Source: Tomocerus qinae (lineage: Eukaryota > Arthropoda > Collembola > Entomobryomorpha > Tomoceridae). Taken from it: DNA of 64,000 nucleotides. Shown here in pieces: positions 1 through 64,000 of this stretch. A program made the position numbers and the translations under genes. Every line of letters starts with the position of its first letter. Within the stretch, counting starts at the first letter, position 1. The stretch covers positions 80,972,001-81,036,000 of the forward strand of contig CM034546.1 in the NCBI GenBank assembly GCA_020055645.1, given 5' to 3'. Under the pieces are notes generated by a model that had not been told where the DNA came from, made no database searches, and worked only from the letters and a program-made list of their open reading frames with translations.

Positions 1-1934
1 GCAAGCATAAGTGTGCTCGTAGATGTATTTCACTATTTGTATGAATTTTGACGATAACCAGTGCCTTTTTAGCTTTTCCCAGAGCAGTAGGTGATTCACA
101 GAGTCGAAACATTGGGAAATGTCTACAAAGCATGCGTATAACTTTTTCCCTTTCCCCAGCTGATATTGTATTAATGTGTTCAGGGTAAATATGTGATCTT
201 CACATCCTTTTCCTTTTCTGTAAGCTGCTTGGAAATCTGAGAACTTGTTATTTCTAACCGACCAGGTTGTCAGCCTCTCTGATTGGATCGACGTAAACAG
301 TTTCAGTATAGTTGGTAAAAGAGAAATAGGTCTGTGGTTCTTTGGGTTGTCTATAGGTCCTTTTTAGTGGAGAGGTACAATTTCTATATTGCACCATGTG
401 TCTGGTACTCTGTTTTCGTCCATGCATTTTTGAAACATTTCTGCTAGCCGAGTCAAAAATGTTGGTGTGAATGCTTTCCATACCTCGTTTGGTATTACGT
501 CCAGCCCGGGTGCCTTATTGTTTTTCAGTTTTTTGATTTGAAGTGCAATTTCATATACGTTTATTTCTCGGTCGAGAATAGGGTCCGTTGAGAGAATGCT
601 GGGGAGAATTTGTATTTTATTGTGATTCTTTTTAAGGTAGATAACCGAATAGTGGTTGTACCAGTCCTCAGAGGTAATCTTGCAGGTCGGTCCTGAGTGA
701 TTGTTTTTCAAAAACTTAACCGCTAGCCAAAAACCAGTCCCCTTGTGGTTTGAAAGTTTATCTTCAATTTGCTTTTGGTGTTTCTGCGATTTGAAATTGC
801 AAAGGTCGTAGTAGGCTTTACGGTCTTTAGTGTAAGTCTCTACTTTGCTTATTTGTAGCTCTGGTATTGAATTATTTCTTAGGGCTCTTAGAGATTTGCT
901 CACTTTCCTCTTTAGTGCCAAACAGTCCTTATCAAACCACCTTGGTTTATCCCCCGTGACGCAAATGATTCTTTCAGGTCTTATTGCATTGACTAATTTG
1001 CAGGTTTCCGATATGGCGACTTCTAGGATTTTGTATAAATCGTCAAGAGAGATAACTGGTTCGCAACATGTTTCATCACCGTTGGGTAGATTTTGGGATA
1101 ATTTGGTTTCGTGGTGGGGGTTTAGTGCTTTGTCGATTTCTACTCGAAACTGGTTTACATTAGTTTTGTCCAATATCATTTTGGTTTTCAAAACTTTAAT
1201 GGATTGATGAAGAGGTTTTTGTCTATCACACTTAAGGGAGATACCTATAAGAAAGTGGTCAGATTGTATTAGATCATGAACATTAAAATCTTCAATGGTA
1301 TCAGCAATGTTGTGAGAATATAAACAGTAATCAACTACGCTAGCTCCTTTACCGTTCCGGTGGAAAAATGTAAAGGATCCGTCATTATCCCCAGAGAAAT
1401 TACCATTAGCCATAAGCAGCCCACAGTCAAGAATTTTTCTGATAAGCTTCACATTTTATCTTGACTATTTCTATGATTTGACTCAGAATCCCAATTGCCT
1501 ATCCGTGCGTTAAAGTCGCCAAGAATAAGAATTTTGTCATTCTTATGTACATACTCCTCTATTCTAGTAAAAACAAAATTAAGATTATTGTCATATTTAG
1601 TATTAGGTGATATATATACAAAAATCAGAACAATCCATCCTATTTTCGATTTTAAGTTAAAAATTAAATAAGTGTCCATAGCATTAATAAAAATAAGATT
1701 ATCAGATAAGCTTATCTTGCAACCGACTATAAAACCTCCACTGTGTCTGCCGGCAGCAGCTGATGTTTTGTTACCGAAGTTTTGGTAGAGTTTATATTTA
1801 CTAGCAATATTGCTATGTTTGAATTCAAAGTGATGGAAAGTTTCACTAAGGGAAAAGATTGCTGCGTCACTATTTGTAAGTTCATTGTAAAAGTCATGTT
1901 TTTTTGATTTTCAACCATTAATGTTCCAATAAAA
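1..1934 (-). pseudogene. LINE ORF2: APE endonuclease plus N-terminal reverse transcriptase, with stops
   Basis: Read through two stops (about 1908 and 363), the frame gives an APE endonuclease: NING, LSET, GGFIV, YISP, GDFNARIG, SVVDYCL and SDHFLIGISL in order. A linker follows, then the start of the RT: KNNKAPGLDVIPNEVW, a stop, then PISLLP, FQAAYRKGKGCEDHIFTL and CFVDISQCFDSVNHLLLWEKL. That covers RT blocks 1-3 including the motif A aspartate. APE cuts target DNA and RT copies the element RNA in target-primed reverse transcription. The motifs are seen; the role is known for LINEs. The two stops mean this copy does not encode an active ORF2. The C-terminal half is outside the window. Confidence 0.87.
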
Positions 1935-2054
1935 GATTGAGTTAGTTGTTTTGGTGTGTAGCGGGCGGCGGGCGATGTCCTAGATTTGTGGTAGATGGGA
2001 GGCTGAGGCAGAGTCCTGGTAATCCATGTCCCCAAAATCTGGTGGTGTATCTAG

Positions 2055-2846
2055 CTACTCTCTTGCAGTCGTCATTCTTTTATATTTGTTGTCAGCATGA
2101 GATCGGATCAATTTACCATTTTGGTATTTATGGACAATACCGTCAATCACAATAGTTTTGCTATTAAAGTTGATATTGCACTGTTGATTGTTGTCAAAGG
2201 CCTCTCGTCTAGCTTTCCGAAGTATACTGTGACAAATTCGAGTGTTCAAGGGTAGATCTTCATTCATAAAAACATTTTTTGTGAACGAAACCGATTTTAA
2301 TTTTTGCCTGTTGGCTAGCGCGGCGTTTCTGTCACATACGTTCTTAAATCTGATAATAACGGGGCCAGGGTTCCCATCCGATGTTCTTTTTATGATTCTG
2401 TGAGCCGTATCCACTGTGTTGATAGATAATCCGAGGATTTCAGTCAGTTTACGTACTTTGTTTATATGAACTTCTCCCATAGTCTCTGGAATACCAGTCA
2501 CTATCACGTTTTTAATCTTAATTTCGGCTTCAAGTTTTGAATTCGTTTCCTCTAAGTACGTCACTCTTTTTCGAAGATCCGATATTGAAACCTTTAGGCT
2601 TTTGTTCTCTTCAATTTGTAGGTCCAGCTTTTTTTCGAGGGATGCCAATTTTTGGTCTGATTTTTTCTGGTTAGACAAAATTTGTTTGAAGATATCCTTA
2701 ACATCTGTATCTTTCGGACTTTTCTTCGGACTGGTGATTTCGATGTCATCGTCAAAGTCATCATCTTCGATCACAACAGATCCTTCCTCAGTGGTGAAAA
2801 ATGAGTCAATAGTTTGCTGCTGGCTGCTTGTTTTGTTTCCCTTCAC
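2055..2846 (-). CDS. LINE ORF1 protein, coiled coil plus RRM-like domain
   Basis: An uninterrupted 263-codon ORF lies just 5' of the endonuclease ORF. It has an acidic N-terminus (DDDFDDDIEI near residues 28-37), then a heptad-rich coiled coil (about residues 65-110, from LASLEKKLDLQIEENKSL). A compact domain follows, containing VIVTGIPE, HRI and PVIIRFKN, typical of the RRM-like RNA-binding domain in LINE ORF1 proteins. Such proteins bind element RNA as multimers. The ORF is intact although ORF2 is broken, which suggests the insertion is not very old. It belongs to the retrotransposon, not the host. Confidence 0.75.
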   Translation of the reverse strand: MKGNKTSSQQQTIDSFFTTEEGSVVIEDDDFDDDIEITSPKKSPKDTDVKDIFKQILSNQKKSDQKLASLEKKLDLQIEENKSLKVSISDLRKRVTYLEETNSKLEAEIKIKNVIVTGIPETMGEVHINKVRKLTEILGLSINTVDTAHRIIKRTSDGNPGPVIIRFKNVCDRNAALANRQKLKSVSFTKNVFMNEDLPLNTRICHSILRKARREAFDNNQQCNINFNSKTIVIDGIVHKYQNGKLIRSHADNKYKRMTTARE

Positions 2847-2890
2847 ACTTGATATCTTTCTCCGTTTTAGCTTACCCTGTGATTTAAATA

Positions 2891-3250
2891 TAGCATCAGT
2901 GGTTGGCTAGACAGGCTGTCCAAGACGGTCCGGTACTTTCGATTATATTTGTGCAGAAGTTCTTGATATTTTTGGTAAAATATAAGAAAATAACTGATCT
3001 TTAGGCCGTCCCGGCCAGACAATTCCTTGTTATGCCTGTAGCGGTACAATTTTGTCAGTCTGGACCGGGTTCAGAGGTCAGGGTACACTTGTATTATATG
3101 TCAAAAAGTTATTTAAAAAATGGACTTCCTTTTAAGGAAAAGCGGATTAAAAATAAAATTCTCTGTTTCAAAATTTTAAAGAAATATGATTTTTCCACTT
3201 CGAGAAACTTAAAAATATGACCGCTCGCGCCAACAACGCAAGGAGCTCTC
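2891..3250. other. AT-rich spacer, nothing recognised
   Basis: The stretch lies between the LINE and the 20-bp satellite. Only short chance ORFs are seen, with no recognisable protein or RNA signature. Confidence 0.5.
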
Positions 3251-4239
3251 AACTGTTCGAAAATATTCGAAACTGTTCGAAAATATTCGAAACTGTTCGA
3301 AAATATTCGAAACTGTTCGAAAATATTCGAAACTGTTCGAAAATATTCGAAACTGTTCGAAAATATTCGAAACTGTTCGAAAATATTCGAAACTGTTCGA
3401 AAATATTCGAAACTGTTCGAAAATATTCGAAACTGTTCGAAAATATTCGAAACTGTTCGAAAATATTCGAAACTGTTCGAAAATATTCGAAACTGTTCGA
3501 AAATATTCGAAACTGTTCGAAAATATTCGAAACTGTTCGAAAATATTCGAAACTGTTCGAAAATATTCGAAACTGTTCGAAAATATTCGAAACTGTTCGA
3601 AAATATTCGAAACTGTTCGAAAATATTCGAAACTGTTCGAAAATATTCGAAACTGTTCGAAAATATTCGAAACTGTTCGAAAATATTCGAAACTGTTCGA
3701 AAATATTCGAAACTGTTCGAAAATATTCGAAACTGTTCGAAAATATTCGAAACTGTTCGAAAATATTCGAAACTGTTCGAAAATATTCGAAACTGTTCGA
3801 AAATATTCGAAACTGTTCGAAAATATTCGAAACTGTTCGAAAATATTCGAAACTGTTCGAAAATATTTGAAACTGTTCGAAAATATTCGAAACTGTTCGA
3901 AAATATTCGAAACTGTTCGAAAATATTCGAAACTGTTCGAAAATATTCGAAACTGTTCGAAAATATTCGAAACTGTTCGAAAATATTCGAAACTGTTCGA
4001 AAATATTCGAAACTGTTCGAAAATATTCGAAACTGTTCGAAAATATTCGAAACTGTTCGAAAATATTCAAAACTGTTCGAAAATATTTGAAACTGTTCGA
4101 AAATATTCGAAACTGTTCGAAAATATTCGAAACTGTTCGAAAATATTCGAAACTGTTCGAAAATATTCGAAACTGTTCGAAAATATTCAAAACTGTTCGA
4201 AAATATTCGAAACTGTTCGCAAAAATTTGAAACTGTTCG
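3251..4239. repeat. 20-bp satellite array, about 49 copies
   Basis: The unit AACTGTTCGAAAATATTCGA is repeated without spacers for about 990 bp. Almost all units are identical; variants (TTTGA, TTCAA) gather toward the 3' end. Each unit contains TTCGA twice, 10 bp apart, so the real period of TTCGA is one DNA helical turn. Long frames are open on both strands only because the unit lacks stops in those frames; the asparagine-cysteine-serine and EQFRIFSNS-type peptides are artefacts of the repeat. Confidence 0.98.
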
Positions 4240-5370
4240 ATTTTCAGAAAATAACTTGGAGTCGTTATATTGCTGAGGGAATACTGTTTTGTATGTACGA
4301 CTGCAAAGGTAAATGGTACAACACTAAATGGCAACTTTGACTGGTGTTCCCTTTTTCTAAAATATTTTCCATCCCCGCGTCAGGAGTTAATTGAATCACT
4401 ATTATATTTTTCCTATAAAATGGTTCGTTTTTCAAAGAAGTTAGTTGCAAGTGAATTAGCAGTAAACGCACGGGGAGATTTTTTTGAAGAAAATTGTAAA
4501 ATTTTTTTTTGGTATCTAAATATATCTTGTTTTCGAGTTTTTCTGGCATTCTCACCGTGTATTTTTCCAGGTTTTTACCTGTTATATTTTTCCACACTGT
4601 CCATGGCGTACACATTATCATTCAAGGAAATTGGAATATTTTTATTATTTGTTTAGTATACATGATGATTGCTAAGAAATAATATGACAGAAATCATTTT
4701 TAAGAAAAGTTTAATTTTTGTAGCATCCTATGTACAGCTTAATATTTTGCTAAAATATTCTGTTATCACTTTAATTAAAGCTTTATTCCCCTGCGGCAAC
4801 AATAACCCACTAAACCAATAATAACACTAAAAGGACTAAAGAACTGATAAAGGCCTGGTAGAAAAAGTCGTTTTACTTGTATGTACTTACTTGTAATATG
4901 AAAAATATGTAAATTTGAAAGTACCTATATAGTATATTTAGTGAATCTTCATTTTGCCATGCAGTAGATATTCTAACCTTGAAACTCTTTCACTGAAAGA
5001 GCAAGAATAGTTGAAGAAAATTAGCAACCAACTAACTCTACTGCTAATTTTCCTCATGTATTAGTTTCCCTAGTAGTGATAAGTATTACTCAAAGTTATT
5101 TGGTGCATTAGTTGATGAATGGCATTGTATTGTCTGTTTCAACGACATGCACATGTTCAGGGTAAATAAATGTCAATGTCTTCGTGCACATAAAACCACA
5201 ATTAATATTTGCATAAGAAGATCATAATTATGATACAAACCAAAGTTTCCCTTTCTTAGCCTTGTTGTTTCATGACCTTTGAGATTATATTTTAGTCCTG
5301 GCGGCAATCATGATAAATATTATGGAACTTTATGGCATGAGAATGTATTAAGAATCTATTAACTAACTCT
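4240..5370. other. AT-rich intergenic DNA
   Basis: No protein family, RNA gene or clear inverted repeat was seen. The ORFs here are short, overlap on both strands and have no recognisable motif. Confidence 0.5.
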
Positions 5371-5615
5371 AACCCCATAAGAAGGTTTGTCGTGTGTCAT
5401 GTGCGTGTGCCATGTGTAGCCGCATAAGAAATAAATACTTGGTCTGTGATAGGCAACCACGATCACGAGGTTTATAGCATTCTATGCATGCGCTCCCGAG
5501 TATGAAATATTATAATATATTGGGTTTTTGGCTACGATATCTCTAACTTCATAAGAAGGTTTGTCGTGTGCGTGTGCCATGTGTAGCCGCATAAGAAATA
5601 AATACTTAGATAATT
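5371..5615. repeat. Duplicated short repeats flanking a Penelope-like fragment
   Basis: A segment with GGTTTGTCGTGTG and CATGTGTAGCCGCATAAGA occurs at about 5383-5440 and again at about 5553-5606. Between them a second motif (GCAACCACGATCACGAGG, then CATTCTATGCATGCGCTCC) occurs at about 5453-5500. That second motif returns twice at 7305-7410, on the other side of the Penelope-like fragment, so the fragment is bracketed by direct copies. Confidence 0.8.
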
Positions 5616-6847
5616 AAACCTGCAGATAAAAATGCAAGGCACGTTGTTATGTATAAATGTGATTACGATAAGGAAATATTTTCCCAGCTTGAAAATATTA
5701 ATACATACATTAATACATTAATACATCTACAGAATCACATTTTATTACAAAAACAGAAACGCTCATTTACGAGGTGAAAAGCTATGCAATGCCAACATAA
5801 TTAAAAATTAAAAGTATTCTAGAATTAAAATACAAACCAGCTAGCTTTTACGGCCTACCTAAAATACATAAGAAATATGAAAGTTTTCCAATGTGCAGAC
5901 CTATAAGTAGCACTGTTAACTGTTGTAATCGAAATTTAATTAAAGTTTTAGATACGATACTTCAACCCGTTATGAATTTAATGCCAGATGTAATTATAGA
6001 TACAACGCATTTAATTCTTAGATTAAACGAAATTAAATTACAATTTGATAAGAAATATATGCTGGTAACTGCTGATATTGAATCACTTTATCCAAACTTA
6101 CCTATAAACATTTGTAAACAACAATGTCTTGCAGCTTTTTCAGAACACAAGCATTTAATTAACTTTCCATTTGATATCTCGACACTACAACTTAAGAAAA
6201 TGTTAGATTGGAGTATGGACTATAACTTTATAGAGTGTAATAACAACTACTTTGTACAACATAAGGGAATACCCATGGGGCCTAACTCTAGTGTATCTGT
6301 AAGTAATATTACAGTATCTAGAGAAATCAAATCTTAATTTATAAACAAGAAAGAAATTGTTAGCATGAACAGATTTATTGACGACATTCTCCTTATTGTT
6401 GATGTTACTGATATACCATCTCCAGACACATATCTTTAAACATTGTTTAAACACTCATTTTTAAAATTTACGTACGAATGATCCTATGAAACTGTCAATT
6501 TTCTAGATTTAGCTATCACTTTAAATAATAAACAAATAGAAACTACTATTTTCAGAAAGCCAATGAGTAAGCATCTTTACCTACATTATCTGTCTAATCA
6601 CCCTATTCATGTTAAAAGAACATTACCATATTCAGCCGGAATTAGAATCAAGAAATGCTTCTCTAATAATCAACAAGCTGAATTAGAAATAATTAAAGAG
6701 TTAGATAAATTTAAATGTTGAGGATATCCTTCAAATATGATTAATGATAACATTATTAAATTAAAAGGTGTCTCTAGAGATGATATTCTGAAGCCTAAAA
6801 AAGATTTACTGATACAAAATCTAAGAATTCAAACACCTAATATGTAA
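5615..6847 (+). pseudogene. Penelope-like reverse transcriptase, decayed copy
   Basis: The plus strand reads, with several internal stops, as the same family as the element at 25928-29843. It starts with PADKNARHVVMYKCDYDKE, then FYGLPKIHKKYESFP and RPISST. The RT motifs follow: ADIESLYPNL (motif A), HKGIPMGPNSS (motif B) and RFIDDILLIVD (motif C), then NFLDLAITL and RKPMSKHLYLHYLSNHP. The GLPKIHK segment and the FLDL...RKP block are hallmarks of Penelope-like RTs. At least four in-frame stops show it is dead. No GIY-YIG endonuclease motif is seen before homology ends near 6847. Confidence 0.87.
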
Positions 6848-7304
6848 GTAAGTCTCCAACTTGATTAAAAACTTATTTAGTATAATCCTGTAAACAACAT
6901 TACTGCAGGGAAAATACAAATATTTCCGCTCGATAAACAGACACAACCAAAAAGTCTGTCATAATGTAAATAATTTGTCAATCTTTAATTAAAGGTAGTT
7001 ATTTATATGATCTACTTTAAGCATTTTAATATTTAGATGTAAAATACTTACAATGCAATTATAATATTATTGAATTAATTTGTATAAACTATTGTTATGG
7101 CAATCCAGTTGATGTCAATTGCAATAGAATGTACCGTTCTATATAAAACATATATTCTTAAATTACATAATTTAAAGGTATTTAAACTCCAATGGAAGAT
7201 AGATATATACTGAAACATGTCGTTCTATAAAGAGATAACTCATAAAGAATAACTAAACGGACTTAGGACTTTTGATCGATATCTCATTCTCTGCGTCTGT
7301 GACA
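6848..7304. other. AT-rich tail region after the Penelope-like fragment
   Basis: No coding signal is seen. It may include the 3' untranslated part of the Penelope-like element, but that cannot be shown here. Confidence 0.4.
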
Positions 7305-7412
7305 GGCAACCACGATCACGAGGTTTACAGCATTCTATGCATGGGCTCCCGAGTATAACCACGATCACGAGGTTTACAGCATTCTATGCATGCGCTCCCG
7401 AGTATGAAATAT
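7305..7412. repeat. Two tandem copies of a dispersed short repeat
   Basis: The segment containing CCACGATCACGAGG and CCCGAGTAT occurs twice in tandem here and once at about 5453-5510, on the far side of the Penelope-like fragment. Confidence 0.85.
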
Positions 7413-7793
7413 TATAATACTAACAGAATTTTGCGCGATGCATGTTTGTGGCATACATGCGCAATGCGTGCTGCAGAACGAAGGAAGAGAAAAGTTTGTT
7501 TGTGTGTTCATTGCATAGGCATAAGCATAATCCTCGCTTCACGTCAACACCACTCGCAATCTTTAGGCCAAGTAGTAAGTGCGCCGCCGCCCACACACAC
7601 GTGAAATTTTTACAATATTTAAATAACTCAGAGATTACTTAACCGAACTTTTAAAGAACAGATCGCCTATAGTTTAGTAGAATCTTCTAATAAATTTAAA
7701 TACGTTAATCAATAATCTGCCCGTACCCGTGGGAGAAGCGAGAAATTAAAAAAATCTAAGATCGCATTTGCCATCTAAATTTGCATTGCAAAC

Positions 7794-7944
7794 CTAGTTG
7801 CCTGGCAGACCTGTTACAGAAGAAAAAATTTTGTTGGTGTTTTCAAATGCTTCACGGATTGGATCCAGGTTTACTTTTGTAACAACTAATCTTTTGTCCC
7901 CCACTGGAGACGCCATAGACTCTCCTCTAGTATAAGGACTAGAG
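7794..7944 (-). other. Short ORF joined to the 28S fragment, possible 5' end of an rDNA retrotransposon
   Basis: On the minus strand, directly after the 28S homology ends at the R1-type insertion point, an ATG opens a 40-codon reading frame (MASPVGDKRL... to FSSVTGLPGN, then stop). The position is what one would expect of the 5' end of an R1-like element next to its rRNA target. The protein itself is too short to identify. This is an inference from the junction, not from sequence homology. Confidence 0.25.
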
Positions 7945-7953
7945 AGGGACAGT

Positions 7954-7991
<38 letters not shown>

Positions 7992-7992
7992 T

Positions 7993-8036
<44 letters not shown>
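7945..8036 (-). rRNA. 28S rRNA fragment, about 92 bp, isolated
   Basis: The minus strand reads GGGAGTAACTATGACTCTCT, TTAAGGTAGCCAAATGCCTC, then TTAGTGACGCGCATGAATGG and GATTCCCACTGTCCCT. This is the highly conserved 28S core that holds the R2, R1 and related retrotransposon target sites. The R2 cut site (TTAAGG/TAGCC) is intact inside it. Homology stops at CCCACTGTCCCT, at the R1 target, and on the other side at GGGAGTAAC. A single mismatch-prone stretch (CATATAATTAG where CATCTAATTAG is usual) is visible. It is a fragment, not a functional rRNA gene. Confidence 0.92.
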
Positions 8037-8339
8037 AAAGGCCTCCTGCCACCTCCTTCCATGAGCCCCATGGTAGCGACGGAACGGACGGTCACTTTGG
8101 CGTTAGCTCGAAACCTCCTCTACAGTGTAGACCTTATGCATAGATGGTATCTTGGACGTACTAGGCTAAGTGTTTCAATCCCTTAGTGCGGGCTTCCCTA
8201 GTATTTATGAAATATGCAATAGTGAAATGTAATGTGTAATATGCAATAGTGTGTAGTCTAACCTACCCACCTACTTGTAGTATCTAGTATAGCATAGCAT
8301 GTAGTTTGTATTGCCCATACCTACCTATGTTTGTATGAA
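8037..8339. other. Unassigned sequence beside the 28S fragment
   Basis: No gene is seen. Short AATATGCAATAGTG-type duplications occur at about 8211-8252. Confidence 0.4.
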
Positions 8340-8606
8340 TGTGTCATGTGACACAACTACACTTGCCTAGCACCCAAACTTAATTGCTAGCAAGTAGTAC
8401 ACTTACGAATCCTGATGGACACAATTTTCGGTGCTGCTCTCCGACTTAATTAGTGCCCTAATTAAGTTACCTGTGTACCCTACTTACCTGTTTATAGTTA
8501 GTAGTAAGACCTAGAATATGTGTGTGTATAAGTGTATTATTTATAAGTACAGAAATAAAAGTGTCTTCACACCAAGTCGCGGCTTGCACGTTCACCACAT
8601 CATTCC
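8340..8606 (+). repeat. Possible solo LTR
   Basis: The segment starts TGTCATGTGACACAAC and ends near CACGTTCACCACA. It contains an AATAAA signal at about 8553 followed by a short GC-richer tail, the usual arrangement of an LTR R-U5 region. No flanking target duplication is clear, so this is a weak call. Confidence 0.25.
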
Positions 8607-8859
8607 TAGGAGCACGGAAAAGTAAGAAATCAAAAATGACTCATAGCACAGCCTTATTAGCCCTCCCCACCCACTAAGTCAGCAATTTTTATAAAATTTA
8701 AAAATGCTATTTTAAAAGGCAAAATGTGGTCTTAGATTTTGTAATTTCTAGCTTCTCTCATGGGCATGTTTCGCGGACACCCTGTACATTAAGTATGGAT
8801 TCCACACCTATATAGCAACCACAAGGGAGTATTAAAATGCATGTTAAAACTGTCGTTAC

Positions 8860-9742
8860 ATTTGCAAAAATCCTCCCGAACCAAGCATTTGATTTTCATG
8901 GTACTTACAGATTTGGAATCCAGAAATATCCAATTTACAGAGTCTATCAATCATTCTGATGTTCGACATTTCCTTTTGCGGGTGTAGAGTAGGCAGCTCC
9001 TACTACCCGGTATGCCCGTATGCCGTTTATTTACTTATTGGTACTAATGCGGGTAAATCCCTACTCCCCGAATGCCCGTATGACACGTACTTAAGTGTAC
9101 TTACCTGTCCTGCCGTTTCCCATGCAGGCAGTGTTGACGGCTGGCTTGGTATGTCACGGTCCTGTGACGACGTCCAAGTTGGTCTCAATGTGAGAGACGG
9201 ATCCGATGTCTGAATGCGGGATGAATGCCGACTGTCTGTTACCCGGGTGTCTGAGTGTGTGTCCTGGTCAAATAAATTATCGCTCCTAATTGTTCTGTGC
9301 TCTTGCATTCAATTCATTCACACACTGATTCATACCACAAACATACATTCATACCACAGAGCACAACCCGGGTATTAGTCTGGCACAGGAGTGCCCAGAC
9401 TACTCTCTACACTCCGGGACTAACCCAATTGACCATGCCCGAAACCGGTGAGCATGCTGAAGCTGCTTAGGCAAATCGGGGATGGGGAGGAAATTGGGAT
9501 TCAACACTTCGAGTACCCATGTTCCCCTTGCACTTTAAATAGTTTTAAAATCAAATTCCTCAAGATATTTTAAATTGTGCACAATTTAATGGAATTTGAT
9601 TTTTTTAAACTATTTAAAGAAACAATATCACACATCAGAATTATAGAATCGTTACTGGATTTTCCTGGATTCCAAATCTTTAAGTACCATCAAAATCAAA
9701 TGCTTGGTTCTGGAGGAATTTCGAAAAAAATTGTGAATTTCA
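8860..9742. mobile_element. Non-autonomous DNA element with about 85-bp inverted repeats
   Basis: The left arm (about 8873-8945: CCAAGCATTTGATTTTCATG, TACTTACAGATTTGGAATCC) is repeated in inverse orientation at about 9655-9720. The interior holds no transposase. It has an AATAAA near 9270 and repeated CCCGTATG-type words around 9014-9083. The exact termini and target duplication were not resolved. Confidence 0.7.
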
Positions 9743-10451
9743 AATTCGTTGCATGAAGGTTGACACGAATTTTTATTCATGGAATATCCGACCACGCACA
9801 ACAATAATAGTGTAAAAGTTAGTTTCTAGGAAACAAAAGGCAATTTTATGTTTGATGATTGATTAGAAGAGAGCTTTACACACTCACTATAAAATAGCAA
9901 CAAGGCCATTGCTTTAGTACAAAATAGATTTGCATTTTCGTCAATGTCACAGTAACGTTTGAATCGAATTTCTCACCGCATTTGATATGGTTTTTGAAAA
10001 TCATCGAATATTTTACAATACATTGACGTCTATGTGAAATATGAGCATTTTCCACACACGCGCGGCAGCTTGCGAGGTTAGAGCGTCGAGAATGGCCCGC
10101 CGAAAGGTGAAATATAATTATTAGATTATGTGACCTTCTTGGGGATTTTATACAATCGGCTGAATATTGTAAAAAGTTAGCGTCATCAAAAAAAGCCTGA
10201 AAAATTCTCCTTTAAAAGTTTTAAAAAACAATTTTGAATTTTTTGTTATTCTTTCTATTTTTCATGAGCACATCAAATGAAAGCATTCCAGATAGACGTT
10301 CATTATTATTAAACTACTTCAAAGTGATGAATCACTCAAAATTCACAAAAATTTCAAAGTACACCTGGTAATGCTGCAGACTTAACAGAAGGAAACCTAA
10401 AAACGTGAAAAAAAAAATTTGAAAACTTCAGAATTAAATAATTGGTTCTCT
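9743..10451. other. AT-rich intergenic DNA
   Basis: No gene or repeat structure is recognised. Confidence 0.4.
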
Positions 10452-10780
10452 TCCCTACGGGGTGAAAGAATATTTTGAATTTAAATATGGACATCGCCAT
10501 AGTGATAAACTGATACCACGCTATATAGGGGATTTGCCCCGATGTCGAGAAAATGTTAATATTGGTTGTGGATATTGGCATTAATCCCTACGGGGTAAAA
10601 GAATATGGCGAACTCAAATATGGACACTGCTATTGTTATACACTGATACCCCGCTATATAAGGGGCTTACCCCTGCCCTATACGGCGAAAATATAAATAT
10701 TATTGTTAGGAAATTGGAATTTATCCCTACGGTGTAAGAGAATATGCCGAACTAAAATATGGACACAAAATTAGCCTAAT
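10452..10780. repeat. Diverged tandem repeat, about 135-bp unit, 2.4 copies
   Basis: CCCTACGGGGT-like starts recur at about 10453, 10587 and 10725. Each is followed by AAGAATAT and AAATATGGACA, and the first two by GATACC and CGCTATATA. The units have drifted, so this is an old tandem duplication. Confidence 0.8.
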
Positions 10781-12440
10781 CGTTGGCATATTGAATATAC
10801 ACGGCTACATTGCGGATAAAATTTTATTATGCATTTGCAATAGTTTTTAATTGGTCACTTAAAGTTACAATCATTATATCGGTCTAATTAGTGGTTAAGT
10901 ATACATGGCCTAATTGTTGGCCAAATATACACGGCCTAATTGATGTTAAATGCTCCAAAAATAATAAACCAGACACGGATTATGTTCCCTGGATTTGCGT
11001 GTGAAAAAGTAGGGGAAAATAGGGTTGATATGTTGGATCTACTATCTCATATTTATTTCCAGCCAAATCCTTCTAGAATCGTGTCGTGTGAATTTATTCG
11101 CATTTTTATTAAGGCCTGAGTATAGTGACGGCCTGGGTATATTGACGGGCTCGTTTATCCTTATCATGACTTTTATTTCAAGTTATACAATTACTTCCTA
11201 TTTCTATTAGTACTACTACTTAAAAATGAAGCAGAAAATGAACCATATTTATATGTCAAGGAGTAGTAGTAGTAAAATTAGACAACAAAAACAGTGACAG
11301 ATTCGATACGACTTTTATCCAGCGTTAGTTGTTTCGTTGTAATTACTAGCACTAATGTAACACATAAAAACAAACCGGAATCTCGTTTCAGCATCTGCCC
11401 CTGCTGAAACGAGATTTTGTTCAGTTCCGGCACCTATTGAAAATAGACCAAATCTCCTTTCAGCACCCTGCTGAAATGAGACAGAGAAAATTACAGCACC
11501 TGCTGAGACTAGACCATTCTCGTTTCTGCACCTATTTTTAAATGATTATAAAACATCATACCTCACTATTAATATATCATAAATGATTGTGAATCAAGTG
11601 ATCATGATGATCATGATCAAGTAAAACAAATGGCTGGTAAAAATTGCATATTGAGCTTGTGTACTGTATACTAACAATGAAAGTGCTATGGATACTAAAC
11701 TCCTATGTATACACATAAACTCCTAAGTATACCCACTTTTTATACATACTGTATATATTTTAAGAACCACGTCTGTCGAATATGAGATGAAACAATGGCT
11801 AATTTTGTAACAGGAAAAGTTAATAGCAATAATAGTAACAGGCCAAAAGGGCTTGGTTACATATTGGCGTCAACTTCAGGTAAATACGTGTGGTGAAGAC
11901 ATTACACATATTAATGAAACATTATTCGCAATTGGGGAAGGTTTAGTCTGAGCCTGGTTAGTCAATGTTTAGACAATCAGATTCTTAGACTAAACTGATT
12001 TAAGTAACTTTTAGGTAATAAGTCCCTAATTAATAATAATTAAGTATTTTTTAACGCTAGCGCTATCCGCACTTGGCGACGTACATGTAGAATATTATGT
12101 GCATAACAACATGATCGAGCTTGAATAAGTATAACCACAAATCTAATATTGTCCTTTTTGCCATTATATCCGTTTGTATGAATACTTTATTATAATGTCG
12201 TTATATATTTAGCATATAAGAAACACTACTGGTGGGAATTGCAGTATTATGAAGTTGCATCATGCATACAGCATGTTTAATAACTGGTCGGGTGGGTCCG
12301 TTTTTGGTAAACATACAGACCGGTTTGTACAGAGATTCACTAAATTCACTACACAGGCACTGCTTTAAATTGTAATATCCAATAAATTTTAGTTTCCCAA
12401 AACAAGTCATTTTGTATTTGTTGCGGAGCGGTGCAATGAT
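10781..12440. other. Intergenic DNA with small repeats
   Basis: CGGCCTAATT-like words recur at 10905-10945. A clean hairpin lies at 11379-11416. No protein-coding gene was recognised. Confidence 0.45.
11379..11416. repeat. Perfect 15-bp hairpin
   Basis: The arm AATCTCGTTTCAGCA (11379-11393) is followed by an 8-base loop and its exact reverse complement (11402-11416). Degenerate copies of the arm (CTCCTTTCAGCA, CTGCTGAAATGAGA) follow up to about 11480, so the hairpin sits in a small CAGCACCTGCTGA-type repeat cluster. Confidence 0.85.
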
Positions 12441-13350
12441 GCTTACTAGTGAACCCAGCTAAGGGGGCAAATCTAGCACTCACGAGAAATTCAGCAGGCA
12501 ACGCATTACAGTAATAAAAACAATTTCAAAATTCGAAAACATCCCATTAGGTTATTATGTTAACTTTGTAACTACAAAGTATATTTAAATGAATATACTT
12601 TTATTTTCTACAGTGCAGTGGTAGGCAAAATTAGCTGCAGTCCCAAATTCCTGATAAAAAGGAATTTCCTACACCAAAATAATAACTGTAGATTGTAGCA
12701 TCAAACAGAAAACAATGAAAGACTCTATTTTCGAAAAAGCTCGCACAAAGTTACCAGAAAGCTCCCTTTGAAAATCAAAAAAATTCGATTCCCCATGGGA
12801 TTTTGGAAAAACATACAAGACCCATGAGTACAACTTACGAATAAAATATTTTTAAAGAATAAATAGTGGTACCCAGTACTGTTATTTAATTCTACAAAAA
12901 GATGTCGCAACTGGCACAAAGGAATCTAGAGGGTAGTAAAAAGTAAACCCAGCTCTACTAAATAATGTTGAATAAGTTTGTCGATTTAGCAGAACCAATT
13001 TGGATTAGAAGTTTTGAAATGCTATTTAATACGCACATTACTATCATTACGAAATGTTCCCTTTCGCTAATCATTTCCATTCGATCACCCCTCACATTCA
13101 ACCTATGTTTTCTATTATTATTTTGATGTTATAATAATAATATGAAACAACTCATTTCGGTGGTTTAGAGGAATTGGGCTTGCGCATTTTGCTTTTTTGC
13201 TTTTAAGGAGCCTGCATATATTACGTTTGCAGTTGATGGGAGGAGGAGGAGGAGGTACTCAAAAGTATTGCAGTCAGCACTTGCGTTACATATGTGGGAG
13301 TGGGTTTTTGCGTTATGTAATATATGCAGGCTCCCTAGGCTCTCCCTACC
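12441..13350. mobile_element. Dispersed repeat, copy 1 (inverse of 45140-47074)
   Basis: From ACTAGTGAACCCAGCTAAGG to the end at CTAGGCTCTCCCTACC, this is the reverse complement of the outer parts of the 45140-47074 repeat. It lacks the two nested insertions found there and so gives the empty site for them. A smaller inverted pair (GGAGCCTGCATATATTACG at 13208, complement at about 13316-13335) marks another element inside it. No transposase is encoded. Confidence 0.85.
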
Positions 13351-13840
13351 ACACGTACATACATACATATATATATATAGACATGTAAATTTATTGCTTT
13401 ATCAAGTCCACAATTATATATAGAGATTAGAAATAAGCCCGTCCTACGGACTCGAAATATTGTAATTATTCTTGCGCCTGCGTAGTTACACGAAGTTCAT
13501 CTTTTACATTCAAACATCATCACGGAAATTTTTATGCGCACTTTAAGATTATCTTATTATATATATGGGTATGATGATTCACCCTATACAAATGCTCATA
13601 ATGACTTTCAAAAAAATGCAATTACTTTACTATATATAAAATTATATGTTTCTAAGTCGCATTTATGTAACCATGTCTCCATTTATCTGACTATATCCAT
13701 CTCTATGTTTTATGCCATTGAGCTTGCGGATTTTTTGTTATAATGCTCATGCACGATGCAACATGTTACATAAAGAAAGGAAATCCGCTGTGAATGAGCA
13801 TTAGTTTTCTTCCAAAAATTATAGAAAATTACATCACTAT
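13351..13840. other. AT-rich spacer
   Basis: It begins with a short (ACAT)n/(TA)n tract at 13350-13380. Nothing else was recognised. Confidence 0.4.
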
Positions 13841-14035
13841 AAACTCCACCCTGGGTTAGCGTCAACCCGAGGACATCCTCTATGCAACAGAAAAAGCAAG
13901 GGGGTGGAGTTTGTGGGAATTTTACATTGGATTTGGACATCGAGTGTCGTCACTTGATGTCATACTTAGGGGTTTACATAGGATTTACGTATTACTGTCC
14001 TCGGGGGTGACATTGGGTAACCTCAAATCTCCATT
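13841..14035. repeat. Small inverted repeats
   Basis: AAACTCCACCCTGG (about 13842) pairs with GGGGGTGGAGTTT (about 13900). GGGTTAGCGTCAACCCGAGGAC pairs loosely with GTCCTCGGGGGTGACATTGGG near 13997-14018. The shape is that of a MITE remnant; there is no ORF. Confidence 0.55.
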
Positions 14036-14214
14036 GGCGATAAAAATCAAAATCTCTCTTTTTAGGCTAACCGTTTTTTTATACCTAAATTACATACTAT
14101 TCAAACTTCAAACATTACATGCACTTATATATTGAATAGCAGTGCAAAGGTATTTGACATTTATTAATTCTGCCAATGCTAGTTGCCCACTTTTCAAATT
14201 TTAGTACATATGCT

Positions 14215-14385
14215 GGGGCAGGCACATATCCAGAAATTTGGTCAAGGGGAGGCGCAACGTAAAATAATGTCAAAAAGCGAAAATCTTTGTAATTTTTGGC
14301 CTTTTTTGGAAAAATTCTTCTCTTTCTCAGATTTAGGGGGTGCGGTGCGCACCAACCCCGCCTACTGGATACGTGCTTGTGATGG
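14215..14385 (+). repeat. Fragment of a dispersed repeat shared with the palindrome arms
   Basis: GGCACATATCCAG, the TTTCTCAGATTTAGGGGG motif and the ending ACTGGATACGTGCTTG match words found at 19500-19570 and at 31200-31270, so this is a fragment of the same repeat family. Confidence 0.6.
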
Positions 14386-14774
14386 GGGCCTAGTAGTAAT
14401 GTATTTAATTTAGTGTACTGTACACGTATTTATTGCTCTAACTTTGGCTACCAGCATACGAGGAAATATTTGTTTAGTTTTATAACACCCCTACATTTTA
14501 CTCGTTAATACGATACTGTTCAAACACGGCTATGAATACATAAAACGAAGAACCATTCCATTTTCCTATTAGTTAACTTCGCTATTAGCTGTAGAGTGGT
14601 CGCCGCTTTACGCTAAGCAAAACTATGAAAACTAGATAGTTAAAATAAACCTGAGTCACTGACATTTCGTCGTACACCTCTTTACCTTTTTACTCAGTAG
14701 ACATCCAACACTGTTACCTATTTTATCATAAGTAGATTGCATAACCACGACATTAGTGGAAAACCAGATCGAGA
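14386..14774. promoter_or_regulatory. Upstream region of the odorant-binding protein gene
   Basis: About 390 bp lie between the repeat fragment and the OBP start codon. An arthropod initiator-like CTCAGTAG sits near 14691. No convincing TATA box is seen, so the transcription start is only a suggestion. Confidence 0.25.
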
Positions 14775-16727
14775 ATGAACAGAATAACTCTCACCTTGTC
14801 ACTTTTGGCAATATTTTGTGGCCTTCATGTAATAACGATATATGTAAATTGATTTTTCACAATTTTGAACCCACTTTTGTCATTGCATAATTCTTTGTTT
14901 TTAATTTCACAGGAGATCAATGGCCTGAAGAAGGACTGCAGAAGCATTGTATCCGATTTAAACAAAAGGGAAATTTTAGGTATATCTACATGTACCAAAG
15001 AAATGAGAAGCACCTTCAAAAATGTCAGAGACAAAATCGCTAAATCTACCGTAAGAAAACTTTTTTTCTACCTTTTTTTAAACGACTTCAATTATAATAT
15101 ATTTGAGTTTGTTTAGGTATCGTAAAAAACTGAAAAATTTACAAACCAAAAGAAAGCGAAACGTGGATACCCAAATTAATAAAAACATTTAAACGCTTTT
15201 TATATAGATTGTGCCAATATTATGGTTTTATTATCATTAGTGAATGGATGATCAATGTTATTTATTATGATTTATTATGCACTTAACTAGAACATGAATC
15301 CATCGAATATCCTTGAATAATCTTTTAAATATATTACAGTGTATCATGAAGTGTGTCCTGAAGAAAGAAAAAATTGTAAGTTTTTACCATCAACCATCTT
15401 TAACTAACATAATAATATATTATCAACAAAGGTAGGAAACTTTTAATTACAATATTACTGTGATAAGCTAACTGAGAATGGCGAGTTCAGCCTGGAAAAC
15501 ATTGATGCATTTTTTAAACGAGAATTCCCAGAAGATTTGCACGCTAAAATTAAAGCCTTAGTTGATCCATGCATCGAACAACATGGTAAGTATAACACTT
15601 TTAATGTTTATAACAGTTATAATCCCTATTTACATAATATTGTACTCCATTAGTTTTTTTAATTACTTTTATTATTATCTTTTTTTTTCCTTATAAATCA
15701 CCCCAATACGTTCTAAAATCGAAGAGATGTTCAATAATTTATGATTTGAAAATGAATCTCTCAATTTGTCCTTGTCCATAAATACTATTAACGTTTGGAT
15801 CGACGTTAACCGCATTTCTATACGCATTTCACACTATCAATTAATTTGTGCGCTTATGAAGGCAATAATATCATACGTTTCAACTCCAAAATAGATTTAT
15901 TTAGCTTGTAGCCACTATGTAAATGGTATTGTAGTGGTAAATAATATTTTGTACATTTGCTAGATACAATTGTGATATTGTGAGAAGGGGATATAATATG
16001 TCGGCAGACTAGCGTGGGAATATTTATTATCATGTTACTTACTTTTCTGTGAGAAGATTACGTAATTGAAATTAATTAGGTAGTGTGAATATTTCACAAT
16101 AGCTAATTAGACATGGTAAATTATTATGCATTAGATTTTTGTGTACTATGTGTACTACTTACGTCCACTAAGGATAACTTTGCTTGAGAATGGTCGTTTA
16201 GTTGTCCTTGTAATTTCCTTATGGTTGTATCTTGGGTCTTTACCATTTCATTATTTACATACTGGAATTGCTAAATAAACTTTATAAATTTTAAATATAA
16301 ATATAAATTTTAGGTGGAAACTTGGACGACAACGAAGAATTCTGCAAGTCCTACGATCCGGCTATAAAATGTTTCAGCACAAAACTACCCCTGGTATGTA
16401 CCTATACTATTTTACTATGTTTTATTTTCAAACCCTATGTGTATCCCATTATTAAACTTGTTAACCTTGAAAGTTAACACAAGTAGCCAAAGGTAAGGTA
16501 TATCAGATTCTTTAAAATATAATGCTTTTTGAAGAACCATGAAGGTATAAAACCCATGTTAACCATTTTTTTTACCTCGTTTGTACAACATTTATTCTCA
16601 CGGACGCGTGTAAATACAGGTTTTCTGGTTTTATTACTTCTTGAACTTTAATTTAGTTAGAAGTTATTGATGATTGAAATAGGAGTTCCTGGTATACTAT
16701 TTTTTTAAATTTCAGTTTTGCAAGTGA
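14775..16727 (+). CDS. Odorant-binding protein (PBP/GOBP family), six exons
   Basis: Exons are 14775-14828, 14913-15050, 15340-15375, 15468-15585, 16314-16393 and 16716-16727. All introns are GT-AG and the phases agree, giving 145 residues. Residues 1-18 form a hydrophobic signal peptide (SLLAIFCGLH). The family pattern is clear: C65-X3-C69, C111, then C126-X8-C135, with ENGEFSLENI after the third helix; C69 to C111 is 41 residues and C111 to C126 is 14. The first cysteine is C27 or C45; C45 and C144 are additional to the usual six, so a fourth disulfide is possible. OBPs are secreted carriers of small hydrophobic ligands, often in sensillum lymph but also elsewhere. The gene sits tail to tail with the amylase pseudogene, 320 bp apart. 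Exon 4's acceptor (GATAAG/CTAACTG) is the least certain junction. Family assignment is strong; the ligand is unknown. Confidence 0.86.
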
Positions 16728-17046
16728 GACTTGAAGCAGCTTGCTTCAGTTGACGAAACGGATAATAAGAAATATTTAATCAATAATAATAATATTATAA
16801 CAAAATTAAAGTTATTATATTAATATTTTCAAATACCATTATTTGCCAACTTTTTATGTTTATATCAAATTATTACTTAGCAAAATTTTGTAATTATCTC
16901 AAAGTTACCTTAAGATTGGATCTAGTAGAATATTTGATGTAGAAATAAAATTAAGATAACTAATACCCCTGGCGCACATTTATGTTCTAAATTTGGAAAC
17001 CATGTTTTTGCAGGTGGGTAGGTGCATGTAAGGTCCAGTTATTTTG

Positions 17047-17270
17047 TTATAATTTTGCCTGCAGAAAAAACGTTAGATTAGTGTTGTCTCAAATCAAAAT
17101 TCCATGTACATTTTAGCTAACCTGTGTATGAATCGCTATAACTCCGTTGAAAGCATTACTAGCCAAGTTTATAAACGCCCAACCACCTTGAGCGACATTA
17201 ATAATATTCCCTGTACTCTGTACACTGTCCATTGACAATGTCACCGGATATAACGTCGCAATATTCACCT
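17047..17270 (-). pseudogene. Alpha-amylase pseudogene, last two exons
   Basis: Exon 10 (17058-17047, after CTGCAG) encodes AKL and a stop, the canonical amylase C-terminus. Exon 9 (17123 to about 17270) matches the intact gene: EYCDVISGDIVNGQCT, VAQGGWAFINL and GVIAIHTQ before a GT donor. A 7-base insertion after QCT (a GTACAGA duplication) shifts the frame. The 5' end of the exon is lost at the edge of a GGGTTTTTT-rich repeat. The upstream exons of the same pseudogene begin at 33540, about 16.3 kb away, across the giant palindrome. Confidence 0.9.
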
Positions 17271-17965
17271 GGGTTGGGGTTTTTTGGCAAAAAACCCACC
17301 CCGCTTTACTTAAAAAACCCCGGGTTTATTAGGTTTTTTGGGTTTTTTACAAAACATACAAAAATTTGCACTACAGCTCCATCTAGACACGCAATACATA
17401 CTAATTTCTATTCAAAAATGTAAACAAATGCATAATCAGGTGGAAACAAATATTATAGCTTCTGCACTTCTACTTCTAGTTTTATGTATACTTTAGTCAT
17501 TGCATTGTGAAGATTATGTTTATAATATTGTTGTACAGATAATTTCAATTTATCACTTACATATTCATTACTGTAATGCTTTGCAAATAAAGCTTCAAAT
17601 TAACAAAGGAATAATTTCATAAAGTCCATATAATCAGTAAAATATTATAATGCTTAATATTTCACTAGTTTTTATCAAACAGTAATAATGATATAGGTGT
17701 TCACAAAAATACTGGATTAGCTACGTTACAACATAATAAAATTAAACTTTTATGCTCTAATTTTTCTTTTCATTACGTAAGTAATAAAAAGACACGGTTG
17801 TTGTGATTGTCAGCTGTAGTTTTCATATATGGTATAGTATAGGCTTGTATTTATACCTATAGTTATATAGAAAACCCTTAAACCCAAAAAACCCTAAAAA
17901 ACCCAAAAAACCCGGGGTCGAGGGTTTTTTCCTAAAATAGCCGGGTTTTTCGATACCTTGATGCG
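17262..17965. mobile_element. Small repeat with GGGTTTTTT-type inverted ends
   Basis: The left end (GGGGTTTTTTGG... CCCCGGGTTTATTAGG, 17270-17350) and right end (17875-17955: ACCCTAAAAAACCC, GGGTCGAGGGTTTTTT) are inverse to each other, with an AT-rich interior. It interrupts exon 9 of the amylase pseudogene. The outer break of the giant palindrome (17511) falls inside it, so the right arm carries only part of this repeat (32815-33254). Confidence 0.65.
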
Positions 17966-18373
17966 CCAGGACTTTAAGCTCCGGGTACCGCAGATTTGGA
18001 AATCTCTAATGATCATCAAAATACATGTAAAAATTGCTTTTCAACTCTTGGAATTCTGTTTAAAGTTCTTACCCGATTTTCTTGTGTGGTACATTTTTGG
18101 AATCCTGAATATAATGTCGACCATCACAATGTATAAAATATACGATATACATTAATGGTATAATAGTATGCTCAATGAGTTACTCTAATAGTCAAAAAAT
18201 ACTTAAAATTTCATCTTACTACTACCTAGGGTCAATAGGCATCGAAAAAATTTTAATTTCCAGTGTAACAGGCCCCGCCCACCGGCTAATTTCCACACTT
18301 CAGCTCCGCCAATTAGCCACGCCCCCGAATGGATCGTGACATTCTATCAGCTGAGAACTCGTAAGCTCCTCCT

Positions 18374-18955
18374 ACACTCTTAGAAGTTCACGTTAAAATG
18401 GACTAACGTTGTTCCGAAAATGTTATCATTAACATTATAAAGAGTCAAGCTAACATTAAAATAATGTAGCTTGACTTTTCAAATAACATTTTGTTCACTG
18501 TCAAGTATATTTCACATCAATTCAGGTGAAATTAACATTTTTAAACTGTAATACAAGTAACAGTTTTCATAATGTTAATGATAACATTATATCCAGTCAA
18601 AATAACGAAATAAAATGTTAACCATAATCCATGCAAATCAAATACAGCTAAGTAGCCCCATTTTCCTCAAGAACAGTTACAGTACAGTGGTAGTAGGCTC
18701 CAGTAACTGGTGCGAAGGTAAGGAGAACGTTTCCTACGTTGGAAATTGTTTTTTCATGGCTTACATTATATACTGTTAATTTTTTACAGCAACTAATGTA
18801 AATTATTAACTTTCAATAATGTTACATTATCAACATTATTTAATCATGTTATTTTAACACAAAATAATGTAGGACACAAAAAACAGGAGAAATTACTTGA
18901 AATCACGTTGATTTCAACCTAATCTCATGTAGGGATTTGTAAGAGTGTACTTTGG
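18374..18955. mobile_element. MITE with CACTCTTA ends and TA target (left arm)
   Basis: It begins TA-CACTCTTAGAAG and ends GTAAGAGTG-TA, giving a TA duplication and 8-bp terminal repeats. The interior is built from repeated TAACATTAT/ATAATGTTA words in both orientations. The mirror copy is at about 31815-32392. A TA target suggests a Tc1/mariner-type source, but no transposase is present. Confidence 0.7.
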
Positions 18956-19029
18956 GGGCGGGGCGAGGGCCGATTTCCACAGCAACCATGCAAGTTGCAA
19001 GAGATTTTCGGTGCCTGAGTCAATATGGT

Positions 19030-19400
19030 TGTATTAAACAAGGACGTATTTAGGGATGGGCTTTACGGGCTGAAGTCCCCCCCCCCGAAAAAGGGAATTT
19101 TTTCCTCAAAATAGTAAAAAATTTCGCGATTATAGGCCATTTTTGACTTATTTCTTTCAAAAAATGTCAAAAATTAAATATATATATACTTGAAAAATCT
19201 ATAGGAAATCTAGCCCCCTCCGAAACTCAGTTCTCCATACGTGCTTGGTATTAAAATATTGGCGATCGGTAACATACTCTGGCCACCCAATAGGGTCACG
19301 AGGGGTCTGGGGTATAAGGTAACGTCACTTTGAGAGGGGCGCTGCACCCCCTCCCCCACTGGACACGTCCAAGCACGCACACACGTTCAAATTTTACTCT
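19030..19400. repeat. Dispersed repeat with CCCCCC/CTCCGAAACTCAG motif (left arm)
   Basis: The segment with GGCTGAAGTCCCCCCC, then CCCCCTCCGAAACTCAG and ATACGTGCTTGG is shared in mirror image at 31375-31730. It is non-coding. Confidence 0.6.
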
Positions 19401-19589
19401 TTTTCGAGTACAGGAGAACAAAACCTATAGCAAGCCGTAACAGAAGGCGACCATGAGTACATTTTTGGTAGAATGATGGTAGAAATAGGATTGATTGCCA
19501 AGCACATATCCAGTAGGGGGTGGAGGGGAGCTCAGCGTCCCCTAAATCTGAGAAAAAGAGGATTTATTCTTTTTCGCACTTGGCGCGAA

Positions 19590-20150
19590 TATGTTTTATT
19601 TTATTTATTTAACATCATTAACTCGCCTGAAAAGGCAGCTATAGAATCGCACAGTCCGTTTGTCCGTCCGTCCGTTTACACGATAACTTTTGAAGATATT
19701 GATGGATTTCAACTAAATTTGACAAAGACATTGCCTATGGACCTGTGACAAAGCCTATTGAAAATGGGCCAGCACATTGATCCATAGGTTGCTGAGATGC
19801 CGCGCGCTCACTTTGTCTTCATTTTAATAGTCAAAATGGAAATATGGCATTGCTTTTCATTATGACAGTCAATATTAACCGATTTTGATTTTCTGTTTAT
19901 TTTCAGCCAAAGCCAACAATTATCTACTTTGATTTTCTGTTGATTTTCATAGTGAACATTATTCTATTATTTTCTGTTGATTTGCATAGTGAACATTATT
20001 CTATTATTTTCTGTTCATTTTCATAGGCAATCTTTATCTATTTTGAGTTTCTGTTGATTTTCATAGTCAACATTTATCTACTATGAGTTTCTGTTGATTT
20101 TCATAGTCAACAATTATCTATTTTGATTTTCTGTCGATTTTCATCAGCAA
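19590..20150 (+). repeat. CGGACGG-family repeat with 40-bp tandem tail (left arm)
   Basis: It contains CGCCTGAAAAGGCAGCTATA, TCCGTCCGTCCG and TTGAAGATATTGATGG, then CACAGG/CAAAGCC and a tandem array of TCTGTTGATTTTCATAG units (19870-20150). Copies of the conserved part also lie at 30930-31165, 47353-47520 and 50560-50790. Copies of the tandem part lie at 30617-30890 and 49985-50280. Confidence 0.85.
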
Positions 20151-20159
20151 TTACGGGTT

Positions 20160-20920
20160 TGGGCTCTACTGCCGCCTAATCTTTTCTTAATCTCTTACTC
20201 GAGATTGGTAATCCGGAAAAAGGTGAGGGTAGGGACGGCGAAGGTTCAGGTAGCGGCTCAGGTAGCAAACGAAAGTCCCAGGGTAGTAAGACTTTTCCAG
20301 CATACCCAAAAATTGTAAGCATTGGAGTACTTACAATTAAGTGTTCAGGTTTACCTAATGCTACTGTTGCTAGCCGATGCTGCACGCTGGCTTGATTCAT
20401 GGTTCTATTCTACACATTCTACAGTATATCTTCTGTGCATTGTTTGCTTTGTATTTACACTATTACACTACTAGTAATAATAAATTTCTACCATTGCCCC
20501 ATAATCAATGATATCCATAAATATGTATTATATGTAAATCTAAAACTAAACTTGCACAAAAACAATGCTGTTTTGTTTTTTAATTATGACTTATTTGTGA
20601 CTGCCATTAATATTGCATAATTTTTACTTATTATATTTATGAAAGACAATAATATAGTAATATAGTAATGTTATAGCTTTTTTGATACGGGAAGTGATAA
20701 GCTTACTGGTTGCAACTTGTAGCAACGCCCAACGAATACTACAATACAATTACACGGTTTAACTAATGCATAATGTTGTAAACATGAAAAAATTAAATAA
20801 TTAAAAATGGTTAGTCTAATGACAACCAAGAATGATGGTAAGTACTTATAGCTTAAATTTTAGTATTATTTGGACGAATATATCATCAGCTTGTCAATTC
20901 CAGTATTTGATAGTTTGGGT
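20160..20920 (+). repeat. Module A, copy 1 (plus orientation)
   Basis: This is the inner end of the left arm. Inverse copies lie at about 23752-24507, 24512-24965 (partial) and 29845-30612. It carries two opposed short frames that are open in every full copy: one of 74 codons (MNQASVQHRLATVALGKPEH...) and one of 73 codons (MVLFYTFYSISSVH...). It is a diverged homologue of module B (same GGTTCAGGTAGCGG core), so A and B share an ancestor. No known protein family is recognised. Confidence 0.8.
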
Positions 20921-21956
20921 ATTATTATATTTAGTTACATTGAAAATTAACAAGTATTGTATATTTTATTATTTTATTATATTACTTTAAGATAAAGTAG
21001 AAAAAACTTATTGTAGTTCAGCGTTGTTAGAAGTTGAAAACGTAAGTTTACTTCCAGCATCGAAATTTTTTTTTTATACTGCCTAAAATGACATGGACAT
21101 TATTAGAGTTTATTATTGTCTTTCATAAATATAATGAGTAAAAATTCAAGCAATATTAATGGCAATCAGAAATAAGCCATAATTAAAAAACAAAACAGCA
21201 TTGTTTTTTGTGCAAGTTTAGTTTTAGATTTACATATAATACATATTTATGGATATCAGTGATTATGGGGCAATGGTAGAAGTTTATTATAGTTACTAGC
21301 GTAATAGTGTAAATGTAAAGGCAGTAATGTAAAGCAAGCAATGCACAGAAGATGTACTGTAGAGTAGAACCATGAATCAAGGCAGCCAGCGCACATACTT
21401 CACCTAGTGTAGGGACTGGTGGCCATTTAAGAACCACACTGCTTAACAACGCAGTTCCCTACTTAAATATTTCCGATCGGTTTTTGACGTATACTGGTAC
21501 GACCTGGAGCAATGATATATACATCAGTAGAATTGTATTGTCTTAATTAACAATATATGTAAGTTACAAGATCCGCATAGATCCGTTGCTAATGTTATAG
21601 CCATTTGAAATTCGGTTATTTAACATTAGAGAGATAGGAAAAAGTCAAATCCGCTCTTTCTGGCACGAAATGCATGGCCATTTCAGTAGGCCTTAGTGAA
21701 CAATGTGCAGTGTGCAGCATCGGCTAGCAACAGTATAGCATTAGGTAAACGTGAACACTTAATTATAAGTACTCCCAGTCCTTTACCTGTGCTTACAATT
21801 TTTGGGTGTGCTGGAAAGGTTTCACTACCCTGGGCCTTTTGTTTGTTACCTGAACCGCTACCTGAACCTTCGCCGTCCCTTCCCTCACCTTTTTCCGGAT
21901 TACCAATTCCGAGAAGGATTTTAAGGAAAGACTTACGGGCAGATCTTACCACATCC
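20913..21956 (+). repeat. Module B, copy 1 (plus orientation), 1044 bp
   Basis: It runs from GTTTGGGTATTATTATATTT to ATCTTACCACATCC and is repeated head to tail at 21957-22999. Two opposed frames persist in the copies: 88 codons (MLSSVVLKWPPVPTLGEVCA...) and about 90-100 codons (GEGRDGEGSGSGSGNKQ... on one strand, LPEPLPEPSPSLPSPFSG on the other). Function and family are unknown. Being open on both strands may simply reflect low stop content. Confidence 0.85.
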
Positions 21957-22999
21957 GTTTGGGTATTATTATATTTAGTTACATTGAAAATTAACAAGTA
22001 TTGTATATTTTATTATTTTATTATATTACTTTAAGATAAAGTAGAAAAAACTTATTGTAGTTCAGCGTTGTTAGAAGTTGAAAACGTAAGTTTACTTCCA
22101 GCATCGAAATTTTTTTTTATACTGCCTAAAATGACATGGACATTATTAGAGTTTATTATTGTCTTTCATAAATATAATGAGTAAAAATTCAAGCAATATT
22201 AATGGCAATCAGAAATAAGCCATAATTAAAAAACAAAACAGCATTGTTTTTTGTGCAAGTTTAGTTTTAGATTTACATATAATACATATTTATGGATATC
22301 AGTGATTATGGGGCAATGGTAGAAGTTTATTATAGTTACTAGCGTAATAGTGTAAATGTAAAGGCAGTAATGTAAAGCAAGCAATGCACAGAAGATGTAC
22401 TGTAGAGTAGAACCATGAATCAAGGCAGCCAGCGCACATACTTCACCTAGTGTAGGGACTGGTGGCCATTTAAGAACCACACTGCTTAACAACGCAGTTC
22501 CCTACTTAAATATTTCCGATCGGTTTTTGACGTATACTGGTACGACCTGGAGCAATGATATATACATCAGTAGAATTGTATTGTCTTAATTAACAATATA
22601 TGTAAGTTACAAGATCCGCATAGATCCGTTGCTAATGTTATAGCCATTTGAAATTCGGTTATTTAACATTAGAGAGATAGGAAAAAGTCAAATCCGCTCT
22701 TTCTGGCACGAAATGCATGGCCATTTCAGTAGGCCTTAGTGAACAATGTGCAGTGTGCAGCATCGGCTAGCAACAGTATAGCATTAGGTAAACGTGAACA
22801 CTTAATTATAAGTACTCCCAGTCCTTTACCTGTGCTTACAATTTTTGGGTGTGCTGGAAAGGTTTCACTACCCTGGGCCTTTTGTTTGTTACCTGAACCG
22901 CTACCTGAACCTTCGCCGTCCCTTCCCTCACCTTTTTCCGGATTACCAATTCCGAGAAGGATTTTAAGGAAAGACTTACGGGCAGATCTTACCACATCC
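21957..22999 (+). repeat. Module B, copy 2 (direct tandem of copy 1)
   Basis: It is nearly identical to 20913-21956, differing in the length of a poly-T tract near 22110. It ends at CACATCC, where the sequence abruptly turns into the reverse complement. Confidence 0.93.
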
Positions 23000-24507
23000 C
23001 GTGCCAGAAAGAGCGGATTTGACTTTTTCCTATCTCTCTAATGTTAAATAACCGAATTTCAAATGGCTATAACATTAGCAACGGATCTATGCGGATCTTG
23101 TAACTTACATATATTGTTAATTAAGACAATACAATTCTACTGATGTATATATCATTGCTCCAGGTCGTACCAGTATACGTCAAAAACCGATCGGAAATAT
23201 TTAAGTAGGGAACTGCGTTGTTAAGCAGTGTGGTTCTTAAATGGCCACCAGTCCCTACACTAGGTGAAGTATGTGCGCTGGCTGCCTTGATTCATGGTTC
23301 TACTCTACAGTACATCTTCTGTGCATTGCTTGCTTTACATTACTGCCTTTACATTTACACTATTACGCTAGTAACTATAATAAACTTCTACCATTGCCCC
23401 ATAATCACTGATATCCATAAATATGTATTATATGTAAATCTAAAACTAAACTTGCACAAAAAACAATGCTGTTTTGTTTTTTAATTATGGCTTATTTCTG
23501 ATTGCCATTAATATTGCTTGAATTTTTACTCATTATATTTATGAAAGACAATAATAAACTCTAATAATGTCCATGTCATTTTAGGCAGTATAAAAAAAAA
23601 ATTTCGATGCTGGAAGTAAACTTACGTTTTCAACTTCTAACAACGCTGAACTACAATAAGGTTTTTCTACTTTATCTTAAAGTAATATAATAAAATAATA
23701 AAATATACAATACTTGTTAATTTTCAATGTAACTAAATATAATAATACCCAAACTATCAAATACTGGAATTGACAAGCTGATGATATATTCGTCCAAATA
23801 ATACTAAAATTTAAGCTATAAGTACTTACCATCATTCTTGGTTGTCATTAGACTAACCATTTTTAATTATTTAATTTTTTTCATGTTTACAACATTATGC
23901 ATTAGTTAAACCGTGTAATTGTATTGTAGTATTCGTTGGGCGTTGCTACAAGTTGCAACCAGTAAGCTTATCACTTCCCGTATCAAAAAAGCTATAACAT
24001 TACTATATTACTATATTATTGTCTTTCATAAATATAATAAGTAAAAATTATGCAATATTAATGGCAGTCACAAATAAGTCATAATTAAAAAACAAAACAG
24101 CATTGTTTTTGTGCAAGTTTAGTTTTAGATTTACATATAATACATATTTATGGATATCATTGATTATGGGGCAATGGTAGAAATTTATTATTACTAGTAG
24201 TGTAATAGTGTAAATACAAAGCAAACAATGCACAGAAGATATACTGTAGAATGTGTAGAATAGAACCATGAATCAAGCCAGCGTGCAGCATCGGCTAGCA
24301 ACAGTAGCATTAGGTAAACCTGAACACTTAATTGTAAGTACTCCAATGCTTACAATTTTTGGGTATGATGGAAAAGTCTTACTACCCTGGGACTTTCGTT
24401 TGCTACCTGAGCCGCTACCTGAACCTTCGCCGTCCCTACCCTCACCTTTTTCCGGATTACCAATCTCGAGTAAGAGATTAAGAAAAGATTAGGCGGCAGT
24501 AGAGCCC
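23000..24507 (-). repeat. Inverted copy: truncated module B then module A
   Basis: From CGTGCCAGAAAGAGCGG the sequence is the reverse complement of about 21668-20150. The A-B junction of the left arm is therefore preserved as a unit. It ends at GAGCCCAAACCC, exactly the outer edge of module A. Confidence 0.92.
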
Positions 24508-24965
24508 AAACCCACCCAAACTATCAAATACTGGAATTGACAAGCTGATGATATATTCGTCCAAATAATAGTAAAATTTAAGCTATAAGTACTTACCATC
24601 ATTCTTGGTTGTCATTAGACTAACCATTTTTAATTATTTAATTTTTTTCATGTTTACAACATTATGCATTAGTTAAACCGTGTAATTGTATTGTAGTATT
24701 CGTTGGGCGTTGCTACAAGTTGCAACCAGTAAGCTTATCACTTCCCGTATCAAAAAAGCTATAACATTACTATATTACTATATTATTGTCTTTCATAAAT
24801 ATAATAAGTAAAAATTATGCAATATTAATGGCAGTCACAAATAAGTCATAATTAAAAAACAAAACAGCATTGTTTTTGTGCAAGTTTAGTTTTAGATTTA
24901 CATATAATACATATTTATGGATATCATTGATTATGGGGCAATGGTAGAAATTTATTATTACTAGT
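24508..24965 (-). repeat. Partial module A, inverted
   Basis: It starts CCCACCCAAACTATC and follows the reverse complement of about 20920-20468, stopping at ACTAGT. The same CCCACCCAAACTATC start occurs at 29844, so both junctions probably derive from one event. Confidence 0.9.
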
Positions 24966-25927
24966 GGATGTGGTAAGATCTGCCCCTAAGTCTTTCCTTA
25001 AAATCCTTCTCGGAATTGGTAATCCGGAAAAAGGTGAGGGAAGGGACGGCGAAGGTTCAGGTAGCGGTTCAGGTAACAAACAAAAGGCCCAGGGTAGTGA
25101 AACCTTTCCAGCACACCCAAAAATTGTAAGCACAGGTAAAGGACTGGGAGTACTTATAATTAAGTGTTCACGTTTACCTAATGCTATACTGTTGCTAGCC
25201 GATGCTGCACACTGCACATTGTTCACTAAGGCCTACTGAAATGGCCATGCATTTCGTGCCAGAAAGAGCGGATTTGACTTTTTCCTATCTCTCTAATGTT
25301 AAATAACCGAATTTCAAATGGCTATAACATTAGCAACGGATCTATGCGGATCTTGTAACTTACATATATTGTTAATTAAGACAATACAATTCTACTGATG
25401 TATATATCATTGCTCCAGGTCGTACCAGTATACGTCAAAAACCGATCGGAAATATTTAAGTAGGGAACTGCGTTGTTAAGCAGTGTGGTTCTTAAATGGC
25501 CACCAGTCCCTACACTAGGTGAAGTATGTGCGCTGGCTGCCTTGATTCATGGTTCTACTCTACAGTACATCTTCTGTGCATTGCTTGCTTTACATTACTG
25601 CCTTTACATTTACACTATTACGCTAGTAACTATAATAAACTTCTACCATTGCCCCATAATCACTGATATCCATAAATATGTATTATATGTAAATCTAAAA
25701 CTAAACTTGCACAAAAAACAATGCTGTTTTGTTTTTTAATTATGGCTTATTTCTGATTGCCATTAATATTGCTTGAATTTTTACTCATTATATTTATGAA
25801 AGACAATAATAAACTCTAATAATGTCCATGTCATTTTAGGCAGTATAAAAAAAAATTTCGATGCTGGAAGTAAACTTACGTTTTCAACTTCTAACAACGC
25901 TGAACTACAATAAGTTTTTTCTACTTG
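24966..25927 (-). repeat. Module B, inverted, cut by the Penelope-like element
   Basis: It is the reverse complement of about 21956-20995. It ends at TTTTTTCTACTT, where the Penelope-like element begins. The last 80 bp or so of the module are missing, so the insertion came with a deletion. Confidence 0.92.
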
Positions 25928-26512
25928 TAATCTTCGAAATGAAGGTTAAATTAATTATGCAAATTAATTGTCCACTGTAACTGCGAGCAAAATAATTGGA
26001 TCTAAAAGTATTTCATTTATTCAGCAATCTAGATTTCGTTAATCTTCTTCAGGCTGAAAATGAATCAAAAGGGAAAGTTAAACATTTAATTTTATAATTG
26101 ACAGATAATTTGTAAAGATGTGACAGAATATATGTTTAAACATTTAAATATCCAAATCCATAATTTTAATTTTAATTAGTCCATGAGTATATATAATATA
26201 TGCATACATGATCCATTGGTGGGAATCAAACTCAAATCAGAGATAGATAGAAAGTATATTACCGTCATAAATGAAAACGAAATTTTCTTTTTTAGGCTAT
26301 CCAAATTAGTATCTAATTATTAAACAATTTCGAAAGGAATTAAATTTTATAATAATTGAAATTTCCAATTAGTCAAAAAAGCGAATAAGCTGGCTGTTTT
26401 GTCAATGAGTCAGCATAAAATGACATTTTGAAAAAGGCGCTAAAAGTAAGTTCATGTTCCTCTTCTTCAATAGAAGATACACAGTTTATATATTCACAGT
26501 ACGTACAAATTT

Positions 26513-28486
26513 TTACCACTTTGTATAGTTTAACAAGCTATTAATTTTGCAGTAGGCAATTTTAATTTTCATTTCCTTAGCGATACATTCATAATCGTTA
26601 TCCACACACTTTTTCAATTCTTCTAGTAAAGATATTTTAATTATTTTACCGAATGACATAATACAATTATAGAATGGATATATTAAATAAGAAGTATCAT
26701 TATTTACATTATGCAATATATTCGTGGAATAGTCCATTACATTAATATTGTGTTTTATAAGGATATCAGGGTTATTGATACTTAGATTACGAATTAATAG
26801 TTCACTTTTAGGGATTAATAAGTTTAATCTTTCTACTGAAAGTAATTTATTTATGGCTTTAATTAAAATATTTTTAGGGTAGCATCTATTTTCAAATTTT
26901 TCGAATAATATTGTCAATTCCTTAATTCTATCTTCTCTCAAAGAACAAGATTTTATTATTCTTAGTCCTTGTGAATAAGGTAAAGATTCTTTTAGATGTT
27001 TAGGTGTATTCGAGTAATAATGTAAAAAAAGATGCTTTGACATTGGCTTTCTGTATAGTTTAGTTTGAATAATATTATTTTTTGTCAAAAAAATCTCTAA
27101 ATCTAAAAATGGTAAAGATTTATCTGAATAATTGTAAGTGAATTTTAGATAAGGATGTTTACATAAATTTTGTAACCAAATCTTGAGATCTGCAATATTG
27201 GTGCTATTGACAATTAGAAATATGTCATCCAGGAATCTAGTACGAAAAATAATTTCATCTTTATCCTTAAACATCTCTCTCAATTCTTCATAAACACTAA
27301 TATTAGCTATACTACAAGATGCACTACCTCCCATTTGAATTCCACGATGTTGGACAAAATATTCGTTTTCATATCGCACATAATTAAAATCCAGACTTAA
27401 ATCTAATATAATTTTTAATTCATTTAATGTTAAATTAAATGGTAGGGATATATTATTTTTATACTTTACAAAATTTTCACAACAGAATCGTTTACAATTT
27501 CCAATTTTTAGATTTGTGTACAAAGATTCTATGTCGATTGTAATTAACGTGTATTTATAAGTAGGATTTAATTGTAAATTGTTTAATAATATCAATAAAT
27601 GAGTCGAATCTAGCAATAAGTCAGGAATAAATAACATAATAGGTTGTAATATGTTGTCAGCTATTTGACTTATTGGTTTATTAAATGTCTTGATTGTACT
27701 AGAAATTGGTCGACCTGGGGGGAATGTTTCATAATTTTTATGAATTTTTGGTAAATTGGAAAATAGTGCTGGTTGTGGATGTAAAGGTATCAAGGTAAAC
27801 AAATTAACTTCTTTTGGTAGTATTTTATCCAAACATCTTACTTTATCCTTAAAATTTAGAAACGCAAAATCAAAATGTGACTTTGTTGTAGGAAAGTAAG
27901 TATGAGTATCTAAAAGTTGTCTCATTACTTCAGTATCATAGTCAGATTTATTCATCCAACAAATTCCTGCATTTTTATCTGCCTGTGTGATAACAATTTT
28001 ATTTACTTTACAGTAATTTTTTAATTGAGTCAATAATTTTATATTAAATAACGATTTATAAAATGTATATTTTTTAACTTTCTCAACAATATCTCGGGCT
28101 GCATTCTTATTTATAAAAATTTTTTGTTCATCGGAACAGTGAAGTAAGGACTTTGGTTCTAATTTCTGATTCTGTTTTTTAATTTTAGATGAAATAATTC
28201 TAAAATTTGAATGTTCCCTAATATCAGGGTGAATTTTAAAATAAGCTATCCACGATAGTTTTCGGATTGACTCATTGACTGCATCTTCTATTCTTTTGAA
28301 GTTAGGAAATGTTGAAACACAGAAACCTAAACCTAATGATAGTATTTTTTTGAATTTCAAAGGAATTGGATTTTGTGTTAAATTGTGAATGATATCTGGG
28401 GTTAATTTTAAATGACAAAATATTTTATATAACTTACTTGTTAGATTTTTACTAATAGGTATTCTTTCGTTGAAAAAATGGCTCAT
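26513..28486 (-). CDS. Penelope-like reverse transcriptase
   Basis: The ORF is intact, 657 codons. N-terminal ADKNAGICWMNKSDYDTEV (about residue 170) and LPKIHKNYETFPPGRPIS (about 245) are typical of Penelope-like RTs. Motif A is IDIESLYTNL (about 316), motif B HRGIQMGGSASC (about 380) and motif C RFLDDIFLIVN (about 418) with the DD pair. PFLDLEIFL and YRKPMSKHLFLHYYSNTP follow. The C-terminal 130 residues show no GIY-YIG endonuclease (no GIY...YIG pair), so it belongs among the endonuclease-less forms or has lost the domain. The enzyme would copy element RNA, possibly primed at DNA ends. All catalytic residues are present, so the RT could be active. The decayed copy at 5615-6847 is a relative. 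Confidence 0.88.
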   Translation of the reverse strand: MSHFFNERIPISKNLTSKLYKIFCHLKLTPDIIHNLTQNPIPLKFKKILSLGLGFCVSTFPNFKRIEDAVNESIRKLSWIAYFKIHPDIREHSNFRIISSKIKKQNQKLEPKSLLHCSDEQKIFINKNAARDIVEKVKKYTFYKSLFNIKLLTQLKNYCKVNKIVITQADKNAGICWMNKSDYDTEVMRQLLDTHTYFPTTKSHFDFAFLNFKDKVRCLDKILPKEVNLFTLIPLHPQPALFSNLPKIHKNYETFPPGRPISSTIKTFNKPISQIADNILQPIMLFIPDLLLDSTHLLILLNNLQLNPTYKYTLITIDIESLYTNLKIGNCKRFCCENFVKYKNNISLPFNLTLNELKIILDLSLDFNYVRYENEYFVQHRGIQMGGSASCSIANISVYEELREMFKDKDEIIFRTRFLDDIFLIVNSTNIADLKIWLQNLCKHPYLKFTYNYSDKSLPFLDLEIFLTKNNIIQTKLYRKPMSKHLFLHYYSNTPKHLKESLPYSQGLRIIKSCSLREDRIKELTILFEKFENRCYPKNILIKAINKLLSVERLNLLIPKSELLIRNLSINNPDILIKHNINVMDYSTNILHNVNNDTSYLIYPFYNCIMSFGKIIKISLLEELKKCVDNDYECIAKEMKIKIAYCKINSLLNYTKW

Positions 28487-28549
28487 GTTGTAAAAATGAC
28501 GATTTTTCTTTCTTCTTCTCGATTTTGTATTTCCACCAATGGCATCATC

Positions 28550-29628
28550 CTATTTGATTCTGTTTAGTAGCTCAGTGATCGATTGGGGTTCTACATTTTC
28601 TTTGATTTGGAAGTTTTGTTTTTTTGCGTGTCTAAATTGTTGTGATGATGATTGTGATGAATGGCGAGGGGTATGTTGAAATTTTTGTTGAAGTTTAAAA
28701 CCTTTATTTTCATTTAGAGAATCTTCCTTCGATAAACGACGTTGGGCTTTACGGATTGGTCGGGTTTGAAACTGTTTGCTATTCCGTTTAGATTTTTGAG
28801 TTTCGGTGGAGGTTGTTTGACGTTGGTTAACTTTATCTTGCATTTTAAGAACACTCAAATCAGCACATTGTAGGAAATTGTCATATTCTGATAAAATTGT
28901 CTCTTTTTGAAATGACTCTTTTCCATTCAAGATCCTTTCTTGAATTTTTTCTGCATGTCTGTTGTATGCAGATTGAGGTGGACAAGATTCATCTTCCTTT
29001 CTCCATTGTGGCATTGAATCTACGACTTTACAAGTTCTAGATGACCAGCCGATGCATTTAATATTAAAAGACTTCACGAATTCAATTTCTGCCTTAAAAT
29101 AGTTGGCCGCAAAAAAGTGTTTGATTATTTTAGTAATTCCAACTATAGGAGAATTATTTACCAGTAAGTCTGATTTGATGGCATTGTAGTTACGTAGAAT
29201 TAATAACTCTGAGACGAATTCAGATCCCGCGTTGGCTGATTCCTGAAGTTGGAGCATCAAACCCTTTTTCAGTGAAGTGAATTTATTTAATGTTGCAGAC
29301 GGAAGAAGTTGAAAGCACGGAATAGAAAGCTTCGCGAGAGGATTTAAGACAGCCAGTCTTCTAGCAGTAGCTTCCTGCATATTATTTTGGAAGTATTTAG
29401 ACTGCATGTGAGACATGAAGTTCTTTATTAGTAGAATTTTAGTCGTATCTGAAATTTCTAGTTCGGTTTCTAATTGTAAGTGTTTCTTCAGTTTTTCAAC
29501 ATCTGGAATGACGGGTAGAATTTGAATTGAATTAAAGAGGTCAATATATTCAACGACAATTGGATCAGTATCTTCTCCCAAAAACTTATGGATGGCTAAT
29601 TTATTACTTGGATCTAATTATTCTAATT
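28550..29628 (-). CDS. ORF1 of the Penelope-like element, 5'-truncated
   Basis: It lies 63 bp upstream of the RT ORF on the same strand. The frame is open from about 29620 (LDPSNKLAIHKFLGED...) with no ATG before a methionine at about residue 51 of the 343-codon reading (MSHMQSKYF), so the true 5' end seems lost where the duplicated RT fragment was joined. The C-terminal third is rich in K, R, Q and S (KRNSKQFQTRPIRKAQRRL, HSSQSSSQQFRHAKKQ), which suggests nucleic-acid binding, like a Gag/ORF1 chaperone. I do not recognise a domain. The assignment to the element rests on position, strand and spacing. Confidence 0.6.
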
Positions 29629-29843
29629 AGTATCATAGTCAGATTTATTCATCCAACAAATTCCTGCATTTTTATCTGCCTGTGTGATAACAATTTTATT
29701 TACTTTACAGTAATTTTTTAATTGAGTCAATAATTTTATATTAAATAACGATTTATAAAATGTATATTTTTTAACTTTCTCAACAATATCTCGGGCTGCA
29801 TTCTTATTTATAAAAATTTTTTGTTCATCGGAACAGTGAAGTA
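29629..29843 (-). repeat. Direct duplicate of an internal RT segment
   Basis: Bases 29629-29843 repeat 27932-28146 in the same orientation at a constant offset of 1697. The copy ends inside the codon run and joins directly to the palindrome arm at CCCACCC. Confidence 0.95.
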
Positions 29844-29844
29844 C

Positions 29845-30612
29845 CCACCCAAACTATCAAATACTGGAATTGACAAGCTGATGATATATTCGTCCAAATA
29901 ATACTAAAATTTAAGCTATAAGTACTTACCATCATTCTTGGTTGTCATTAGACTAACCATTTTTAATTATTTAATTTTTTTCATGTTTACAACATTATGC
30001 ATTAGTTAAACCGTGTAATTGTATTGTAGTATTCGTTGGGCGTTGCTACAAGTTGCAACCAGTAAGCTTATCACTTCCCGTATCAAAAAAGCTATAACAT
30101 TACTATATTACTATATTATTGTCTTTCATAAATATAATAAGTAAAAATTATGCAATATTAATGGCAGTCACAAATAAGTCATAATTAAAAAACAAAACAG
30201 CATTGTTTTTGTGCAAGTTTAGTTTTAGATTTACATATAATACATATTTATGGATATCATTGATTATGGGGCAATGGTAGAAATTTATTATTACTAGTAG
30301 TGTAATAGTGTAAATACAAAGCAAACAATGCACAGAAGATATACTGTAGAATGTGTAGAATAGAACCATGAATCAAGCCAGCGTGCAGCATCGGCTAGCA
30401 ACAGTAGCATTAGGTAAACCTGAACACTTAATTGTAAGTACTCCAATGCTTACAATTTTTGGGTATGCTGGAAAAGTCTTACTACCCTGGGACTTTCGTT
30501 TGCTACCTGAGCCGCTACCTGAACCTTCGCCGTCCCTACCCTCACCTTTTTCCGGATTACCAATCTCGAGTAAGAGATTAAGAAAAGATTAGGCGGCAGT
30601 AGAGCCCAAACC
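29845..30612 (-). repeat. Module A in the right palindrome arm
   Basis: This is the reverse complement of 20153-20920, including the same opposed 74- and 73-codon frames (30368-30592 plus, 30369-30148 minus). Confidence 0.93.
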
Positions 30613-30616
30613 CGTA

Positions 30617-31165
30617 ATTGCTGATGAAAATCGACAGAAAATCAAAATAGATAATTGTTGACTATGAAAATCAACAGAAACTCATAGTAGATAAATGTTG
30701 ACTATGAAAATCAACAGAAACTCAAAATAGATAAAGATTGCCTATGAAAATGAACAGAAAATAATAGAATAATGTTCACTATGCAAATCAACAGAAAATA
30801 ATAGAATAATGTTCACTATGAAAATCAACAGAAAATCAAAGTAGATAATTGTTGGCTTTGGCTGAAAATAAACAGAAAATCAAAATCGGTTAATATTGAC
30901 TGTCATAATGAAAAGCAATGCCATATTTCCATTTTGACTATTAAAATGAAGACAAAGTGAGCGCGCGGCATCTCAGCAACCTATGGATCAATGTGCTGGC
31001 CCATTTTCAATAGGCTTTGTCACAGGTCCATAGGCAATGTCTTTGTCAAATTTAGTTGAAATCCATCAATATCTTCAAAAGTTATCGTGTAAACGGACGG
31101 ACGGACAAACGGACTGTGCGATTCTATAGCTGCCTTTTCAGGCGAGTTAATGATGTTAAATAAAT
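30617..31165 (-). repeat. CGGACGG-family repeat with tandem tail (right arm)
   Basis: This is the mirror of 19590-20150. The tandem units (TGAAAATCAACAGAAAAT) occupy 30617-30890. The conserved end, with AACGGACGGACGGAC, follows. Confidence 0.88.
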
Positions 31166-31814
31166 AAAATAAAACATATTCGCGCCAAGTGCGAAAAAGA
31201 ATAAATCCTCTTTTTCTCAGATTTAGGGGGGCGCTGGCCCCCCCTCCACCCCCTACTGGATATGTGCTTGGCAATCAATCCTATTTCTACCATCATTCTA
31301 CCAAAAATGTACTCATGGTCGCCTTCTGTTACGGCTTGCTATAGGTTTTGTTCTCCTGTACTCGAAAAAGAGTAAAATTTGAACGTGTGTGCGTGCTTGG
31401 ACGTGTCCAGTGGGGGAGGGGGTGCAGCGCCCCTCTCAAAGTGACGTTACCTTATACCCCAGACCCCTCGTGACCCTATTGGGTGGCCAGAGTATGTTAC
31501 CGATCGCCAATATTTTAATACCAAGCACGTATGGAGAACTGAGTTTCGGAGGGGGCTAGATTTCCTATAGATTTTTCAAGTATATATATATTTAATTTTT
31601 GACATTTTTTGAAAGAAATAAGTCAAAAATGGCCTATAATCGCGAAATTTTTTACTATTTTGAGGAAAAAATTCCCTTTTTTCGGGGGGACTTCAGCCCG
31701 TAAAGCCCATCCCTAAATACGTCCTTGTTTAATACAACCATATTGACTCAGGCACCGAAAATCTCTTGCAACTTGCATGGTTGCTGTGGAAATCGGCCCT
31801 CGCCCCGCCCCCAA

Positions 31815-32392
31815 AGTACACTCTTACAAATCCCTACATGAGATTAGGTTGAAATCAACGTGATTTCAAGTAATTTCTCCTGTTTTTTGTGTCCTACATT
31901 ATTTTGTGTTAAAATAACATGATTAAATAATGTTGATAATGTAACATTATTGAAAGTTAATAATTTACATTAGTTGCTGTAAAAAATTAACAGTATATAA
32001 TGTAAGCCATGAAAAAACAATTTCCAACGTAGGAAACGTTCTCCTTACCTTCGCACCAGTTACTGGAGCCTACTACCACTGTACTGTAACTGTTCTTGAG
32101 GAAAATGGGGCTACTTAGCTGTATTTGATTTGCATGGATTATGGTTAACATTTTATTTCGTTATTTTGACTGGATATAATGTTATCATTAACATTATGAA
32201 AACTGTTACTTGTATTACAGTTTAAAAATGTTAATTTCACCTGAATTGATGTGAAATATACTTGACAGTGAACAAAATGTTATTTGAAAAGTCAAGCTAC
32301 ATTATTTTAATGTTAGCTTGACTCTTTATAATGTTAATGATAACATTTTCGGAACAACGTTAGTCCATTTTAACGTGAACTTCTAAGAGTGT
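31815..32392. mobile_element. MITE with CACTCTTA ends (right arm)
   Basis: This is the mirror copy of 18374-18955, with the same TA-CACTCTTA ends. The two copies are part of the palindrome and not independent insertions. Confidence 0.7.
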
Positions 32393-33254
32393 AGGAGGAG
32401 CTTACGAGTTCTCAGCTGATAGAATGTCACGATCCATTCGGGGGCGTGGCTAATTGGCGGAGCTGAAGTGTGGAAATTAGCCGGTGGGCGGGGCCTGTTA
32501 CACTGGAAATTAAAATTTTTTCGATGCCTATTGACCCTAGGTAGTAGTAAGATGAAATTTTAAGTATTTTTTGACTATTAGAGTAACTCATTGAGCATAC
32601 TATTATACCATTAATGTATATCGTATATTTTATACATTGTGATGGTCGACATTATATTCAGGATTCCAAAAATGTACCACACAAGAAAATCGGGTAAGAA
32701 CTTTAAACAGAATTCCAAGAGTTGAAAAGCAATTTTTACATGTATTTTGATGATCATTAGAGATTTCCAAATCTGCGGTACCCAGAGCTTAAAGTCCTGG
32801 CGCATCAAGGTATCGAAAAACCCGGCTATTTTAGGAAAAAACCCTCGACCCCGGGTTTTTGGGTTTTTTAGGGTTTTTTGGGTTTAAGGGTTTTCTATAT
32901 AACTATAGGTATAAATACAAGCCTATACTATACCATATATGAAAACTACAGCTGACAATCACAACAACCGTGTCTTTTTATTACTTACGTAATGAAAAGA
33001 AAAATTAGAGCATAAAAGTTTAATTTTATTATGTTGTAACGTAGCTAATCCAGTATTTTTGTGAACACCTATATCATTATTACTGTTTGATAAAAACTAG
33101 TGAAATATTAAGCATTATAATATTTTACTGATTATATGGACTTTATGAAATTATTCCTTTGTTAATTTGAAGCTTTATTTGCAAAGCATTACAGTAATGA
33201 ATATGTAAGTGATAAATTGAAATTATCTGTACAACAATATTATAAACATAATCT

Positions 33255-33539
33255 AAATAAAATCAAATTATAAGTAAATAAATTGCTACCCCTAACGCAC
33301 CAGGTGGGCGAGGGGGAGAAGTTCCTGAAATACATTCTATCCATCTTACAATATTTCCCCGGAATATACACTAGCTTTATTTATAACAGGGCCTGTGACC
33401 GGCTAGTTTTAAATATAGATCTTGTCATTTTCAGAATTAACTAAATTGTCTAGTTGAGACAAATTAAAGCAAAAGATATTGCCGATTCAATAAGTACCTA
33501 TCTTGATATTGTTACTACACGCATATCATGTAAATTTAC
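33255..33539 (-). other. Intron 8 part of the amylase pseudogene next to the palindrome
   Basis: Unique sequence between the palindrome's right end and exon 8. It shows no repeat flank matching the bases left of 17511, so no target-site duplication supports a simple insertion of the palindrome. Confidence 0.5.
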
Positions 33540-34581
33540 CTGAAAGGTACCTTGAAGAGTGACCACATCGTTGTTAATGGCAATAAATCCTTTATCTCCT
33601 CTTGAGAAAACGATTTGGTCTCTGTTATTGTCCCACCAGTTTTTGACAGCCGTTCCTACAAAACTGAATATTAGACTTTTGGGATCTTTTGAAATTCCAT
33701 CTTCACCAATTTTATGCCAGTTTAATATTCGGATTTAGAAATGTAATAAATGATTGTAACACAAATTCCAGCAACGACATTTCTGAACTTCGCCATTCCG
33801 TACATTTCTCTCCACCTGTGCTCACAAACCCAACTGTTACCACAAGTGTTATCTGGGTTGATGGCAACAGATACAATATTGTATTCATTGTCATGAGGTG
33901 GTCCAATCTTAAATTTGGAGTTTTTGAAGTTTAACAATTTATTCCAGTGTTTGTAAAAGAAAACCATAGATTACATTACTACCCAATTGTTAACGTCTTG
34001 ACCTCCAACGATGCTTTGTTCCCAAAAGTAGGAAGAGATGATTTGGGCAGATCCATAGGGCCAGGCAAGCATAAAAGCTGTTGCCATTTTGTATATTCTG
34101 TATTTTCGTATGTATGTATTTTGTTATGTAACGTCAGTACCATATCATTCAGAACAATTCCTGAACCTCTCTGGTTATCATGATTATCCATAAATACCAA
34201 AGCATGCTCACTGGGCATCATCCCCCAAGCTTCTCCTAATATTGAATACGATATCAATAATTAGTCTCTAACTTAAAACCACTTATTATTATGAATGATA
34301 AAATTTAGCGGGAAATATATACCGTAATTTCTTAGCCATTTTAATTTTTGATTATTTTCTTTTTGAAAAACTTCGCACAGTTTTGGAATAATTTAGCCAG
34401 GTTTATTATTCGTAAAATTATACCAAAAACAATGACTTCTTGGTAAATAAATGGCCGCGATCCAGGAGGAAATCCTTGGCTTGTGGGCAAGTCATTCAGT
34501 CGAGTAGTAATCGCCAGAAGATCTTCTGGCCACATGTGCTTGGCAGCGTCAATTCTACAATATTTATTAATCACAGTGTCA

Positions 34582-34791
<210 letters not shown>

Positions 34792-35199
34792 CTAAAAAGT
34801 GCCCGAAAATTCAGCATTCACTTAAAAATAGGGCTAAATTTTACCTGTTGAACATTTTGGAAATCTTCAATGTTACCACTAGCAGTAGGGCACGATTCGG
34901 GTCCATTAAATTCATTTTCTGAGTAAGGTACGGCTGGGTAGGATTTGTGGTCGTGGTTGAAATCGGAGTCCCCAGTTCCTTTTGCTCCAGGGGGCCAATA
35001 CCCAGTCATGTGATTAATTACAGCATCAACGTAAATACGCACTCTACCCGAGCCCAAGTGGTCACCATGTTTCGGAATTCGACATCAGTTCCAGATCTTG
35101 TCGAATCTAAACTGTAGGAAACGCTCTGGTACCTCTCATACCTACATGCGGGCTACTTGCTGGTTCCCAAGCAATCACATTCTCATTAGGAGGAGACAC

Positions 35200-36340
35200 C
35201 TAAGATAAATTCTTCTTGCGAGCAATATGGACGAGAAATGACATGCAAATTTCACATGGATTTGAAAATTAGGTATAATTTAATTACATAATTAATTGCT
35301 CATTTTGTTTCATTGCGTTACAATTTCTAATTTATGATTATTTATGGCTTATTTTATTTAATATTAAAATACCTCAATGGATATAATTTATGATATAGAA
35401 ACATTCCAAGAAAAATTGTCATTAAATGTCTTAAATTTGTTTTAGCCAATCGCCGTTTAAAGAACGGTATAGGGGAAGGGCATTTGCTTAGGCTAATTTT
35501 TTGAGATAGAGTGCATAACATTAGACACTTTAAATTTTTACCACTCATAAAAGAATGGCATATGAACATTTGCAGATCATTACTGAATGTGGCTTTTTTT
35601 AGTTTCGGGGCTACAGCTGTGTCAATCGGACGTATTTTCCCATTAAATTACATTGTAAACTAATCCCAAGTGGAAAAAAGCAATGAGTGCATCAGCCCAA
35701 AGCATTGAGATTTTCACCTTACACAGTACAAATATCAAATATTGTGTGCTGTGATTTTCAACTGTGGCTTTTTTATATTTGTGAAATTAAAGCAAAAATA
35801 ATGAAAAAATTCCAAAATATGCTATATAAACTTAAGAATTGCTGTACTACAACTAATGTCACCTGTGCAGTGCATGCATATGCAGTTGCTATAGTTTGCT
35901 ATACTACATTAGGACCCTTTTGTATATGAGAGTGATGTTATGCCCAAGCATAACTAATTGTCATGGTTTATGAAAATAAGTTTGTTTACAATGATAATAA
36001 CAACCATTGACGGCATGATCACAGATTTCGTATACAATTCTGTTCAATTTTTCTGATCGAACAAATCCCAAGTAGTTTTAAACTAAAATACTTTGATTCA
36101 GATCAGAATTCGTCCTAAGACTAGTATAAAGCTGTTATATCTGCTGAATTTTTTCTTCTGTGCCGTAATGCTGTCTTTTCATTCAACAAAAAATTGGCCA
36201 AAATAAGTTACTTCAATTCTAACCATACAGCAATATAAGAAGTAAGAATATGTTTTTGAATAGTACATCTAAATTACATTTTTTAAATGCATTTTTTTAA
36301 AATTGCCATTAAAAATACAAAATTCGATTTTCGTTTTTAA
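35200..36340. other. Intron 1 of the amylase pseudogene, upstream of the transposase ORF
   Basis: AT-rich. TTTTCGTTTTTAAG at 36327-36340 resembles a splice acceptor directly before the transposase reading frame, so a first exon of that gene could lie here. I could not pick one out. Confidence 0.4.
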
Positions 36341-38875
36341 GTGTCGGGGATTTATTACTATTGTACTGCTTGCACGGTTCGTATTGAATACAAAAGCCGG
36401 CTACGGAGTGCAGATACATTAAACAATCTGGCTTATCTTACTGAGTATGCAAATTACATTGAGGAGCAACATGGACATGAAGTTGATTTTGATAAAGATG
36501 GAGTTCTTTGTGATGAATGTTATTTAAAATTACGTCAATTTCATTTCCATCGTATGAATGTGTCAAAAGTTTTAAAAGCTGTGGGAAATACTGAAATTCA
36601 AAGAGATGTCTTTCTTGAGCTGCCTATCATCATTTACCCAGACAGTCAATCGACAGTGGACTCGCAGGCCAGTACAGTATACGACGATAGTTGGCTGGAA
36701 AATTACAAGAACAGGGTTGACTCCCAGGCAAGTACGGTATACGATGATAGTTGGCTGGTAGATTACAAGAAAAGAGTTGACTCCCAGGCAAGTACGGTAT
36801 ACGACGATAGTTGGCTGGAGAATTACAATAAAACAGTTGAATACCAGACAAGTGACAATGGATTGCTACCCACTGAAAACAATTGGGACAACTATTTCTC
36901 TCAAAATTCGGACATTACTGAAAACTCATCTAATTCATCAAATCATTTCTCTCAAGATTCGAACACTACTACAGCCTCATCAAATTCATTAAACCATTCT
37001 ATTACCGACTCTACAGTTTTCGTTTTGCCGAAGCCAAAAGTTAGTGTTCGAGTATCGTCAATTGGATCAACGCAGCGTTACTGTTTCATATGTAAAAGCG
37101 TGAGCAAGCCGCGGAAAGTGATTCCTAAAAAAGCAATAACAAATCTTTGGTACAAAAGAAATATACTGATTCCTTTAGATAATCGATGCTGTAAGGAGCA
37201 CATCGATGAAAACCTACACTTCAATTCAGATGCAGAAAGTAAAATCGAAGCTACAAAGGATTCGATATTGATGAATGGATCCGATGTAAAACGATGGTTT
37301 TTAACGCTCACTAAAAATCCTGCATTTGATTCAAGATCATCAGTCAGCTTTGATTTAACTTCTCCATTCACATCTGAAGATTACAAAACACTTACTGGTT
37401 TATCCCGGGAGGAATTTGACCATGTTTTTTCAATCATAGGTACACACCTTAGAGGCAGTATAAATCGAACTAAACGAGATGCGTTAGGCATTTTTCTCAT
37501 GAAGTTGAGAACAAACTTATCTCAAGCAGCTCTGGCTATAATATTTGGAGTTAAATCGCAATGTCGAATCAGTGAGACATTTGAAGCAGTTCGATTGGTC
37601 TTATTAAAATATTATGTGAATAAATATTTAGGCTACGACCATATTACCCGAGATGAAGCTAAATTACATCAGTCCAAATTCGTACATGAATTATTTGAAG
37701 CGTCGGAAACCTCTATTTGTGCAATGGCAGATGGAACCTATTTATTTATAGAAAAGCCAAGCGATCATGAATTGCAAAAGAAAACGTTCTCCATGCATAA
37801 GCACCGAAATCTCGTAAAACCCATGTTGATTATGTTTCCTGATGGATACATCTTAAATTGTGAGGGACTATATTATGCAGATGGAAATAACAATGATTCA
37901 ACCATATTGAACTCTTTAGTGCAATCAGAAACAGGATTCTCTAACTTCTTTTGCCCGGAGGACTTTTTCATCTTGGACCGTGGATTTAGAGATTCTGTGC
38001 AACTGTTAAATGATAGAGGTTTCAAAACTTTCATGCCCAATCTGCTGCAAAAAAAGCAAGCCCAGTTTACAACATTTCAAGCCAATGAGTCCAGAAAAAT
38101 CACTATGAATCGATGGCTAAACGAGGCTAAAAATGGACATGTAAAAAAATTCAAAATGTTAAGGGATATAATTTCAGCATCTTATTTGCCTAAAATAGGT
38201 TCTCTCTATCGCATATGTTGCTCTTTTCTTAATGCTTATTCAAAACCGATCTTCAGAGACAGTGAAGAGATGATTCGACTGGCCAATAAAGTCATGGATA
38301 GAATGGCAATGGAAAACAAGTTACAGCATGATATTGAAGTGGTATGGAAATTAGAAAAGAAGCTAAGTTGCTGGATATCGGCATCTAAAGATTGTTTGGA
38401 AGAATTTCCCAAGTTAGAAGAAACAGATATCAAAGATATTACTCTTGGAACTTATCAACTTGATCAAGCTGTCTTATATACCAGGCGTCATTTAAAAGCT
38501 AATTCTGAAAAGGTCATTTTTATCCACAAGGAAATGACCAACTTAGTAAAGGCGAAAATAGAATCTCGGTATACCAAAGGTAAAGTCCACAACCTCTGGA
38601 TACAGTTCGATGCTAAGAAAAATGGTGAAAAATCTATTTTGGGATACTATTGTAAGTGTAGGGTTGGCAGTAGGACAATGGGCTGCTGCAGCCACGTAGC
38701 CTCAGTGCTGTGGTATTTTGGCTTCGCAAGATACAATGAAGTTGAGCTACTGGAGAAGGTTCGAGGATTGTCCGATAACGTTTTAGATGCAGCTGAAGCG
38801 TTACAGCGACAGTTAAATGGAAATTCGGGTGAAAATGAACATAGTTGGGAAGAAAACTCTATCGATGGAAATTAG
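36341..38875 (+). CDS. DDE transposase (PIF/ISL2EU-like) with C-terminal SWIM zinc finger
   Basis: The frame is open for 844 codons from a stop/acceptor-like TTTTTAAG; there is no ATG until about residue 72, so a 5' exon is likely. Order: CxxC...CxxC finger (C8, C11, C57, C60); three 20-residue repeats (VDSQASTVYDDSW, about 106-168); a C2CH-like finger (CFICKS...RCCKEHI, about 247-284); a DDE_Tnp_4-like catalytic core with ADGTY (D464), LDRGFRDS (D546) and RWLNEAKNG (E595); then a SWIM finger, CKC...CCSH, at about 771-785. Transposases of this group move DNA elements; SWIM fingers bind DNA or protein. The ORF is intact and all three catalytic residues are present. No terminal inverted repeats were found around it, so it may be an element whose ends I missed or a domesticated gene. 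It lies antisense in intron 1 of the amylase pseudogene. Confidence 0.8.
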   Translation: MSGIYYYCTACTVRIEYKSRLRSADTLNNLAYLTEYANYIEEQHGHEVDFDKDGVLCDECYLKLRQFHFHRMNVSKVLKAVGNTEIQRDVFLELPIIIYPDSQSTVDSQASTVYDDSWLENYKNRVDSQASTVYDDSWLVDYKKRVDSQASTVYDDSWLENYNKTVEYQTSDNGLLPTENNWDNYFSQNSDITENSSNSSNHFSQDSNTTTASSNSLNHSITDSTVFVLPKPKVSVRVSSIGSTQRYCFICKSVSKPRKVIPKKAITNLWYKRNILIPLDNRCCKEHIDENLHFNSDAESKIEATKDSILMNGSDVKRWFLTLTKNPAFDSRSSVSFDLTSPFTSEDYKTLTGLSREEFDHVFSIIGTHLRGSINRTKRDALGIFLMKLRTNLSQAALAIIFGVKSQCRISETFEAVRLVLLKYYVNKYLGYDHITRDEAKLHQSKFVHELFEASETSICAMADGTYLFIEKPSDHELQKKTFSMHKHRNLVKPMLIMFPDGYILNCEGLYYADGNNNDSTILNSLVQSETGFSNFFCPEDFFILDRGFRDSVQLLNDRGFKTFMPNLLQKKQAQFTTFQANESRKITMNRWLNEAKNGHVKKFKMLRDIISASYLPKIGSLYRICCSFLNAYSKPIFRDSEEMIRLANKVMDRMAMENKLQHDIEVVWKLEKKLSCWISASKDCLEEFPKLEETDIKDITLGTYQLDQAVLYTRRHLKANSEKVIFIHKEMTNLVKAKIESRYTKGKVHNLWIQFDAKKNGEKSILGYYCKCRVGSRTMGCCSHVASVLWYFGFARYNEVELLEKVRGLSDNVLDAAEALQRQLNGNSGENEHSWEENSIDGN
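36658..36845 (+). repeat. Three 60-bp in-frame coding repeats
   Basis: The unit encodes VDSQASTVYDDSWLENYKNR with small changes. Codon-level differences between units are few, so the expansion is recent or homogenised. Confidence 0.9.
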
Positions 38876-39698
38876 TGCAATATAAAGTTATAATAGCAAT
38901 CGTAGTTATACCATTTATATTATTAAGATATCATGCAGTTCTAAAATGTTGTTGAAATCAAGTGTTGCTCAATCTCCATTTCAGTCATTCACAATAGTCA
39001 TATATTAGTCATTATATCTATTTATTTGTGCATTTGTTCACCATTGTTCAATTTACTGTGAATTCTAAAGTGCACAACCAAACTGTCCGTTTCTACAGAA
39101 CAAAGTAAACTTGATGCAAATATAATGTTTTAATCCTTAACCTTTTAATCCATTTAAACTGTCTTTACTATTAACAATCATATATATTATATAAAGCTAA
39201 ACTGCATTGGTTAAGCAAATCAGTAGACTGCACCTGCACCGCATTAGGGGTAATAATGTAGCTAGATTCCAAGTTATCAATTATTTTTGCAATTGAACAT
39301 TGAACCAACGTAAACAACTCAGAGGAAGCTGATCATAATCTCTTTGTCAATACGTAATATAATATAGTCAATATCTCATTTTTCTATCGCTGCAGTTTAT
39401 TTGTAACTAGGGAACCCTTGCATTGCCTTAGACATGTAGTTAGGGAAATAAGAGGGCCTTGTGTTTTTGATCAGTTTTCTATGGGTTGTGGCCGGGTATA
39501 GATTTCTTATCCGATACCGTTCTTTGAGTAGAAAATATTAATTATAATTCACAGCGTACCTACTATTAAAATGATGAAAACATTAGAAATTCCGTTCTTT
39601 GTTATTACTAAACTAAAATTGACATTTTTATAGTATTAACTATTCCACTACTGCTATGGCTCAAGTTTATTTCGCTTACGTTTTGAAATCTAAAATAC
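38876..39698. other. Intron 1 of the amylase pseudogene, downstream of the transposase ORF
   Basis: AT-rich, with no terminal repeat matching the region upstream of the transposase ORF. An imperfect AATATAAAG at 38878 could serve as a poly(A) signal for it. Confidence 0.4.
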
Positions 39699-39881
39699 CT
39701 GAACACCCCCATAGCGCATAGGTCCAAGAAAACGGGTACATTCTTCGGCAATATCGTTCCATCTCCATTCAAATAAATGAACCATGGTGGTTCTTCCGTC
39801 TGCATAATTAGGATTATGCTGAGCTTTTGTGCTGCAAATAAAATACAATAATAACAACAATAAAATTTTAAAACTCCACAT

Positions 39882-40489
39882 GATATAATATTTCCTTCAA
39901 AATTGATCTATAACTAGGTAAGTTTTCTAGCCATGCAATAGTTGTTATTTGCTGTGTATGTAATAATATAATGCAGAAGCAGCGTCAACATTGATTGGAT
40001 TATGCACAATTACTTATTAAAAATGCTAATTCATCAACGTCAATTCATTATCTGGGTCGTTAACTAACAATAACACTTTAGAAATGCACCGTGTCATATG
40101 AGAGTAAATCATCTAAAAAATTCTGCCTGGTTAATCAAAAATTAAGATGAGGAAATTTATGCTCAAATGCAAACGAATGTTGGTGATAATTCTGGTTTCA
40201 CGCATGCATTACAACGAAATTAGTACTTTGTTACACGAAATTAAATATTCCTTCTCTCAAACTTAAATTAGAAGTTGCATTTCACAAACAATTACATATT
40301 GTATGGATGGGTGGTTCGAAAGCCATTGCGCCTTATTTTTAAAAAATTGACACAAATAACAAACAATTGGGAACACTGTGTTGCATAAAAAACTCTACAT
40401 TACTTTTCATATGGCAGACAATTACTATGTTATGTACTATGTACTGCATAAGTTTTTATTTCATAAAAATATATTTTCCACATTCCAAA
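39882..40489. other. Spacer between the two amylase copies
   Basis: About 600 bp between the start codon of the pseudogene and the poly(A) signal of the intact gene. It would hold the pseudogene's promoter; no clear TATA box like that of the intact copy is seen. Confidence 0.45.
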
Positions 40490-40495
40490 TTTATT
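40490..40495 (-). terminator. Poly(A) signal of the intact amylase
   Basis: AATAAA on the minus strand, 72 bp after the stop codon. Confidence 0.7.
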
Positions 40496-40566
40496 TTTAA
40501 CCAGCACAATATTTTCACGAAAACAGCATTTTTTCTGCAACTTTTTAAGCCCCGTGACTCTCTTGT

Positions 40567-45139
<4,573 letters not shown>

Positions 45140-45486
45140 CTGGTAGGAGAGCTAAGGGAACCTGCACATATTACGTAACTCAAAACCCACTCTCCCATGC
45201 GTAATGTAAGTGCTGACTGCAACACTTTTGAGTACCTCCTCCTCCCATCAACTGCAGACGTAATATATGCAAGTTCCTTAAAAGCAAAATGCGCAAGCCC
45301 AAATCCTCTAAACCACCGAAATGAGTCGTTTCATATTATTATTACATCAAAAAAATAATAGAAATTTACATAATAAGACTGAAAGGTGAGTGGTGATTGA
45401 ATGGAAATGATTAGCGAAAGGGGACATTGAAATTTCGATTTGATCGTAATGTACGTATTAAATAGCGTTTCAAAACTTCCAAATAT

Positions 45487-46563
45487 AGGTTTCCCACAAT
45501 TGGGACCGGTCAAATTAACATGAATAGGTATTGAAATGACTACAGTAGGGGAGACTGGGGATAGTGTACGAACTTTTCGTTTAGACGGGTCAATAAAATC
45601 AGGTTGAGGTATATAAATTGATTTTATTACTTGAATGTAATGTCTACATATCTAGGCAGAGTTGCTATATTTTTATATATAATTTTAATTACTATCAAAA
45701 TTAACAAAATATATTTTGTGGATGTCACTTTTTTCGTACACTATACCCAGTACTGGGTATAGTGTACGAACACCTTGGGGATAGTGTACGAATATTATTA
45801 TTCGATGTTCTCTTCCATTATCTAGCGGTTCCATTTCTTAGGATGCTTTTACGGATGCTGATGGTGTTATCTTTATTTATTCAGGATCATCGTAACAGTC
45901 ATAGGGTTTCTATACTTATTTTTTCCCGATGCATCAAATGAGACATTTTCATATCCATTTTTTATTGTCCATAAACAACCACCGAGTAAATGGAGAAATA
46001 TTTGCAGATGTACCCTATGTAATTAATGGGGGGCATTCAGTGATGCTTAACACATCACGTATGGTTAAAAAATAAATGATATTAGCCGCAAGTGGTCATC
46101 CAAATGTTCGTACACTATACCCATGTTGTTTCTCGTACACTATCCCCATTATGATTTTTTCGATCTAAATATTTTTCTTAAAAATACTTTCGAAATGATA
46201 GTCCCAAAGAGCATTGGATATCATTAATGAGAACCTATTCTCTGAGTCAAAAAATTCGTACCGCTTAATTGTGTTTAAAAGGGTCTCTGTGCAAAATTTT
46301 GTAGAGCCCCTAAAGTTTACTTTTCGGTATTTTTGTATTCACGGAAGCTAATTTTATTTTTACAAAAACCAGTATGAATCCGAAATTAATAAATTTTTGT
46401 TAACATGTCTTGAACAACATACTTCAAATTTTGAAAATTTTGCCGACCATAAAAAGTCAAGGATTCTATGAAAATTCTTAACCTCGTACACTATACCCAT
46501 TCGTACACTATCCCCAGTCTCCCCTACCTGCCTTTGTTATCCTGGAATTGTGGGAAACGTCTA
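45487..46563. mobile_element. Inserted element with GGTTTCCCACAATTG ends
   Basis: The left end TA-TAGGTTTCCCACAATTG (about 45485-45502) and right end CTGGAATTGTGGGAAAC (about 46543-46560) are inverse. The homologous copy near 13000 reads CCAAATTGG where this one is split, giving an empty site. A TA target fits. It is interrupted by the element below. Confidence 0.7.
45546..46527. mobile_element. Element with GGGGAGACTGGGGATAG ends, TA target
   Basis: Perfect inverted ends start TA-GGGGAGACTGGGG and end CCCCAGTCTCCCC-TA. The internal word GGGATAGTGTACGA (or its GGGTATAGTG variant) recurs about eight times in both orientations, including near 45740-45795 and 46110-46145. Such clustered subterminal repeats are typical transposase binding sites. 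No transposase is encoded, so it is non-autonomous. Confidence 0.83.
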
Positions 46564-47074
46564 TTGGTTCTGTTATATGGACATACTTATTTAACATTTT
46601 TTAGTAGAGTTGGGTTTAATTCTTTACTACCCTCTTGATTCCTTATTGTGCCAATTGCCCACCTTTTTGTATAATTAAATAACTCTACTGGGAGCCACTA
46701 TTTATTCTTTAAAAATATTTATTCGTAAGCTGTACTCATGGGAATCTTATTTTTCTGATTTTAAAAGGGAGCTTTTTGATGACTTTGTGGATTTTTTTCA
46801 AAAATGGAATCTTTCATTGTTCCCTGTATTTGATGCTACGATCTACAGTTATTATTTTGGTTTAGGAAATTCCCTTTTATCAGGAAGTTGGGGCTGCAGC
46901 TAATTTTTCCAACCACTGTAGAAAATAAAAGTATATTAGTTTAAATATACTTTGTATTTACAAAGTTAACACAATAACCTAAGGAATCTTTTCGAAATTG
47001 TTTTATTACTATGTTGGGTGGCCTACCGAATTTCTCTTGAGTGCTAGGCTTGCCCCTTAGCTGGGTTCACTAGT

Positions 47075-47352
47075 AAAATATAAACCACTAAACCACTGAG
47101 CTACCCATTGGACTACCGTCACTTTCCAAATGCTTTGGATTGCACACACTGGCACTGCTGCAGATATAGCGATTTTAAAATCGCATATTTAGCATTAGGT
47201 GGTATAAGAACATTCAAAGTTAAGCCCAGCCCCCTCTTTTATATACTTGACCGTTTGAGGCATCTTTCCTCCTCTTGTGTGCTGGATGCATATTACGTAG
47301 CATCAGTGGCACGTTTTCCTTCTCCTTGTTTATCAAATTGATGATAGGCCAC
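47075..47352. other. Unassigned sequence
   Basis: Begins with GTAGCTCAGTGGTTTAG on the minus strand (about 47088-47104), which looks like a tRNA A-box. No B-box follows at the right distance, so no tRNA gene is called. Confidence 0.35.
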
Positions 47353-47520
47353 CTATGAAACAATGTGGCCCATTTTCAATAGGCTTTGTCACAGGTCCAT
47401 AGGCAATGTTTTTGCCAAGTTTAGTTGAAATCCATCAATGTCTTCAAAAGTTATCGTGTAAACGGACGGACGGACGGAGTGTGCGATTCTATAAGCCGCC
47501 TTTTCAGGCGAGCTAAAAAT
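47353..47520 (-). repeat. CGGACGG-family repeat, end fragment
   Basis: It matches the conserved end of the repeat in the palindrome arms: CAATAGGCTTTGTCACAGG, then AACGGACGGACGGAC and TTTTCAGGCGAGCTAAA. Confidence 0.88.
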
Positions 47521-47859
47521 TGGAGTAACTTTAGTTATCGACATTGTAGAACGTCATGAGATAGTTCGTTCGAAAAGGTTATTCGTTAGGCCATGTGAAG
47601 GTTAAGTCACACTTGTCAAAAGGTCAAAGGTCATTGAAAAATTTCACTAAAAACGTCGATAACTCAAAAACGGTTTGAGATAATTACCGACGCTCAACGG
47701 AATAGACCGATATATAGCTCATTCGAAAGATCTCGTCGAGTACATCACGAATATGGTATTGGTATTTATTTGGGGGAACCCCCCAAATAAGAAAGCTATG
47801 GTCGGTTAAAGTTGAAAATATGACTATTTCGATGCCTATATTTTTAGAAAACCGGTCAA

Positions 47860-48080
47860 CCTAGTCAACTTAGTCACTTTAGTCAACTTAGTCACTTTAG
47901 TCAACCTAGTCACTTTAGTCAACCTAGTCACTTTAGTCAACCTATATAGTCACTTTAGTCAACCTAGTCACTTTAGTCAACCTAGTCACTTTAGTCAACC
48001 TAGTCACTTTAGTCAACCTTGTCACTTTAGTCAACCTTGTCACTTTAGTCAACCTAGTCACTTTAGTCAACCTAGTCAAT
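47860..48080. repeat. 18-bp tandem repeat, about 12 units
   Basis: The unit is AGTCAACCTAGTCACTTT with single-base variants and one 4-bp insertion (TATA, at about 47945). Confidence 0.95.
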
Positions 48081-48107
48081 TTACTCTATGACAAAACTGA
48101 AAAATAT

Positions 48108-48304
48108 TTTTTCGGAGACCGAATATAACTCCGAGAATACTGGTCGTAGAAAGACAAGGTTGGTCTCTAAAATCCTGGTCTAGGGCTGCAACTCGGCATT
48201 TCTTGTTATTCATCTTCGATTTTGAGCTCGACCAGGATTTTAGAGACCAACCTTGTCTTTCTACGACCAGTATTCTCGGAGTTATTTCCGGTTTCCGAAA
48301 AAAG
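48108..48304. mobile_element. MITE with 73-bp inverted arms
   Basis: The left arm (48108-48180) contains CTCCGAGAATACTGGTCGTA and GTTGGTCTCTAAAATCCTGG. The right arm (48231-48304) is its reverse complement with a few changes, leaving a 50-bp spacer. Confidence 0.88.
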
Positions 48305-48476
48305 TCAAAGGCTAATTTGATAGTCGAGGTCATGTCCCGTGATGTTGGAGACGTGAGCCTTAACCCAAAAAGTGTATCTCAATTTCATGATCATGTATAC
48401 CATATGCACAGGGTTTATTTATCATACCCAAGATGAGCTAAATTTCTATAGCAATACATTTATCGTCAATACACAG

Positions 48477-48551
48477 GTGTGGAAAGGACTCTATATTACG
48501 GTAATATAGAGTCCTTTCCACACATTCAACGGTAATATTATTACCGTTGAA
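48477..48551. repeat. Two consecutive perfect hairpins
   Basis: 48477-48523 has 23-bp perfect arms (GTGTGGAAAGGACTCTATA...) round a single G. 48525-48551 has 12-bp perfect arms (TTCAACGGTAAT) round ATT. One base separates them. The minus strand of the second contains TAATATTAC. Confidence 0.95.
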
Positions 48552-49385
48552 ATGATACGGACAAACTCCGGGACGGATTGTCCCAGCTCATGGTATCAAT
48601 CCATTTTCAGATTGGAACTAATTTTCATTCGAATGATCATAGAGATACTGAGATAACATACAAATTGAGCCATTTCTTTTCCAAATTAATTTGAAGCACT
48701 TAATACATATTTATCGAGATTAACGTAAAATTTTCAACATATTAAACTCAAGGTGCAATCTATGCAATGGAACACGCAGCAATTGTAATCACGGAAAGCT
48801 GCAATCCCATTGGCTACAGGCAAAATGCGTCCACCAATGAAAAGAGATTTTAAACCTCGTTTTTGGACAATTTCAAGTCCCTGAATGCTAAAGTACGATT
48901 CTAAATAATATAGAGGTGGAAATTCTCGTTCCCTCTTGTCCTCGTCCATGCTCCAACTCAAGCCTCTCTGTGCAGCGGGGTAGGTACTAAATTTTTATAA
49001 TCCACAGTACAACTTGCCTCATTGGCCACATAACCCACAGGCGTGATTTAAACGAAATTCCTGAGCAATTTCATTCTGAAATCGACACTATTAATCTACA
49101 CACTCTACAACATTTCAACCGGCCGGACATTTTAGTCACCGGCTATCAAAGATTTTCAACCGGAGTCCATACTCCAGCCTCAGCTCCGGGGCAATGGGAA
49201 GGTGCTTAAGGCTATTCCGTTCATACACTTGTTAGCTTCTTATCCAGGTGTCGCATTTAAAAATCAAAAGCTTGAGCTTTTGAGATTTGAGCTTTGAACT
49301 TCCTCAAGAAGTTTGTTAATTTCTCACATAGGCGCATGGGGTCAAATGAGTTTGGAGTCTTTCCAAACCTTTCCAACTGCTCCGG
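48552..49385. other. Unassigned sequence with a 75-codon minus-strand ORF
   Basis: 48961-48734 on the minus strand is open (MSWSMDEDKREREFPPLYYL...), with LFIGGRILPVANGIAAFRD. I do not recognise it; it could be an exon or repeat-derived. Nothing else is seen. Confidence 0.3.
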
Positions 49386-49387
49386 AG

Positions 49388-49604
49388 CATGTTGGAGCAT
49401 GTTGGAGCTCTGGAGCATGTTGGAGCTCTGGAGCATGTTGGAGCTCTGGAGCATGTTGGAGCTCTGGAGCATGTTGGAGCTCTGGAGCATGTTGGAGCTC
49501 TGGAGCATGTTGGAGCTTTGGAGCATGTTGGAGCTCTGGAGCATGTTGGAGCTCTGGAGCATGTTGGAGCTCTGGAGCATGTTGGAGCTCTGGAGCTGTT
49601 GGAG
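49388..49604. repeat. 18-bp tandem repeat, about 12 units
   Basis: The unit is GGAGCATGTTGGAGCTCT. Its length is a multiple of three, so at least five of the six frames are open; the MLQSSN, HVGALE and SRAPTC peptides have no support as proteins. Confidence 0.96.
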
Positions 49605-49605
49605 C

Positions 49606-49990
49606 TAATCAGAGATATAGAGAGATAGGAAATTGAAATTGTGACGTCAAATTTCATCTCTGTCTCGATCCTTGGTTTATCCTAACAAGCAGTTTTCGTC
49701 TATTGGTTAAGAGCTGCCTTTAGAAGTCGCGGAGAGGGAAGAATGAACAATTCATTGGTTGGTATACGGAGTGCAATTCACTCCCAGCAGGTTTGTTGTC
49801 ATTGCGGCAGGCTTCTGCAATGCATTATTCATTCGTTCCCTCCACTCTTTTTTACAACCAATAAGTGAAAAGTGGTGGTAAGGATATGTCAGCTAGAAAT
49901 GAGACAACTGCATGAAAATTGGAATAACACAGGCAGATACAGCATTTCCAATCTATATCAACTTATATAGTATTAGTAAATCTATTATTA
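49606..49990 (+). repeat. Dispersed repeat, copy 1 (pair with 61700-62350)
   Basis: From TAATCAGAGATATAGAGAG to TAGTAAATCTATTA it is repeated in direct orientation at 61700-62350. This copy lacks the hAT-type MITE found in the other and reads GAGACAACTGCATG at that point. Confidence 0.93.
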
Positions 49991-50400
49991 AAATCAACAG
50001 AAAATCAAAATAGATTAATATTGACTATTAAAATCAACAGAAAATCAAAATAGATTAATGTTGACTATTAAAATCAACAGAAAATCAAAATAGATTAATA
50101 TTGACTATTAAAATCAACAGAAAATCAACATAGATTAATATTGACTGCGAAAATCAACAGAAAATCAAAATAGATTGATATTTACTATTAAAATAAACAA
50201 AAAATCAAAATTGACAAATATTGAGTATCAAAATAAACAAAAAATCAAAGTTGATTAATATTGAGTATCAAAATCAAAAGAGCAATTCGAAAAATGTAAA
50301 TTTGACTATCATAATGAAAAGCAATTTGAAAAATGTAAATTTGACTATCATAATGAAAAGCGATTCAAAAAATGTAAATTTGACTATCAATTTGAATATA
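49985..50400 (-). repeat. Tandem ATCAACAGAAAATCAAAATAG array
   Basis: Units of about 40 bp (AAAATCAACAGAAAATCAAA, then TAGATTAATATTGACT) repeat about seven times, then degrade into TTTGACTATCATAATGAAAA units. It is the same array type as in both palindrome arms. Confidence 0.9.
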
Positions 50401-50559
50401 AATGCGAAATAGATTTATTTCCGTCCTATAATAGGTATTTTCCGGTTTTATTTACTTTATTATTAAATCTTAAATTTGGTCGAAGCGGCATTTAATATTT
50501 TGTACTATCACGCTAACAATCCATAGGAAACACAATTGAACTTTTAATGTCCATTTAAT

Positions 50560-50790
50560 GCCACATTTTCATTTTGACTATCAAAATGAAGACAAAGTGA
50601 GCGCGCGTCATCTCAACAACCAATAGACCAATGTGGTTCATTTTCAATAGGCTTTGTCACAGGTCTATAGGCAATGTTTTTGCCAAGTTTAGTTGAAATC
50701 CATCAATGTCTTCAAAAGTTATCGTGTAAACGGACGGACGGACGTTCGGACTGTGCGATTTTATAAGCTGCCTTATCAGGCGAGCTAAAC
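50560..50790 (-). repeat. CGGACGG-family repeat, end fragment
   Basis: It shares TCATTTTGACTATCAAAATGA, GTGAGCGCGCG, CAATAGGCTTTGTCACAGG and the GGACGGACGG tail with the palindrome arms. With the tandem array before it, it repeats the order seen at 30617-31165. Confidence 0.88.
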
Positions 50791-50980
50791 AGGACGGCTT
50801 ATGTTTAAAGGGAATCCTTTTTAGTTTTGGTAAAAAAGAGTTACTATTTTGTTCCCTGATTTATGTTTGAAAAGTTGAAAAAAATGGTATCGATACTAGA
50901 TTATTTCGTTTTGGTTTGAATAGCTGACTACAGTCCTCGACGAACTTTGTATGTAAACAACCATTTTATATTTACTGCAG

Positions 50981-51561
50981 TTCAATCGAGGCCTCAAAGC
51001 TTCTAGTTGGCAGCGACGACCCAATAGAAAGACTGAAAATAGCTGATGAAACTCACACATATCACAGAAGGTCAAATCTACCAATGACTATCTTTCTCTT
51101 CCAAAGGTTTGCCGGGTTGCAAATAATACCCGTCTGTAGGTTCCTAGGTCAAAATTTTTCCCAAGCAACAGCAACGGTAACAAGCTTCCCTATCTCCACA
51201 AATGTCACCTCATTCCAGGGTCTTCAGATTACAGACATTGTTCTCACTGTCGGTTCTCAAGTACCTAATAGTCACTACCTACCTACTATACTAGTTACGG
51301 TTAACCACTTTATATTACTCTACACAGCAAATACAATCTATTTATCACAATTTTAAATCAGCAATTAGTATTCTGAAATTACCTTTACCTTTAAATGAAT
51401 CTTGTTTTGTCTTAGGTCTGGCAATTTCCATTTGTACCTACAAAGGCCATTTTCGAGTATCTGTAGTGGCAGATGAAACGATTTTCCCATCTGCAGCTGA
51501 TGCTGAATGTCTTTCTCGATTCTCGACTCATCGTAGAGTTTGCAATGTTAAGAAAATGTAA
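50981..51561 (+). CDS. WSD1/DGAT-like O-acyltransferase, last two exons (5' part not found)
   Basis: Exon 50981-51252 follows TTTACTGCAG and reads SIEASKLLVGSDDPIERLKI, then ATVTSFPISTNVTSFQG and LQITDIVLTV. A phase-1 GT intron leads to exon 51416-51561: GLAISICTYKGHFRVSVVAD, ETIFPSAADAE, ending NVKKM. The order (DDPIERL; a NV.G.P-like segment; ITD; GLxIS.xxYxGxxRVxVxAD) is that of the C-terminal domain (DUF1298) of wax ester synthase/diacylglycerol acyltransferases, which esterify fatty alcohols or diacylglycerol. The NVPGP signature is degenerate and the usual loop before GLAIS is missing. The N-terminal domain with the HHxxxDG site is not in the preceding sequence, which is repeat. It may be a 3' end of a gene with a long intron or a gene fragment. 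Confidence 0.55.
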
Positions 51562-53229
51562 AAAAGAATAGCTGACGTCGTGACAAAGTTAGAAAATTGT
51601 GGGTTGCATTTGCAAATAGACTTAATTTATAAGAAATTTGTGCTTTTATCTTCCGAAACAAGTTTTATTAACTTGAAGCACATTTATACTTCGCTCTAAG
51701 TACTCCTAAACTTTAAAGATTCTACTTTCCTTTATTTCATACCATCATTGTCGACACAGTTTTCATAATATGTGAAACACTTTAAACCACTACCAATGCC
51801 AATTGTGCCAATAAAAGGAAAATAGTCCATATATATGCGAATTGTAAGACTTCTAATTTTGAATGGCATTTCTATTCTGTATAAAATATACATTTTCATT
51901 TTATCGAACAGGAACTATTATTATTAATATCAAAAGTATTTGCATGCATGGTAATACAAATAATTAGATTTTTCGGTTTTTAGCAATTTCTATATGAAGC
52001 GCCTGAAGCGGTATATACAAATAGGCGAGTTTCCGTTATGAACTAGTTGATCGTTTGTTTTGATGGAAACACCAAGGCGTCTGAGTTGAAACCAACTCAG
52101 ACTCTAGTACCAAGTTGAACATTTGTTTAATATAATTGTGTATATATTAAAAACTATTTCATTTTAAGCATAAATTTTTGACAGCATGGTCTATTGGATC
52201 TCGGGAATTAATGGGTAAAAACTTTCAAGTATAATCCACTGAAAATGGAAACAATGTAACGGCAGATTATAATCGAGAAAAATAACTGCAAATCAGCAGA
52301 TTTGCGTCTGTAAAAACGCTGTTGATCTATGACTGCTTAAAATAATATAAGTACAAATACAAACACACTATATTGTGTTGTTGATAATATATTATTTACC
52401 ATTATAATCATATCCACTGTAACATTCATTTGCAAATTATACCACAAACCAATACCCATATTATTATGCTTCCATGTTCCTCTTGAGATTTAAGCCGATG
52501 CGATAAGGGAAGCACGAAGCACATTATTTACTTTTCTTTAATATGCTAAGGATATTTCGAGAGCAAAGTGCAATGAATTCCAGATTGAAAAAGTGACATT
52601 GAGAAGAAGACACGATCTCACGGGTCGGGTACTTGATATTAGTTTAAGCCAAATAAAAAAATTGCCACCGCTGACGCGTTTGTGCTGAAGCCAAAGAGAA
52701 ATAATTGAGTGCGTTTAGGTGAAAATTAGTCTAGACCCCGAATAGAAAATGACCTGTAAAAGGCTACTGTGAAACTGAATGAATTTTTACGCTAAACAAT
52801 TCATTATTTCTTAAAAATTTTAGTCTGATGCCGGTAGGTATATACAATATTTTAATGACATGTGGCAGTTAACCTAAACAATTTTTTCAGTAAATAAATA
52901 AAATAATGTTTTCTGTCTCTGCTGAGATTAAAATTCGGAGAAACCAACTTTTTAACGTCATGAAACTCAGCCACCGCTAAAATAAATTATATTTATAGAA
53001 AAATGCTTAAGGATTGCATCTACTTGATGTATCAGGCTTCCGTACTTCGGTTCGGATTACAAAGATCAAAAGTAATTTGAATTTTCTTATGACAAATTCC
53101 ACATAAACAGTTTTTAAGGTTGATTTCACTGGTTGTTTTTGTAACTTTTGGTTAGTGGAATCGTATTATTATTTTAAACCCCAAGGTTTTAGACATTTCT
53201 CGATCCCTTAAAACGAAAACAACGAAAAT
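51562..53229. other. Gene-poor intergenic DNA
   Basis: No ORF of note, no tandem repeat and no clear inverted repeat was recognised over about 1.7 kb. Confidence 0.45.
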
Positions 53230-53289
53230 CGTCCTAGGTTAATGGTTCATGCTGCCCGGGTGATTTATCACCTACTGTATTACATACGG

Positions 53290-53435
53290 TAGCATCTACT
53301 CCTATACCCCGGCCACTTTTCTCCCGCTATTCTTCTTCGGGAAACACTTTTCGGCCTTTTTCTAATTCCTATTGCGCGTCTCACTTTGCCTTCGTCTACT
53401 TTCCACTTCGTGTCGGCTATTCTTTATTTGGTGTA
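53290..53435. repeat. Decayed copy of the GCCGAA-type repeat
   Basis: Words such as TTCGGCCTTTTTC, GCCTTCGTCTACTTTCC and GTCGGCTATTC are the inverse of the 57620-58315 array, with many changes. Confidence 0.55.
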
Positions 53436-53870
53436 TACTAATTTTAAAGATCCCGATCTCACCCACAACATGCAGTCAATAGAATATTGGAGATACAATA
53501 CGTAAGATAGAGAGATTAATATAGATTCATCTAGCATCAAGGTTTTGAGTTGAACATCAAAAAAATGAGATGTTCTCATTGGAGTTAAAATGACTTGATG
53601 GGAAGATCGCAAAACAAAAAATAACTCAAAAGAAAAAGTCGCGAGAAATGGTCGTGTCGAAAAAACGAAAACAGTGAATATTTTCTGCTCCATGGCATAT
53701 TATCCACAAATAAGAAATAATGATTTACATCCAATGTATTATAACTATAACATTATTAAAAAAGTAAATGTTTTTTTAATTATTTTTTCTTTAAATGGTA
53801 ACAAACCTCATTATGGTAAGATCAATTAAGACTAATCTTTCATATCCTGGACATTCCTCAATTTTGTCAG

Positions 53871-54094
53871 TTGGCTTACAATATGATTTGGGAAAGGGAA
53901 AATCCGAAACCGTGTCTAGTATCCAATAATTGTAGAAGCATAATATTACCATACTTCATGACTTCATTAGTTGTTCCCACGTTGTTCCCAAACTCTATGA
54001 CTAAAACACTTGCTTATTGCATTAGTAAAGGCAATTTCGGTCACATATTAAAGTACCAGATTAGCAAATCTGTCGTCTTCGTCTTAGCTATCCA
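53871..54094 (+). other. Possible exon of an unrecognised gene
   Basis: An open frame (NMIWERENPKPCLVSNNC, then ILPYFMTSLVVPTLFPNSMT, KGNFGHILKYQ, VVFVLAIQ) ends exactly at a strong donor, CAG/GTAAGT at 54094. No acceptor or partner exon was found. Two hydrophobic stretches are visible. It could be chance. Confidence 0.3.
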
Positions 54095-54131
54095 GGTAAG
54101 TATTTTTTCTTTATATCAATTAATTAAGTAA

Positions 54132-54549
54132 CTTATATTGCATTAACATAAATGACGTTTTGTTTTTGTCAATGTTGGGCTAATTTATTTTTTTCATTAT
54201 CACAAATATTTAACTATTTTATTTTGATGCAAGACACTAACAATAAATAGTTTGGCATTTAGTATAATGTATAATATGTATAGATTAATAAATTACCAAT
54301 ATAAATTCACACTGTAGGTACAGTTTAGCTTAAATATTAACAATTTCAAGCCATTTATTTATGCGTTGGTAGAATTATTACGATTATAATTATGTTGCCT
54401 AAATTGTAAATTAAGGAGACACATAATAATTGTAGTTTTACAAGTTGTAATACCGCTTGAATTTTGATAAGATTTTTTAATGTGAATGAATAATAATTCT
54501 ACTAGTTACTCGTGGAAAGGTACCACTATATTTGATATTTACATTGAAC
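54132..54549. other. AT-rich spacer before the second LINE
   Basis: Nothing recognised. Confidence 0.4.
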
Positions 54550-56505
54550 CAACCTTCCGTTCCTGCTAGCTTACCATTTAAATTTTTCCATACCAACTTT
54601 ACCAGTCCTATTTCACGTCTTTCATGAATAGTAAACAATTGTAACCTTTTTAGCAGACAATTAATATTAATTTTTTTAAACCAACTACTGACAAGTCTGC
54701 TTCCAACTTTTCTTCTAATGCCCCTAAACTTACATATTCTAGGATAAAAAAATTTACCACAAATCTATTAATTCTATCTTGTGTACATTGTAGTTGTAAT
54801 CTAGTTTGTATAGCCCAAACACAAATACAAATCAAAAATACCTATTACATAACAATGAATCAACATACCCATTACTTTCTCAGTTACAAGCCTCTTGAGT
54901 GAGTGTAACTTGGCTAAGGCTACTTTTACTCTTTTATCGACATACTCTGAATGCAAATTAAATGTTAAAGTGGAGTCAATAATTACTCCTAAATACTTAA
55001 AATTATAAACTCTTTCCAAGGCAACATTGTTATACAATACATCATTGAACTTTGCATCCTTTATTACACTATCACCACCCTTCTGGAATATCACATATTT
55101 TGTTTTTTCAGCATTAATTTCTAATTTATTTTTTTCACACCAAGCATACATATTTTTAAGATTATGATTAATTACATTTATAGCATCATTAACATTAGTA
55201 GCATCAGTCCAGAAAACTAAATCGTCGGCATATAATGCATAGTCAGTTTCTAAAATAGTACCAACATCATTTATAAACAGACTGAATAGCAGAGGTCCTA
55301 ACGCTGACCCAGCTCCTGTACCAGTTTCTATACTATAGTCATTAGAATAAAAGGATTTATTTTTTATCACTACTGTTCTATCAGATAAGTAATTGTGCAA
55401 CAATTTTAACATGCTGGGGGTAAGATTAAATTGTTCAATTAATTTATTTACTAATAAATCATGTTGCACACTATAGAACGCCATTTTTAGATCTACAAAT
55501 ACTGCTACTACTCTACCGTTTACTCTATTAATACTATCATTAACTTTTTGGGTGAACTTATAGATGGCATTATCACAGCCCCTATTCTTTCTAAACCCAA
55601 ATTGATTTTCATCTAACTGTGAATCAACCATTGTTGTTAAACGTTCAAAGATAACTTTTTCAAAGATTTTACATAAAAACGTAATGCAGGCAATTGCTCT
55701 GCAGTTCCTAGCACCAAACCTAGAACCTTTACCTTTGTAAAGCGCTGTCACACAAGCACTCTTAAATTGACTTGGTATAACACATGTCAAATAAATGACA
55801 GTAAAAAATACAGCTAAGGGAATAGCCATTAAATCAGGCAATTCCTTAAATACTCTTTTTGGTATATTGTGGGATTTATTTGATCCCTTATCGATAGCCA
55901 TAATTGATTTTACAACTTCAACCTCAGAAATAGCTAGACTTTTTTTGCATTCAGGACCATTTTGTAAACTATAATCATTACAATAGCACTCAATGTTATC
56001 TATCAACTCACTATGAGTAAATGACAATTGCTTTTTTACAATAAATTGATTCGCAAAGATATTAAGTATCTTATATCTTCGTCTTCCACTACACTACCAT
56101 CATCAGTAACCAATTTCACTATTGGTGTTTCACATTTATGCCTAAAGCCCGTAATATCATCCACTAAATTCCACACATTGTCGGACTGAATATTCTGAAT
56201 TTTTTTAAAAATAATTACGTTTTGAAGAACATAATTGATTGTTTACAGAATTGTTTTGTACTTTATACGCTTTCCAATCACGTTTACATTTCGACTTCTT
56301 TGCTATTGACTTTAGTTTATCTCTATAATTACAATTTTTCGCAATAGCATTCCTATTTCTGCACATTTTCCTAGTAAGTGGTGCATAGTTATCTAATAAC
56401 AAGATAGTTGCCTTTTCAAAATTAAATAAACTCTTGTCAACATCCTCATTTGCAAGATAGCTTAAATCAAGTTCACTAAATCTAAAACTAAAATGTTTTC
56501 TCATG
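54550..56505 (-). mobile_element. Non-LTR retrotransposon, decayed, RT region
   Basis: The minus strand carries the linker region (56504-56205), a gap with a frame break, the RT (56027-54801) and the C-terminal part in other frames (to about 54550, with TRLQLQCTQDRINRF). No endonuclease was found upstream, so the copy is 5'-truncated, as is usual for LINEs. Confidence 0.85.
54801..56027 (-). pseudogene. LINE reverse transcriptase (Jockey/CR1-like), frame-broken
   Basis: The 408-codon open part has the RT blocks in order: CVTALYKGKGSRFGARNCRA, FGFRKNRGCDNAIYKF, VAVFVDLKMAFYSVQHDLL (motif A), GTGAGSALGPLLFSLFINDV (motif B), ALYADDLVFW (motif C) and KYLGVIIDSTLTFN. In motif A the catalytic D of FVDL is kept, but the almost invariant D of AFD is Y. 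The RT is split from its upstream linker and downstream C-terminus by frame changes, so the element is dead. The RT family is certain; the clade is a guess from motif wording. Confidence 0.87.
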
Positions 56506-56906
56506 AATTATAAATTTAATTTCGTAATCGTTTTGTAATAATTGCTCACAATTGCTCCCTTTGAACAAAATATACATTTTATATGATAATAATTTTATAT
56601 GAACTGTTATTAATTTTTTGCTACTTATTGGTAAAGAGAAAGCTAAGGTTATAAAATTATATTTTACCTGACTATAATGCAAAACTATGTTTAAACTCCA
56701 AGGTTTGTTTTATTTGTCACAAACAGACAATTAAAGACAAAATCAAATCTTGTCACACTTTTATACCTAAAATCATTGTTTTTTTAATTCGTTAGCTATA
56801 CGTATGGTTATAGTCAAGAAAATGAAAGAAAGAACAAATGCATTGTTATGCTTCACAATGTACTCTTTGACAGGAATGTGAAATGGCTCAACTTTTACCG
56901 AGGTAA
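56506..56906. other. AT-rich spacer
   Basis: No feature recognised. It would contain the promoter of the following ORF if that is a gene. Confidence 0.4.
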
Positions 56907-57443
56907 ATGAGAGTGATCAGGACAAACATGAATACTGTGACAGTTGTGGTGCTCGGTTGCCCAGGCATTACCAAATGGGCCAATAAACAATTTCTTGTCG
57001 CGAATCAGCAAAACACTTTGAGTACGGAATTACAATTCTTCAGAGCAACTCACATAACTGCAAGCAGGGCTACTATCCCTCCGGTTGTGCGGCTGGCCGG
57101 TGACCTAGTTGGAACCTTACTTGATCTGAAAAACCGTGTGACAATATTGCAATTGATGGAAAATGAGAACATAATTCAAACGGGGAAATACTTTCTGGGT
57201 CGTAATATCACTCCACAATTCCAAATGACGGCTCTTTGGTCTGTTTTCGATGATCCCGAGGGAAAGAAAGCTGTCCGAATCGGTCTGAACTACCAAGCAG
57301 CTCTTCTACCCGTTGGAAGAATCATTATTATTAAAAATCCTTGGTTTAAGAAAGCTTCTGATGAAGGCTACATGCTCCGCGTGGACAATTCCGGTAAGAA
57401 AACAATCGACTATATTAAATCTATCCGATTCTCGTTATCGTAA
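56907..57443 (+). CDS. Unrecognised protein, 178 codons, single exon
   Basis: A clean ATG-to-TAA frame stands in a repeat-rich AT-rich region, with a base composition higher in GC than its flanks, which argues for coding. A second ATG (MNTVTVVVLG) follows seven codons later. The sequence has a hydrophobic start (VTVVVLGCPG), a mixed middle (RLAGDLVGTLLDLKNRVTIL) and a basic C-terminal third (GLNYQAALLPVGRIIIIKNP; GYMLRVDNSGKKTIDYIKSI). There is no signal peptide that I would trust, no repeat and no motif I know. It could be a single-exon host gene, an exon of a larger gene or a domesticated foreign sequence. I do not assign a function. Confidence 0.5.
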   Translation: MRVIRTNMNTVTVVVLGCPGITKWANKQFLVANQQNTLSTELQFFRATHITASRATIPPVVRLAGDLVGTLLDLKNRVTILQLMENENIIQTGKYFLGRNITPQFQMTALWSVFDDPEGKKAVRIGLNYQAALLPVGRIIIIKNPWFKKASDEGYMLRVDNSGKKTIDYIKSIRFSLS

Positions 57444-57619
57444 GATCTAAACTAAATTGTAATTCACTGAGCAGTTGGTACTCTGCAATACAGTTTCACT
57501 AAATACCTAACATATATTAGATCCAACTAATGTTTCCGCAGACTCCCTAATCACTAAAAGCAGAATCAATTTCTTATGCAAAAATTAAGACTAATATTTA
57601 ATTGCTTTAGTAGACGGGT

Positions 57620-58315
57620 ACTAGAAATTAGCTTAGGCCGAATAGAAAATAGCACACGCCGAAATGGAAAATAGCCGAAGCCGAAGTAAATTTTTAGCCC
57701 ACGCCGAATAGAAGTTAGCCCACAACGAAGCATCGACGCCGAAGCAAAATTGCCGAAGCCGAAGTGGAAATTAGCATAGCATAAGTTGGTTGAAATTGGC
57801 CGACGCCGAATGGAAAATAGCCGACGCCGAAGCAAAATTGAAAAGTTGTCGGCGCCGAAGTAAAAATATACCTGCCGACGCCGAAGAGGAAAATAGCCGA
57901 AGCCGAAATGAAAAATAGCCGAAGCCGAAGTGGAATTTTGCCGAAGCCGAATAGAAATTAGCCGACGCCAACGTGGAAATTAACCGAAACCGAAGTGGAA
58001 AATAACCGAAGCCTAAGTGGAAATTAACATACGCCGATGCCGAAGCATAAATTGCAGAAGTTGTGGCGTAAATGTAACCGCCGAAGCCGAAAAGAACACA
58101 GCCGACGCCGAAGTGGAAAATAGCCGAAGTGGAATTTAGCCGAAGCCGAAGTGGAATTTAGCCGAAGTGGAATTTAGCCGAAGCCGAAGTGGAATTTAGC
58201 CGAAGTGGAATTTAGCCGAAGCCGAATAGAAATTAGCCGACGTCGACGTGGAAATTAGCCGAAGCCGAAGTGGAAAATCACCGAAGCCGAAGCGGAAAAT
58301 CGCCGAAGGCGAAAT
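57620..58315. repeat. GCCGAAGCCGAAGTGGAAATTA-type tandem repeat
   Basis: Irregular units of about 20-35 bp built from GCCGAAGCCGAA, GCCGACGCCGAA and TGGAAAATA/TGGAATTTA. It is GC-richer than its surroundings. Confidence 0.92.
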
Positions 58316-58329
58316 AATATATGATCCTA

Positions 58330-58512
58330 CAAAATCATATGTAATGTCATTATTTATGATGTCAGGATGGTATTTTGCATCTATATATGCATGTAGTGTG
58401 TATGTATGCATGGCTGTATATATGTAATATGTATGTATGCAAGGATGTATACATATAGTAGATATGTATATATTGATATATATATATATAGTATGTATGT
58501 ATGCATGTGTGT
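58330..58512. repeat. ATGTATGC/TATA simple-sequence tract
   Basis: Degenerate units of the 31-bp satellite described at 59058-59330. Confidence 0.7.
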
Positions 58513-59057
58513 TAGGGGGAGCGGCTACTACTATTGATTAGTAGAGCTATGCTACCGCTCAAGCCGCGAGGGCTTACTTGCAGTGGCTTCCGGAACAACT
58601 TTACTAAGTGTACAGACTTACACGAAGAGACTTAGTGAAGAGAACTGAACCATGAGACGGAGCGACTCAACACTGTCCCGCAACTCCATCTGGTGGGCAG
58701 TCAAAAAAGGAAGCGGAACATGTAAGCCGACCGCCAGTGACCACAGACAAATCACTTATAGCAGTCTACTTCAATCCACCTTATCACCTCATGTGCATCC
58801 CATTGTCCAGACTTGTGCTAGGTAGAACTCGTAGCACGTATACAGACCAACAGAACAATCCATACACTACAGACAGGGCATTGATAGATAATCATATTAC
58901 TAAGATAGGCAAATCAATGCTAATAACGAATATACGGCAATGACAGCTTCTCCCAGCTCCAGACTACCACCTTATAGACCTAAGGCGCTTCAGAGATTCG
59001 AACTCCAGATCTCAGCCTGAGAAGCGGCTATTTAGACCACTAGACAGACCTGTACGC
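58513..59057 (-). mobile_element. tRNA-derived SINE
   Basis: The minus strand starts with a tRNA-like head: TGTCTAGTGGTCTAA (A box) followed about 35 bases later by GAGTTCGAATCTC (B box), at about 59048-58995. These are the internal RNA polymerase III promoter boxes. A unique body follows for about 450 bp with no ORF. It sits inside the ATGTATGC satellite. The tRNA source cannot be named with confidence. Confidence 0.72.
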
Positions 59058-59330
59058 CCTGTATGTATGCATGGATGTATATATATAGTATGTATATATG
59101 CATGGATGTATATATATAGTATGTATATATTCATGGATGTATATATATAGTATGTATGTATGCATGGATGTATATATATAGTATGTATGTATGCATGGAT
59201 GTATATATATAGTATGTATGTATGCATGGATGTATATATATAGTATGTATGTATGCATGGATGTGTATATTGTAATATGTATTTATACATGGTTAGATAT
59301 ATGTAGTATGCATGCATGTATGCATGGATG
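59058..59330. repeat. 31-bp satellite, left block
   Basis: The unit is CATGGATGTATATATATAGT plus ATGTATGTATG. The same array resumes in the same orientation at 60368-60800, so the foldback element between the blocks is an insertion. Confidence 0.95.
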
Positions 59331-60367
59331 CATATGTTGTAGGCGGAGAGGGAAAGGTTACTGGGAGGGATATAATGGCCCTCTCCGACTAGGCAGGGAG
59401 AGATAGCTCTGTACCGCTAGTGGTACCGAGCCATGAGGTTTCCGACTGGGAGGGATATGTCGTAAAGGATTGATATGAATGATTCTATGTGTATAAGTGC
59501 CACCAATGTCGCAGATTTTAGGTTACTCTTATATTTATTCATTGTAATCATTATTTTCTGTAATATTCATAAATATTAAGTATATTGCACTTTTTGAATC
59601 AGTCATATTAAAATCTAAAATTATTAAGTCAAGTTTGACTGTCAAATAGTTAAGTATGTTTCACTGCTATAATTATTAATAATTGATATTTTTTCCAAAG
59701 CCAGGAGTTCAATTATCTAAATTTTTGCAAGAACGGCTGCTGCCGTTGTGGCATTTAGTACAACTTTATATACTTTTACCATTTAGTACTTTATAATATT
59801 TACTAATATATCGTAATTGGTGTCACTTGGGAATTGGCCAGTTCGTTTATTTGTTTATCAAATACTGTTCCAACAACTTACCATGTAAAGTTCTCCAAGT
59901 AAAAAATGCCCCTGTAAAAAGAATGATATACACTGTGGCACTAAATGCCACAACGGCAGCAGCCGTTCTTGCAAAAATTTAGATAATTGAACTCCTGGCT
60001 TTGGAAAAAATATCAATTATTAATAATTATAGCAGTGAAACATACTTAACTATTTGACAGTCAATCTTGACTTAATAATTTTAGATTTTAATATGACTGA
60101 TTCAAAAAGTGCAATATACTTAATATTTATGAATATTACAGAAAATAATGATTACAATGAAGAAATATAAGAGTAACCTAAAATCTGCGACATTGGTGGC
60201 ACTTATACACATAGAATCATTCATATCAATCCTTTACGACATATCCCTCCCAGTCGGAAACCTCATGGCTCGGTACCGCTAGCGGTACAGAGCTATCTCT
60301 CCCTGCCTAGTCGGAGAGGGCCATTATATCCCTCCCAGTAACCTTTCCCTCTCGCCTACAACATATA
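59331..60367. mobile_element. Foldback element with about 425-bp inverted arms
   Basis: The arms 59331-59757 and 59943-60367 are near-perfect inverse copies (ends ATATGTTGTAGGCG; inner GGCAGCAGCCGTTCTTGC), with a 186-bp spacer. Differences are few: GTCAAGTTTG against GTCAATCTTG, TAGTGGTACC against TAGCGGTACC, and one run of bases near 59528/60160. No ORF. It is embedded in the 31-bp satellite. Confidence 0.93.
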
Positions 60368-60800
60368 TATTTAGTATGTATGTATGCATGGATGCGTATA
60401 TGTAATATGTATGTATGCATGGATGTGTATATGTAATATGTATTTATGCATGGTTAGATATATGTAGTATGCATGCATGCATGGATGTATATATATATAG
60501 TATGTATGTATGTATGGATGTATATATATAGTATGTATGTATGCATGGATGTGTATATTGTAATATGTATTTATGCATGGTTAGATATATGTAGTATGCA
60601 TGTATGCATGGATGTATATATATAGTATGTATGTATGCATGGATGTATATATATAGTATGTATGTATGCATGGATGTATATATATAGTATGTATGTATGC
60701 ATGGATGTATATATATAGTATGTATGTATGCATGGGTGTGTATATGTAATATGTAGGTATTCACGTTTAGATATATGTAGTATGCATGAACGTATATATA
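60368..60800. repeat. 31-bp satellite, right block
   Basis: The same unit and orientation as the left block, with variant units (ATGTGTATATGTAATATGTA). Confidence 0.95.
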
Positions 60801-61060
60801 TGTTAACGGCAATTAGTAAATTCAGGCATTAAGCTTAATGCCTAGAGGCAATTAGCTTAATCCCTAAAAATGGCCGGCATTAAGGTTAAAGCCTAGTCTT
60901 TAAGTTTATCCAGGTGAATTTTATAACTAAGTAATTCACGGATTTGATGATTGTATTCTACTGGGAAAAGGGTACCATTAAGCTCATCTTTAAATGTTTA
61001 ACCACGCTTTGAAAAAATATCAAAATATTGAACTCCATGTTGTTATCAAATCTACCCTGT
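60801..61060. other. Short unassigned stretch with TTAA-rich repeats
   Basis: GGCAATTAG/AGCTTAATGCC words recur at 60808-60890. Nothing else is seen. Confidence 0.4.
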
Positions 61061-61290
61061 ATAGATACATACATGGGCTCAGATGCTTTATTCTTAAGAA
61101 CAGATGTACAGGGTTTGGAGCGGATCGCGCCATTTTTATCAGTAGAGAAGTACCATAGTGCTCACCACCAACAACTACCATGACTGCCCTACTGGCTGTA
61201 CTCCTCTACTTATAAAAATGGCGCGATCCGCTCCAAACCCTACATCTGTTCTTAAGAGTAAAGCATCTGAGCCCATGTATCTATAGATAC
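61061..61290. mobile_element. MITE, 230 bp, about 85-bp inverted arms
   Basis: Left arm ATAGATACAT...GGGCTCAGATGCTTTATTCT; right arm is its inverse ending GTATCTATAGATAC. The inner arms contain GGAGCGGATCGCGCCATTTT. No ORF. Confidence 0.9.
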
Positions 61291-61699
61291 CAGTTATATT
61301 TAGTTACTGCATTTCCCAACATTAGTTTTATCTGAACTGTTTCCTGGATTAAAAAGTATGGCTTTTTGTCATTTTGCTAAATAAAAACATAATGTATATT
61401 GTATATTGTAAAGTAATAAAAATATAATGTTGAATAAATAAAAAGTATAAATCATTTGTTTACAAAATTTACATTTATACATTGATGAAATGATCGGGGA
61501 AATCTCTTTGGGTATAACTATAAATCGAATCATGTTTGACTTCCAATGACAATGAACTTATTACTCTTAGGTACTACGCCAAAGTTCAAATAATTATTTT
61601 TCTCATTTGTCAATAGTAGAATAATAGATGCACAACGATGTCTACTAGGTTCATTACTAAAGGAATTAGGTAGGTACCAATGCAATGTAATGACTACCA
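61291..61699. other. AT-rich spacer
   Basis: No gene or repeat recognised. Confidence 0.4.
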
Positions 61700-62350
61700 T
61701 AATCAGAGATATAGAGAGATAGGAAATTGAAATTGTGACGTCAAATTTCATCTCTGTCTCGATCCTTGGTTTATCCTAACAAGCAGTTGTCGTCAATTGG
61801 TTAAGAGCTGACTTTGGAAGTCGCGGAGAGGGAAGGATGAACAATGCATTGGTTGGTATACGGAGTGCAATTCGCTCCCAGCAGGTTTGTTGACATTGCG
61901 GCAGGCTTCTGCAATCTGCAATGCATTATTCATTCGTTCCCTCCACTCTTTTTTACAACCAATAAGTGAAAAGTGGTGGTAAGGATATGTCAGCTAGAAA
62001 TGGGACAACCAAAGAGGTTCTAATAATATTAAGAGAATAGAGTTAAAGTGGAGAATATTTTCTTTATAACATTGATGAATAGCTCCGCCGTAAAACGGCG
62101 CGAATATTTACCGATACCTACTAATAAATCCTTCTACTTCCGCCGTAAAACGGCGCGAAATTTTTACGATACCTACTAATGCATAATCGAAGACAATAGG
62201 GATTGATTTTTGTACCATTGAAAGGCATTACGCTTTTGGCTCTGCAGTTTATAACCTCTTTGGGGACAACTGCATGAAAATTGGAATAACACAGGCAGAT
62301 ACAGCATAGCCAATCTATATCACCTTATATAGTATTTGTAAATCTATTAC
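61700..62350 (+). repeat. Dispersed repeat, copy 2, with hAT-type MITE inserted
   Basis: A direct copy of 49606-49990, split at GGGACAAC by the MITE at 62010-62262. Confidence 0.93.
62010..62262. mobile_element. hAT-type MITE with 8-bp target duplication
   Basis: The ends CAAAGAGGTT and AACCTCTTTG are inverse. GGGACAAC stands on both sides (62002-62009 and 62263-62270). The sister repeat at 49606 has a single such site, almost the same (GAGACAAC). An 8-bp duplication and CA(A)AG ends define the hAT superfamily. The interior holds two GCCGTAAAACGGCGCGAA hairpin-like units about 58 bp apart. Confidence 0.92.
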
Positions 62351-62514
62351 CATAATACCAAAGCTCATAGAAAGTATTATAAGTTGATTGTTTGCTTTAT
62401 ATCTATTGGCAATATCAATGACGAGGACTCACCTAACTATTTAATCCAGGATGTAGTACATAAAGATAAGGCTTGGAAGGTAATTTCAATACTTGATAAA
62501 TAATATTACATGCC

Positions 62515-63185
62515 TACAGTATGGCACTTTAAAAAGTTTTCGTAGGGGTTTTTAAGTATAAGCAATATAATAATGGTTATTTAATTACTACAGACTGATT
62601 TCACTTATTGGTATTGGTTTTATTTCTTGAAAGGTTATAGGCAGTTCGACATTATTACTTATAAACTTTACTAATCAGAGGTGCTTATTGTCCTTTAGTT
62701 GCAATGCATAAAGACAATCGGTAGTTTCAGTCTCCGTTTACAATTGCATCAAAAAAGTAAGGCCCAATGACACGACCATTTAGCATGCCCAACCAAACAA
62801 TGACTTTTGCTTGGCGAGATTTCGTTTCGGATAAGACGGATTCTTTGTACGCTGGTGTGGTAGATCTCTTGAGGCCTCTTGAAGTACCTTCTTTTCGATT
62901 TTCTACCCCCTATCCTTGGAATTCCCTCGTGAATGACTTCGTAATTTCCGTTATCTGGTTAATTGTCACTTGTCACTAGTCGTTCTTTGAATTTTAAAAG
63001 TTGGAAGTGGAACAAGGAGGAACTGGGATGAGCGAGATTACCTATATGCGTTGCAACTAAAGAACAAGATATTGAGCACCTCTGATTAATAAAAGTTGGT
63101 GAACCAAATTAGTCTGTAATTAAATAGCCATATATTGCTTATGCATACAAACTCCTATGAAAACTTTTTAATATTCCATACTGTA
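62515..63185. mobile_element. Foldback/MITE with long inverted arms and TA-CAGT ends
   Basis: It starts TA-CAGTATGG and ends CCATACTG-TA. The arms continue inward for about 200 and 140 bp (AAAAAGTTTTC, AAGCAATATA, TATTTAATTAC, TAATCAGAGGTGCT, TTTAGTTGCAA). CAGT ends and a TA target fit Tc1/mariner. A 70-codon open frame inside (62767-62979) has no recognised transposase motif. Confidence 0.85.
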
Positions 63186-63716
63186 CTTAAACTAATATTA
63201 AGGTGGGGTAATCATATAACAAGTCCAATGTTTTGATGTTTACTCAATAAATCAATCTGAGGTTTAGAGATACAAAGATTATGTAGATCCGTAGCCGTAG
63301 AATGCCATCATCAATTGCCTGAATTACTTAGCTAAACGTTTCACCTGGCTGAAACCTAATTGCAAACTCAACAACCAAAAGGATTAGATTGAAAGTATAT
63401 TATTATTATATTAACCTTTTCGGCACCATATTATTTCTCAAAAAATGTCCCATAGTGACCATGTTTGTTGCCAATAAACTTTCGAAACTCCCTTAGATAT
63501 TATTATGGAAACAAATCTCTGGACCGATAATTTGTTTTCAAAATTATCTCCAGACCGAGTTTTTTTCTACTGGTTACAAAACTTTCAAAATGACAACAGG
63601 ACAAAATACAATACGTTTTGTAGTATTTGTACCAACAATGTGATTCAAACGTAACTATGACAGTCTCTCCCCTTTAGGTGAAGTCAATAGCATGTTGACA
63701 TCAAATTATATCATAT
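63186..63716. other. Unassigned sequence
   Basis: No gene, tandem repeat or inverted repeat recognised. Confidence 0.4.
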
Positions 63717-63820
63717 CTTGGGTTGAGCCAAGGAGCTTTAACTGGTTGTGGTATCCCTTGGTTTCTCTTCGGCCAAGAAACCAAGGGATACCACAACCAG
63801 TTAAAGCTCCTTGGGTTGAG
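63717..63820. repeat. Perfect 39-bp hairpin between 11-bp direct repeats
   Basis: The arms 63728-63766 and 63776-63814 are exact inverses (CCAAGGAGCTTTAACTGGTT...), with the 9-base loop CTTCGGCCA. CTTGGGTTGAG occurs directly before (63717-63727) and at the end (63810-63820). Confidence 0.97.
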
Positions 63821-64000
63821 CGTTCGATCCACATTGTGTACCAAGATGCGTTGATTTTTTTACTCTAGTTGGTATAGTCCCCCCAAACTAACTTTTTGTA
63901 CAGAAAAGATAGGAATCTATCCCTTCTATAGTAACTAAATTAACATAGGGTTAGATTTTTCGCCCGTCTGGTATGTGTTAAAAATGATTTTAACGTGTGA

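Follow-up and report, generated by a model that had tools for sequence, protein, structure and literature searches.

A large palindrome in an amylase pseudogene of Tomocerus qinae, probably begun by aberrant transposition of a fold-back element

The window analysed here is a stretch of 64,000 nucleotides from Tomocerus qinae (C1:80972001-81036000) and all genome searches were made in its own assembly (334 Mb, 115 contigs). A palindrome lies between exon 8 and exon 9 of a single amylase gene copy (copy 1), with both exons on the minus strand (Table 1). The stretch 35199-34707, which corresponds to one exon of amylase copy 2, needs three reading frames in copy 1, and exon 9 of copy 1 is interrupted at ~17272 by a high-copy repeat called TE1; the broken frames and the cut exon indicate that copy 1 is a pseudogene. 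Self-BLAST placed the inverted arms at 17511-20920 and 29847-33254, and their alignment of 3412 columns is 99.62% identical, with 7 mismatches and 4 gap openings. The arms differ by one substitution standing alone at 17982, by a group of differences at 19529-19539 and by the lengths of A and C runs. Comparison of 17510/17511 with 33254/33255 showed no target duplication at the outer ends. The arms also contain flank A', whose section 17961-18511 matched the two arms only, among the matches listed in the genome search. The arms also run on past 20920/29847 through an element here called FB, up to the FB right end at 21956 and 24966; this continuation is uninterrupted in the left arm and is broken in the right arm by a Penelope-like insertion (PLE). 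The continuation is absent from the first-pass annotation of this DNA.

The direction in which the arms were copied was read from other copies of TE1, for which the best 40 of 1633 candidate places were scored. Eight TE1 loci were extracted, two of them being the palindrome arms themselves; the other six (6/6) run across position 17511, and five of these six span the repeat from 17270/17274 to 17960/17961. Since all six cross the break, the left arm is judged from them to be native and the right arm to be a copy, whose start lies within TE1. A bigger transposon with 3.4-kb inverted ends was rejected because the left break lies within TE1. The first-pass annotation had described a ~16-kb palindrome with near-identical arms within an amylase pseudogene, with its left break inside an older repeat that had entered exon 9 and with no target duplication at 17511/33254, and the results given above bear out this description.

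Table 1. Features of the palindrome and its surroundings (positions within the window)
Feature	Position	Strand	Basis
Amylase copy 1, exon 9 remnant, left of palindrome	~17116-17271	-	17120-17271 77% identical to copy 2 exon 9 at 40677-40821
TE1, high-copy repeat that cut exon 9; contains the break 17511	17274-17960	.	genome search and copy comparison
Outer part of the left arm, with flank A' and the right half of TE1; judged native	17511-20154	+	self-BLAST, pairwise comparison, genome search
FB in the left arm; GCAATTAC at 20147-20154 is its left target duplication, whose right partner is lost	20155-21956	+	genome search, end/duplication sampling
FB insert of 317 bp, a repeat in its own right	21392-21708	.	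FB copy comparison
Outer FB, right remainder (FB 758/759-1802); opens with target duplication GTTTGGGT (21957-21964), closes at exact FB right end	21957-22999	+	sequence comparison
Inner FB, inverted (FB 1-1513); abuts outer FB right end at 22999/23000 (mirror point)	23000-24513	-	99.8% to 20155-21667
Outer FB, left part, inverted (FB 316-766); target duplication GTTTGGGT (24514-24521) beside inner FB start	24514-24965	-	sequence comparison
FB right part, inverted (FB 841-1802); exact right end joined to FB position 316	24966-25926	-	sequence comparison
PLE (by motifs), 5'-truncated, scrambled; in right-arm FB, replacing FB 4-840	25927-29843	-	3' end common to 8 other copies
PLE ORF2, 657 aa, putative reverse transcriptase	26513-28486	-	46% identity to RT-like fragment 5891-6337
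PLE ORF1, N-terminus missing	28553-29617	-	counted from the truncation point, the first M of the frame is residue 70; C7 copy has upstream ATG
RT fragment, 215 bp, direct repeat of 27932-28146 (100%)	29629-29843	-	self-BLAST
GGG, taken as first 3 bp of inner FB left end	29844-29846	-	inference
Right-arm outer FB, left part (FB 767-1), closing with GTTTGGGT (29847-29854)	29847-30613	-	sequence comparison
Right-arm duplicate of flank A' and half of TE1	30614-33254	-	self-BLAST, pairwise comparison
Short high-copy repeat, 16 bp off the right break	33271-33417	.	genome search: 39/40 scored places are other genomic copies
Amylase copy 1, exon 8, right of palindrome	~33531-33659	-	sequence comparison

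A genome search with 20155-21956 as query (best 40 of 227 candidates scored) returned at least 21 other FB copies among the matches listed, which are 92-97% identical to the query, align from position 1 to 1232-1253 and resume at 1554. Since the left (L) and right (R) parts are contiguous across 766/767 in these 21 listed copies, the join is natural and L and R belong to one element; since the same copies skip positions 1238-1554, this stretch is an insert. All four FB right-hand pieces of the locus contain the 317-bp insert (complete in R1, R2 and R5, truncated to 276 bp in R3), and it is missing from each of the 21 other FB copies counted among the matches listed. Precise ends with a target duplication were observed in each of 10 copies sampled from the 21 listed (8 bp, n = 8; 9 bp, n = 2), and L and the reverse complement of R are identical in 586 of 656 ungapped columns, which gives FB long terminal inverted repeats. 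By its inverted repeats and its precise, duplicated ends, FB is a fold-back or long-TIR DNA transposon. No signal of fold-back RNA structure was obtained at L-end, R-end and L-start (z -0.03, 1.36 and 1.02, respectively). Elsewhere in the genome, an inverted FB pair at C3:8.616-8.640 Mb (21 kb apart), looked at as a candidate for a second FB-linked palindrome, showed no mirroring of its flanks over the 1.5 kb compared on each side, so that FB-made palindromes are not frequent on present evidence; two FB copies at C1:11.65/11.70 Mb belong to a direct duplication, their flanks being 99.9-100% identical over ~790 bp on each side. Among themselves, the FB pieces of the locus show 1-3 changes for each pair compared, as against 3-8% when set beside the 21 other listed copies, and the arrangement is either recent or held alike by conversion.

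The centre of the palindrome, read along the plus strand, consists of A', FB and FB 758/759-1802, followed by inverted FB 1513-1, 766-316 and 1802-841, the PLE, GGG, FB 767-1 and A'. The sequence GTTTGGGT flanks the nested FB, preceding the start of the inner FB and following the FB right end, and as an 8-bp duplication on both sides is typical of the family, it indicates that FB was inserted into FB; an 8-base match at one given place would arise by chance about once in 65,000 (our own arithmetic). The FB-to-FB junctions (21956/21957, 22999/23000, 24513/24514 and 24965/24966) all lie at an exact FB end, and the window contains three FB right ends and three FB left starts, each of them exact to the end base. 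The right-end joins at 22999/23000 and 24966/24965 are one-sided, without a partner junction. GCAATTAC stands to the left of FB in both arms and is not seen after any of the window's three FB right ends, which indicates that the original right flank of the outer FB was lost. Because they share the 317-bp insert, the outer and inner FB are copies of one local element, for which a sister chromatid would be the simplest source. Substitutions private to single copies and outside homopolymers occur at 20300, 20863, 21006, 21936 and 17982, and four FB pieces carry private ones.

The insertion in the right-arm FB is, by its motifs, a Penelope-like element: ORF2 contains ADK.AG, LPKIHK, FLDD and YRKP, which we take to be PLE-like. 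ORF2 had no match in Pfam, NCBIfam or PDB sequences, and the RT-like fragment 5891-6337 gave a weak RVT_1 match (E 0.005). A GIY-YIG endonuclease was sought with two tail segments, which had no Pfam match, and by eye in the translated tail, where none was seen, this being a weak test. Rfam scans returned no hammerhead ribozymes, none of six telomeric motifs was found as repeat pairs, and no RT relatives were confirmed in viral_contigs and genome_contigs. In the genome search (best 40 of 148 candidates scored), the 3' end was exact in all eight other copies that reach it, each continuing with TA and diverging beyond, whereas AA follows the 3' end of the palindrome copy. The copy at C1:22826985-22830238 differs from it by 5 substitutions in 3254 bp; a partial tandem is found on contig C7, and 5'-truncated copies are present. 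FB was absent from all fetched PLE neighbourhoods except the palindrome locus, which makes the PLE an insertion into the right-arm FB. Moreover, the FB pieces 20155-22999 and 23000-24965 are free of PLE, so that the PLE would most simply have entered later than the duplication.

Taken together, these data suggest that the inverted duplication began when FB transposed aberrantly, probably between sister chromatids, and that the break 17511/33255 was sealed without duplication; we assign this reading a probability of roughly 0.6. It is favoured by the many FB copies with contiguous L and R and precise ends, and by an inverted duplicate of flank A' together with the loss of the adjacent right flank, both of which are observed at the locus. 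The GTTTGGGT duplication is the target duplication for the nested insertion, whereas none is found at 17511/33255 and the right-end joins are one-sided. Against this reading stands the outer junction 17511/33255, which lies off any FB end and lacks a target duplication, so that a second, non-transpositional step would be needed. The unpaired right-end joins and the inverted FB pair on C3 with its unmirrored flanks likewise count against it. The in-place inverted duplication that the first-pass annotation had offered as one option is supported by the native left arm, by the right arm starting in TE1 and by the missing outer target duplication; its further claim that simple transposition is insufficient stands for the outer ends, but a transposon seems to be the engine (4/4 FB junctions in the centre exact, one pair with an 8-bp duplication).

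We infer the following order of steps. An FB carrying the private 317-bp insert borders flank A' on its inner side and would have been the starting point. As the shared private insert suggests, the FB of one sister chromatid would then have jumped into that of its sister at GTTTGGGT, after which transposase may have acted on the ends of the sister copies, with the cut right end being joined to the sister. Following this right-end join, the flank would have continued backwards as A''. A break, or a switch made by the polymerase during copying, would have terminated this mirror strand at 17511, and its end would have been sealed to 33255. One of two direct FB left parts would have been lost from the left arm, either via recombination or in the same reaction, and the PLE would then have entered the right-arm FB.

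Template switching in replication, or fold-back break repair, could in principle have produced the palindrome without any transposase, FB contributing only homology or a hairpin. The left and right parts of FB are indeed mutual inverted repeats (586/656 aligned columns), most joins show almost no microhomology, the outer ends are free of duplication as in such events, and rearranged local copies in both orientations are also known from them. However, random switching has no reason to halt on exact FB ends, as happened at 4/4 FB-to-FB junctions, and the nested FB pair carries a duplication of the length typical of the family, so we regard this explanation as rather improbable. An assembly error, through a fold-back read or mis-joined repeats, is unlikely. 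The many repeats and near-identical arms of the locus are what such an error would exploit, and artefacts from fold-back and palindromic reads are described in the literature (PMC6218980, PMC12870357), but two independent false joins would be needed here, since beyond the mirror the sequence resumes the same gene at exon 8, correctly oriented. A fold-back read would leave one flank on both sides, whereas the observed flanks differ (exon 9 versus exon 8); the arm interiors are also unequal, by the PLE and 837 bp of FB, the private substitutions lie outside homopolymers, and the nested insertion follows the 8-bp rule of the FB family. A model in which the whole array is one PLE cDNA, formed by template jumping and read-through into the 5' flank, agrees with the exact 3' end and the 5'-truncated PLE copies, and a tail-to-tail arrangement is discussed for PLEs in PMC3846280, but we rejected it as very improbable because L and R form a separate, single DNA transposon with target duplications, the other fetched PLE copies adjoin neither L nor R, and the PLE has simply inserted into one FB.

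The junctions of the palindrome permit the event order proposed for aberrant FB transposition and point to transposon ends. Large near-identical palindromes are usually put down to replication errors or to assembly. It is tempting to speculate, and we do so only tentatively since we hold it to be less probable than not, that fold-back transposons build large palindromes by a self-propagating route, in which an element jumps into its sister copy, the exposed right ends of the compound element thus formed re-attack FB and the flank is dragged into an inverted duplication, and that such loci then become landing places for endonuclease-less PLEs at broken ends. If the event order proposed above is right, long palindromes of other genomes could be examined for mirror points that coincide with exact transposon ends, and such a screen would test how frequent transposition is, relative to fold-back replication, as a source of palindromes.

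The PLE of the palindrome resembles the endonuclease-deficient PLEs Athena and Coprina, a group treated in PMC6431247, in its two ORFs, the absence of a visible GIY-YIG, its length of ~4 kb and the partial tandem on C7. It differs from Athena and Coprina in being interstitial rather than telomeric, and its membership is assigned by motifs, ORF2 being without a library match. FB is comparable to the fold-back/long-TIR non-autonomous DNA transposons in that long inverted repeats make up most of the element, in its precise ends, in its duplications of 8-9 bp and in its many copies; no coding sequence was found inside FB. In maize, double Ds drags flanking DNA into an inverted duplication. The present case departs from alternative transposition in several respects: its ends go back into the same element, two of its right-end joins are unpaired, its outer end lies away from any transposon end, and it is a single case. 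Sister chromatid transposition in maize produces bridges and breaks, along with deletions and inverted duplications of flanking DNA, according to PMC3744419 and PMC8225341. Sister chromatid or alternative transposition, represented by maize Ac/Ds and by hybrid element insertion of Drosophila P, resembles the Tomocerus locus in the exact transposon ends at the junctions, and the likeness extends to the flanking inverted duplication, the lost flank and the 8-bp duplications (PMC3744419, PMC8225341).

Among the PLE loci L029-L040, all eight copies of this Penelope-like element that reach its exact 3' end are directly followed by TA, whereas the copy in the palindrome is followed by AA. At the PLE copy at C1:22.83 Mb, comparison of the flanks with the family of A' (the flank between outer repeat TE1 and the fold-back transposon FB) did not reveal a target duplication. 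The palindrome's PLE recurs as a partial tandem on contig C7, and a 40-bp minisatellite family, present in the window at 19850-20144 and 49986-50390, is a frequent neighbour of PLE copies at other loci. An older and degraded relative of the PLE reverse transcriptase, containing stops, lies at 5595-6844 (45% at the amino acid level over 353 columns).

Partial PLE tandem at C7:109626-115498 (L031-L032)
Part	Position	Length	Description
First unit			PLE copy, 5'-truncated
Spacer		292 bp	Forms the start of the next PLE copy
Second unit			Full PLE copy; ORF1 starts with ATG

Two FB copies (C1:11648705-11650182 and C1:11696015-11697492) lie within a direct segmental duplication, their flanks matching at 99.9-100% over ~790 bp on each side. 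The palindrome arms are near-identical except for differences clustered at 19529-19539 versus 31230-31240, within a G/C-rich hairpin; the relative at 14309-14379 is not a clear match to either arm's version.

Elsewhere, an ORF of 844 aa (36341-38875) with a DDE_Tnp_4 match and a weak SWIM match separates exon 1 of amylase copy 1 from later exons, 15447-15650 resembles an exon (PBP/GOBP match below threshold), and 3251-4240 comprises about 50 near-identical 20-bp units.
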